Program-made: the position numbers and the translations under genes | Source: Acanthochlamys bracteata | Lineage: Eukaryota; Streptophyta; Magnoliopsida; Pandanales; Velloziaceae | Length of the DNA: 64,000 nucleotides | Assembly: GCA_019914995.1 (NCBI GenBank) | Contig: CM034130.1 | Coordinates: 6,696,001 to 6,760,000, forward strand | Direction: 5' to 3' | Shown: piece after piece, positions 1 to 64,000 of the stretch | Layout: each line of letters starts with the position of its first letter | Numbering within the stretch: the stretch's first letter is position 1 | Notes under the pieces: model-generated | Database searches by the model: none | Told to the model about the DNA's origin: nothing | The model's input: only the letters and a program-made list of their open reading frames with translations

Positions 1-1189
1 TGTTTTTCATCTGGAGCATTGACAACTTGAAATTTTCAACATGCAATACTTCCTCCTGCTTCTCTCTTGCATTAGTTGTTTTTAGATCCAAATGCTACGC
101 TTTTTGAGCTGTGAATCTGAATTTTACAAGAGATATCACAAATTTCATGACAAGTGTGACTTGTTAAAGCCCAAGATTCAGCTCTAGCCATTGGCGCATG
201 CATAGATATTCTAAACACTAGCAACCTGTGTCTTCTGTTGTGTTTATGGTGTTGGCATGCTAGCAACGCTCTGTTGGTTTCAATTGGCCAGATTTCTTGT
301 TTGCAGTAAGTTCTTGATCTGTGAAGGAAACTGTTTCAAAACAGTAAATCAGTTGTTTAAACCAATTTGTTGATCTGGAAGTGATGCATCTGGGGCGACT
401 GCTCTGTCAAATTCATGGACGCATGTTGATTACATCATGAACCAATTTTAAGTGTCTTGTACAAACATTAATTTTCGAAATTTTTGTAAGCTACAACTTT
501 CATACGTTATATGAAGTCATGAGCTATTATATTATTGTTTTAGTTAGTCAGTAGTAATTAATCAAAGGGATTAACACTAGCAGTGATTATTACGTTGGTA
601 TCTGTTTGGGTTGTTTTTTTTTTGAACTTTTGTAGCTTCTGCAGGAAGCTCGGTGTTTTATTTGTTTGATGGCAGCATCAATCCTTATCTAATATATATA
701 TATATATCCAACTGCGATGTGACACGTCTTTATAATAAGCTCGTATAGATTAACCGACGGTTTGGTTTTCCTATTCAAAAATTTCAAAAAATTAAAGCCT
801 TCTCTTGCACAGCTCTTCCACCTCCCTCGTTTCTTTCTGCGTTTTTTCTCTGCTCTCCCTCGCACTCTCGATCTCTTTCTTCAAATTCAAACTAATTCTC
901 ATATAAAATTGGATTCATCTGTTAATTTTGGAAACGGTTTCAAATCGATGAAGAGAAGAGCTCTTCAGGCACTATGAAAGAAGCATGGGAGTAAAGCCAA
1001 CTCTACCAATCTACAGATGGCTGAAAGTCGCCGCTCTCTTTAACGTAACCGGAATACTTCTCTGTTTTTCTCTTTCTGAATTTCATCCTTTGTTTCGAAG
1101 TATCTCTAAAATAAATTGATTCTGGAATGTTCAAGCTCTGGAAACATTTTTTTCTTAATAAGAAAAACTATAAACTTTTTTGCTAATTA
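1..1189. other. Intergenic, no gene recognised
   Basis: Short open frames occur on both strands, but none has recognisable protein similarity or convincing splice sites. A short TA dinucleotide run lies near 692-708. I see no RNA gene here. Confidence 0.5.
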
Positions 1190-2050
1190 TGGAAAGATAC
1201 ATGAAGAAACGAGTGGCGAACAAGGAGTCTGATCCGCTGAATACTCAAAACCCAGTTGGGTGAGAAGGTCGAATCCAATCACTTCCGGCAGGGTATGTCC
1301 CTCCTTTCGAAGCTAACACTTACTGTGTCTAGAAGAGCGGCTAGAAGGAATACCAGGACAAATTACTTTGGTTGGGGCGGGGATGAGCCTGAAGTACCAT
1401 CCTCTGAACTGACAGCTTCAAGCAGTTGGTTTCTGCCTTGCGATTGTAGTGAAGAATCACCGCCAACAGTCCAGGCAGGTTGACCAAGAGTTCCATTCTG
1501 GCACCGGATAACAATAATAGTAATGATATTCGCATCAGGACTCGCTTCAAAGACAGTCTTGGTAAATTATGCCGCAACTGCTTAGGATAGTTTGCATCTG
1601 ATGATCCCATATCAACCTAACAAATGTAGCATTGCGTCCTTCAGCTTATCACAAACCTATATTTTGAATTTGCTTCCTTATATTACTGAACTACTGTTTA
1701 TGACTGGGTTGCAGGTGGTGGTTTGGAAGATTCACCGAGCCTTGAAAATGTGTACTATATTTACAATGCCTTCAAGTGACATGAGATAGCTGTATTCCCT
1801 GAGAAATATGTGAGGAATGAAGATCAACTGTAAAACAATTGTGGTGCCCAAGGTTACTCATCCTTAGTTGAGGAACAATTTGTGCATGGCACATTAAACA
1901 GCAGTGGTTAGTGCTGGTGTCAGAAGTCAAGTACAATCAAGAAGGTGCAGCCTCCAATTTGAAAGTAGCTCTATTACTAGTACAGTTAATTCTTTGAATT
2001 TATCCACATCAAGTGCTAATCCAGGAATCTGGTGGCACAAAAATTTCTCG
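1190..2050 (+). pseudogene. Possible decayed coding remnant, family unknown
   Basis: The stretch has less AT bias than its surroundings and several short open segments on the plus strand, for example at 1256-1483 and 1904-2122. No single frame runs through, and I cannot assign a family. The texture, protein-like composition broken by stops, resembles the decayed helicase fragment at 6.2 kb, so it could be another gene fragment. It could equally be non-coding. Confidence 0.2.
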
Positions 2051-2159
2051 AGGCCGAGTTCCTTAAGTTCACTTCTTCTCTTTTTTCTGTCATGCATATT
2101 AGTTATGTTAAATTTCTTTTGATCCAGATGGAGGGGACGTTTAGAATTGCTTATGAAAT

Positions 2160-2391
2160 GAAACTTTTGAAAAATAAAAATATTTTTATTTTTTTTAAAA
2201 AACGAGCTCTATTTTGTTTACTTCCAAAAAAATAATTAAAATATGCAATAAAAAATCTCACTCCGTAAAATTTTTCTATATTTTCTAAATTTTTAAATAA
2301 ATTATATATATATATATATAATATGTATTAAAAAATATGAAATGATAAAAAATTGAAAAGCAGCTTTTGAAACGCTGCTCCAAACACACTC
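2160..2391 (-). mobile_element. AT-rich MITE-like element, reverse copy
   Basis: About 230 bp of very AT-rich sequence. On the minus strand it begins with a GTGTTTGGAGCAG-like end and continues with the poly-A/poly-T core shared by the other copies listed here. It lies head to head with the next copy (2424-2651), so the pair forms a large imperfect inverted repeat. No coding capacity. Confidence 0.5.
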
Positions 2392-2423
2392 GGAAGCATA
2401 TGGTCGGATAAGATGGATGAGTT

Positions 2424-2651
2424 AGGGTGTGTTTGGAGCGTTTCTCAAACGCTATTTTTTAATTTTTAATTATATATTATTTAATTATATTTTATAAGTA
2501 TTTAAATTTATTTAAAAATTTTACGTAATAAAATTATTTTATTATATATTTTTATTTTTAGATAAAGAAAGTAGAGCTTATTTTAAAAAAAATAAAAATA
2601 TTTTTTAATTTAAAAAAATTCTATTTTATAAGTATTCTCAGACGTCCTCTA
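2424..2651 (+). mobile_element. AT-rich MITE-like element, forward copy
   Basis: Begins with AGGGTGTGTTTGGAGCG and ends in a TTTTATAAGTATTCTCAGACG-like end, with the same AT-rich core as the copies near 4.6, 4.8, 32.7, 40.4, 55.1 and 55.8 kb. The length of about 230 bp, the GTTTGG-type ends and the lack of coding capacity suggest a miniature inverted-repeat element. Confidence 0.5.
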
Positions 2652-3648
2652 AAACGGTATATTTTTGAAATTTAGATATCTAGCACAAAAGAAGGGCAGA
2701 GTAAGAGAAGTATAGGACACCAATGAAGTAGTCGAACGAAGTATGCCGCCGCTTCAGATGGAAGGCAAGGACAAGGAGAACACAGTAGTCCATAAATTGG
2801 AGCACTCTTGCAAGCGCAACTTGGTACAGCCATTCACTGTTAAAAATAAAATCTTCACGGACTGAGTAAATGATATAACTTGAAGAGTGAACAAGGCGAA
2901 GACAGATAGAACAAACGCAGAGGCTGAACAGAAATAAAGAAGAAAATAAGATTGATGTGTATTTCATAACTCTTTGCAATGCTAAATACACTTATTTATA
3001 GTCTTAGTTTTGCTAAGACTTAATACTCTACTATAATGTCCTCTTGTGAGAACAATTATAACTAACTATTAACTCTTGATTACATAAGATTTCCTTAGCT
3101 AACATGAGTCTTAACTAGCTACAACTCTACTGCTTGGCAGACTGCCTTATTAAAGCAAGACTCTTTTGGAGTGAGATTCTATCATTGACTGCCTGGGCAA
3201 TAGATGCAAGTAGCTATTTTTCTTGGCCATCTACGAGGACGTGAGCTGGTGCTAAGGCTTGTATCTGCATTTATATCAGTAAAGCAGTCGGCGAGTCCCA
3301 AAAATCAGTCGGTAAAATATTAGCCAGTACCTCTGCAAGGAAGCCTCTTCAAGCTGTTGATAAGAGCAACACGGCATAGACTGATGAAGAAATCAGCTTT
3401 CGTTTGCCCAAGTTGAAGAAGCACACGATTTTAACAAGAATCATTTGGAACCAAAATTTTATTGTAAAACAATGTAAATTAACAGAGATTCTTCTTGAAA
3501 AACACCATTACACTTTTTGTCCACATCAGTGACGAAGGTAATGCATTTAAGTTTTCTCATATTGGAGAAAACTCACAGGCAATATTGATATCAAGCCTAA
3601 ATTACACCTACCAAGATCATGCTCTAGAAGCATGCAGTGACCTCTTCT
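2652..3648. other. Intergenic, no gene recognised
   Basis: A minus-strand ORF of 103 codons (2680-2991) is rich in Leu, Phe and Ser and resembles no family I know. The composition near 2980-3130, short T- and A-rich words with repeated taact blocks, recalls plant copia LTRs. I could not find paired LTRs or a target duplication, so I do not call an element. Confidence 0.35.
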
Positions 3649-3930
3649 TCAACCTTTAATGTTTGCTTCAATCATCCGAAGATTCACCGGCTCGGTTGCC
3701 TTGTACAAATCAACCAAGTACCTAAACCTTGGTCTTTTCCGCGGCCACTCTCTAGCTTCTTCAAAATTGTCGTTGTTTCTGTTAACTCTCGTATGCTTAT
3801 GATCAGCACCTTTCATGATCGCGCTGTTCGTCTTTCCATGGCTTCTGAACTTACCAATATCGTTGTCTTCTTCTCTAATGATCAACTCTAACAGTTGCTT
3901 CATGTCTGGCTTCACCTTTGCATCTGCCAT
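3649..3930 (-). CDS. Small hypothetical protein (about 93 aa)
   Basis: An ORF starting at the ATG at 3930 reads MADAKVKPDMKQLLELI and ends with a basic and aromatic stretch, PRKRPRFRYLVDLYKATEP. The composition is hydrophilic and charged, rich in Lys, Arg, Asp and Glu, unlike random translation of this AT-rich DNA. The frame also extends upstream to 3972. No domain is recognised, and there is no signal peptide or membrane segment. It could be a small plant-specific nuclear protein or the remaining exon of a larger gene. No neighbouring exons were identified. Confidence 0.35.
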   Translation of the reverse strand: MADAKVKPDMKQLLELIIREEDNDIGKFRSHGKTNSAIMKGADHKHTRVNRNNDNFEEAREWPRKRPRFRYLVDLYKATEPVNLRMIEANIKG

Positions 3931-4298
3931 GCATGTACAAGAAAACTTACACACAGATTGGTATGCTTCCACTACTCTCTCTATTATCTTCTTAATTTGG
4001 TCTGCTTCTGTTTATTGTTTGGTAGCTTGCTTGCTTGCTTGTTTGGTGTTGGTTTACTTGGATTAAGATATAAGTAGGAAAGATGAAACGGTTGGTTTGC
4101 GTATATGCGGATTCAGGTCATTAAAGTAGAAGAAATATCAAAAGTTAGGAAAGAGACCGTGTAGATCGAAAGAGTGAAGAGAGGAAAAAACGGACGCGTT
4201 TTTGGTTTTGGGATAGTTGGAGGGAATTTCAAAGGAAGAGCAGGGAAGGTACTTAAGACATTCATCATGGTCTTGACTGACATGTCTTACTTTTTCCT

Positions 4299-4324
4299 TC
4301 TTTTTTTTTTTTTTTTTTTTTTTT
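4299..4324. repeat. Poly-T tract
   Basis: A homopolymer T run of about 26 bases, broken only at its start. It could be the poly-A tail of a minus-strand retroposon, but no retroposed gene body is visible next to it. Confidence 0.6.
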
Positions 4325-4562
4325 AAAACATTGATACAACGAGATGTTTATTACATAAAATATTACAAAAAATAATAAAACATTATACAGATGGAACAAT
4401 AAAATCATAAATAAAATGCAAAGAATTGATATTCAACAGTATTACATGTGCCAAATGTCTCTCAAGATAATTGCATGCATCAAGTTTAAGCCTTAACTTA
4501 TTATTTCATGAGACAGAGAGAAAAGAGTCAGGGTGAGCTTTTGGTATTTGTGGAACGACTTC

Positions 4563-4752
4563 GGGCTGTTTGACATTCCGTTCTACAAAAATTTTTTATC
4601 AAAATTTTTAAATACTCTAAAAAGTTATTTTTTTTAATATTAAAAAGTTTTATATAATAAATATTTTATTAATTATTTTTATTATTTTTTATAAAAATAG
4701 TAAAATTTATATATTAAAATAAAATAAAAATAATCTCTTCCAAACAGTTTCG
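4563..4752. mobile_element. AT-rich MITE-like element
   Basis: About 190 bp of AT-rich core flanked by GGGCTGTTTGACATTCC at the left and TTCCAAACAGTTTCG at the right. The ends are inverted relative to each other (GCTGTTTG against CAAACAG). The core matches the other copies of this family. Confidence 0.5.
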
Positions 4753-4806
4753 TAGTTCTTACTTCATAGATGATGCTTTTCATAAACGTATCTCACTTAA
4801 GTATTA

Positions 4807-5059
4807 GGAGCGGCACATTTCAAATACTGTTTTGCAATTTTTTTTCATTTTATATTTTTTAATACATTTTTTATAAATATTTAAAAAATTTATTTAAAAA
4901 TTTAAATAGTGTAAAAAAATTTTACATAATGAAAATTTTTTATTACATATTTTTATTATTTTTTAAAATAAAAAAATAGAACTTATTTTTTAAAAAAATA
5001 AAAATATTTTTAATTTTAAAAAAATTTTATTTTATAAGCAATTTTAAACACATCTTAGG
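4807..5059 (+). mobile_element. AT-rich MITE-like element
   Basis: About 250 bp sharing the internal order of words with the 2424, 32697, 40416, 55113 and 55793 copies: the TTTTTTAATA start, TATAAATATTTAAAAAATTT, the TTTTATTACATATTTTTATT block and the final ATTTTATAAG. The ends are degenerate. Confidence 0.45.
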
Positions 5060-6170
5060 TCAATTTTGAATCTTTTGAATAGCCATTAAAAGCAGACTGC
5101 GTTTCCTTGTATTACATTCCCATTTTCTTCTGCTGAATTCTTTCGGGGAAGAACAGCTACTGATTGACTTTGACTATAAGAACACAAACTGGTATCGTCA
5201 CGATTACCATAGAAGTCAAGATGAACTAAACCATATTTGCATTCAGAACTCAATTATATTATTAAATTTTCATAATGTCATCAGTGACCTAATACAGAAC
5301 TCAGCAGTGCTTTAACTACAACAAAAAGAATAATGAGAGAACCAACAAGAACGCATCACCAGACATTGGCCTTTCGAACCAGCTTTCTTCGCGACTGCGT
5401 CGACCTTTTTCTGCAAGATAAAAAAAAAAAAAAAAGATTTAAAGCATAAGGGCCTGTTTGGCAAGCTGTGGTATCCTGAAAATATCATGAAATTTGAAAA
5501 AATACTATAGTACCACAGAACTATGGTAAATTATTCCAGGAGTCCTGTTTGGCACTGTCATGACTGGTAAAAAATTACACAGTTATTAGTGAATACCATA
5601 GTAAAATAAACTGATATGGTATTTTGGTTATGGTGTTCTAACACCACAAAATTTAGGATTGTTCCTTTCCTTTTCTTCAACAGCTTTCTTCATCTTCTCC
5701 ATTCAGACCTCTTCGTTTCACCATATCCATTAATTTCTATTCTCTTCCTGATCATTTTCCATGCCTATCCATCTACTCTCAACATCTATTTATTCATTTC
5801 CTTATCTACATGCTTCTCGATCTTCTTCTGTTTAGAAAACAAAAATTCTCACCAAATGTCAGCTGCGTTCGATATGCAGAGAGATTGAGAGTGCCAGGTT
5901 GAGAATAAGGGGAGTTGGGCAATGCCTGAGACAGAGGGACTCCTTCCAATTATGCTCCTAGGACCAATGCCCATAATCACAAAAAATTGAACAAGATTTA
6001 CTATTCTGCTTTTCACATTTTAGTTGGACTTTGGTTTGTTATGTTGAAGGTTAACACTTATATAAGTGATCTAACTTGCATTGTCCTTTTCCATAGCGTA
6101 ATCTTGCTTCTTACATTACCACATCTTTACAGGTCCTTCCAAAAAAAATTCTGATTCTAAAATATGCAGG
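5060..6170. other. Intergenic, no gene recognised
   Basis: Near 5341-5415 the minus strand could encode a short Lys/Ala-rich exon (reading KKVDAVAKKAGSKGQ after an AG), but no partner exon was found. At 5451-5630 there is a GGGCCTGTTTGGCAAGC end followed by short imperfect repeats of a TATGGTA-type word. This looks like a fragment of a DNA transposon, but I could not define its other end. Confidence 0.35.
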
Positions 6171-6790
6171 CTGGTGATCCAGTTCAACTGCCAGCTACGG
6201 TAATTTCTCCAACAGCTGAGAAACGTGGGTATTCGACCTCTATCATATAGAATTTGTGATGTTTTCCTATTTCCATGTCAAATTATGTTGTCGTTTATTT
6301 TCTAGATATGGGATAGTTTGTTCAAAAGATTCCAAGAGGTAGGTTTTCCTGTGTCAAATGCTCAATACAATGTCGCATGCAACCAGAGCTTACTTGCCCC
6401 AAAATCACAGTATGCTATATCTAATGTTTTATATGATAGATCCCTCATGATTGGACTCACTTTGCAACAGTTAAGCATCTTCTCATCAAAGGAATTCTAT
6501 CATGGCTCCTTAGAAAATGTTGACTTGATTGAAAAGCAGGCTAAAAAACCATGGCATACTTACTGCTGCTTTTACCATTATCCTTAGAAAATGTTGACTT
6601 GGTTGGAAGTGTAGAGTCGCAGCGCGTAGGAACTGGTTGATGGGTAAATGAAGATGCTGTTGAATGTAGTAACTATTTTATCACCAGTTAGTAACCCAAT
6701 ATCCTGAGCTGAAATTCAGTTCTCAGTTGCCAAGCATATCCCATATGGACATCAGGTGAAACTTTTCTGAAAGCTTTTTGATGATGCTTT
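6171..6790 (+). pseudogene. Decayed fragment of a SEN1/senataxin-type RNA helicase gene
   Basis: Just after a CAG the plus strand reads AGDPVQLPATVISPTAEKRG, which is motif III and its context in SEN1/Upf1-like superfamily 1 helicases. About 90 bases later it continues SLFKRFQEVGFPV. Further segments, SSKEFYHGSLENVDLIEKQ with PWHTYCCF, and YPELKFSSQLPSISHM, follow in the order found in the helicase C-terminal lobe. They lie in different frames with stops between them (for example after GTG near 6640). Intron-like gaps remain, so this is a genomic fragment rather than a retrocopy. The Walker A region and the end of the gene are absent. Not expected to be functional. Confidence 0.8.
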
Positions 6791-7114
6791 TGGAAGCAAT
6801 CTGAGAAAATGGCACATATAAATACAGTGGATGGGTCCAGGTAGCATTGTTCTGTACTTAATATTTCTTGTTTGCTCACCATTAATGTATACTAAAACCT
6901 GTACGTACTTCTATATTTTCTGTATTTGTGAGTATCATAGAAGTGGGGCTTTATTTTTTTCAGGTAGAGAAAAAGATCCATCTTTTCATGTGTCCACACA
7001 AACAGCATTCGGGGAATTGAATTTGTTGCCGATTTCTGATGGATGAGTGTGGGCATCAGGAGATCAAAACCTTCTATTCTGGGATGTAGCATATACTGCC
7101 CCTACTTATACTTA

Positions 7115-7409
7115 GGGCGTGTTTCAAATGCTCGTAACTGAGTTTCGTGAAAGTGAAAGTAGGAAGTAGATTTTTTAAAATAATGAGTTGGAAGTGGAGT
7201 TCAGTTTTTGTGTTTCAATAGTTTTTGAAAGTGAGTTAAAACTTGAAGGATAGAATTGCATTGGGAGATGCGCAAATAAAAAAGTTGGAACTGGAGTTCT
7301 GCATGTGAGAGTGTAGTTCCGAGTTTCTTATGCAAATGAAACATATGAACCGTTCGAAACTCCAAATCTAGCGGAAGAAAGTGAAATAATGGGCGTTTGA
7401 AACACGCCC
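7115..7409 (+). mobile_element. Tourist-like MITE, copy 1
   Basis: A 295-bp element with a 14-bp terminal inverted repeat: GGGCGTGTTTCAAA at the left and TTTGAAACACGCCC at the right. It is flanked by the 3-bp duplication TTA (7112-7114 and 7410-7412). The TTA duplication and G-rich ends are typical of Tourist-like (PIF/Harbinger) MITEs. Related copies lie at 31930 and 50200. Confidence 0.85.
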
Positions 7410-7412
7410 TTA

Positions 7413-8519
7413 TTAGTAGAGCCATACACTAAAAGGAAGATAGAATCCGAAGATAAATAAACTGTTTTCTTGGTCACCAATGAGTGTTCCTCTCATTTTT
7501 GGTATGAAGTATCATATCCTTACATGCCACCATTCTGGTGAAAGATAGTCACAGGAGTAATCTTGTTGAAAGTGCTAAAGAAAGAAATTGTTACCTTAAT
7601 GGGAGTTTCTTTTCAGTGTTTTGGCTTTAGATATTGAATTTCTTTTGGTTTACTGATATTCTTGTGCAGATTCGGTCTACTTATGATTTTTTCAGTGAAC
7701 TGAATCTGGAGTCTCAGCATTTTATAAACCAGAAACACAATCAAATGAGGAGAAACTTAAGAATATGCAGGAGCAAATGGCAAGCATGGATCATGCATAT
7801 GCGGGTGAAGAATGTGACCAATGGGACATGGATGGACTTTGCCATGGATGCTCATGGTGGGGCTGATGGAGACTAGGAGAGGTTTATCCTAAAATGTTTT
7901 ACTGGCTTCAGGATCTGAGTAACTCATGGTAACAATACAAAAGCTACTTTCTCCGGCTTTGTGGGCAGATATGTCCGCGAAGTCAATGGAATGCATTGAA
8001 CATGCAGGAAGCCCTTTGAAGAACAACCTTGTTGACCAATAGTTCTTCAAAGCACCAGGAAATATCAATCTGTGAGGAAGTCAAGTTGCCAAAATATAGG
8101 AATTAACCAAGTATTCCAATTTTGTTATGCTGTATATAATATCGCATTGTACTTCTTTGTTTTAAGCAATTTGTATGCAACTCTACATTCATAGCTGTTA
8201 GCTGCATCAAATCTTTTTCGAGAAAAGAAATTCTGGCATGTTCAAATTTTACACTATCATAACAAACTTATGATAAAATAGGCTTTCTTGCACTCTGGAG
8301 AAATTGTTAAACATCCAATTTTATAGTACGGGTGGCTCAGAATGCAAGATGTGACCATTTAGCACTAGATGTGAATAGTGCAAGACGTTTTAAAAAATTC
8401 TGTACCAGGCCATTTAGCAGAAAAACTTCCCACTCTTCTATCTAGATACTGAAGCTCTATGTTTCCATCTGGTACTCGCCCTAATAACCAGGTCTTTCTA
8501 AGACAATCTTCTACAACTC
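7413..8519. other. Intergenic; downstream flank of the CesA gene
   Basis: A short plus-strand ORF (7634-7876) and an alternative frame across it have protein-like composition (KNMQEQMASMDHAYAGEEC), suggesting another broken coding fragment. I cannot name the family. The part nearest 8520 is probably the 3' UTR of the minus-strand CesA gene. Confidence 0.35.
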
Positions 8520-11500
8520 TCAGTGAATAATATCATTGCAATCCAAACCGCACACTTCCAGCACAGGTGTTTGATACTTGGCTGCAAACGGGTTCACGCG
8601 TAGCCACAGAAGTGAACAAACTGATGCAATCAGTATAGACCAAACCACTATAATGGTAGGAACTCTACTCTTGTTACTCAGCACTCTTAAGACTGGATAC
8701 AGGTGAATGATAACCAAGAAGGCAAACACTAGTTTGGCAAGAACAGTTCCTCCTGACTGGAACCCATTGTTGATAGCTTCACATACGCCTATGATTATAG
8801 CAACACTTAGCATTGCTAGCAGCGTTAGAGGAGGTACGAACAATGAACTCCACTTAGAGATAGTTTTACTACCATTTTTTTCTTGGAAATTAGGATTTAT
8901 TCCTGCTATGACTTTGAGGATTCCTTGAAAGAAAGCGAAAAGATTCGATGAGACGCTGGTGATAACCCAGAACTGCTCGTTCTTCCAACAGTCAGCCATG
9001 CTTACGTTGCCCCATTGCATTTCAAGAACACCAGTTATAGCAATGCAGAAGAAAAGAGCCATGTATACTAAGCTCCCACGGTTGCTAATCTGTAGCCAAA
9101 TGAACTGTCAGGTTTGGATTCTTGAAGAAAACGTACACTGGCATTACAAACATTTAACATTGTTTTGAAAGAACAGATTATAGGCAAAATGTATACCTCA
9201 AGGATGATAAAAGTTCCAGTAAGTAGGCAGAAAGCTGGCAACGTACAATAAACAGTCAAGAAAATTGATGTCCAAGGATAGATGACTGCATTCACATAGA
9301 AAAGGCGTTGCAAGTGCTTCAATCCATTTCCATAGTCGTACCAGATTGGACAATGACTGCAAAAGAAAATCTCAACTGATCCAAAAGCCCGTTGTAGATT
9401 TTGATGCAGGCAGTCTGTTAAGTTAGTAAAGATCGATTCTTTGAATGCTGGTCTTTTAGGCATGCAGTAGACAGACCGCCAACCGCGACAATGCATTTTG
9501 AAACCAGTCAAGATAGCCTCAGTAATAGATCCATATGTCCAACCAACCTGTCATTTCAATTTCATAAGTTGTACTGGATCATATCTTTGCCATGAAATAT
9601 GAAAAAGAACTCTGCCTGCTTACCTCTTTTCCCCACTGAGTTTTGTTTTCATATGCGCAGCTAACTACATGTAACGCTTCACCAATACATAAATCTGGAT
9701 TGCCATCATGAACAATTCCTCCACTATCAAGGAACGTGGAGTCTATAAAAACAGATGAATACCCAAATTTCTTTGCAAGATTGTTCTTCACTGTTGTTGA
9801 TGATTCTCCATTCAGCAATCCTAGAAGCAAACATAAGGGGGAAAAAAAAGCAAATTGCATGAGCCCATAATAATCAAAATTAAACTTAAGACAGTCATTA
9901 ACAAGTTCCATACTCACCTTGGTCTTCTTCTTGGATGGTCTCTAGAATGTGCACTTCATCAAATAATTTGGAGGTCTTTAATTTCTTCTTCTTCTTGTCC
10001 TTCTGCCTGCTAACCTTTCTGTTTCTTCTTCTACGCCGGCATAGAAAGCAGAACCATGTTGGCCAACAGTTGCAGGTCATCGAAGGAGTCTTCTTAGTTA
10101 GAGGAGCATCAAATCCATAAATAGCTCGTCTTCTGAAAACACATCCTGCGCCAACACATATTGGTCCCTGGATTCCATCAAGGCCTTTCATATCAACCTG
10201 TTTGCAATGGAAAAAAAATTGTCAACAAACTCCAACAGAAAGCAAAAGAATGATACCATCAACACTACGGAGCAGATTGAGTATTTCACTCACATCTAAG
10301 AAAACTGCATTATGATTTGAGTATCCACCATGAGTATTGATCCCATAAAGCCTCTGAGGAAACTGTACATAAGCAATTTTTGTTCCTGATATAGGGTCCA
10401 TCAGAAAGCACATTGCTTCATAGAGTGCTTTGCTGTTGTTTATATATTGGTCACAGTCTAGATTCAAGATATAAGGAGCATTAGAGAGAACTGCTGAAAC
10501 GCGAAGCTGCAATTAAAGTTTAGAAAGAAAAGGAAGTCACAAAACTAGGTGAAAATAGAAAATATCAGAGAAGCATTTTAGCAGAAAGATGACCAGGGCA
10601 TTCAAAGCTCCAGCTTTGCCGTGGTGACCGAATCCTGTCTTTTTCTCACGAGAAACATAAACTAGCATAGGCAGTCTCGTTCCTTCTTCATCTACTGAGT
10701 TTGAGCCACCTATAAGGACCTATATGAACATTACCAATATTCAGTTTTCAAGAAAATGTTATACATACTTAAAGCAATGTAGGGAGATCAATCGTTGAAC
10801 CTTGTCAGAATGCATACAAATGAAAAAAATTTAGAGTTTTCAGACTTCAGAGCGTATGAATAATTCCGATTATAATGTAATTTGAAATGGGCTATGAACA
10901 AGTAATGACAAGGAAGAAAATTTCTTGCAGGCAAAATGACTCACCTGAATCATTCCTGGATGATTAAACGCATCATTTCCAGGCCATGGAGATCCATCCT
11001 GCAAAGTCCAGACTTCTTCAGGATTCTTTTCTGCTTTGAAGACCAAACTATTGATATGAACTTTAAATTCCTCATAGTCCTTCTGCATAGAACATTTTGT
11101 TACATATGCCATCTTACCAAACTTAAGCATATGAAAAATTTTATAGAAGATAGAGAACCTTCATTTGCCGCCGTTTTCTCACAAAATCAGGATCAACTTT
11201 GTCTTTGAGGTAATCAATTTTCTGACTGAAGTAGCATTCAGGTGCACGAGGTTCGATATTGAACCTTTTGCAGAATGGAACCCACTTCTTGGCAAATTCA
11301 GAAGTTTGAGACAGTACTTCAAATGTGAGCATGGAAGCACCATCATCAGAGACATAGCATGAAACTTTATTTGCAGGATAATCAACAGAAAGAACGGACA
11401 GAACTGTATTAGCCGTTATAAGAGGAGGCTGCAGTCGTGGACCAACTGTTGTAACAAAGATGTCAATAGCAGCTAGCGTAGAACAATTCTCTTCATTGCC

Positions 11501-12994
11501 ATGCCTGAAAGTAAATTTCTAAAAGTGATACTACGACAAAGAACAGATATGAGAAGCAGCGATATGCATGAAAAGAAATTTGAGGGACCTTAGCAGAAGT
11601 CGATCCAGGTACGTTTCACGCTCAACTGGTTTCCACTTTGGTAATTGTCCCATTACCCATGAGACTGAAAACCACATCTCGCATACAACTGCTATTAGCC
11701 AAAGGCTATAAGCATCTGGAATTGGATTCAGTAGTCTATAATGGAAGTAGAAACCGAGAATAACAATCCTCAAAACAATTAGTATCCGGTATGGGTTTAT
11801 TTTGCTGGAACGAATGGACAGCTTCCTCGACAATGGCTGTCTTGCTTTAATGGTCCTACAATATTTGTGTCACCTAAAATCCGTTAATGTGAAACTTGCA
11901 GAATATAGAATGTCGGTGATGCTAATAATGTATAATTTCTTGAAACCAAGAGGGGTTTCACTTACATGGGACAATCCAGACAGTCACCATCGCCGCTTTC
12001 AATTTTAAGTTTGATCTTCTCCGTATTTACTCTCCTGTTAAATGCAATGCTTCCATTACCATATAGAATCAGGTCCCTTTTGCTATCTGATAGTTTTGAC
12101 ACTGACATTTAACCAAAATAGCAAAAGCGATTACGTAAATGAATCAGTAAGATAGATTGACATTAGAATTCTAGATAAACAACTTACTGTCTTCAAGTTG
12201 TTCTGAAGGAGAAATTGATCGAATTCCACCTTGATAACCAATAAATGGATAAGTAATGATTGCACGACTATCAGAAACACTATCAGCAACCTGAAGATAG
12301 GAAATCCAAGAACTTGAAACCTTCTCAACTACGAGGAATTATTATGCATTGAAGGTAAAAAAAGGTTACCTCTTCGATAATTGAAGTATATGGAATTTCT
12401 GAACAAGTATCAGAATCAGAAAGCTGGCAAGCAAATTTAAAATCAACATTTCCTACTCCATTACATTTATCCAAATTGAATTCTTTCACAAGATCATCAA
12501 CACTTTCCTCTTCAGCATCACCCTCTACTCTGGCACTACCTACAAATTTCATTCCAGTAACAAATACTAAGTTGTTTGACACAAACAACGGTTATTTAAT
12601 TCAATCATCTTAGAAGTTGCAGTGAAGTAATGACACCTGGGTGGCGCTTGTATCGGGTTTTGCATTGAGGGCAGCATTGGTTTCCTTCCTTTCTCTCATA
12701 TTCATAGCAGGGTCTGCAAACTGGGTAGGCACACTCATCACAGGCAACGAAGATTTCATTCTCCCCATCTCCCTTTGCGATTATCTCAATACCGTCTCCG
12801 CATATGCGGCATACTTGTGTGTCCAACTCTGTCGATGTTTTCTCCTGAAGTGTTTTTGCAGAATATATCAGTAATGCTAGAAGCCATGATCAAGACAAGC
12901 TCAAGGTTTTGAAACATACCTGTTTGTACTCCTCGGCTTTGATGACTATGAAGGCGCTCCGTGAGCCAGCAACAAGCACCCGCCCCGCTTCCAT
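8520..12994 (-). CDS. Cellulose synthase catalytic subunit (CesA), CesA6-like, with altered catalytic motifs
   Basis: CesA proteins are plasma-membrane GT2 enzymes that polymerise UDP-glucose into cellulose within rosette complexes. Fourteen exons join in frame to 1,054 codons (family about 1,080): 12994-12920, 12844-12637, 12539-12370, 12290-12188, 12086-11966, 11855-11589, 11504-11159, 11082-10945, 10719-10594, 10506-10294, 10197-9918, 9820-9624, 9547-9197 and 9089-8520. The start [13 protein letters not shown] resembles CesA6-clade N-termini. The RING-type zinc finger (about residues 37-85, CRICGDG to CPQC) is intact, as are SDDG (about 367-370) and DCD (about 535-537). The catalytic TED is TEA (about 757-759), QxxRW is QNLQR (about 797-801), TVDP is TVGP, DQFPKW is GQLPKW, and FxVTxK is lost. 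The C-terminus ends [11 protein letters not shown], close to the usual CGLDC. Family assignment is certain; enzymatic activity is doubtful. Confidence 0.93.
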
Positions 12995-13114
12995 CTCAGA
13001 TTAAACACAACAAAAATAATCAAGAAAAGACATTTTTAACGAAATGGTGATTGTTGTTCATGTTGGAAGAAGAACAAGAATGGAAGGAAGTCGGTGGAGT
13101 TTTTTTCCAGCTCT

Positions 13115-13123
13115 TATTTATAG
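13115..13123 (-). promoter_or_regulatory. TATA box of the CesA gene
   Basis: On the minus strand this reads CTATAAATA, about 120 bases upstream of the CesA ATG at 12994. That is a plausible distance for a plant core promoter with a 5' UTR of roughly 90 bases. Position is the only support. Confidence 0.5.
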
Positions 13124-13130
13124 AGTTTGG

Positions 13131-14539
13131 AGTAATGCGGGTTGAAGAGCTCAACCGTCATCATTGTGGGGCCTAGAGCCGTTAGTTTTTGGTGGGAATG
13201 AAAAAAACAAAAGATAATAGTTTTGCAAAATCAGTTTATAAAATATTGTTTGTGATTATTGGGTACGATATGACTTTCATGGACAAGGAATGATCAGACT
13301 AGGGAATTGAAAATGCTATAAGATTACTAATAAGGATTCAATTGCAAAATTCACGAAAGCTTGTAGCGTTGTTGCTCGTGCAACTGCTTCGTTAAGCTTA
13401 TCAAAAGCAGAAGTTGGAACACCGAAGTCTGAAGTAGCTTATATGTATACTACTGTCTTCTTAACAGAAGTTTGAGTGAAAAGCTAATGCCTGAAGCTAT
13501 ATCAAATACATCTTTAATCACTTTTATTCATAACTTTGGATGAGTACATGAATTTTAAGTGCAGAAAATACATAAGAACACCACCACTTGTTCTGTTACA
13601 AAACTGAAAACTGATAGAAATGTGCTTTGCTTGAGTTTGTAAGAAAGCATCAAGAGTTTCTTGCCGTTCTCTGAACCCTTTTGATTCTGCAAAACCTTTT
13701 GATTCAGAAATTCTTTGAGTTCTGAATAAAGCAACACAAACTTTCCAGCTAAATCTCTAGAGTGTTTCACTTAATAGCGATTTTTTTCTCAAATTCTTTG
13801 CTTAAAGCCAGGAGTTCTTGATTCTTTCTGCTGGAATCTGGAACAAAGCCTTAATTGTACATTAGACTGTACTCCCAGAATTGACAAACACATTTTACCC
13901 AACCAATGACAGAAAGTTTTCCATTGCATCAGGTAAGATGAAAATTGACAATTAGCATCTCCGCCAGAAAGAAAATTTGAGTTACAACATGGCCGACTGC
14001 ATTGATCATTTGATTGTAAAATATACTGCATCACCAAGTAGTAAATGTCTCAAGTATGGATATAATTTAAACTTCTCAGCCATATCATGATGACAAAACG
14101 TATCCGGAAATCAGGTAGACATGCTGCTAATGAAGTCCTGAAGTTTTGCGCTTCTAATAGTATTGACCAGCTAAGTCCAAAAGAAAAATAAACCTTGAAA
14201 CCACTGAAGCATTTGCTAAGTCCAAAAGAAAATAAACCAGTCTTTAGATCCAGTGACATGGGCATCAGTGTTGGTGAGACAGCAGCCATCTTGTAATACT
14301 ACAACTATAGAAAAAGCCTGTAAAAGCATGCATGTATCAATTTTAATTTACTTTTACTTCCTTTTCTAGTGGCTAACCTAGAACTTCTTTTAAGGGAAGA
14401 AAACACAACAAACTTTCACAGAAAGACACAAATAAGAGTGAAAAAGGATAAAGAATAAACTTGAAGGCTGTGTGAAACAATCAAAGAGCAAAAAACCTTG
14501 CAGTCATTTGTATTCTTGCAAGACTTTTCCAGTGGACCT
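13131..14539. other. Intergenic, no gene recognised
   Basis: Contains the presumed upstream region of the CesA gene and then sequence downstream of the WDR83-like pseudogene. Minus-strand ORFs of 71-82 codons at 13555-14289 show no family resemblance. Some of this may be the unrecognisable 3' end of the WD40 pseudogene. Confidence 0.4.
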
Positions 14540-15900
14540 GCCATTCGCAAACTACTTCAAAGATAAGCATTCCAAGATTTTTTTGATTCCACACATACTT
14601 GCAGCACAGTACCTGTCTAGAAGACGAAGAGTAGAATCCAAGCATTCACCAATATGCAGTTGACATCTTTTTACAATGAAACACATTTCACGGGGATGCG
14701 AAGTGTTGAACATGCGAACTGTTCCATCAACACTTCCAGCACTCTTAGTTGCACAAACAGACATCATACTATCTCGAAATGTATCAGTTATCTGACATGT
14801 AAAATAGTATTATTCAGAACTAACACTGAGAAGAAATGAGATATCAACAAAAATAGTAAGAATTAAGAGAACAAAAGGCTTGCTGAATTGGCTCTGTACT
14901 CTGAGATCTGCAGTCCCATGCATGCACTGAACGATCATATATGGCTGATACTCCACTGAATTATACTCATTGAATTTTGCTGAGTTTACCTATAAGTAAT
15001 GGATAACAAAGGCAAGATAAAAGATGCTTAACGGTGCTAGACACAGCTATTAAGCCTGATCTTAACTTGGGACTCAGGTGCATGCCCAAAGGAACTGTAC
15101 AAGCATACTTATCACGCAATTGGATGCTAATCACAAATTTGTAGGTTCCTGTACACATTTGTTGGTTCTCAGGAATTATGCTATTGAGCTAGAAACTATT
15201 GTTGCAGAAAAGTGGTTTCACTATTTACAATCTTTTGTAAACAAGGAACATGAAACATTCCTACTATAAAAGTTGCTGGAACTAATTTCCATGCAGAATT
15301 TTCTTCATCACACAATAATCCCATTTGACGAACCTTAGAAACAAGTCATTCTTTTCAAAATATCATCTTTAACCCTATATAACTTTCCCATGCTACTAAA
15401 CTAACTCTCGCACTCATCATACCAAGAAGAAAGATAAATCTTTCAGAAAATCTTATAGAGGACTGAACAAGACCTCACTATCATGTCTCCACAACTTCCG
15501 TATACTTATCTTGTAGCTACATCCTAGTAGAACAACTGTGGATCTCCTCTGCATGAACACAAGTTCGCATTATCTCTATTTCAAAACAAAATCAACCAAA
15601 ACCAATAAGAAAAATTGCGATATATTACTTCAAATTTAAACAGAGAACAAAATCAAGAGAGTTGAGAGGGTGAGTTGTCGTGACGTGGCCATCACCGACT
15701 TCACGACTGTGAGACTTGTAGGTCGTGGTGTGGATTCCATGATGGGGATTCCATAGACGAAGCATTCGATCGTTCCCGCAGATTAGGAAATAGTTGCCAC
15801 CGCCGTTAAATCTAACGGCCAGCACCGCTTCTTCGTGCCCGCCCAACAGTTAGCTTCCTTCGTCGGGAGCTCCGCTGTGGCCGCGACTGGTTCCGCCGTT
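14540..15900 (-). pseudogene. Decayed WDR83/MORG1-type WD40-repeat gene
   Basis: WDR83 is a seven-bladed WD40 scaffold linked to MAPK signalling and splicing. Here the minus strand keeps its start (ELPTKE near 15880) and, after a frame change, a good first-repeat segment at 15846-15640 (GHEEAVLAVRFNGGGNYF, NDRMLRLWNPHHGIHTTTYK). About 650 bases later comes VNSAKFNEYNSV (near 14980), then GSVDGTVRMFNTSHPREMC (near 14720), then ECLDSTLRLLDRY (near 14620). The order matches the family, but the segments are in different frames, the second repeat is missing and stops intervene. Clearly non-functional. Gaps look like old introns, so this is probably a decayed genomic copy rather than a retrocopy. 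Confidence 0.8.
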
Positions 15901-16374
15901 CCGGTCAATTGAATTGGGCGAAAGGCTCGTGGAAAATGTAACTAATAGAGACCCCCTGTTTTACAAATACGTTTTTATAAATTCAACCTAATGGTTCTTA
16001 CCAAAACCAAGAATGATGGGATTTTAAACAATAACTAAGGCAACTACGTACTTTTCTGAAAACATCCGTTACATCGTATGGAAGTCCATTGATTTTCCAC
16101 ATAGTTACATAGAGATTCTTCTCTTCTTCGCCTGTGTTCTTTTTCTATCGAGCACTCTTGTTCTTCGCCTTCGTGTTCTCACTACCAATCACTGTAATCA
16201 TTCTCGATTCATCCGGAATTTGGACTTCTTCGATACTTGAAGACTAACGATTGTTTTTTTTTCCCTTTAGTAAGTGATTTTTCTGTAACGAGCGTTTACA
16301 AGCGTAGGCTTTGAATGTTTTTGAAACAACAGATGTAGTGGATTAGAAATTTAAGCGAGAATCGGTCAGAAGAG

Positions 16375-16752
16375 TGTTACGATCCGTGATTCCAGAAACT
16401 GTGAAGCTATTTTAATAATAGATAAATTAAAATATTAAAGATAAAATTAAAATAAAATAATCAATTTAAATTTTTTTTTTCTTCTTTAATAAGTACAAAT
16501 ACTTTTATTTATAATTAGAGCTCTTCTTTTGTGAGTGAAGTCTTATCTCTATTATAATTTTACTAAAATTAGGACTTCAATCTAACTTGAACACTAACAC
16601 TAATCTCCTAATAAAATTCATATATTTCTAAATTCTAATAAGATTCAAACTCTAAATTCTTTTAATACAACTATGGATTTCGGTAAGACAATCTGCAGCC
16701 CATATTCTTTGCATCTGGCCCAAATCCTTCTCCTCAATCACATACCGTAAGA
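16375..16752 (-). repeat. 3' LTR (left LTR) of the retrotransposon
   Basis: A direct repeat of 19859-20235. It starts TGTTACGATCCGTG and ends ACCGTAAGA, a mutated form of the ACCGTAACA end in the other copy. Where the copies differ, this one mostly has T or A where the other has C or G. Confidence 0.88.
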
Positions 16753-17562
16753 TTCTACTCTCGAAAACTAACCTTGTTCTTAAGGTTGACGGTAATTGTT
16801 GCTTAGGAAATCTAACTAGGTTAGCAGTTGAAGTAACTAACCCAAAGCACATGGGACGAAAAAATCTACTACGGAACTCCAATAAAAAGTTTTTACCGCC
16901 AATGTCATCACCTTGTAAACCGAAGAACAAAACCCTTAGTGATGTATTTCTGGAAGCTAGGAAAAGGGACTTGGAGCAGCTGAATGTGTTGACTGATAAG
17001 ACATGTGGTAGCAATGAATGGTATAGTGAAGCAAACGTAATGCCTACTTCCTCTTGGAACTCTTGCATCAAAAGCATGGCGCAAATTTTCTTGCTGTTTT
17101 TCTTAGAAAACATCCGGATGAAGACTTTCAATAATAGAAGAGCATACCTAAGTCCCTCAGCTGACCAACCAGTAAGGAAAATTTCCTCTGCATTGGTGAA
17201 TGCATGCTGTTCAAAAATTTTAATTTTGCATTTACTTGCTAGAGGATGGTCACCAAGACGTTGAGCCCCTTCTACTGTAGCTTGTGGTGCAGCAGGTCAA
17301 AAACAACCGCAACAAGCACTAATTCCATGGACCTTTTTCTTTATTGTCTTCTGAAAGTTATGCTCCGTCCACTGAAGGTGGTCAAGTGCCTCAAAAACTA
17401 TTTCTTTGGCTGTACAGACAGTGATGACACAATCTCTGTCCACCATTCTTCTGGCCTCTAAGGCTTCAACCTTGCAACAATTATCAATCAAGGGATCCCT
17501 TACTTGGACATTGTAGGCAGGACGAGGACGACTACATCCACCATACATAACAAGTAAAGTTG

Positions 17563-19134
17563 CTACAAGAAACTCTGGGTAGAAAGAATTCTTAAGAGCG
17601 AGTGAATGAAGCTGTTTACGATCTTGAAAACTAATGCGGCTGCCCTCCTTACTGATGCATCCAAGTATGTGCTAGTGAACGTCAACAATGAAGTTCCTTT
17701 TCCAAATTTCCGGTTCACTATCCTTTCTCCGTTATATATGGTAGAAACTGATTTAAAACATAACAAGGTGACTAAAGGTAATACCTGCTCGGTGTTGAAG
17801 TCATTCTCATAGAGCAACAGGTAGAGCATGTGACCAATGGGCTGCGTTATAGCAATCACAACTACAACTTTGTGCTTCAAAACCCCATAAGGAAGTACCT
17901 TGCTGTTTAAGATGTCAAGCACTTCAAGTCCTTGGGTGATCTTCTGAAGGAAAGTGGACTCTGAACCACAGAGTTGATTGCCCAAGAAGGTCCAGAGTTT
18001 TGTCTTGCGGTGGGTGAGTCGAGATGTAAAGGTGAGCTGCTCTCCTGGATCAACTGAAAACAAGTAGGCTACAGGAGCGTAGTACGACAAGCAAAAACTA
18101 TGTTGATCGAAAAACTTCTTCTGAAATTCAGGATCAATAGCGAGGGAATTGAATGCATCTTCAAGCTCGACGAACGTGGGCGCAGACCTGTTCCCAAACC
18201 ATCCAAGCAATTTAAGTTGCTCACCTCGTTCCTTTACATCCATCGTAGTCTCCTTCGCCAGAGCGCATGAATCAGTCGACTGCACATGGTGTTGAAGAGC
18301 AGTGACATTCTGCTCTCCAGGATCTATTGCGAACCAGGATACGGTCGGCGTGCGATTTCGGGGTCCGAATCTATGCCGATCGAGGGTCCGTGGGTCAAGT
18401 CGTCTCAATTTTTCATTGCACGCAGGCAAAAATTTTGAGCTTTTGTTGGCAAAACCTGAGAGCTTGTTCCAACGTGAGAGAGCAAGGTCGTCGTGAGGGG
18501 TGGAGCTCTTTGAGATCGCCGGAATTAAAATCGGTTCCGGACGTGCAAACTCGGAGTTCGTCGGAGAAATCCCGTGAAGTCCTTTCTCCTTAGGTTGTTC
18601 CGTTGAAATTCTCTTAGAGATCGAGTTGGCGTGCTCAATTTCTTTGGGCTTCACTGAAGGTTCAGGTTCGATGCGCGACGACGGTGCTGGCAGTTTGGAG
18701 GCTTCGAATCCAAGATCTTCCGAAGCTATGCCAGCTCGTTGCATCCCAAAAATAAGTTCGGTGAGTTGGTTGAGTTTCTCCGTCAAGGTGTCTAGCCGCT
18801 CTAACGAGCTAAACTTTCTTAATGGCGGTGATGCTTTGGATTCGGTGGTGATGGCGGCAAAGGCTTGGGTTGGGGAAGGAAGGTTACATGGAGGGGGCGA
18901 AGAAGAAAAAAGCGTTACTGGTGAAGGAAAGATGTTTACAAGTGTTTCGGTTGTAGCCGTGCGGGTGGTAAGGCACGGCTGTGTACGGAAATTATGAGTA
19001 AGATTGCTGGGGTATGATTGGAAGGAGTTAAAAGTTGGTGTATGGTACGCTCTAGGTGCAGGTATAGAATAATAATGCTGTTCTTGCTGGTCTAACTGTC
19101 GGTGAATTTGGCGTGAATCATGATGCTGTAGCAT
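17563..19134 (-). CDS. Long ORF inside the LTR element, unknown product (523 aa)
   Basis: A 523-codon frame in the transcribed orientation of the element. The N-terminal third is rich in Ser, Pro, Thr and Gln. A leucine-rich segment (RLDTLTEKLNQLTELIFGMQ, about residues 110-130) could be helical. A central acidic and basic region follows, and then a hydrophobic stretch near 405-430 (KVVVVIAITQPIGHMLYLLL). The motif DPGEQ occurs twice (about 270 and 365). No zinc knuckle, protease or polymerase motif is visible. It may be a diverged gag-like protein or a captured host sequence; I cannot tell which. The last part, after ENDFNTEQ, may be intronic in origin. Confidence 0.4.
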   Translation of the reverse strand: MLQHHDSRQIHRQLDQQEQHYYSIPAPRAYHTPTFNSFQSYPSNLTHNFRTQPCLTTRTATTETLVNIFPSPVTLFSSSPPPCNLPSPTQAFAAITTESKASPPLRKFSSLERLDTLTEKLNQLTELIFGMQRAGIASEDLGFEASKLPAPSSRIEPEPSVKPKEIEHANSISKRISTEQPKEKGLHGISPTNSEFARPEPILIPAISKSSTPHDDLALSRWNKLSGFANKSSKFLPACNEKLRRLDPRTLDRHRFGPRNRTPTVSWFAIDPGEQNVTALQHHVQSTDSCALAKETTMDVKERGEQLKLLGWFGNRSAPTFVELEDAFNSLAIDPEFQKKFFDQHSFCLSYYAPVAYLFSVDPGEQLTFTSRLTHRKTKLWTFLGNQLCGSESTFLQKITQGLEVLDILNSKVLPYGVLKHKVVVVIAITQPIGHMLYLLLYENDFNTEQVLPLVTLLCFKSVSTIYNGERIVNRKFGKGTSLLTFTSTYLDASVRRAAALVFKIVNSFIHSLLRILSTQSFL

Positions 19135-19197
19135 TATGGGTAAGCATCATAATTATGATATTGCAGATGATGCACATAGTGTTGATAGGATTGCTGG

Positions 19198-19366
19198 CAA
19201 GAATCAAATAGACAGGTTGCTGAAGGGATAAGAATTGGTGTAGAATTATTTGTAAGGACAGACAATTAGGCATAATTGTAGGAAGAATCATATAGGCAGA
19301 TTGCTGAAGGGATAGAGGCTGGTGTAGAATTATTTGTATGGACAGGACAATTAGGTATAATTGTAG
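19198..19366. repeat. Two-unit tandem repeat inside the LTR element
   Basis: Two units of about 84 bp (19198-19281 and 19282-19366) share GAAGAATCA-, TTGCTGAAGGGATA-, GGTGTAGAATTATTTGTA- and AATTAGGNATAATTGTA-type blocks. They lie between the primer-binding site and the long ORF. Confidence 0.7.
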
Positions 19367-19735
19367 AAATATTAGGGTGTTGCTCTATGGGTGTGGTGAA
19401 ATATTAGGATAGGTAAGGCTTATGTTATAAGAAGTATTATGATATAAAGTGTTTTGATAGATAAAGCTGGTGTTATAATAAGAACGATCATTATAAAGAA
19501 ATGGCGGCGGAGAATGAGGATATCTGTCGGGTTCCGGTATTGAAACTGAATATTGTTCGTGCGGCGGCGGCGGTGCTGACCATTGCTGGTGCTGAGCAGA
19601 TGATGGATAGAAATTATGGTTGTATTGTATATGCTCTTCAGGTGGAGGATATTGTTGCCGAAAATTTTGATCTTCTAATTGTCGTTGGCGTGATTGCTCA
19701 GAAGTTGAAATTGTTGGAGATTTTGGTAAAAACCA

Positions 19736-19834
19736 CTAGTAACTAGCCTTTATGATTGTTTGATAATGATCTGTCATAGGATGGTCTTGCAAATAAGGGT
19801 CAAGATATGGATCAACAGAAGCCGAATTCGTCAT
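19736..19834 (-). pseudogene. Start of a gag-like frame of the LTR element, interrupted
   Basis: The first ATG downstream of the primer-binding site (19834) opens a frame of 32 codons, beginning MTNSASVDPYLDPYLQDH, that ends at TAG (19738-19736). After this stop the same frame continues for many codons with Gln-, Pro- and Tyr-rich sequence (for example QQYPPPEEHIQYNHNFYPSS). This suggests an originally longer gag-like N-terminus that now has a stop and later frameshifts. Confidence 0.45.
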
Positions 19835-19844
19835 AAAATCGATC

Positions 19845-19856
19845 GCTCTGATACCA
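19845..19856 (-). promoter_or_regulatory. Primer-binding site for initiator tRNA-Met
   Basis: On the minus strand it reads TGGTATCAGAGC, two bases inside the LTR end. This is the complement of the 3' end of plant initiator methionine tRNA and the standard minus-strand primer site of many plant LTR elements. Confidence 0.9.
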
Positions 19857-19858
19857 AT

Positions 19859-20235
19859 TGTTACGATTCGTGATCACACGAACCGTGAAGCTATTCTAAT
19901 GCTAGATAAACTAAAGAACTAAAGATAAAACTAAAATAAAATAACTAATTCAATTCTTCTTTCTCTTCTTTAACGAGTACAAGCACTTTTATTTATAACT
20001 AAAACTCTTCTTTTGTGAGTGAAGCTCTAGCTCTATTACAACTCTACTAAAGTTAGGATTTCAAACTAACTTGAATACTAACACTAGTCTCTTAATAAAA
20101 CTCATCTACTCCTAAATTCTAATGAGATTCAAACTCTAAACTCTTTCAATACAACCATAGGCCTCGGTAAAATAACATGCAGCTCATGTCTCTTGCATCC
20201 GGCCAAGTCCTTCTCCTCAATCACATACCGTAACA
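19859..20235 (-). repeat. 5' LTR (right LTR) of the retrotransposon
   Basis: Direct repeat of 16375-16752, with intact TGTTACG and CGTAACA ends. It lies next to the primer-binding site, so it is the 5' LTR of this minus-strand element and should hold the promoter. Confidence 0.88.
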
Positions 20236-20240
20236 AAGAG

Positions 20241-23200
20241 CTTGTGATTTTCTTTTTAATGGCACATGACTGAAGGTACTTTAAACACCTTCACTGCGAA
20301 TTATTGTTGAGTTCCCCTATTTTATTTTTCATTTGGATTTTTCTGTTGTTATTGATAAGGTTTTCTTATGGAGTACCAACTGTATATTTCTTTACGCACA
20401 AAAAATTATACCATTTTAATGTTGCATTCACATCGACATCCTCTTTTTAACTTCAACGAATTTGAAAATCATTAGTGAACGTTTCTTGTACAGATGAGTC
20501 ATTTAATTTCGTTGCACTTTTTGTTGATATACTAGTGGGAAGCACCGAAGAATCCTGTACCAAGTCCACAAAAAGAAACAAGGCCCTGGTCTACTGCTTA
20601 AACTCTTAAAATCCCAAGCATAGCTGATGCTGCTCTAAGATTAACTGGCTTATACGTGCCTTTGCAAAAGGGTACCTTGGGTTTCTCTTTTTAACGCACC
20701 ATAGGTGTCTGAGCAAAGAGTGTCATCTGCGGTCGTATACTATGTACCTAGTCTACGAAATCTTCGAAACAATTGTTTCTCAATGTAATTCTACAGGTGA
20801 TGACTAAGAAGTAATACATGATAATCTTGCTCTTAATGTAGCTAATTTACTATTAGATTTTTATCTTTTCTCTTAAGAAATAGTCTATAAAGTCCAAAAA
20901 GTATTTGGTGTGCTATTTTTGTTTAATTTGAAATTCTTTATACAGATTATGAAAACAAATATCTTCTATGCATCAGGGGAATGAATACTCTAGAAAGTAT
21001 AGGCTTTTTATCAATTGATATTAACAGTTTTATTACCAACCCTACTTGTTATGGTGCTATTAGCTTGTCCGCATCATCTGTTTATTCCTCTCCTTTTCTG
21101 TAGTTCTATATTAAGTATTTGTTGAGTTTGCCTACAGTAGATTTGTTCGGCAGAGTCTAGGTAGTTGTAGATGTTTTAGTAATTTTCTACAAAATGTATT
21201 ACTTTCTTATGAGTTAAGGACCAAGGATGAAACAGAAGAACTGCCTCTTACAACTACTTTGGCTTCAGTAATGGAAGGTAAATGTCATGCTTGACACGAT
21301 CTAACACTTTTGTCTCACTCTAGAAGATATTTTTCAAATATATAGTTATCGCTTTATTCCTTCAGTTTTTTTCTTGCATAGGTGATGCCTAGAAGTTTGT
21401 TCACATATGTCAATATTCAGGTGTATTTGGATAGATGTTTGAAAAATGCAGATGTCGTCTTGGTTATCAGTTTAGCCATTCATATTCTTGTGGAATGTTC
21501 AGATCATGAAATGCTAGGCTTCATGAGTAACCTTTGCAGAAACTCAAATTGTATGATGGTTTAACATCTAGCCATTACTTGAGAAGACAGCTATCTGGTT
21601 TGGTAAATTTTCAGGTATTGTCTTGCAGCTTTTCTACCATTGTAATTATTTACAGGATATTCTTGTATTGAGTTATCTAGTGTAGTTATTTACTATTTGC
21701 TCTGTAATTGTCCATATGCATTTGGTCATAGTGCAATACTTTTTTCCTTGCTCCTACGGACTTCCAGCTAGCCTCTTGTATAGAGTAGTTTAATAGCAGC
21801 TGACAAGTTCTTGTTTGTACTTTGCACCTGCATCAGAACTGCACATTCTCCATGAACACAGTGGACAATGCTTAACTAGTCCAAGAAGTGTGATGTGTAA
21901 TCTGAGTTTTTATGCTAGTAACTTTGAGTTGACAAGCCAGCAGGTTAGAACTTTTTCTACATATTGCTATCACTAAACCTGCATCATAGTGGATTGACTT
22001 TTGCTTATGCATCTACTGTAGAACACTGCAGAAGCACATCTTGCTCTTCTATCTTCGTTTGGAGGAAATAGTTCAATATTATGTGCCGTTTGACATTGCT
22101 TGTCAGATATCATGGTTTTTGCCTTCAAGGATCTATACGTCTAGGAATGAATGCCAGAAGGAGCATGAGAATGTCATAAGCTTTTTGTTGGCATCCAGTG
22201 GAACTGTTTGAAGTACATGTAACGCTTGCTTGTCCATGGCAAATAACAGCACATTTTGTTTTTCCTTTTTCATTTTTTGCTAACCTCTGATTTCGTGCCT
22301 TTCTGAAAATGCTGTTGTCATTTTAAAATTTCGTGTTAGTAAATTGGTAGTAAAGCTGGTAATTCTGTTGAATTTATTTGATGCGTTTACGGTTTATTTC
22401 TGCTCATCAATAGGAATTCTGAAATGAGTTAGGTTAAGCTAATTGATTGGATATTCTGCCATTCTCTTAGCTGAATGATTCTTCTTGTGTCCTCTTACAG
22501 CTCTCACTGGAGTATGAATTCTTTCAATTCTTGCCCTTTTCAGTAGGCCATGTTTGAACTCTAGTTTTTTTCATTTTATGGAAAGTGAATACAACAAATG
22601 TGTTATATTTTTCTCTCTTTTGTTTCACGCATTATATGCTAGGTATATGGTCGCACTGGCGAAGATTGTCTAAATTACTTCACAGCAGTAGAGCATATCG
22701 ATGTGATAGATGTTGGCATGTTGCTGCTTGAGATATTTGAATTGGAACAGATAAAGATGAGGTACATCCTTATATCATTCAAATAACTAGGGTCTGTTCA
22801 CCAGCTAACTAGTTGCATTCAATAATCATTATCTCTGTACCTCTCCGACAAAATTGTTAATTTTCTGAGATTACTTATCTTCGTTTTTCAGGGTAGAACA
22901 GAAAAATGTAGCGAGTGTGTCAATGTTGATTCATGTGATTGCAGAAGTCTTTCCACTGAAGAAGATGTTATGTGGTCTGGCTTTTCAGATGTCATAAAGC
23001 AGCTAAGTATCGCTTGCAGCGAAAAGGTATGGCTTGTGGAGAAAGCAATATATGTTTCCCTCTGAGCTTGTGACAAATGCCGCTTCTACAAAATTCTATG
23101 TAAATTCTGTGCCTCATCTCCAACGAGTGTCCATGAATGAAAATTGGGAATTCTTCAAATTTCAGGTATACCAAGTTCGTATTCGTGTAATAGATCATAT

Positions 23201-24300
23201 TCATTTGAATTCACGTGTAGGTCTAGCTTTGCTTGTACACTACTTGGAGTGACATTGTGTTAAATCAGGGGCACGTATCTTTTCCTACGGTTCTGGACCT
23301 CTCCCCATTCGCAGAAGCAAAAATTGTTGGAATGCAAAATCTAAAAACAAAAAGAATGAAGCACGGCAAAAGCAGTGTCAGCTGCTTCTAATCCTTCCAG
23401 CAAGTTATTCGACCTTGGAATCACAGTTCACAGGCAATGGGATTATATAAATTTTTGGCTCCAAACTCCCTTAAAAAGTTCTGGAAAGAAAGATGCTATG
23501 TCAGCTTTCGAACACTTTGAGGATCCTTCTATTGATTCCCCTGTCAGTGATTGCTACATAGATTCCAACCTTAAGAGAAAACCAGTACCTTTTAATATGG
23601 AATGTCCTCAACCGCAGCTCATCAAAATTAAGAGCACTGGTAGGTTCCAGCCTCCAAGTCAGTGTTCTGCTGTAACTACGGGAGAACTGGAAATTCATAT
23701 ATAGGAAAAGTTGAGATTGAACCAGATGGTTAAAACACCACACAACTATCAGATAGTAGTCAGTGGTTTGATATATAATCAGATAGTGAAGTGTCAAGGG
23801 TATCTCAAGAAGCGATTCTTGCTGCGGAGGGCAAGCTTGCTCTTTTATGAGAGAATTGAAGAAACAATCTAAGTGTTGTAGAATTTCTCACAGAATTCAG
23901 TTTCATATTTTTCGTAAGTTAATTTCAAGCCTTTTCTATCATCATTAGTGACTCTAGATAATTTTGACCTGCATCATCTTTGTTCATCTGAGAAATGCTT
24001 TTTCTTATAAATGATGAATCTTGTCTAGTGGAGCACTTTATCGGAACTCTAATTTACTTGTTCTCATTAATAGTTTGCAGATGAAGTTCTTAAAAGGTGG
24101 CTGATGCGGCTCTTGGAAACAGAAAAGGAATTACTCGGAAGTTCGATTTGTCAGATTTGATTAGTGACTCCATGCGTGTTCCTCTCGACAAAGAAACTTT
24201 TCCAGAGATAACAGTTTCCGTCCTCCATCCTTTTAAACAGAAAAAGGTTGCCTATCTGTTTCTCTTTTGACTTCAGGCTTGTTGCTGCAAACAATGGAGT
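20241..24300 (+). pseudogene. Remnants of an unidentified multi-exon gene
   Basis: Several plus-strand segments have protein-like composition and splice-like edges but are broken by stops and frame changes. Examples are EAPKNPVPSPQKETRPW (20540-20590), VYGRTGEDCLNYFTAVEH (22640-22700), the DVIKQLSIACSEKVW end (22985-23030) and the open stretch 23375-23704. At 24100-24250 there is ADAALGNRKGITRKFDLSDL and the following EITVSVLHPFKQ. Spacing by T-rich, intron-like stretches suggests a decayed gene in place. I do not recognise the family. The upstream edge lies directly beside the retrotransposon, but I saw no continuation of it on the far side. Confidence 0.4.
23375..23704 (+). pseudogene. Longest open segment of the unidentified remnant
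   Basis: An open frame of 109 codons containing SKLFDLGITVHRQWDYINFW and SGKKDAMSAFEHFEDPSID. It ends shortly after a Gln-, Pro- and Ser-rich stretch. The composition is protein-like, with no membrane segment and no family motif I recognise. It probably was one exon of the gene whose remnants run from 20.5 to 24.3 kb. Confidence 0.4.
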
Positions 24301-24840
24301 GAGCGTTTCATTGTCTGGGATTTAGGCAAGCATGCTTTTTCTTGCAGCTTCATGCAGGTTTGTCATTTGGCATGAATTTGAAGCTATATTTCTCTTTGTA
24401 ATTTCGTAAGCGGTACAAAATCAACTTTTCAAGTGAAGAATTTCCCCTGATATGTACTTCCTGCATCATTTTATGCTTGTGAGTTTTTAAAAATAGTGCG
24501 TTGTGGGCAGAGGTATATGAAAAAGTTGTAGAACTGCAAGAACATTCCTATTAATTTAAAGAGCGGGACAAAAAACATGTGAAGTTCTTCATGTTCATGA
24601 TGTGCCACTAACGCAAGTTGTACGTATGTTCCTTGTAGCCACTGGAATGTTTCTATTAGTCATAGTAGGACTTCGTCTAGCTTCTACGAAGTTAGGCCAT
24701 TTTATAAAATGAGGGTGACTTGTTGATTCTTCATAGAAGAAAATGGGGAAGACTTGTCCATTACTTTATTAATACGTCCGAATTTATATATATTTTGAAG
24801 TCCGATTTTGAACCCTGACCTCTCTTGTTAATGGTCAGAG

Positions 24841-25046
24841 GGATTGTTTGGGATTTTATATTTTTTTATAATAGTTTATAAAATTTATCTAAATTTTAAA
24901 AATATTAAAAAATTTTATTTTTAAAATTTTTATTATTACTTTATTTTATTTTTTGAGTTTGAAGTAAAAAAGTACAATTTATTTTCTAAATATAATTAAA
25001 AATTTTGTTTAAAAGTATTTTTTTCAAAAATACTTCCAAGGTCCCT
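24841..25046. mobile_element. AT-rich MITE-like element, diverged
   Basis: Starts with GGATTGTTTGGGATTTTATA and ends with AAATACTTCCAAGGTCC. The inverted ends and AT-rich core resemble the other members of the family. Similarity to the better copies is looser. Confidence 0.35.
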
Positions 25047-25668
25047 ATAACTTATAGTTGGCATTAAGGGGGTTTAAAATCCAGATCCTTTTAAAGAAAA
25101 ACTTGGGAAGAATGTACAGTTTATTGTGTTTTGTAGTAGTGGAACAAGTCTTTTTTGTTTCCATGTATTCCTTATCTGGTCAAGCAAATCAAAGTTATTC
25201 GTGTTGAATCCGAATAATGCCCTTATTCCGTCCCGATTCAATCTGACTAATCCGCAATAGGTAGCTTAATCCTATATAGTTCCTGTCCTTACAAGAGAAA
25301 ATCGTAGGTTTGAATCCTGAAGCCCGTAGGAATTCATGAGTGTAGAAATTCTACTAATAATGATTGCACATTTTTTGTTTAGGAATGAATATGGTAATAT
25401 TTGACATTAGTTATAAATTATTTTTTATTTTAATTTTTTATTTTATGTTTCATAATAAATTTTTAAAAATAATTTACAGAATTTTTGTATTTAAAAAATA
25501 TAAAACAATTTTACTTATTAAAATCTATTATTATTTAATTTTATTGATCTTTCGAATTAAAAAATAGAATTTGTTTTTAAAAAATTTTAAAATATATTTT
25601 ATTTTTAATTTTTTAAAAACATTTCTAAATATTTTTTAATTTAAAAATATATTCGCATAAGAACTAAT

Positions 25669-28107
25669 GTCAGATTTGGACCGAACCGTTCGGGTTGATC
25701 CGAAAAGATAATTTGATCTGAATTTGCAAATATATCGTCCAAACATGCAACCCGTCACGATCCTGTTAATCCAAACGTTTCTGAGTCAACCCGCTGAACC
25801 GTCCTTCCAGATCAATCCGATGAGGACAAAAAATTATAAATAACAAAATTGTGTGCCTGATTTACAATTTCATTAATCTTTAATTAAAAAAATCAAAACT
25901 ATGTAACGTAGTGCACTCGCCACTCGGTCGACCACCTGCTAGTTTCTTGAATCTTCTTCATTTTAGGTTTTGCTCTCATCTTTAATCTTCACGATTCCAG
26001 CTACGGCTCAGGCATGCGTTAACCATTTTGTCGCTTTTTTAAATTGTTCGCTCTAGTAGCGCTCATTGTTTGCTCCGATAGTGCTCGCTGTTCGCTCTGG
26101 CTTCGGCTCAGGCTAAATTCGTTGCTCCGTTCCGTTGATTTTATCGGATCTGCTCCGATTTCGTCGAATTCGAGGCTCTGCTTCAATTTCGCTGCTCCGT
26201 CACTAATTCGTCGGATTTATTTGCTCATTGCTCCGGCGGGAATTTTGCTCCGGCTTTGTCGAATTAGTCGCCTCTGCTTCAATTTCACAACTCCGACTTC
26301 TAATTCATCTTCTTCGGCTTCAATTTCGTTGTTTCGTCTCTACTTCGTCAGATTTCTCTACTCACTGCCGGCAATAATTTCTGCTCCGGCTTTTTGAAAT
26401 TCGTAGTCTTTACTTCAGTTTGGCTGCTCCGGCTTTAATTCCTCTGCTCTGGCTTTAATTTCATTGCATCGACTTCTCTACTCAATACTCAGTGACAAGT
26501 TCTGCTCCGACCGGTGACTCTGCAGTTGTGTTCTACTTCTGCCGACGACTCTCCTGCTGACCAGTTGCATTCTGCTTCGGTTGTTGCTTCTTGCTACTAC
26601 TCCAACCACTCCGATCAAAATCAGTGATAACATCTAGTACCTCTTGATGTCTGGTATTGGCTCTAATCCTTCTATCGATTCTGCCACACAATCTTCAACA
26701 ATTTTACCGATTGATGAGGAGAATGAAGTAGGTGCACTTAGATGCTTAAGAATTCTTTTTATCAGATTGTGGTTCAAGGGTTAAAGCTAACTGTTTTGGT
26801 CTTTTAGACTCAATTCGTGACTTGATGTTTAGTAATAGCTTTTTACTTTTTGTTAGCATGTTGTTGTGTATAGGATACTAGTTGTGACTTGATATTGTTA
26901 GAAGTATATTACATATCCTGAAGATTAGTGATGTTATCTAGTTGTAGACTTGTAGTGCATTCTGTTTAGGAAGAATTATGTTGTTGTCTGGTTGTAATGC
27001 ATTCTGTTTAGGAATTTAAATTTGTATTCTATTTGGTATGCTTTATTGTCTGGCTCTAGTGGTTCATGGTGATTTTGTGGTTCATTGCTTTAGTGGTTAT
27101 ATATAGTAATTTAAGTCTGGTTCTAATGGTTCGGTTTGGTATGCTTTTCTGTTTAGTATGCTTTGCATTTTTTTTTGTCATTATAAGTTTTACAAAATAC
27201 TATTGCATTTTTGTTAGATTATTTGTTCAGGTAGTAGCAAGCTTCATTATGTTTAGTTTCATAGTTTGCTAATTATTTTCTTTGCAATGTAACTTGCATT
27301 TTTTTTGGTTTACAGTTTGATTCCGGTGGTATAATAAGACATGCAAATTTATTTAATTTCATAGTTGGCTGACTGTTCTTTTTGTAACTTTATGCTTGTT
27401 ATTGCTGACTGAAACATTAAGTATAGTATTAGTTGACTGCTCTAATATAACATTACAATAATGCAAATAGAGCAGCCAGTCAGTTTTATGCTTTCTGAAA
27501 GTAATATAAAATATCAAGTACAGTGTCTTCCAATGTTGCCTGCTGGTCGGAACAGTAAGGGTTATGACACAGCATGTTTGTTATTTTTGAAAGAATGCTT
27601 GTAATTGTTCTATTGTTGGCTGGAACCTCAAGTTGATATAGGAATTAGCTGCTGGAATTTTCAACTATAAGACTGATTGCCAGTTAGTGAATGGTATTGT
27701 AATTAATTGCATCTTATAATTTATTGACCGGTTGCAAAGAATTGCTCCTTCATTTTGTTATTTGTAATTTGTAGTTGTTACTTGATATTGAGATGTTACT
27801 ATTTATATTTTTAACTTGATATTATATTATTATTTTTTTTACTGGATAATAATATTTATTATTGATATTGCTACTTATTATCAGTGAAGTTATTATTATT
27901 GTTGGATAATATTTGAGACTTATTGTTGTTTTTTTTATGGTATTGATATTATTATTGGAAGTTTGAATCTTAGAAGGTATGATATGATGGTATGAATGGT
28001 ATCAAAGTTACCAAAATTAGACGTACGCAGAAATGATACAAAATCAGATAAAAGTTAATCCTTCGAGTCAACCCCTCATCCGTTCCGGGTCGGTTCTAAC
28101 AACACTG
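25669..28107. mobile_element. Possible non-autonomous hAT-like transposon remnant
   Basis: The left side begins CAGATTTGGACCGAACCG and the right side, reversed, CAGTGTTGTTAGAACCGACC. These are loosely matching inverted ends starting with CAG, followed by CGGGT/ACCCG-rich subterminal words. Inside are a leader of repeated GCTCCGGCTT-type words (26.0-26.6 kb) and a short frame starting at 26647 (MSGIGSNPSIDSATQSS) that resembles the N-terminal style of plant hAT transposases. No transposase core or 8-bp target duplication was found. Call is tentative. Confidence 0.35.
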
Positions 28108-28221
28108 ATAGGAACCGCATCTCGTTTGCTTTATATGAACCATTTCCTCTTAAATTACAGATTTGCTTCTAATTCTTGATATCTATGCATCTCCATTTCG
28201 TTTTCTGATTTGTTAAGAGAA

Positions 28222-28390
28222 GCTAAGCGTGTTTAGAATAAAATAAACTCACTTTTTCAGAATTAAGTTTAAAAATTAAAATTAAAAGTTAAAATATTTA
28301 ATTTTAAAATATAAAATTTTAATAAAAATAATTTATTTTATATTAAATTTAAATTTAAAAAAATGAGTTTGACGTAGCAGATAAACAAAT
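28222..28390. repeat. AT-rich stretch, possible miniature element
   Basis: Between AAGCGTGTTTAGAATAAAAT and AAATGAGTTTGACG lies about 150 bp of almost pure A and T, with short inverted words (AAATTAAAATTAAAAGTT and similar). It looks related in style to the other AT-rich elements but does not share their exact core. Confidence 0.3.
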
Positions 28391-28797
28391 CCTGAGAACC
28401 AAACGTACTTCGCCAAATTCTTTTTGGCCTTTTACGATAAAGTAATCAAATTCTCTGTTCCTCAAACTAATGGCTTTTTTTTATACCTGCCCTTTTTCCA
28501 AAAACGATTCTCAAATCTTAGTTCAGTTAATTTTCCTTTATATTTCTTTAATCCTACCGGCCCGCTCAACCAATCCACCACTCTGCTGACTGGAGAAGGA
28601 GGAAGAAAAGAACGACAAACTGTTTGAATATTCAACTTCTCGGGCAGGCGACGACGAAGACCAGATTTGATTGAAGAATGAAATACCAAACACCACCAAA
28701 AATATTAAAGAAAAAACTATCTCTGTCAAATGCGCGCCCTTCTCTCTGTTCTCTCTTTCTCTATCTTCACCGGATTTGTACTCCAACAACAACGACG

Positions 28798-30115
28798 ATG
28801 GAAGCTGCTTTGCAAGCCTTAATCGCTGCCGGCGCAAGTTTCTTCTTCGTCGCTTTTATTCTCTCTTCTCTTCTTCTTCTCTGCCGCCGCTACTCCAATA
28901 ACTACAACAACAACAACAATTTTTCTCAACAAGAATCTAACTACAACAACAACAAGCAGAAACCTTCACCGTCGTTGCCGCCGCAGATAGCAATTGCGGA
29001 TGAAAGCTTCTCATTCGATCCAGTATCGCTACCGCACATATCGATCTCAGAACTCTCCGCCGCCACCAAAGGGTTTTCGCCCGACGCAATTGTCGGCGAC
29101 GGCGCGTTCGGGTTCGTTTACCGGGCTCACTTGTCCTCCGGCGCTGACGTGGCAGTTAAGCGACTCAGCGCTGATGCTTTCCACGGGCTGAGAGAGTTCC
29201 GCGCAGAGATGGAAACGTTGGGCCGGATTAAGCACCAGAACCTGGCCCGGTTGTTGGGTTACTGCGCTGCTGGGCCGGACCGGTTGTTAATCTATGAGTT
29301 TCTAGACCGGGGGAGTCTGGACCTTTGGTTGCATCCTGAACCAGGTGAGGCCGAACGTGGACCAGACCGCCTTAGTTGGTCTACGAGGTTGAAGATTGTT
29401 AAAGATGTTGCTGCCGGGTTGAAGTTTTTGCATGATGATTGCAAGCCTAAGATTATACACAGGGATATTAAGTCTTCTAATGTTTTGCTGGATTCCGATT
29501 TCGGAGCTAGGATAGCCGATTTCGGACTTGCGCGGTCGATGGACTCGATGCGGTAATGGAATTTGTTCATACTTCTTTCAAGTCTATATACGTACGAAAG
29601 AGCTTAATTGTACTTTCAACATAAATGCACTGCTGTATGGTCGTTGAAGTTTTTGTGAGAGGTAAACATGCATGCAAAACTAGCTCAAAAATTTTGAAGA
29701 ATTATTCATGGGCTTGCGTACGTGCAGGTCACATGTATCGACGCAAACTGCAGGAACGATGGGATACATGCCGCCAGAGTACAGGGACGGATGGACTGCA
29801 GCGACAGCAGCTGCTGACGTGTACAGTTTCGGAGCTTTGATGATTGAAGTGGCAACTGGGCTCAGACCAAGCTGGCCAGTACGATTGCCCGACGGCGTCG
29901 AGACAAGCTTAGTCAGGTGGGCTAGAGCAATGATAGACCACGACCGGACAATGGAGATCGTCGACCGTGGACTAACGACAAAAGGACGGTTGCATGAAGA
30001 GGAGCAAGAGAAGGAAATGAAGGGTTTCTTTGCAATCGCGTACAGGTGCACAGAAGACGGAGCGCGGAAGAGGCCGTCCATGGCTGAGGTAGTCATGCTG
30101 CTCCAAGATCTATAA
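28798..30115 (+). CDS. Receptor-like (cytoplasmic) protein kinase without ectodomain
   Basis: Two exons, 28798-29552 and 29728-30115, join in frame to 380 aa. Residues about 8-30 form one hydrophobic helix, followed by basic residues and an Asn-rich linker. The kinase domain starts near residue 95 with GDGAFGFVY and VAVKRL, followed by [22 protein letters not shown] and DVYSFG. It is an RD-type Ser/Thr kinase and all catalytic residues are present. There is no signal peptide and no LRR, lectin or other extracellular domain, so it would be membrane-anchored and cytosolic, acting with a receptor partner. The kinase resembles the LRR-X group (PSKR/BRI1-like) more than the PERK-like kinase at 56-60 kb. 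An upstream ATG at 28678 is in frame, but the sequence between is low complexity, so I chose 28798. Confidence 0.85.
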
Positions 30116-31929
30116 AATAAGCCATGAGATCAAAGTATATATATTCAACTCATCAGAGGTATGAGCTTCTTGTAGATAGTCTTGTTGTTGCATGCACATT
30201 GATGATTGTATATGAAGATGATTATATGGTACACTTCGGTTATGTAGTTATGCAGTGTGTTGGCTACATTGGGTCATAATCCAAATTTGGCAATTTTTTG
30301 TTGGGCCTATACTGATAGGCCAGCATGTAGAGTATATAGCGTAATGAAATTGATTCCTTCGTAAACTGCGTGTTTTATTTGTCCGTTTGTAATCCGCATG
30401 TCAGTTTTTGAGAAGTAAGCTTTAGAAAATAAATTATTAAAAATAAAAATTTGAAAATAATTATAAAATTATTTTAAAGTCACTTATGTAAAAGTAAATA
30501 AGTCCAAAATGGACAGCATATATACACAGACAAACTGAGGTTGTGTTTGGTTGGTTCCTTAAACAATGTGTAGTGATGATTGCAAGCATTAGAAAAAACC
30601 AAAAGATGGCAGTCTATTTTGCTCAACGTATCTGTTTGCTCCAAGAGAAGTTTGGCATAAAAAAGAAGCTTTGTCAGAGTCATGTTGGAATTTTTCACTA
30701 CATACATACAAACCCCCTAAAACCCTTTCTTTTTTGCTGAACTACTATAAAATTATTTTCTCCAAATAATAGGTTTACATCTCACTTTATATCGCTTATA
30801 ACTTTTTCTGCTCTTTTATGTAGCATACTTTATGTTGAATTACATACTATTTTGTGAAAGCCCTAGAACACTAATGAAAAACACTCATTGGAATTATATA
30901 TAGCAATTACTGTGATTTCCCTTCAGTTTCCTATTTTGCAAGTTTTATCCTATATGATATGATTGAGAATTTTTGGGGAATATGAAGTTTGTGAAATATG
31001 TTTCTTTTCTTTTTTAGTGTATGTATTCTTTTCAAACTCTGCCCTAAACAAGACAAAGCAAGGAAGATGCCACCTGAACAGAAACCATCAGTTGTCCATA
31101 TATAAAGTTCTGCTGTGTTCAGTTGAGAAGGTTTCATAATCTCTCCTTCTTTTTATCTTGTAATGCAGAATCGAACAACTGTATACCTGGCAAAACTATA
31201 TGCATGTCTTTTAGCTAGCAAAACCCACTTTCATAGTAGCAGGTGCAACGGAGTCAGGAGCCAAGCTCAAGGGATATGTAAAACATTTGAAAATATTTAT
31301 AATAATAACTTTTTTATAAAATAAAAGTACTTCAAATATTTTTAAAAAATAAATTTAAACTTTTAATTTTAAAAAATTATATATTTAAATATAATTTTGT
31401 AATATTATAATATTTTCATATTTTCAAATTTAAATAATTTTTTTTTAAAATATGAAGTATTTATTTGAAGTGATAAATATTACGAATAAAATACCAAACA
31501 TTCTCTAGTTTATCTCTACACGTATTAGGGCTTTTGTTCTTTCGTTTTAGAAGCGAGTTTTTGGGCGAAGCAAAAAACTGCTTCCGCATAACTTAAACTA
31601 TGTTATTTTTACAAACTTATTTTTCTGATAACTTATTTGAAGAAATCACTTTCCAAAAATTCAATTTTATATCACGTTCTAATAAATAAATAAAATTTTA
31701 ATGTTACTAATTATCAAAGCCCTATAAATTGCAATATTTTTAAGAAATTAAAATAATTTAAGCAACCACGACTGATACAAGTAATCCATGTCGTAAAAGT
31801 AAACATAAAAAATCATTTCAAAATGAAGCCCTCCTCTAAATTTTTCGTAGAATTAATACACAAAAATATAATTAATGATTCCCAAGTTTTGAGAGGTAAG
31901 AACTTGTAGAGCAGCTCTAGCACAAATTA
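30116..31929. other. Intergenic, no gene recognised
   Basis: Contains the 3' flank of the kinase gene and AT-rich sequence at 31270-31500 resembling the MITE-like family. Short ORFs at 30480-30740 overlap on both strands and show no family resemblance. Confidence 0.45.
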
Positions 31930-32225
31930 GGGCGTGTTTCAAATAATCGTAACTGAATTTTGTGAAAGTGAAAAGTAATAAGTAAAGTTTCTTAAAAAAT
32001 AAAGTAAAAGTAGAGTTCAGTATTTGTATTTCAATAATTTTTTAAAATATGTTAAAATTTGAAAAATATAATTGTATTGAATAGTGTATAAATAAAAAAG
32101 TTAGAATTAAAGTTCTGCATATGAAAGTAGAGTTCTGAATTCTTTGTGTAATTAAAATATATGAACTATTCAGAATTTAAAATCGGGCGGAAAAAAATAG
32201 AGTTACGGACGTTTGAAACACACAT
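31930..32225 (+). mobile_element. Tourist-like MITE, copy 2
   Basis: Same orientation and order as the copy at 7115. The left end is GGGCGTGTTTCAAA. The right end is diverged (GAAACACACAT instead of GAAACACGCCC) but is still flanked by TTA on both sides (31927-31929 and 32226-32228). Confidence 0.8.
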
Positions 32226-33467
32226 TTAGTCAGTAAATTTAAAACGTAATTTTATGTACTTCAAATTTGTTGCCTCTCTTGTTAAATAAATATTTAACTT
32301 GTTTGTGGTTCTACAAAATGTTTCTTTTTACCATATAGCAATTTAATGAAAATGTTTTAATTCAATAGCAACCAAACAGTCGTCCCACTAAATAAATATC
32401 CGAATCCTAAGTATAACTTAATATAAAAAGTATATACAGAAATTTATTCTGGTGAAAGAACTTAAAATTTTAAGAATGAAGAAGCTGAACAAAACCTTAA
32501 AAAGAGTAGCTTAAAGCTAGCCGCAACCTTTTTGAACTGCTAGATTTCATTACACATAACGGTTCCATCATTAGCTTTTCTGACACGTTCCATTATTCTA
32601 TTTACTCTTCTTTCTTTTTCACCAATCCAACTTCACAAAAATTGTAGATATATTACCATCTTACTTCGCAACATTGAGCGGCTGGGCAAAAATTTAGGTT
32701 GCGTTTGAAAAAGTTTTTCAATTTTTTAATATATATTTTATAAATATTTAAAAAATTTATTTAAAAATTTAAAAAATTGTACGCAATAAAATTTTTATTA
32801 TATATTTTTATTATTTTTTTAAAAATAAAAAATAAAACTAATTTCTTTAAAACTACAAAAAATATTTTATAAAAATTTTATTTCATAAATAATTTCAAAC
32901 GGACTATGTTTTTGTGAATGAAAATTTCACTAGCAACAGGTATCAAAATTTCAAAATAATAGTGTTTGCTTTAAAACTTGCATGGCAAATATTAAAGTAA
33001 CTAATTATTATCTTCGATCGGCACAGCAATAACTCACTAAACAATTGATAATTAAGTACATGCAAATAATATTAAATGCATAACAACAAAACAAAAATAA
33101 ATCTTACAGTAAATAATTATCATATCACTCTGCAATTAATAACTCAAAAGTATACTATGCAACTGGTTCTAACCAAATTAATTAGTTGTCTCCTTAATAA
33201 AACAGCTAATAAGGCCACGCACCAGTGGCAAGAACATCAAATAAGCTTCAAAACTAGGTGCAAAAAGTTGGAAACTTTAGTTGAGTTGTTGTTGTTTGCT
33301 ACCTATATATCCGTTTTGGTTTCAGGACCAGAGAGTTTTCGCCCAGTAACGAACGGCCATTGCCTTATGATTGTGTTTTGGCTCTTTTTGCTCATTCCCC
33401 TACTTCACCACCAGCCTCTATAATAAACGCTTTCTTCTCCGTTGCCAACACTATTCCAAAGCTTTCC
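32226..33467. other. Intergenic; upstream region of the bHLH gene
   Basis: Includes one AT-rich miniature element (32697-32907) and a TATATAT word at 33304-33310, about 160 bases before the bHLH start codon, that could serve as its TATA box. No other gene is visible. Confidence 0.45.
32697..32907 (+). mobile_element. AT-rich MITE-like element
   Basis: Starts GGTTGCGTTTGAAAAAG and ends ATAATTTCAAACGGAC, so the termini are inverted (GCGTTTGAAA against TTTCAAACG). The core has the same word order as the other copies. Confidence 0.55.
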
Positions 33468-35033
33468 ATGGCTTCATCAGTTCGAGATGAAGAAGAGGTT
33501 GCATGCAAAGCAGGACAACCATGGTCATCAGTATCCAACTCTGAAGAAAACTTGTCTGGAGGAAGTGGTGCCAGAGATCTTCATGCTAAGGACGAACGTC
33601 AGCAAGAAGAGGAACCACGACAGAGAGAAGCAGTTGATAATTGTGATGATTCTCGGGAGAAGGTTGTTGCGAAGAAAGAGATTATTGATGCGGAGGAAGA
33701 TGTTAGAGGAGTGAAACGAGGAAGAGTAGGACATGCGAAAAACGGCGGCAGCGGCGGAGAGTCGGATCATGAGATGCATATATGGACTGAGAGGGAGAGG
33801 AGGAAGAAGATGAGGAACATGTTCTCTAGCCTTCATGCTCTTCTTCCTCATCTCCCACTTAAGGTCGCCATTCCTCTTGATTACCTTTCTTTGTCCTTCT
33901 TGTTGCGATATATTGCTGCGTGCTTGCTAGCTACAAGTTCTTGAGAAGGCTTGATTCTATTAATGTTGATTATATAATATTGTTCTTGAGAAGGCTTGAT
34001 TCTATTCATTCTATTCAATTCAAGTAAATCTTGACATTTTGCTCTTTCTGTTCCAAATCTTGTTTGTGCTTTTGAGAGCCTGTTGGGTATTGATTGCAGA
34101 GCCACAGAACAGCAAAGCACAGGCAAAGTTCATGCAACTTCCATGCAAGCAGAAAGATAACAGAGGAAAAACAACTCATATATCAAACCAATGATGTTCA
34201 GTCAAAGTTCTTATTAAATTAATTAATCTTCACAAATATCACATACATGCATGCAAATATTATAAAATATTCATACTCAAACAATTCAATTTAGTTTTTC
34301 TTCTCGGCGATTGATTTATTGATGTATATCTGTTACAGGCAGATAAATCTACCATCGTTGATGAAGCCGTTAGCTACATCAAGAGATTGCAGCAAACATT
34401 ACAAGGTCTCCAGAAACAGAAACTCGAACGCTTGCGTGGCGCATCACTGGTCTCCGTCGTGGACAACCAATCACCTCCGCTGACAACGGAAATTTCCGTA
34501 GCACCAACAACAGTAGCGCAAACAACAACAAGGGAAGCCTTCATTGCTGATGTGATCAAGAAAAACAACATTGATCGTACCACTTTGTTGCCGGTGAGCT
34601 CACCGACGGCAGTCCCTATTTCTCGACTACCCTTAGTTTTTCAGACCTGGTCTTCGCCGAGCGCAGTGCTGAACGTGTCCGGCGACGACGCGTTTATTAA
34701 CTTCTGTGCTGCGAAGAAACCAGGGTTGCTGCAGACGGTGTTGTTCTTCCTTGATAAGCATAAGCTAGAAGTTATATCTGCTAGCATCTCTTCTGATTGT
34801 TTCAGAAGCATGTTCATGATTCATGCTCGGGTAATAATTTATTCCTTACTCTCAAAAAGATTTTAGTAGTTAAGAAAATAAAAAAAAAGAGTTTAACTAC
34901 TTTTTGTTTTTTGAGATGATTACAGCAGCCGGCAAGGTTATCTGATCAGTTTTCGCAGACGTTGATGATGGAAGACGCATTCAAGCTTGCCGTTGGAGAG
35001 ATTCTGGCATGGATTTCTTCACAATACTCATAA
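33468..35033 (+). CDS. bHLH transcription factor, bHLH95/ZHOUPI-like
   Basis: Three exons, 33468-33863, 34339-34830 and 34926-35033, give 331 aa. In Arabidopsis, ZHOUPI (RGE1, bHLH95) works in the endosperm to drive its breakdown and embryo cuticle formation. The acidic and basic N-terminal region is followed by the b[23 protein letters not shown] (basic region with the E-box contacts, about residues 105-124), helix 1 to LPHLPLK, then [18 protein letters not shown] (helix 2) after the first intron. The intron falls exactly at the loop, as usual. The C-terminal part ([20 protein letters not shown]) has the pattern of an ACT-like dimerisation domain. The ATG at 33468 is preferred over 33360 because the extra residues are not family-like. 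Assignment to this subgroup is by motif resemblance. Confidence 0.85.
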
Positions 35034-35234
35034 AGAACGAAAACCTGATGAACTCCAATGTTGTGTTATCAAGATTCAAGAAATATTATTGTGATTCTTT
35101 TGTTAATTTCAGAAACTTTCTTTCAGAACCAATATTGCATTGCCAGATTTTCATTTCACTGAATTACAACACTAGACAATAGTCTCTGTTTTGTTTAATA
35201 CACAATCAGTGGGCCAAAATACAATGATCGCTAG

Positions 35235-38200
35235 CTAGTTTACAGACCACCAGCAGAAGAACAAGAAGATGAACTCTAAAATTACAGCTCTCCAAATAAT
35301 TGACCGTGGAATTCCATAGCTACCTTTACCAAACAACCCCTTGACAAAAGACCAGAAACAAACCAGCAACAGCAGACTGCAAACAAACTCCCCAATTCCA
35401 GCACCACCGCCGTCGCGGTTGCCGCCAGAAAATCGTCGAATCAATCCGACTGTAACAGCAGTGATATGAATGATCACAAATGCAGTGCCTGAAATGAACA
35501 CTGGAGATGAATCGAAGGTGAACTTGCCGGATTCTTCTTCGTTGCTGGAATCTTTATCAGTGAGCTCAAATATGGTTTGGGAAATGCCTAAGAACTTGAG
35601 GATGGCACTGAAGAAGCCGAGGAGCCAAGCGGTGAGTGCGTAGACGACGGTCATTGTGCAGTTGTTGTACCATGCGTGAATCGAGAGGCCGCAGTCGAGG
35701 TATTCTTTCAACGTGAGAATGATGTATGATAACAAGAGTGCAACAGGTATCCAAATTTCCACCTCCTGTGGCTGCAACAAAAATTAACCAATGAATTGTT
35801 ACATGGGTTAAGTACTCAATTTTCAGGTAGGTGCTAGTCATTTTGAATCGATCCATCACTTTGTTTCTTAGAAATTTTCAGGAAATGTCACTTATCTAAC
35901 GCTAAAAGCCACCTCTTCTATAGGGTTTCCAAAAGAATTACCAAAAAGAGTTACTCTCAGTACCTGATCATGCCTGGACGTATATGCATCATTATTCAGT
36001 AACAGATACGAATGTAATCATGTCATTCAAGTTAGAAATATAAAAAATGCTCGAAGGTGGTAAAAAAAAATCATGGTACATAAAATAAAAATTTTACCTT
36101 TGGCATGAAGAACTTGTCGGCAAGAAGACAGTACGCAGGAATCAATGAATAAGAGAGCTCAAAAATTGATCTCAAAGCCCAGCAATTAACGGTGAAGTAA
36201 GCCAAGCACTGCCGGAATCTTAATCTTTTCTTAAGGAAACAAGTAATGGGGCCTTGTTTGTTAACTAAAACTTCTAAAAGCCCAGTACTCCATCTCTTGT
36301 ACTGGATTAAACATCCTGGCCCAGTTGGTGCACTGCCTAAGAAGGGTGGTTCATTAGGCCAACAATAAACTGACTTCCAGCCCAGTGAATGGATTCTTAG
36401 CCCAGTTAGAACATCCTCTACAACGCCCCCATAAGCCCATCCAATCTGTAAGACAAAATAATGTAAATTTAATTAGGCTTGATTTTATAAAAAAAAAGAA
36501 TTAAAAACAACATCAGAAAAGTTTTCTCTGAAATTTCTTCTTTCCAAAAATAAGTCTCTCACTCAGAGAAAATAATTGCCCACTTGCATTGAATATAAAG
36601 ATTAATTCAGAGGTCAATGTCTATTGGACTATCATTTGGTGCAATGATAACATTTTTTTTATGGTAATTCTCAGAACGTGGTAATGAATTTTGTTTACCT
36701 CTTTACCCCAGCTTGTGTTGAACTCATACGTACATCCAGCAACTTCCTTGGCAACTTCTACTTTGCTTGAAATACTTCTAAAATTCGGTAATTCTCTTGA
36801 ATTTTCCAGGAATGTTTGCACAACTGATTCTATTAATTCTCTTGTATTCCCAAATTTCCTTTCAAGTTTCTCCAATTTCGCTAATCTATCTGTTCAAATA
36901 TATCACCAAAAAATTCAACCAAACCAAAAACTTTATTTTCAAAAAAGGTATTCTTATTCCATTTGGTTATAGATAAATTTACCCTTTTTTCTGGAATTGT
37001 TATCAGTATTCTGATCTTCAGGAGTTGCTCCATATATGATTTTCCTACGATGAAAGGCACCAGTACCTGCGTAATATGGTCCTTGAATTCCATTAACTCC
37101 GAGTCCATTTTTCTGAAATTCCAAACAGAGAAACTAATGTTAATTGCACTTCATTTCATTAGTATGTAAATCCATTGCTAGGTACTGCTTACTCTTTGAA
37201 GAACGTAGACTTGGTTACCAAAGGGATCATGCTTTAGAAACCGGTAGAACTGCTGCGGCGACTGAACGAACCCGCTGTCAGTCTCCTTCTCAAACCCAAG
37301 CAGAAGGCACATTGCATGGCGAATAATTTCTGGATTATTTGCGAACATATCACAGTCTACATTGAGCGTGAAAGGAGCGTTCGTCATTACTCCAGAAACT
37401 CTAGTCTGTTCAACCCAAAATGAAAATTATCACCACATAATTAAGTATTCGAATTAGATTCTAATTCAAAACTCAAGACGAAGTTAGCAATAATTACCAA
37501 GACGTTCATAGCACCAGCTTTATAGTGATGATGGCAGCTTGGTCTTTTCTCTCTTGCTATATAAACTAGATATGGAATAATTCCTTCTTCAGAGTTTTCC
37601 TTGTTCTCCCATATTACCTTTGAACAAACGAAAGACATCAAAATTAAAATTGTCGATAAAAATGAATTAATTTGTAGAAAATTAATTTATGGAAAATGAA
37701 TGTTTGTATGTATACCTTCACTATGCTTTGATGGTTGTTTCTTTCAATCCCTGAAAATTCTGCCAAGTCTCTGTTCAAGTGGTAAGGAAGATGTTCCTCA
37801 TCAAAATCTTCTATTCTTTTGCACAAATTTTCATACTCGTTCTAAACAAAAAAAATATATATATATAATAGTCGATCAGACTAAAAATCAAATATATTCT
37901 GTATCTATAATCAAACGAATAAAATTTAAAAAAAAAGAAAGTGAATAATTCCAAAATTAAGAAAACACACACGTTATACCTTCATGAATTTCCATTCTTT
38001 TAGGAACTCCGGCGAATGAGACCGCGGCGGATCCGGCGTGAAATAAGCGAAGGGAGCTCTAACTGGAATGTTATACTTCTTGCAAAATAACACCCAAATC
38101 TTTGCAAACTTGCAACCTTCCGTTAAAGCAAAGTAAGTTAACGGTGACCCTCCATCATCTGATACATAGCAAGCAAGCTTGCTAGCAGGGTACTCCAATG

Positions 38201-38678
38201 CCATCAAAGACAACACCGTATTCACCGTCATGATCGGCGGTTCCATTTTCGGGTCTGCCGTCGTCACAAATACGTCCACTGCTGGTAAATCTTCCATTCT
38301 TTAAAGTTTTCAATTAGAAAAAGAAAATTAGTTCTTTTAGACATCGATCGACTTAGAATTATTAGTCATGAGTTAGTTATATATAAATTCAGTATACTAC
38401 TTGATTGAAATTTACCTCTTTGATAAGCGGTGAGGGAAAGTTTTGTGAATAACAGGACTCCATTTGTTGCTGAGGTAAGTGAACCAGATGAAGGTGAACC
38501 AAGACTCGCAAATGAACGCTGTTATCCAACGAAAACCATTTTCGCGAAGCGAAGATGAGCGATAGAACAGCAGAGAAAGGAGAAGGAAGAGAACGAGAAG
38601 GTGTAGAGCTCTATCAATATTGCTCTTTAGTGAAACTCTCTCTTGTAGCTGCAGAGTTGAAGCTAAGGCGTTCGCCAT
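35235..38678 (-). CDS. Cellulose synthase-like protein, CslB/CslH type
   Basis: A GT2 membrane glycosyltransferase of the Csl superfamily, expected in the Golgi or endomembranes. CslH makes mixed-linkage glucan in grasses; the product of CslB in dicots is unclear. Nine exons (38678-38416, 38298-37980, 37841-37716, 37617-37498, 37406-37194, 37112-36983, 36889-36699, 36445-36098, 35771-35235) join in frame to 748 aa, the usual length. There is no zinc finger. Two N-terminal membrane helices precede VTTADP, SDDG (about 134-137), DCD (293-295), VED (463-465, usually TED) and QYKRW (502-506). About six C-terminal membrane helices follow. All acidic catalytic residues and QxxRW are present, so it should be active. 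I start at 38678 ([16 protein letters not shown]) because family proteins begin this way; an upstream in-frame ATG exists at 38756. Confidence 0.92.
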
Positions 38679-41212
38679 ATCCAACTGCTCTGTTTCTCTA
38701 ATGAGTTTTTTATTGCAGTTGTGAGAAGTTGGGGAAAGAAAGAATATTAACCTCATGAAAATTTATGGATCTTAATTTCTGTAGCTTAAGATCGTGAGCA
38801 GAGATAATGCCAATTTTTTTGTTTTTGTCTTTCTGCTACAATTTTGTTTATTTGTTATAAAATAGTGGGATCTGTGTTTTGATATTTCATTTTTATTTGA
38901 TTTTACTATTTGATTTTAGTTTTTATTATATATACATGCTGTACATTATAAATAAAAATTAAAAAATAGGGAATTATTATTATAAGTAATGTATTTGAAA
39001 AAAAAGATAAAATGTAATATTTTTAAATATAATTATTTTATATGTATTTTCAAACACATTTAATTAATTTTTTTAATATAATTTTTTATTTTTTAATATT
39101 TCTAAATAATTTTAGATGGTGGAGAGATTATTCTCATATGTAACATTTTGTTCTAAAATTCATTTGATTTTACTCCTTTTATATTATGTAGTGATGACCG
39201 AAAACTATTTGGAAGATATTATGCGACGCAATTGATAAGTATTGATGTCATTACTCATTTTTATTATTTTTTATGAATTATTTATATTACTTGGTCAAAA
39301 TTAATAGACTTAATTTTGATTTGGTCGTGCTTTAATGATATTTTAAGTACAAATGAATCAACAAATCATGATAAGACACGAGTCAAAGTCCCGGTTTCTG
39401 ATAGCTGACCAAATATAGTTTTTATAAAAAAATTTCTTAATTTTTTAAAAATTATAAATACAATTATTTTATAATATATACGAAGAACATCATGTTAGGA
39501 CTTGTCAATATAATCGGACAAAATGTGAGCTGTTCTGAATAGAAAATTTTATCTATTCTTTTTAAAGACGTGAACTTTTATACCTCATTTAATATTATTT
39601 TTTATAGTAAAGACAATAATATCTCATTTAAATTATTTTTTATAGTAAAGATAATTCAGATTATAGAAAAAGATAGGTACTGATTTTCCTGATTATTTTG
39701 ATTCGTTTTGGACTAATTAAATGATTCTCTTATTTTGTCTTTAACATCACATGCACGCAAGACTTTCTCGAAGTGATAAGTTTTAAGTTGTCATTTCTAC
39801 AACAAATTTATGGATTGGATTTCTTTTACTTCTACTACGATAAAAGGAAAAACATTTGACCAATTATCTATGTTGGCCCTTTTTCTAATAGATGAAACTG
39901 TAAAAGTTAAAAACTGAAAGGTTTTTAAATCCGATGATTTTTTTTCACAGAACAAAGTTTTTACTTTTTGAAAAAAGTAAGTTATACAAAATAAATTATT
40001 AAAAAGAACGTAACAAATTATTTAAAAATAATATTTAGATAAAAAAATTATGCAAAAAAATACACATCAATTGAGAACCACTTCCAACTGAATTTTGATT
40101 CGTAAGCAATGCGAGTTTCATGGTGCGGGTTATCTTTGTTTACATATTGTAAATGTACAATTTTCTCATTTCTCTATATTTTACTTTGGCAACAAGCTTC
40201 ATAATAAGCAAATAAATCTGGAATAAATCAATATATTATTATCCTAAAATTTTCTAATTATTTTAAATATATTTCATTATTTATGTTAGATTTTTTATTT
40301 AGTATTATATAATATATATATATATATATATATAAATTATTAGATAAAAAATAATTTTTTATCACTTACCAAAGCAAGAAATTTTAAATCTGGTCGCCAA
40401 CTACGACGATAGAGAGGGTATTTGAGATTACTTTTTTTCGACATTTTTTTTTAATTTTTTATTTCATATATTTTAATATATATTTTTTAAATATATAAAA
40501 AATATTTTAAAAATTTAAAAAATATAAAAAAATTTTATAAAATAAAATATTTTTATTATATATTTTTATTATTTTTTTAAAATAAAAAAATAAAAATAAT
40601 TTTTATTTTAAAAAAATTTTATTTTATAAGTACCGCCAAACATCCTAGAGTTCGACGGATCAATTGCTGGTATCGTGATAATACGGCTCTAACGGTCAGA
40701 AAATTCGATGTGATTTCACCGTCTTAGATTATAAAAAATTCAAACCTGCCGCCGGTAGTTTCTTCTCGGCCGCTGCCTCCGCCGTCGTCGTCACTGCTGC
40801 TGCCGCGCCGCTTCTTGCTGCCAAGATCGCCGCCGCCGCTGTCTCTAGCACCCAGATCCATCACCGAACGCCGTTGCTTCATTGCCACCGCCTCGCCGCT
40901 TACTCTACCGATTTTCGCTGACCCTGATTCGATCCGCCGCTGCAATTCAATCTGCTACCGGCGTGATTCAATCTCCGTCGCCGCTACTGGATCTTCGTCG
41001 GCTTGGTTGGTTCTCCGCCGGCGCTGTCCGAAAGCAGGCGATGTCGATTAGAGATCTTGTTCCCAACATCATCCGAACCCTCTTCATCTTAGTGTAGTCC
41101 GTCACCGTGCCAGTACCGAAAATTGTTCCACCGGAAATTGCTCCGCCGTCGGGCTGATCTCCGGTTGAACTTGGATCAAAGCAGGTCACGGTCTGGGAGC
41201 AAGGCTTGAAAG
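38679..41212. other. Intergenic, AT-rich, then GC-rich
   Basis: From 38.8 to 40.6 kb it is strongly AT-rich, with a TA run near 40311-40335 and one miniature element (40416-40647). From 40.74 to 41.2 kb the composition changes sharply to GCC- and CGC-rich sequence, probably the promoter and 5' UTR of the INTS3-like gene. Open frames there on both strands look like products of the skewed composition. Confidence 0.45.
40416..40647 (+). mobile_element. AT-rich MITE-like element
   Basis: Left end GAGGGTATTTGAGATTACTT, right end AAGTACCGCCAAACATCC, which are imperfect inverted repeats. The AT-rich core is shared with the copies at 2424, 4807, 32697, 55113 and 55793. Confidence 0.55.
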
Positions 41213-41227
41213 TTGTATTCCTTCATT

Positions 41228-42694
41228 ATGAAAAAGGGTTTAATCCCGTGTCATCAAACCATGCCACCGCAGCTGCCGCCCCCCCAACCTTCATCAGCGC
41301 CACCGCGTCTCCTCCGCAACTTCCCTAACACCGCCGTAGACCCATTCGAATCTTCTCTAATCTCCGCCTACACTCGTTTCTTCGACAGATTAATTCCTCC
41401 CTTCTCTCTCTCTATCCCCACACCAGAGGAATACTCTCAACTTAACCTCGCCTTAACCTATGCTATTTTAACTCAACCAAGCTTATCCCGCACTCACTTA
41501 ACCCATCTTAACTCGCTCGTCACTGACGCTTATTATCTCTTCACTGACACTCTTACCGCTCTCGCTGTTAACTCTTTTCCTAATCTCCTTCCTAAACCAA
41601 CCATCTCTCAACTGCTTTGGGTAACCTCTGAACTTATTCCTCTTAACCCACCTAACCTTCCGACCTTAATTGTAACACTCCTTCGTTATACTTCGTTTAA
41701 TAACTTAAGTTTTTGTTATGATCTTCTAACTCTTTTAGTTAACTCTTTTGATTCTTGGCTTGTTCATAACCCTCTTGTGTTAACGTCTTCGCTCTATGTT
41801 TATCTTCGTTTGCTTTCCGACCACCACCGGGTTACTGGAGTCGAAATCATCGAGTCTTTAAAAAGTTTAGAAATGGAATTTTGCCTTAGAATTCTTCGAC
41901 AACGGTTTAGATTATGCATGGAGATTGGTAGAGACCTTGTTAGATTGCTTGTGGATTGCTTTCATGTTCAAGAAATCAAACAAGTTTGGAAAGATTTGTT
42001 GTTTGAGCCCGAGAAATTTTGCATGCTGGAATTTCGTGATGTATCGCAGTTGTATTTCCGAAGAACACCGGTGCGTTATTTTGCATTGAGAATTAGTCCG
42101 GATATGGAAACAAAGTTGATATTTTTGTTAACAAATGTGAAATTTGGTAATCAGAAAAGGTATCAGCTTTGGTTTGCAGACAAATACTTGAGTTCTCCAT
42201 GGAGCGAAACAACAGTTGTAGACATTGTGAGATTCATCTGCTGCGGGCACCATCCAACTAACAAGATCCTCCGATCAAATGTTTTACAGAGATGGGCAGT
42301 TATTGGTTGGCTTCTAACGTGTTGCAGAAAGAACTATGTTGAAGCTAATGCAAAGCTTGCTTTGTTCTATGACTGGTTGTTCTTTGATGAAAAAATTGAT
42401 AACATCATGAACATTGAACCTGCAATGCTTCTCATTGTGAATTCAATGCCTCAGTATTTCGACATCACTCGTAATTTGTTGGATTTCTTGTTCTTATTGG
42501 TAGAGAATTTTGATTCGCAGAGGAAAGATTTGATTGTTCGTGCTGTTGCTAGTTGTTTTGGGTTGTTGGTGAAGAAAGGTGTTGTTCATTCATTGAAGCC
42601 GCTGATGGATTGTAATTTGTTATCTCCATTGTTGAAGGACAGGCTTGCTAGTTTAGCTTCTGGTTCAACAATGGTGGAATCAATAACAGGTTAA
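41228..42694 (+). CDS. Integrator complex subunit 3 (INTS3) homologue
   Basis: A single uninterrupted frame of about 488 aa. INTS3 is part of the nuclear Integrator complex, which processes snRNA 3' ends; the plant homologues are much shorter than the animal protein (about 500 against 1,000 aa). The N-terminus is Pro-rich and low complexity. The body is helical, with the recognisable stretch KFGNQKRYQLWFADKYLSSP (about residues 300-320), matching the conserved region of the INTS3 N-terminal domain, followed by VDIVRFICCGHHPTN and RWAVIGWLL. No intron is needed. The start is uncertain: ATGs at 41213, 41228 and 41261 share the frame. No membrane segment. Confidence 0.8.
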   Translation: MKKGLIPCHQTMPPQLPPPQPSSAPPRLLRNFPNTAVDPFESSLISAYTRFFDRLIPPFSLSIPTPEEYSQLNLALTYAILTQPSLSRTHLTHLNSLVTDAYYLFTDTLTALAVNSFPNLLPKPTISQLLWVTSELIPLNPPNLPTLIVTLLRYTSFNNLSFCYDLLTLLVNSFDSWLVHNPLVLTSSLYVYLRLLSDHHRVTGVEIIESLKSLEMEFCLRILRQRFRLCMEIGRDLVRLLVDCFHVQEIKQVWKDLLFEPEKFCMLEFRDVSQLYFRRTPVRYFALRISPDMETKLIFLLTNVKFGNQKRYQLWFADKYLSSPWSETTVVDIVRFICCGHHPTNKILRSNVLQRWAVIGWLLTCCRKNYVEANAKLALFYDWLFFDEKIDNIMNIEPAMLLIVNSMPQYFDITRNLLDFLFLLVENFDSQRKDLIVRAVASCFGLLVKKGVVHSLKPLMDCNLLSPLLKDRLASLASGSTMVESITG

Positions 42695-43847
42695 CAATTG
42701 TGAAGTTGCTTGCCCCACGGCAGAGAAATCAGAGAAAATTTCAGTGGTGTTGGAGACCAATGATTTGACAGCGTTGAGATGCTGTAGCAAGCAAGAAGAG
42801 CAGTTCACTTGAAAGCAGATAGCTCCCAAGTTTATAGTTCAATTTTGTAGAAACAATTTGTACCTTTTGATTCATTTGTAGCTCTAACCAATCATTTCCC
42901 TGAATGAATTGATGGATATTTAGCAAAAGCACAGAACTAAATTACCAGCAAATGAAATAAAGGCTTCAGGATTCCAGCTAGTGTCTTTTTGTCATGTGTA
43001 TGTATATTGCTGCAATCGCTGGTTTTACTTGTACCGACTTATATATAATTTGGATCATTTAAATTTAATTGAGAAATACGGCAACACATAAGGACTAAGA
43101 TAACGTTCATCTTTGCGGAGAAGATTTGAGAACAAACTAATCTTTGCTCCATTTCCATAACTTCATATTTACAGAAACTAACAGTTTCTTTCCACAGATC
43201 AGTTACATTATACAATAACAATAGTTTCGGTTCAAAATCAGCTCCGAAGGTGAGTCTAGAACAGTGAAAATCCTCACATGTACTCATGAATTTGGCACTT
43301 CGGCAGACGGTGAGCATTCTTTGGAACCAGAAGTCCCCAGGAAGAACTGTTGCATGGCCGAGTTCCTTCAATTTGAATGAAGATTTGGTTGCTGTGAGTA
43401 GATGACTACATGGATGTCTTCTAGTCCATCAGCAAATGAAATCAGATCCAACTTGCACCGGACTCCTCTCTTAGCAGCTTCCTAAATGAAATGAAACCGT
43501 GCATCTATACGAATCATTCATTTCAGCAACAAAAGTTATTTTGGGTAAAACAAGGATCAGCAATCATTTGAAAATATGATGATATACCAGCTTCCTAAAC
43601 GTGCATCTTAAATTGGCAGAAAGATGTACTATTGGAGAGGGGGTGGTGGCTCATCCGTCTAACTTTTCGGTTTTAACGTGTATAAGAAGATCCTGCCAAA
43701 GCCTTCTTGTCTTTCAATTCTTTGATCCGACAACAGTCTTCTTCACGAATTACTCTTCATTTGAAGTCTAAACTATCAACAATCACTGGAGATGATAGGT
43801 CATCAGGAACAGATACAGGAAACATTTGAATTACTCACAGCTTGAGA
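42695..43847. other. Intergenic between convergent genes
   Basis: Holds the 3' UTRs of the INTS3-like gene (plus) and the SCFD2-like gene (minus). A minus-strand ORF of 110 codons (43039-43371) has mixed composition and no family resemblance. It may be a 3' UTR artefact. Confidence 0.5.
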
Positions 43848-46800
43848 TCATATGTAGCTAGAAGATCCCAGAAGTAACTCAAACATATCATCCGGAGTCA
43901 AGAGTGCTGTACCACCAAGTATCAATTCTACATCTGGTCTTCTACTTTCTGAAATTGCCTCCATCGCTTCACGAACCTAGAATAGTAGTTCAGCAAATTA
44001 CTTTAAATGTTGCTTCCAGATTAGGCATGAGAGAGAATGTGTTTTTTCAGATAAAATTCTTAAAGTAAGGATAACTACAAAATGTGCACTCTGGAACCAT
44101 TGATGAAATCTGTTAGCAGAACATCAGAGTCCAATCTATCTAACTCTAGAATGAAACACAAGTCTACCAGCTCTATAATGAAATAGCTGTTTGACAGAAG
44201 TACTCCTACATGAAAGACACCACAAGAAAACATGAGTATAGCGGCACTAAAAAAGTAAGTGATTCTTACCTCAAGGCAATTAATACCCCCAATAACAAAA
44301 ATAAGAATCACACTTTGATCGCCAGGACTTGGTTTTGCCTGAAATTTCATTTTTTTTCAACACATGTAAACTCCCAATTGATTAAAACTACACTTAATCA
44401 AGATGACAATTCTCATGCATACCTGTCCAAGCCCAAATCTACCAAACCCGCTCTTCAGGAGCCGCCCAACTGTTGAAGAGTGGTACTCTAATCCAGGAAA
44501 ATCGCTCTTCATGAAAACAGTGCTCAGGATTTTATACAACAAAGTCTTCCTAGTGTTTGTGTAAGTGTCACCAGGAATACCTCCTAGAGGTATAAGACCT
44601 CTAAAGGCGGGATTTCTCCATTTAATTCCGGCTAACTTGTGGAAAAGCTCAAATAACTGGTCTACCCTATCACGTAGTTCCAACTTAAGCTGTGCGTCCC
44701 CGTATCCAGACTCACAATTTTGAGTAATATCTTCATCATTCCAAGAACTCCACTGATCATCAAATTCATCAACTTCAGATTGATCAGAAGAAAGCTCCCT
44801 GTGCTTTCTGGACTCTTTGTTTTCAACGTTTGCATCAAGTTCTTTCTCCAGGCCATGAAGGAACTTGAACCTTGCATCTGAAGGCTTCTCAAGAATGGCA
44901 TCAACTACAGCTTCTTTCAAAGAGCGTTCCTCCTCCCAAGAAAAAGGACTACTTGCCTCTGATGATGGAAAATTATCTCCAGCCAAAATATACCCAACCA
45001 TTGATAAAAGCAATGCATCTTGTAAAGAAATAAGAGCCTGGGATGATTCCTTATTTTTGATGTTCTCATGAGATCTCACCAAAGTGCTTGTGTTGATGAG
45101 ATCACGAATTTGATTTGAGAGACTCTGGCTGGTATCACCACAATTTATACTTAGAATTCTTTCAGCACTGACAAAAGCATCCCAATGGGAACTGTGAGGT
45201 TCATTGAGAGCATTCTCGGTAGCCAGAGCCAACTGGATTATCCCTTTGTTCCTTATCAAAGATTTCTGATCTGAAGCCAGCTTGCTAACCATAGAGCGAA
45301 GCTCTGAAGCGACCGCCAAACCTAAGCGCCCTTTAATATTCAAAGGTATCTTCTCACGCTGCAGAGCTTCAAGGAGCCAATTTTTTATCAGCATAACCCC
45401 ATCTTTTGCTCTTCTATACAGTAGCACGTCCAAATAATTCGATCCCATTATACGGGAAAAAAATGAACCAGTAAGTAAATTTTGCGCATAGTCCCAACAG
45501 TTAGCCTTAACCTTTTCATGCTCAAATTTCACAGCGATTTCAGGCCCATCATCAGAAATATTCCACCCTAACAGAAAATCTGTGACTTTTTCAGAAAGCT
45601 GAATGGTGTTATATACATTTTTGTCCTTGCTTAAAGTTATTGGAAGAGGTATCCTTACATCAAGTGTACTACGTTCTATATTAAGAGAAGATTTTTTGCT
45701 AACTGCTAGATTTCTTGCAGTCAGAGTGGACTTGTTCCTTTCACTGTGTCGCAAAGAGGACACAATCTGATCGATGAGTGAATCTCCATGGCAGCAAGGT
45801 GTAACTAAATCTAGTGTGCGGTCTACAAGCAATAAACCAGCAGATCTTTTATTACGGCGACCAACATCATATAGACTCGACATATCTGTCAACATCTTGC
45901 CAATTATTCTGGATGTATCACCAAGTGAAAAAATTTCTAGCTTCAAGTCCATCTGCGAATTTTTTCACAAACACAAAGCTTAAGCATGATGAACACAGTT
46001 CACAAAAACTTTTACTCTCTTGCGATCAGGGTATAAAATACCTTGGCAGCGAGGTGGTAAAGGAAATGAGCAGTCAATGTTGCACCAGGAGGAATATTTT
46101 CAGTATCAGATTGTAGTCCGGTAGAAATGGTAGGAAGTAGAGGACTAAGAGAATCTTCATTGTTATTTGACAAAAATGCTTCAGCTATTGTTCCTTCTGG
46201 AGGAAGAACAAAGACTCTAGGAGAAAGAGGGCAGAAGATCATTGGTAAGTGATACACATTGATCAGCATCTTGGCAAATTCATCTTCACCACCTATGTGG
46301 CTAGCATTATCGTCATTGTAAAGGCTCGTTCCAGTCAAACTAGGATCAACGCTTGCATCATCATTTCCATCATACGCCATTTTCGACCAGCGCTGACCTT
46401 CTGAATAAAACCTATTCTTTTCATCAGTGTCTGATGATAGTTTTGTGTTTTTGAATTCGCCCAACGGAAGGTCCTTGTCCTTGGACTCCTTCCACAGCTC
46501 CTCATAATCTTGGAGAAGCAGTAATTTGTATTCATGAAAAGCATCAGGTCCAAGAGGTGAGTCAATATATGCAGAATGAGCTGTCTGCAATTGTAAAAAC
46601 ATGTTGTAACATATATGGCAACAATGAACGCATGGAGAATAAAATTTACTAATGTCGTAACCAAGAGAGAAAACTTCAAATAACCACAGAGATTAGAGAG
46701 AGAGAGAGAGATAGCAGACACATCGCACATATTACTGTTACAAAGTCTGCATATGTTAATACTATGACCATGGCGGCACCTAGTTAATTGGCAATGAAAG

Positions 46801-48489
46801 ACTGCAATCTGGCAAAACAACGGCAAAAGGAAAAACTGATAACCCGTTCCTCTTTACCTGCTGATGACTTCTATCACATTTGGAATAGTGATGGTATGCT
46901 AAACACAAACAACCCTTTTCTTAATATACAACTCTTATATTCCCAATCCATCAAACTTTCCCTTGCTTCTATCATATTACTGTTACAAAGTCTGCATATG
47001 TTAATACTATGACCATGGCGACACCTAGTTAATTGGCAATGAAAGACCGCAATCTGGCAAAACAACGGCAAAAGGAAAAACTGATAACCCGTTCCTCTTT
47101 ACCATGCTGATGACTTCTATCACATTCGGAATAGTGATGCTAAACATAAACAACCCTTTTCTTAATATACAACTCTTATATTCCCAATCCATCAAACTTT
47201 CCCTTGCTTCATGGTGCCAAGTCCTTTTTAGCCTTTGCAAACTCCACAGTAGATCTCTGCAATTTCTCATTTTAATAACATTCTATCAAAAAAGGAGTTA
47301 CGATTTTGATAGTGCTCAAATTTCATTCCCTGAGAAGGCTTTGTACAAGAAGAAGCCATTCTCTGCATAACCTAGGAATGCGCATATTAACATGTCCTAT
47401 AAGTATGGGATTCTGATGCTTTGATCTGAACATAAGTAATTTGCTTGTTTGGTATTTCTATTGTAATTCTTATCAGATGCAGTTGGCAAGGAGCAATACA
47501 GTAATATTTAAAACAGAAACATTAGATTATGATCAAAATAGAGGAAAGGGCTACCTCTGAAATAGATGTAAACACACTGCAATGGAGAATGGTTTGATGG
47601 GTGACCAAGCATCGGAGGATGAAGCGATGTACATCGCTTAAAAGGCAAGCAGTGAAAACTACCATCTTCTTTGCAGGTTTCAGGGTGCTTGAATTCCAAT
47701 CCACAGTCTGGAATATAAACAACAAACTCGAATATCATAGTCAAACTACAAGCCAGTGGCAGTACATTTAATACAAGTTTGCAACATCCAACACGTATTT
47801 ACCCTACACAAAACTCGTACAGCAAATTTCAAAACCATCAAACTAGAGGAGACAATATAGATTATTTTTCTTTAACTGAATGAAATCAACTCTGAAATCA
47901 GTATTCTAACTCAAAATTCACCACTTATGCTCCCCATGCATATATCTGCACATATAACAAGCTAATTACAAGACTAAATACATATGGAAATACAAAAAAG
48001 AATGCACAATCCACAAAGTTCCCTTCTTTATCTTATTCAGTAATGTTGTCTCGATACATCTCTTACAAAATAGTGTTGGCCCATATTGTAAACCATCATG
48101 TGAACTGGTTTAGAAGCATAGCATCCATGGTCAACAACTGTTAAGCATGCGTACTGCAGCAATACTACTAGCAGAGAGTTGAAGAAGTAAACTTACAACA
48201 TCAAGAGGAGACATGTTTTCCAAGCTGCAAACAGCGCGTGCGCCGAATTCCAGCAACAACGGAAACGCCCCGATAATCTGGAAAGCTTCCAGAGTTCCGG
48301 AATCGAGATAAACAAGGGAATCCTCGATCTCATTCGAAACCTGGCAAATTAAAGGTTTACAAAATCAAACAAGCAAAATGAATTTACAAAACAAATTTCA
48401 AAAATTTATTCGATTATGATAAATGAATGATTTCGTGTAACCTGGCGAATGGAATCGAGACAAGATCTGATCAAATCGATCGAAGCCAT
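43848..48489 (-). CDS. SEC1 family domain-containing protein 2 (SCFD2)-like
   Basis: A Sec1/Munc18-related protein of the SCFD2 group, presumed to act in vesicle trafficking. Seven exons (48489-48442, 48340-48197, 47707-47555, 46584-46042, 45952-44423, 44338-44270, 43976-43848) join in frame to 871 aa. It begins MASIDLIRSCLDSIRQ. Recognisable parts include the KPAKKMVVFTACLLSDVH stretch, RSAGLLLVDRTLDLVTPCCH (the Sec1 signature region), and the C-terminal VILIFVIGGINCLEVREAME with PDVELILGGTALLTPDD, which resembles the end of Sec1-domain proteins. An acidic linker (DEFDDQWSSWNDEDI) separates the halves. The intron between the 47555 and 46584 exons holds a tandem duplication. Function in plants is little known. 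Confidence 0.85.
46729..47210. repeat. Tandem duplication of about 245 bp in an SCFD2-like intron
   Basis: Units 46729-46970 and 46974-47210 share nearly all bases, including the ends ATTACTGTTACAAAGTCTGC and CATCAAACTTTCCCTTGCTTC. A few substitutions and small indels separate them. Both lie inside the intron between the third and fourth coding exons, so the coding sequence is untouched. Confidence 0.9.
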
Positions 48490-50199
48490 GGCTGAGAATG
48501 GGAAAGAGTTCAACCTTACTATCTGCGATCGATTAAAGAACAGAGAACGGTTTCGGTCTGCTTTCGGTATTGGGACATGTCGGACTATTTAGGGGTTTCG
48601 TTGTCAAGCTCTAACACGAGAAACAATGCGGTGTTACCTCCTGTGCAGGGTTCGTTCAATTCAACACTACATGCTAACAAGCACCGGAACAACGATTTTT
48701 GCAGAATCAGCCTTCTACAAATCAGTTTCAACTATAGTGTGCAGAATCGGATCGAACCGTCTGAATCGATCTTTTTATAAGAACCAGTCCGGTTCTGAAA
48801 ATAAACCATCTGTAATCAACACGTTTTGATCCAATGACCCACCCGTTCGGATCAACCAAGCAGCAATTGTTTTTAAAAAGAAAATCAAAATCTCTAATCT
48901 AACCGGCAGATCGGGTTTGAATCCATCATTTGTGACTTTTCTTTCTCCCGACGAGTCCTCGCGTTCTCTACCCATTCACCATGACTTCGGCAGTCCAACT
49001 ACAAACTAGCACTCACCACCATCTTCACAGACTGTCCTTCCAAATCTCTGACTAGTTTGCGCTTGTTTCATTATTCGCTATTGCCTTTGTGCCGCCGTGT
49101 TCGTTCTCCATCACCTCATCGTCGGTCTCAGTTTCTCACCATCTCCAACTTCAATCAAACTTGAAAACAATCAACAGCATCAAGCTCCTCCGTTTATTAT
49201 TAGAAACATGTCATCATCATCGATCAACTCTAGAAAACTTTCATTCTATTAAACAACAGCTATTTTCTTGAAGATTTCACAGCAAAGTCAAAGTATCTGC
49301 TCTGCTATTAATGGCTCTCCAATCGAGCTACTGAACAATGTCAGACCTTCTCTCTTAACTCAGGTGTGTTTGGATGAAAGTTTTATAAGGTGGAGGGAGC
49401 AGAAGAGAAAAAAAGGATAAGAAAGAAAAAAAAAAAGGGGGAGGAGAAGAGCATTTTAACAGTGTTTGAATAAATTAGTAAACAAAAAAAAATATAATAA
49501 TAAATTGTGTTTAAATTAAAAAAAAATAAAAGAAAATAGTAAGTAAAAAAATTAAAATATTTTTTTGTTGTTGTATGTAATGTTTTACAATAAACATATT
49601 CACTATATTTTCTGTAAATAATTTGGTCTCATAAATTTACGTAAAATTGAACTTATTTTAAATTATCTTAAAATTTAACTTATATTTATAATAATTTTGT
49701 GCTGACAATCTCAATTAAAACTAAACTTACTTTTAATTGCATAATCATTGATTTAGTGTTTATCAAAAAATAATATTTTTATATCTTTATCTATATTATC
49801 ATATGCTTGCATTGAAAGTTATATTGTCTTCCTTTCTACAGTGGCATCTAGAAGTCTTTGATTCACACTTAGTAATAATTACATTATTGTATTAACAAAA
49901 TCACGTTATATTACTCGTTTCAGTAATGAACTACATCCGGATCCAGTTAAAAGAAGTAACACAAGATTCTATTCGAGTACTCCAAATATGATATATAACA
50001 CACTGTTGAGACAAAATAATGATAACCAATTAAAACTCCTTTTCTATTACATTTATATCTACTAAGAACAAGCTCAATACAAGTACTAGAAAAATACAAG
50101 AATTTTTCATTAAAATTGAAACCGTTCAATCGATATTTTTTTATATACATGAAGATACAAAATTCCACAATGAACAACGAGATAAGTTCTCAACACTTA
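48490..50199. other. Intergenic, no gene recognised
   Basis: Starts with the SCFD2-like promoter region. Holds one member of a short repeat pair (48645-48738) and A-rich purine stretches at 49380-49560. ORFs at 48577-48975 overlap on both strands without family resemblance. Confidence 0.45.
48645..48738. repeat. Dispersed repeat of about 90 bp, copy 1
   Basis: Shares CATGCTAACAA, CAACAACGATTTT and GCAGAATCAGCCTTCTACAA in the same order with 52070-52155, with a few substitutions. Probably two fragments of one dispersed element. Confidence 0.75.
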
Positions 50200-50494
50200 G
50201 GGCGTGTTTCAAACGCCCGTAACTCTATTTTTTTCCGTCAAATTTTGAGTTTCAAATAGTTCATATGTTTTAATTACACAAGAAACTCAAAATTTTACTT
50301 TCACATACGAAATTCCAGTTCTAATTTTTTTATTTACACACTTTTTAATACAACCATATCTTTCAATTTTCAACACACTTTCAAAATCTATTGAAACACA
50401 AATACTGAACTCTACTTTCACTTCACTTTTCAAGAAACTCTACTTCCTACTTTCACTTTCACGAAACTCAGTTACGGTCATTTGAAACACGCTC
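50200..50494 (-). mobile_element. Tourist-like MITE, copy 3
   Basis: Ends GGGCGTGTTTCAAA and TTTGAAACACGCTC, an almost perfect inverted repeat. The internal sequence is the reverse complement of the 7115 and 31930 copies. TTA precedes it (50197-50199), while the right flank reads TAG, so one side has mutated. Confidence 0.82.
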
Positions 50495-51692
50495 TAGCTC
50501 TAACGGTGCAATGCACTACATGGATGCCCATGTCTTTCAACATCACAAACCTCCCACACCAAGCACAGGGGAGCTGCTCTGGAACTGCGTATGCTCTCAT
50601 GCTCTGACAGTTTCCTCAACTATCACGTATATCCATAGACTTCCAACCCAAGTAAAATGATCCATCAAGCTAGTACTGCAAATTAAAAAACTTCAACGAG
50701 ATGTTTACAATTTCTTCATTCTCTAAGGTGAAGCTGCATGGACAGGGAGATGGCACAGGAAACACCAGTTCGAAGCATCAAACAACTACACCATCAACAA
50801 AAATTACTTGTTAGCACAATACATTACCAACTACTGGCCTATTATCAAGATTCCTAATAAGAAACAAGCTCTGCTGCCAGTGTTATTGATCTGAGTAGAT
50901 TGGTAAACTATAATCACAAAAGATGTTTTAAGTTGGTCCTTATTTGATTTTCACTAAGTTGTTTGAAGAAGGAATAATCCCCTGCCAGATTCAATCCACC
51001 ATAAGAACATCATTGAAGATCTAAATCTACTCTGAAGAAGTTAGCATCTCCACGAATGAACTAAATTTATAGACAATCAAATCTAGAACCACTATATATC
51101 CTCGATAAACTAAACAAATGAACTTAAAGCATTGACCTTTCACCTAAAAGAAAAAAAAGCTTCTCCATAAATGCCAACAAGGAAAAAGAAAATTTATCAA
51201 TCCAACAACAAAAGTAAATCAACACTACCCTGCAATAACATTCAAGATCGGAAACTACAAAAATCAAACTCACTCAACAAACAAATTCAAACTATTCTAG
51301 CAACAAAATTGTTTAGATAGAGTGGAGTAAAAAATCATAACACCAGGAGCTATCATGGTGAGGAAGTGGAGTGAAGAAAACAATGAATTTCAGATGACAT
51401 TCGAGAATACACTGTCTAATTATAAGGCTGTCAGATGTTATACGAACGCCACACGGCTCTCCAGCAAAATCTTCATACTCACCAGATCGAATCAGAAGAA
51501 CAATAGCTAAATTATTTCTGAAGAACACAATAGAAAACAGTAGCATGGACGAATCATTTCATCAAAAGTCCTCACCGAAGATAGAGCAGAAGGAGAGATT
51601 TGGTCATCAAATCAATACCAATAAGGAATTTACAAATATTGGGGTTACCTTATTTACGCAGCGGACAAAGATCGGACAGAAATCGAGCGAAT

Positions 51693-51778
51693 GCCGAAGA
51701 CCTAGATCTGGATATAGATCGCCGAAAAAGACTTAGATCTGGAGATAGATCGCCAAAGAAGACCTGAATAGACAGATC
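51693..51778. repeat. Short tandem repeat, three units
   Basis: Three imperfect units of 28, 31 and 27 bp (51693-51720, 51721-51751, 51752-51778), each beginning GCCGAA or GCCAAAG and ending with AGATC. Confidence 0.65.
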
Positions 51779-52069
51779 GCCGGCAAGAGCAAGAGCGGGA
51801 AAGCAGGAGAGCGAACACTAGGAGAGATCGAGCGTGGGCAGGGGTGTGAAACAAAAAAATTTCTCCGTTATGTACCCCGGGAATCCAATACACCATTAAT
51901 TTCTTTCAATTTATGTTGTTTGAATTGTTTGATTTTCCTACGGTTGGTGCTGGCAGCTGCGATAAGAGAAACGTCGTTGATGATGTTCAGATGCAGTTGA
52001 AGTAGAGCTGCAGAGGAGGAAGGAAGGTGAGGATGAAATGAAGGAGGTCCTTAATATCGCTACGCAATT

Positions 52070-52155
52070 TATGCAGGATTCGTTTAACGCTACCATGCTA
52101 ACAAACACCGCAACAACGATTTTGCAGAATCAGCCTTCTACAAATCAATTTCAAC
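52070..52155. repeat. Dispersed repeat of about 90 bp, copy 2
   Basis: Partner of 48645-48738, in the same orientation, with the GCAGAATCAGCCTTCTACAA block conserved exactly. Confidence 0.75.
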
Positions 52156-52521
52156 GCTACGCGAACAAAATTTTTATTTTTTTGGATTTTAGAATACATT
52201 CAACATTCCTCGAGGACCATCACTATTAATTTTTTAGATATCGAAGTAAAAAGAGTCCAAAGCACCAGAAAATAAATGAATAAGATAACATATGATTAAA
52301 GACTCCATCGAACGTCTCCGTTTCTATTTCACATAACACAAAGGAGCACAAAACTTCATCCGGGAACCACAGGAGTACGATATTCATCAAAATGTTCTTG
52401 TCTGGAGAATCTTTCACAACCTGAAAAATATTGAATTAGAACTAAAATACCCTCTTATCACATTTAATTTGACAAAAGTTCTTAGGACAAAAAGTCCAGA
52501 GGTCTCTCAGATCAAGCTAAA

Positions 52522-54915
52522 CTACTCCATTGATGGTGCAGACCCTGCTCCATATCCCCCGCCACCACGACCAAAAGCAGGTCTACTGCCACCAGAACCC
52601 TGCATTACATCGTAAAACAGAAAGATGGTTAACACCAGCTACCTAAATGATGCATCGAACATAAAAAAAAATCCAAACTTACTAATATTTGGCTAAGGGT
52701 CCATGTATAAAACAACAAGCATACACCTGGTATCTTGTATCCAAGTCGACATGCTTGGATACAAGCATGTAAACTAAAACTGCCGGAGTAAAAAAATGTC
52801 AGTGTTTAGCAAAATGACACAGACGACCATCATAAGATTGAAAAAACTCTCATCAGATGGCATCCACAGTAAGTTTACAAAGGAGAGGGGCTACTAGGTT
52901 TAAGCTTATAAGTTGCAAAGAGCACGCACAGTGAACACAAACCAATTAAGACGAACAAAAACAATGACAACACCGACAAACAGAGCCATCAGAGTTGAAT
53001 TAAATGTCAGCATTGACACACTACTGAAGAGTGTCTCAGATGACCATCGTGAGAATTGGAAAACTACTCATCATGTGGCAACATATAAAACTATACTTGA
53101 GACAATATTGATGACATAGCATTCCACACCGTTAAAATTATCAAAACTCATTCCAGAACAGGACAACAAACTTAATCTTGTTACTACTATCTTAAATTAC
53201 TTAAATATCTTTCACTACTGTAACATTAAGAGTGCACATAAATCAAAGACTAAAGATAACTTCTTGATGGGATATGCATGCATATCATTTACGGAAATCA
53301 ATATTTCCCGTGACTTTTCATCTGGAATGCAGGTTACAGCATGCAACAATCTTTATTCTATTTCAACAACAATATCTCAAACTTCGCAATTTGTAGCAAG
53401 AAATAAATCATAAACACTCACCCTGAAAGATGGCTGGTAATCAGCTGGAGTGCCACCCTTTTCACCAGCAAAGTCACCAGGAGCACCACGTGGACCACTG
53501 CGGTAGCCATCCCTGTCTCCAAACCTTTGTCTGTCTCCCTCAAATCTTGGGGGTCCCCTTCTGAAATAGAAGGTAGAGACTATAGGCATTAGAAATCTGC
53601 TAATAAGCACCCCAAGCAGTACACAAACACTCACAACAGTACTATACATATCAAGATTTTCAAACGTATGGAGAACCGTGATCGCTATCCGAAGAAACAA
53701 ATCTAAAAGGCGATCAGAGGGCATAAAGATCATTCTCTCAAATGCTCCAAGCTCCTAAACATGCCAGCTTACAAAGCACTTTGCTGGCTCAAAAGGATTT
53801 TCATAATACAAGAGGATAACTAACAAAACCAAACCATCATCTCTATTCATCATACTGAAGCCCAAGGAATCTTACGGGCGATCACCAGGAGGTCCAAAGG
53901 ACCTTGGTGGAGGCTTGGCTGATTTCTTGAGCGTGGCAGGCACAATTTCAGAAGGCAAGTTGAGGAAAGTCCTGAGGAACTCAATCCCATCATTGGTTAG
54001 GTACCAGTAGTAGTGCATCCATGCAAAGGTTTCACGAACAAATTCCTTGGATTTGAAGCTCTGCATGAGCTTGATCACCTGAAGATTTGGAACATCGATC
54101 TCAGGGTGTTTAGCCAAGTTGTAGTCTTTCTTTGCATACAGGACACCCTCTGTTTTACATACAAAATTACATTACTATGTATAACCAAAATCAGGAGTAG
54201 ATAAGATTATTCATTATTATTCACATCAACGAGTTACATGTTCTTTTATTCTGCTAGAACTTGTTAATATATACTATACAGATTCAGATATCCACTAGCC
54301 ATTACAATGAAAATACCAGATCAACCAGAATCGCCCAAAAACAGAAAAGAAGCAAAATCCAAATAACAAGTTTACCCCATATCCAGAAAATAAAAAATAT
54401 ACGAGTCCAGAACTCAGATAGAACAGTGCTGGAGTTGAAGTTCCAAATACGTTTCCAGCATATGAACAAATCTTGATTCTTCTAGAGAGGAATTTCAGCC
54501 CGTAACCATCAAAGCATTCTTCAATCAAATATGGAGTAGTAATTCTTATTCGTACGAGAACAAGTCTTGATATTTGTGACACTCTCAACTAGTAAACTAG
54601 ATTTAAATTAAAAAAAGTAAGTTAGGCTTGGCGAGCCAACATATCAAAATAATAAAGCATACTTGAATCGCAACTAGAGAGAAATAAGAAAACCAAAGGA
54701 AGAAAAAACAATTCGTAAAAGAGATTAAAAGTTCGGTGTGTTACCTTGAAACAGGTACTTACAGATCTCATGACGATTCTTCTTCGGAATAATCTGCGAT
54801 GGAGAACAACAACTAAATCAGAACTATTTGAACGAAGCTGAACCAGTGAGAAGGATATGAAGCAACGAGTGAAACGGAAATCAACAAGCATGAACCTAAT
54901 TCACTCACTGACCAT
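52522..54915 (-). CDS. RPS10: 40S ribosomal protein eS10
   Basis: A component of the small ribosomal subunit near the beak, facing the mRNA entry side. The start codon at 54915-54913 is followed at once by a GTCAGT donor. Coding exons then run 54793-54745, 54149-53876, 53560-53422 and 52599-52522, giving 180 aa (plant range about 177-184). After Met the sequence reads [20 protein letters not shown], then [20 protein letters not shown] and the plectin/S10 domain signature [19 protein letters not shown]. The tail is rich in Arg, Gly and Pro ([20 protein letters not shown]), as in other plant eS10 proteins. All splice sites are GT-AG. Likely highly expressed; a TATA-like element and a CCCTAAA word lie upstream. 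Confidence 0.95.
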
Positions 54916-55006
54916 GGGTGCGAGCTAGCGAGGAAAAATAGAGCCGCCGAAGAGAGAGAGAGAATCTGGGGGCGAGGAGCTTCCGAGTGTCTGCGAATAG
55001 AGAAAG

Positions 55007-55040
55007 CCCTAAAACACCGAGTACGAGATAATTATATAGA
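55007..55040 (-). promoter_or_regulatory. Core promoter elements of the eS10 gene
   Basis: On the minus strand a TATATAAT-type TATA box (about 55031-55040) lies about 120 bases upstream of the ATG. A TTTTAGGG word, similar to the telo-box core (reverse CCCTAAA) common in plant ribosomal protein genes, sits just downstream at 55007-55014. Confidence 0.45.
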
Positions 55041-55112
55041 TGGCGCTTTGAGATCCAAGATCTTGCGGTCCACGTGGACGGCTAATGAGATCGCTTTCTG
55101 TAACCGGCACCC

Positions 55113-55343
55113 GCGTTTGGTATTGGTTACTTCAAAATAATTTTTTAATTTTTAATTTTATATTTTTAATATATTATTTATAAATATATAAAAATTTATT
55201 TAAATTTAAAAAATATAAAAAAGTTTTAGTAATAAAATTTTTTATTATATTTTCTTATGTCACATAATAAAATTTATTTTTTAAAAAAATAAAAATATTA
55301 TTTATTTTTAAAAAAATTAATTTAAAAGTATTCTCCAACGCTC
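55113..55343 (+). mobile_element. AT-rich MITE-like element
   Basis: Left end GCGTTTGGTATTGG, right end AGTATTCTCCAACGCTC; imperfect inverted ends around the shared AT-rich core. It lies just upstream of the eS10 promoter. Confidence 0.55.
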
Positions 55344-55792
55344 TCTTTTATTTATTTAGACCTACTAGCGGGCTTTGGCTGGATATTCAGATGGGCTTTA
55401 CTTACATGGCCAGCTACAATAGTTCTTTTTTTTTAATTATAATATTCAATTTCTTGCTATTGTTCTTCTTTAAAGATATGGGGACATTCTGAATTCTATC
55501 ATGTCTCATTTTTGCTGAGCTGTTAAGGGAGGACATGTTAACTATTCAGGCAGTTAAAATCAAAATCCAGAGTCTGGAATAAAAAATTAAAGAAATGTTT
55601 GGTTGTGTATTTATTGGGCATTCTAACTTCTAACCACAAATTCTATTTGATATATATTTGATTCTGGAAAACCTCAACCAAAATGCCCAGCAACACACTA
55701 CTGTTCTCAAAAATAAAATAAGAGAAAAGAACACTACTAAATCTAGTAATAGATGAAACCAACAAATATTGACAATCTGTGCAGTCAGAGTG

Positions 55793-56023
55793 TCTTTGGC
55801 GTTGCTTATCATAAAATTAATTTTTTAATTTTTAATTTATATTTTTTAATATATTTTTTATAAATATTTAAAATTTTAAAAAGTATAAAAAAAATTTATA
55901 TAATAAAATCTTTTTATTACATATTTTTATTATTATTTTTATAATAAAAAAATAAAACTTATTTTTAAAAAAAAATATTTTTTATTTTAAAAAATTCTAT
56001 TTCAAAAGTACTCGCGCACCCTC
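55793..56023 (+). mobile_element. AT-rich MITE-like element
   Basis: Left end TCTTTGGCGTTGCTTATC, right end AAAAGTACTCGCGCACCC. The core is very close to the 55113 copy, which lies in the same orientation 680 bp away. Confidence 0.55.
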
Positions 56024-56284
56024 AATGTGTCGATGCATCTCAGAAGCCTATGTGGTACTAGTGATGAAAATATCAGAAGATGAGTATATCAGTAGGGTAC
56101 TCTATTGCAAAACTGCAGAGATGGATCATGAAAGAGCGTTGAATATGCTAAACAGGCAGGGAATTATATACACGACCAGAGCGGTGATACTTGTTTCTTC
56201 TGTTCAACTTATGAGATGTAAGAACATCAGGGATTCCCATGTTCCTAAGATTCTGATATAGATAAGCGTACTGAAGCGGATATT

Positions 56285-59200
56285 CTAATCCTCTTGCTTT
56301 CTCCTACTTGGTGGCTTTTCATTTTGTGTGTTGCTTTCTGTTTCATTCCCACTGCTCTGATCATCTTGCATGCTAACCATTTTCAAGACTCTGACTTTCT
56401 CCTTCGGACTGTCAGCAAATGTACTATCTCGTCCAGCTCGACGATCCTGAGTCAAATAATGAAAGCATGTTCAGTTTCAGTTCGCATTAGAAAAATATGA
56501 TTCTGTAACCACAATGTCTAGCAAACCTAGATCAGATTTTGGGCATACAGCTCTCAAGCTCATAAAAAACAAACATAACTGCAAGGCTATATATCTCCAT
56601 CAACATGCTTAGCTGATGCTGTTAGTGTGATTTTGTACGTAAATAAGAGAGCAAAGGTATCAACATATAGATAACTAGATTGTGCAGTGAATGGAAATAA
56701 ACACTCTGATGTACTCCATGCAAAACAGACTGTAAATATTTAACTGCTCAGAATCATTCATCTCTTAAAGGAGTCTTAACAAAAGCCAAACACCTGCAAT
56801 GATACTTCAAAGTATGTCAACACATTTCTAACTCAAAGCTTTACCCATACAGCTAAGAAAATACTTTGATCAGTGCAGCACACTAATGGAGTACGCTACA
56901 GCTAAAGTGAAATGCTTCGAAAGTATAAGTTGTAGTATTAAAGTGAAATACATTCCCCCGATCAGCCCAGCCCAGCACAGCACAACAAACATGTCAAAGC
57001 TTCCTCATGAAGCATGATATAGAGAAATTTTTTAGGTACTAAATGCCATTTAGGAGAAGAGAGAGAAGGAAAAACAAAAAAGCAGAAGAACTGGCTTACA
57101 TCACGATAAGGGAAATCATCAACCTCAAGCATGTGTATTATATGTCCCATCTTAGGCCTCTTCTGTGAATCCGGATCCACACACTTCAAAGCTACTAACA
57201 TAACCTTCTTCAAAGCCCTTGAAGAAGGTTTTTCAGTTATCTTGGGATCCAGAACTCCCTCAGAGTCTCGATTGCTGACCATTGTCTTTAGCCAGTCAAC
57301 CAAATTAACCTGCAAAACATATCAAGTCAAGCCATTACCTGCTAACAATCACTTCTTTGGCAATTGTTATGTTACGCAATACACCCGCCATACTAACCTC
57401 TCCTGGTTGCCTGCTGTAATCAACGGGCGTCCGACCAGATATTATCTCCATGGTAAGGATTCCGAAACTATACACATCACTCCTCTCATTCAGCATGCCA
57501 GTGCTGGCATATTCAGGAGCTACATATCTATACAAGCAAAGACCAGGAAATTATAAACATCCAAACTTCTCAAGAAAGATATACCAAGTCTTACTAATAG
57601 TAACCTATCCCACCCAAAAGTTCCCATGACTCTTGTGGTGACATATGTCCTTTCAGCACCCAAGAGTTTTGCTAATCCAAAATCAGAAACCTTAGGATTC
57701 CAGTCCTTATCAAGCAGTATATTGCTTGATTTAATGTCACGGTGCACTACTTTGGGCTCAAGACCATCATGCAAGTACATTAACCTGGGTAAACAATCAA
57801 TTATGACCAGAGTAAGATACTCGACTCCCTAATGCAAGCACATTAACCAGGGTGAGACCCCTTTGAGATGGCTATTGAGACAGAATTAGAAAGAGTAAAT
57901 ATGGCTTATACCCTTTTGCAGTTCCAATGATAATCTTCATTCGAATATCCCAAGTAAGAGGGCTGACAGGTCCAACATCTCCATGTAGCCACTGCTCCAA
58001 GTTGCCATTGTCAACATACTCATAAACGAGTATTCTACAAAGGAGACAAAAAACATGGAACATGCTTCTGATTACTTCTTATGCTTAAATAGTTTTTATA
58101 GTATCATGAATTACGGAAAAAAGAAAATGAGGCTACCTATGAGCTCCTTCCATGCAATACCCAAGCAATCTAACTAGATTTTTGTGCCGTACACGTCCAA
58201 TTGCTTCCACCTCCACCTTGAATTCCCGTTCTGCTTGGCCCCTGAAGAGATGGCAGGATCAATTAGAGAAATAATCTGTATAAGGTTTTTGTATGACTAA
58301 CTCAATACATGATACTGCCTTCGACACACTTCTGGTGCTTGTGAATCTTTAGTTAACTGTGCTTCTGAATCTTTAGTTGACATGCATGTAGTCAATAAAC
58401 TTTCACAGGCAACATTTAACAGACTACAGACTTTTTTGGCATTTTAGCTTTAAAGACTTTTATGTGTTTGATTATTGTTCAGGTATATAAAGATCAAAGA
58501 CAAAATTGCTTCAATCTTGTCACCAGACATGACTACCCAAACCTCAAAACCTTTTAACTTAGTTTATGAGAACCACATAAAGTTAACAAGTATGTCTACA
58601 GCCACAACAACTGCAGAAAGAGCCTATAGCAAGGTGGCACCAGCATTTTGTGTTTATTATTTCTCCTCAAAGCACACCGCATTAGCTAAAAACATGTGAG
58701 CTCCAGCTTCTAACCAAAACTTATTTAATGTTACAAAATTCTGATTCTGATGAAAGTGACACAACCAGAACTTCTAGCAGGACATAAACAATGACAAGAT
58801 TCAGATTTCAGAGAAGAAAATTCAGTATCGAATGACATGCAAAGCAAAATCCACCAAATCAAAATTCAGCTATAACCTACCACAACCATTGCTTCTTAAA
58901 AACTCACGAAAAAAGGACTGCAGCTTTCAAGTGAAAATGTGATATACCAATACAAAACCAATTCATTAAACTACTTACTCATTTCCTCAAAACCAAATTG
59001 AAAATATTGAAACTTTGAGGTAAATCACGGTAATAGGTAACATGAAGAAGGAAGCAAATCAAGTTCTACCTATTATTGAGCAAATTCTTCACAGCAACCT
59101 GAGTTCCGTCCGCAAGAACTCCGTGGTAAACAATCCCATACCCTCCTTCTCCAATCACATTATCAGGATCAAACATATTAGTAACAGCTTCGAGCTCCCT

Positions 59201-59725
59201 AAGAGTATACCAATGCCCCCAACCCAAATGCGAAACTTCCGGCAACACCGTGGTGGGCGTCCCTTGATCTCCACTCCCCTGTAAAGAATTCCCACCACCA
59301 GGGTAAGAAATCCTATTTTCTTTCCCAATGTCAATCTGAATTCTATTCGGCAAAAACAACGCCTGCCGTTCACTAGAACTAACACAACACCCACCATTCT
59401 GCGTCCCGATTTCAGTCGATAGCGGATGTTGGAGAAAATCAGCGAGCGGCGTTGTCGCTATCGCTGTCTCCGTTCCAGTAGAAGAATCAACACGGATTTC
59501 AGGGATATCACGGGGTATTTCGGGAATAACATTGGTAGTTGATCGATGGTTTCGCCACGGTTTGAGACCACGGCGAGAAGTAAACCAGAGAGAAAGAAGG
59601 AACAAAGCGAGAACGAATGCAGCACCGCAGCCAACACCGATTACTACCCAAAGACGAAGACCGAAGATTGCAGTGTGTTTTGATAATGCATCGCTTGGTG
59701 CTGCTCCTGCAGAAGCCGCTGACAT
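56285..59725 (-). CDS. Receptor-like protein kinase (At2g42960/At5g18500 type)
   Basis: Seven exons (59725-59070, 58241-58137, 58034-57912, 57784-57614, 57527-57398, 57309-57100, 56446-56285) join in frame to 518 aa. A short N-terminal segment precedes one transmembrane helix ([20 protein letters not shown], about residues 25-45), then a Ser/Thr-rich linker. The kinase domain begins at [13 protein letters not shown], with [35 protein letters not shown] and YVAPEYAS. It is an RD kinase with all catalytic residues. The tail after FPYRD is hydrophilic ([17 protein letters not shown]), typical of this TMK-like/PERK-related group. The ectodomain is almost absent, so a ligand-binding role is unlikely. 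An upstream ATG at 59797 would add a basic leader; I chose 59725. Confidence 0.9.
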
Positions 59726-62700
59726 CTCTCGCCTTCTTCTTTTCCTTGTTGCTTGCTGATCAGTGAGTGAGAAAATGAAGCTAGGAGACTTTTTCAAACG
59801 ATGAGGGAGTTTTTGAATTATGTAATGCTTATAAAAGGTATTCTAAGAAAAAACTAAATAATTTTTTTTTTAATATTATATATATTAGTTAAATAAAAAA
59901 AATTTGTGTGACTTGATTAGGCGAGTTAAAATACTTAAAGAAGTATTTTCTAAAATAAATATATTTTTATTTATTCTAAAAAATAAATTTTATTTTTTAT
60001 CTTAAAAAATAATAAACAATAATAATATTTTGTAATGTAAATTTGTTGATAAATTTTAAATTTTTAAATAAATTTTATATAACAAATTTGAAAAAAAGAT
60101 TGATAAAGTATTTTTTATAGAACGCTAATCTTAACGCACGATAAAGTTAACTAGTTAAGCAAGGAGATGATATTAAATTACTAATAATAATAACAGTTAC
60201 GAGGAAGATGTTTGATTTGCTGTGGAGATTTGGGCTTTACCAAGAAAATAAATATTCATCATTAATTTCTTAATGCTAGCTTTTCATATGCACGTGCTAC
60301 GTTCGTAACCATACGGATTGAGTTCGGTAGGATTTAAATTTTGTTATTAATTTTAATTTGAATAATATATGTTAGAGTGAGTAATGAACCACGATCGAAA
60401 AATGTTATTATTTAAGACAAAGTATCTTCTTTATAAAATATACTATTCCTACTTGCAAATTTAATGAGTTGCTTTGTTGAAAACTTGAACAACTGTATTA
60501 ACATTTAACCTAATAATGAGATTTTATATAGTTAATAAGAAATATTGGTCAAGATGATTTATAAGTTTTAGGTTTCCTAATAAATTTAATATTAGATTTT
60601 CTAAAAAGGATAAAAAGTTGATCAAATTTTATATTTTTATGACAACATTAAGAGCAAAATATGGCAAACAATTTAATATAAATTTCAAATTAAGTATTTA
60701 CGTAATTCAAAATTTTTACTTTTTTGCCCAAAATTTAATTTTATTGATAAAATCTTGAGGAGTTTATTCTTACGAATGTAATAATAAACTTCTGATTTAC
60801 AAACAATAAAACTTTGTTCTCTTAAAATTTCTCCATTGGTATTAATTTTTATGTATAAATTAGAATTTCATTAAAAGTTTAATACTGAATCATTTAATTA
60901 TCAGGGGTAATACAGGTAATTACTCTCGCTTAATATAGATAAGGTTTTTAAAACTTAGAATAGACTAATTTGAATTTTTTAAGGAAAACCGGCGTTGCCG
61001 CTAAAATGGTTTGGTTTGCTTGACCGTAATGCATACTCCTGCATTAACTCACCGGTCCTTATTCCGAGGAACGTTTACTTTTTTTTCTAAAGTAAATTTT
61101 AAAAAATTAATATTTAAAAATAAGTGTATTTATTTGTAAAAAAATAAATATTTAATGTACTATCTAATATTAATACATACATAATATTAATAAAAGAAAG
61201 CAAATTTCTTGAAAAATAAACGTCGTTGGAAGAGAAACCAGCATAGTTGAGCATTCAATTAAATATAAAAAAAGTTTGAAATAAGATAAAAAAATTTCTT
61301 AATTAAGCTTTTATAAAAATTATATATAAAAATTTTATGATATATTATAATTTATCTTGCTAAATGTTGATTTTTTTAGACATTATTCAATAGTACGAAT
61401 CGTACTTCTAAATAGCCACTTGTACAATGCAGACTTTCATACAAAACTGTTTCGATAAGTTACTTAGAAAAGACCAACTGCAGGTTGTGTTCGAAAATAG
61501 TTTTTAAAAATATTGTATTTTAAAATAAATATTTTTATTTTATTTTATAAATAATAAAATATTAATTCAAAAATATAATAAAAATTATTATATTTTATAT
61601 TTTTAAATTTATAATAATTTTATAAAATATAATAAAAATTTATTTAAATATGTAAAATAAAAAAATAGATATTATTTTTCTCAGCGTTGCCAAAGTGAAA
61701 AGTTAAATAAAATTTTCTGTTATCTTGCTGCGTCTTTAATTTCATTGTACATGATCAGACAATGAATTCCGTAAACAGTTTGTCTTCACTCGTCACTCCC
61801 ATTTCTGTTGAGGTTACTGCATCCAATCTGATCCACCGACACTAACTAAATGATATGCTTTAGAATTCGATGATGTCAATAACTTCAACATACCAGAACC
61901 ACCAGAAGCTAATGGATTAAAGGAATTTATTCAAGCTAGCTTCTTAATATATAAATCAAATTCAAGTTTGGTTGTCAGCTATGATCATAGAATGAGTTCA
62001 TAGATTACATATGTAGATTGTGCACAGTTACAATAACTTGCTCGCTCCAACATGTCAAGTCATTTATAATGCTATTATTGGAATAACATTTTGAACAAAT
62101 AACAAAAATCATGATTTTGTAATACCTTAAGAAATCAACAGGAATAGACTATGAAATGGAGACATTATGAATGAATACTTCACCAGGTAGGAAAACATAA
62201 TCGGTGCATACAGTACAGTTCACTCTTTCACTTGTACCTCTAGGCTTTCACTTCCGAACTAGATAAAAGTTTGTATTTAAAAGACTTAATCTTACGATTA
62301 CAACAATCAAAATAACAGAGAGAAATGAAACGATTTACCTACCTCAAAGAAAACAGATAAGAACCGGACAGGATTACAGCTGGATCATGTGGAAACAGAT
62401 TAGATGCAAAACAGTTTTGATGCTTTGGTACTCTTGTGTTAAAAGCTGAGTCCTTGTATCATTTACAGCTTCTGCATAACGTTTTCTGCTGATCAGCAGC
62501 CATTATTGGGTGCAACATACTCTTTACACCATGTATCTACTAGCCATGTGATGGTGCGAATTAGTAGAAAAAGTAAAATGAAGATGGAACAAAATTGTAG
62601 CTCATAATAAAATACCATATAAGAAATTAGGACTCAAATAAAATCTAACAGAAAACAAAGAGGTCTCCATGAAAACAATGACATTAAATGTGCATATTCT

Positions 62701-62964
62701 TTAACAGCATTTTTTGCAGCACCCCAACAGTTACAAGCTACAAAGGTGAAATATTATAAAAACAAAGTATGCAAAACAGATAATTAATGCCTATTACTGG
62801 TTCCTGAAAATACAATAAACCCTGAATGAAATTTTAAAGATTTACAAGAACCAATACCATATGCTTCAACAGCTATGTATGGACAAAAGGGAAAAAGAAG
62901 ATTTTTCCTTGTTCTAATGTTATCATACACACAGCAATCTCCTGAAACTACTCTATCCGCGCAA
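59726..62964. other. Intergenic, strongly AT-rich
   Basis: No gene recognised over 3.2 kb. From 59.85 to 61.7 kb the sequence is very AT-rich, with stretches related in composition to the miniature elements (one copy at 61484-61690). From 61.7 to 62.9 kb the base composition is more balanced, but no coding segment was found. Confidence 0.45.
61484..61690 (-). mobile_element. AT-rich MITE-like element, reverse copy
   Basis: Flanked by GTTGTGTTCGAAAATAG and TCTCAGCGTTGCC. The core consists of the same A- and T-rich words in reversed order. More diverged than the best copies. Confidence 0.35.
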
Positions 62965-64000
62965 TTAATGTAATTCGCCCACTGGGACCTCGTTCAGTCA
63001 TAGGACAGGACTATTTAAGTTATATAAACTTCAATTTCAAATAAGCGCAAGTTCTATTAGTTAGAGGAAGGTGGATTTAAGAGACCTTCTAAGGCATGGG
63101 GTTCAACCTCTCATACGATCTGGTCGCAATTGTTCTAACTGCTGCATGCAATGGGCTCTGAGCTTCTGAAGTGAAGCCAATGGTATCTTGATTTAGCTTC
63201 AATAAGAAACCACACATGAGATGGACAAAACCATGAATTATGGGCACTAGGTATCTAAAGGTGAAGCATAAGTGTTGTTTTATTTTCAACTTAAAGAGGT
63301 TTCATGAACTAATACTTAGGCTCTATTAGCTACAGAAATATTTCACTTGAAGTTTAAAAACATATATATGTAAACATTTATTCATTCTATTAACAGAATG
63401 TAGGGAAAGGGTTCATATTGCACTTCCTAGCCAAAAGCACTTAAATGACTCTTGAACAGGCTGTGGTACAACATATGCCCTTTTGGATTCACTGAATGGA
63501 TGACGACAAAGAATACGCTCTCCAACCTATAAATAGAACATAGAAACTCAATGTAACGAACTGATACTGAAAACACAGTACCTTGACTTAATAGTTGAGC
63601 TTAAACAGTACTTTTTCAAGTATCAATCTAACAAGATATAAGACTAGCAGTAAGAGATCATGTTCTTAGCAAATTTTTCGCAACTAGAAGATCAATTGTT
63701 TCAGAGTATGATATTGGGTAATAAGATGTTCTACCTTTCCTTTAGTACATATCACTCAAAAAGAAAGAATAGATACTATATCCTTGGACCGTTCATATGT
63801 TCCGGGATACAATGCAACCTTCAAAAGGCTACTGCTCAAATTAGCATATATCTTAAACATTACTTACCTTGGGAGGTGCTTCATTTTCACCTTGCATTAG
63901 ATCTACCAAAGGCCAGCCTTCTCTTCCATATAATCTATAACACCTCTTTTTGCAAGGTATTGAAACCTAGAACAGAAGATGAATGCAGTCAATATGGTAA
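62965..64000 (-). pseudogene. Degenerate 3' end of a nicotinate phosphoribosyltransferase (NAPRT) gene
   Basis: NAPRT converts nicotinate to nicotinate mononucleotide in NAD salvage. On the minus strand the exon 63966-63868 reads VSIPCKKRCYRLYGREGWPL and on to ENEAPPK. The exon 63526-63413 continues in frame, VGERILCRHPFSESKRAYVV to QESFKCFWLGSAI, then a stop. About 230 bases further the expected last exon is visible but broken: CMQQLEQLRPDRMRG is open, then a one-base shift is needed to read RLNPMP, a stop replaces the next Tyr, and more stops follow. The family C-terminus, ending in a VPVGEL-like stretch, can be traced to a stop at 62965 with a Trp changed to a stop before it. Upstream exons lie beyond the window. 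Either a pseudogene or a gene with a truncated C-terminus. Confidence 0.75.

What the first reader, a model, noticed from the sequence alone, without database searches (positions are those of the whole stretch)
9197..9547. Full-length CesA with the catalytic TED and QxxRW motifs destroyed
The CesA frame is intact over 14 exons and 1,054 codons, every junction preserves frame, and the zinc finger, SDDG and DCD are intact. Yet the catalytic-base motif TED reads TEA (GAG GCT at the ITEAILTGF site), and QVLRW reads QNLQR. In bacterial BcsA and plant CesA the TED aspartate is the catalytic base and QxxRW holds the acceptor glucan. Losing both while the frame stays open suggests a pseudoenzyme: a structural or dominant-negative rosette subunit, or a UDP-glucose-sensing partner. 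It could also be a very recent loss with neutral decay.
Basis: partly seen in the sequence, partly recalled or inferred. Interest (0 to 1): 0.88.

Follow-up and report, generated by a model that had tools for sequence, protein, structure and literature searches.

The report
Catalytically dead cellulose synthase kept intact
A plant cellulose synthase gene has lost several residues it would need to make cellulose, yet stayed readable from end to end through a gene-block duplication after which its twin copy fell apart, so the protein may be kept for a job other than making cellulose.

Summary
Observation confirmed. The gene is a 14-exon, 1,054-aa CesA6-type gene on the minus strand (12994-8520) with TEA for TED and QNLQR for QVLRW. 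More is missing: the FxVTxK gating motif after its Phe, two residues of STVDP, the uridine-contacting Glu and the YVGTG Thr. The zinc finger, DDG and DxD remain. A truncated, decayed twin lies in a collinear block on C3, dS 0.353, near three other duplicate pairs (0.26-0.34). It shares QNLQ but has TED. So the QxxRW Arg was lost before the duplication and the TED Asp after it, in a frame that stayed open. Neutrality since then predicts about 10 to 29 stops; there are none. Amino-acid constraint is unsettled: omega 0.35-0.47 with a shared clock, not below 1 without. None of 249 retrieved proteins showed TEA or QNLQ. Best reading: a non-catalytic CesA whose frame selection kept, perhaps as a complex subunit. 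Expression and role are untested. Recent loss with neutral decay is disfavoured, not excluded.

The parts
8520..12994 (-). CesA6-type gene, 14 exons: 12994-12920, 12844-12637, 12539-12370, 12290-12188, 12086-11966, 11855-11589, 11504-11159, 11082-10945, 10719-10594, 10506-10294, 10197-9918, 9820-9624, 9547-9197, 9089-8523; stop TGA 8522-8520
   Evidence: Spliced alignment, all introns GT-AG, 1,054 aa, no stop or frameshift; Pfam PF03552 1014 bits and PF14569 115 bits
12662..12811 (-). RING-type zinc finger, all eight cysteines kept
11438..11452 (-). STVDP motif, reads TTVGP
11339..11350 (-). SDDG motif, intact
10450..10458 (-). DCD (DxD) motif, intact
9515..9523 (-). TED motif, reads TEA (ACT GAG GCT)
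9389..9403 (-). QVLRW motif, reads QNLQR (CAA AAT CTA CAA CGG)
8865..8888 (-). Gating-loop site: FxVTxK is gone after its Phe (reads FQEKNGSK)
   Evidence: Alignment with 181 CesA rows and with poplar CesA8; the motif is also absent in the C3 twin, which has a further gap there
931..10253 (.). Block collinear with contig C3 around 4.558-4.577 Mb, which holds the decayed twin
   Evidence: Nine blastn pieces in the same order and orientation; three further hits at 2139-2653 look like dispersed repeats

Best explanation
This is a CesA6-type paralogue that lost glucan-synthase activity before a duplication of about the same dS as other gene pairs of this genome, and whose full-length reading frame was kept afterwards by selection. 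Shown: the motif losses; which changes the twin shares (QNLQ, YVGTG Thr) and which it does not (TED to TEA); decay of the twin; the open frame. Likely but less sure: the gating motif was also gone before the duplication (absent in both, but the twin has an extra gap there). Inferred from published mutants of homologues: no catalysis, because Arg717 of QxxRW and the FxVTxK loop are needed for full activity in poplar CesA8 and bacterial BcsA. Inferred only: the protein is made and acts as a non-catalytic member or partner of the cellulose synthase complex, since the zinc finger and most of the plant-conserved region are kept while the transfer site, gating loop and parts of the TM5-8 region are not. 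Part of the uridine and metal site remains, so weak nucleotide binding is possible.
For: Motif losses and retained motifs. 70 of 368 invariant positions changed, against 1 of 369, 0 of 368, 11 of 379, 2 of 370 and 4 of 372 in the five of ten other own CesAs tested by leaving one out. Substrate-contact positions are lost more often than other invariant positions: 6 of 13 against 64 of 355, p 0.02, or 7 of 17 against 63 of 351, p 0.03, in a wider set. The C3 twin has the same residue as the window gene at 15 of the 35 changed invariant positions that it covers, among them V798N, R800Q, L803F, T606A, G909T and G910S, and keeps TED. dS window-twin 0.353 against 0.264, 0.327, 0.340 for three other pairs. 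The twin has 5 stops in 374 aligned codons, many indels and no exons 1-10. Expected stops if neutral since the duplication: 28.6 at d 0.176, P(0) 4e-13; 9.8 at d 0.06, P(0) 5.8e-5. Whole-branch omega 0.33 differs from 1 (2dlnL 13.5) and from background 0.05 (66.5). Post-duplication omega 0.35-0.47 with equal dS (2dlnL against 1: 21-48). R717A inactivates CesA8 and its gating-loop mutants are inactive or reduced (PMC10592267, passages read).
Against: Without the equal-dS assumption the post-duplication omega of the window gene is 1.9 or at its upper bound, and the clock is mildly rejected (2dlnL 4.14). The same free model makes the twin look constrained (0.41, 2dlnL against 1: 4.3), which a dead copy should not be. 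Polarised changes give much the same nonsynonymous to synonymous ratio in the window gene (29:6) and the twin (61:14). The lowest dS fitted for the window gene, 0.005, would predict fewer than one stop. Only 360 codons of the twin can be compared. The whole-branch rate is very high (end branch 1.32 against a median of 0.079). No orthologue was found elsewhere, and there is no expression evidence. The published mutant is Arg to Ala; here it is Gln.
Confidence: 0.58

Rival explanations
1. A decaying gene: selection was lost, and by luck no stop or frameshift has yet arisen.
For: Omega is about 6 times background; changed invariants occur in nearly all domains; the free branch model gives no sign of constraint after the duplication; three sibling copies in the genome have decayed (L021, L022, L023).
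Against: 0 stops in 1,054 codons against about 10 to 29 expected if neutral since the duplication; at d 0.176 stops alone limit neutral time to about 10% of that span. The QxxRW Arg was gone before the duplication, so keeping the frame needs another reason than synthesis.
Confidence: 0.27
2. The gene keeps an altered enzymatic activity (for example UDP-glucose hydrolysis or a non-processive transfer) rather than being dead.
For: DDG, DxD, the uridine-contacting Lys and the Val-Gly of YVGTG are kept.
Against: The TED Asp, the diphosphate-contacting Arg, the acceptor Trp and most of the gating motif are gone; R717A or single loop changes abolish or cut activity in CesA8 (PMC10592267).
Confidence: 0.08
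3. Assembly or sequencing error produced the two motif changes.
For: One assembly only; no reads could be examined.
Against: The QxxRW change is shared with a separate copy on C3, and the gene carries 70 changes at invariant sites without one frame break.
Confidence: 0.02

Closest known systems
CESA6-like cellulose synthases of monocots (Phoenix, Canna, Musa, Typha and others)
   Same: Zinc finger, plant-conserved region, class-specific region and overall protein layout; the tree places it in a group of 12 monocot CESA6-like rows (96/98). The own paralogue L009 also has 14 exons of similar size.
   Different: TED, QxxRW and FxVTxK are lost, and the end branch is about 17 times the median length
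Engineered catalytic-site mutants of Arabidopsis CESA4/7/8 (Kumar et al. 2018, as cited in PMC13016765; passage read, original not read)
   Same: A CESA whose catalytic aspartates are changed
   Different: Those are laboratory mutants; this is a natural gene with several losses, at least one of them older than a duplication
Poplar CesA8 R717A and gating-loop mutants (PMC10592267, passages read)
   Same: The same Arg of QxxRW and the same loop are affected
   Different: Single point mutants tested in vitro
C3 decayed copy (L023) in the same genome
   Same: Shares QNLQ and other derived residues, and lacks the gating motif
   Different: Has TED; truncated, with stops and frameshifts

Membership tests
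Plant CesA (by descent) | Cellulose_synt (PF03552) and zf-UDP (PF14569) domains | tested here: met
   PF03552 positions 1-719 of 722, PF14569 3-77 of 78
Plant CesA (by descent) | Falls inside the CESA tree, in the CESA6-like group | tested here: met
   (no Csl rows in that tree); exact sister unsure, joining it to L009 not rejected (p-AU 0.126)
Catalytic cellulose synthase (GT2 D,D,D,QxxRW) | TED Asp and QxxRW | tested here: not met
   TEA and QNLQR
Catalytic cellulose synthase (GT2 D,D,D,QxxRW) | FxVTxK gating loop | tested here: not met
   Gone after its Phe
Catalytic cellulose synthase (GT2 D,D,D,QxxRW) | DDG and DxD aspartates | tested here: met
Pseudoenzyme (selected non-catalytic homologue) | Loss of catalytic residues in an intact reading frame | tested here: met
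Pseudoenzyme (selected non-catalytic homologue) | Selection for the protein after catalysis was lost | tested here: inconclusive
   Open frame improbable under neutrality, but amino-acid constraint depends on the clock assumption
Pseudoenzyme (selected non-catalytic homologue) | Expression and a measured lack of activity | not testable with these tools
   No RNA or protein data
Pseudogene | Stops, frameshifts or truncation | tested here: not met
   None in the window gene

The most novel reading that the evidence does not exclude
A natural, non-catalytic CesA subunit has been kept in a plant lineage across a genome duplication and enters cellulose synthase complexes, changing how many chains a rosette makes or how it is regulated.
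Probability: 0.25. Interest if true: 0.8.

Novelty: new variant of a known kind. Interest (0 to 1): 0.55.

Why it matters
Whether every CesA position in a rosette must be catalytic, and what sets the number of chains in a microfibril, have been approached with engineered dead subunits (Kumar et al. 2018, as cited in PMC13016765). A natural dead CesA kept over a duplication would be a ready-made case. In the held library, 'cellulose synthase' with 'pseudoenzyme' gave one paper, PMC7921929, seen as a listing only. Six phrases such as 'catalytically inactive CESA' gave two papers: PMC13027454, whose passages concern other matters, and PMC10026868, seen as a listing only. Further searches showed no title or abstract start on a natural CESA pseudoenzyme, but I opened few of those papers, and most subscription journals are not held.

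Tried and rejected
Assembly error: rejected because the C3 copy shares QNLQ. Recent loss: disfavoured for QxxRW. Orthologues elsewhere: (window protein) listed ordinary CESAs in their best 120; one search searched with L009 to place the species and to supply relatives. The highest hit, Tetracentron P0002, appears to owe its score to a gene model with a repeated C-terminal half. Domain-wise omega on the window branch was too unstable to use: fitted dS ran from 0.01 to 5.1 and omega from 0.04 to 12. The unconstrained split of dS between window gene and twin gave odd values, so both clock and free results are told. In the exon 12-13 part of the clock model the pre-duplication omega hit its bound. 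Gene models: the models of L012, L013, L014 and L016 contain forced frame breaks, and L013 and L014 one stop each, I think because a CESA6 reference fits their variable parts badly; not checked. Codon comparisons used only columns from window residue 226 on, except the zinc-finger row. Barley CslF, Phytophthora CesA and the CesA superfamily paper were read in passages and those passages describe no natural dead CESA. No structure was predicted: a spliced protein is not given letter for letter by the DNA, and I did not want to probe that rule.

Full report
What is there. The finding lies in exon 13 (9547-9197, minus strand) of a plant CesA gene. The frame reads ITEAILTGF and [11 protein letters not shown]. 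A spliced alignment gives 14 exons with GT-AG introns, 1,054 aa, no frameshift and no stop. Pfam finds the cellulose synthase domain (1014 bits) and the zinc-binding domain (115 bits). The window lies in contig C5 of an unnamed 195.5 Mb genome with 557 contigs.

What is lost and kept. Poplar CesA8 numbering comes from PMC10592267 (passages read) and the alignment. Lost: Asp676 of VTED (A), Arg717 (Q) and Trp718 (R) of QxxRW, Glu265 (Q), Thr531 of YVGTG (A), Ser258 of STVDP (T), the Asp of STVDP (G), and the FxVTxK gating motif after its Phe. Kept: Val260, Asp294 of DDG, Lys436, Asp460 and Asp462, Val529 and Gly530. That paper reports that R717A inactivates CesA8 and that, of the CesA8 loop mutants made, only V853L and T854S keep about 30% activity. 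All eight zinc-finger cysteines are kept. Hydropathy peaks lie in matching regions of L009 and L010.

How unusual. Of 249 retrieved proteins, 237 have TED, 1 AED, 11 unmatched; 237 have QVLRW, 1 QVLQW, 11 unmatched; no match was TEA or QNLQ. These are the best hits listed by three searches, so mostly CESA6-like. Among 181 other rows (10 from this genome, 171 from searches; the exon itself, P0001, and three odd models left out), 368 positions are at least 98.5% uniform and fixed in the genome's own rows; the window gene changes 70. Five of the ten own genes were tested by leaving one out: L009 1 of 369, L010 0 of 368 (its duplicate stayed in the set), L012 11 of 379, L015 2 of 370, L016 4 of 372. 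Substrate-contact positions are lost more often, 6 of 13 against 64 of 355, p 0.02; a wider set gave 7 of 17 against 63 of 351, p 0.03. This is a modest signal, and the sets were drawn up after seeing the gene.

Family position. A tree of 38 rows puts it in a group of 12 monocot CESA6-like rows (96/98) with an end branch of 1.32 against a median of 0.079. The best own match, L009 on C18, is 71% identical in exon 13; making the two sisters is not rejected (p-AU 0.126).

The twin. A fragment on C3 (L023) aligns with exons, introns and flank; nine blastn pieces of window 931-10253 lie in order on C3. It lacks exons 1-10, has 5 stops in 374 aligned codons and many indels. Its dS to the window gene is 0.353, against 0.264, 0.327 and 0.340 for the pairs L010/L011, L017/L018 and L013/L014. 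Two more decayed copies on C1 have dS 0.283 (L022/L015) and 0.541 (L021/L012, 378 codons, rough and higher than the rest) to their partners. I read this as one genome duplication, though whole-genome collinearity was not tested. At TED the twin has ACT GAG GAT; at QxxRW it has CAA AAT CTG CAA CCG, against CAA GTT CTA CGT TGG in L009. Of the 35 changed invariant positions that the twin covers, 28 are also changed in the twin, 15 of them to the same residue. So the Arg was lost before the duplication, the Trp most likely too (R here, P in the twin), and the TED Asp after it, only here. The gating motif is absent in both, but the twin has a further gap of 11 bases there, so its early loss is likely rather than shown.

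Selection. Over the whole branch to the window gene omega is 0.33, background 0.05; it differs from 1 (2dlnL 13.5) and from background (66.5). Before the duplication omega is about 0.23 (2dlnL against 1: 6.7-7.1). After it, with equal dS for the two copies, omega is 0.35 for the window gene (2dlnL against 1: 23.0) and 0.78 for the twin (1.9); with dS fixed at 0.13, 0.155 or 0.176 it is 0.47, 0.39 or 0.35 (at 0.176 the twin too departs from 1, 2dlnL 4.8). Against this, the free model puts nearly all synonymous change on the twin and gives omega of 1.9 or at its upper bound for the window gene and 0.39-0.41 for the twin; it fits better than the clock by 2dlnL 4.14; and changes polarised by L009 and L010 are 29 nonsynonymous to 6 synonymous here and 61 to 14 in the twin, much the same ratio. 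So amino-acid constraint after the duplication is not settled.

The open frame is firmer. Neutral change at d 0.176 would give 28.6 stops in 3,162 coding bases, P(0) 4e-13. Taking the fitted dN of about 0.06 as the neutral distance gives 9.8 stops, P(0) 5.8e-5; with the free model's dS of 0.034 it is 5.5 stops, P(0) 0.004. The other free fit, dS 0.005, would by the same factor give under one stop, but it is some 25 times or more below half the dS of the other pairs. Frame-breaking indels, counted by hand as 11 in 374 codons with their side not known, would add about 31.

Reading. The likeliest account is a CesA that lost synthase activity before the duplication and whose protein was still worth keeping. 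With the zinc finger and most of the plant-conserved region kept (1 of 14 and 4 of 34 invariant positions changed), a place in the cellulose synthase complex is the natural guess; CESA4, 7 and 8 with mutated catalytic aspartates have been studied in Arabidopsis (Kumar et al. 2018, as described in PMC13016765, passage read). That part is inference. The main rival, slow decay, is disfavoured but not excluded.

Noticed in passing
G000 contig C1, loci L022 (C1:7850000-7859900) and L021 (C1:5874000-5883900): Two more CesA copies in this genome look decayed (stops and frame breaks), most similar to copies on C2 (L015 and L012).
   Followed up: partly
window 35238-36445, minus strand: Exons of a cellulose-synthase-like gene about 22 kb away, with VED and QYKRW, so its Asp, Arg and Trp at these sites are kept.
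   Followed up: partly
window 16375-20233: Two direct repeats of about 376 bases, 83% identical, at the ends of a 3.9 kb stretch: probably an old LTR retrotransposon.
   Followed up: no
window 41210-42691, plus strand: Open frame matching the Integrator subunit 3 N-terminal domain (443 bits).
   Followed up: no
window 28675-29553, plus strand: Open frame with a protein kinase domain (PF07714, 104 bits).
   Followed up: no
P0012 (Phoenix dactylifera CESA5-like): Reads QVLQW instead of QVLRW, with TED and FTVTSK intact; another possible natural change at the QxxRW arginine.
   Followed up: no
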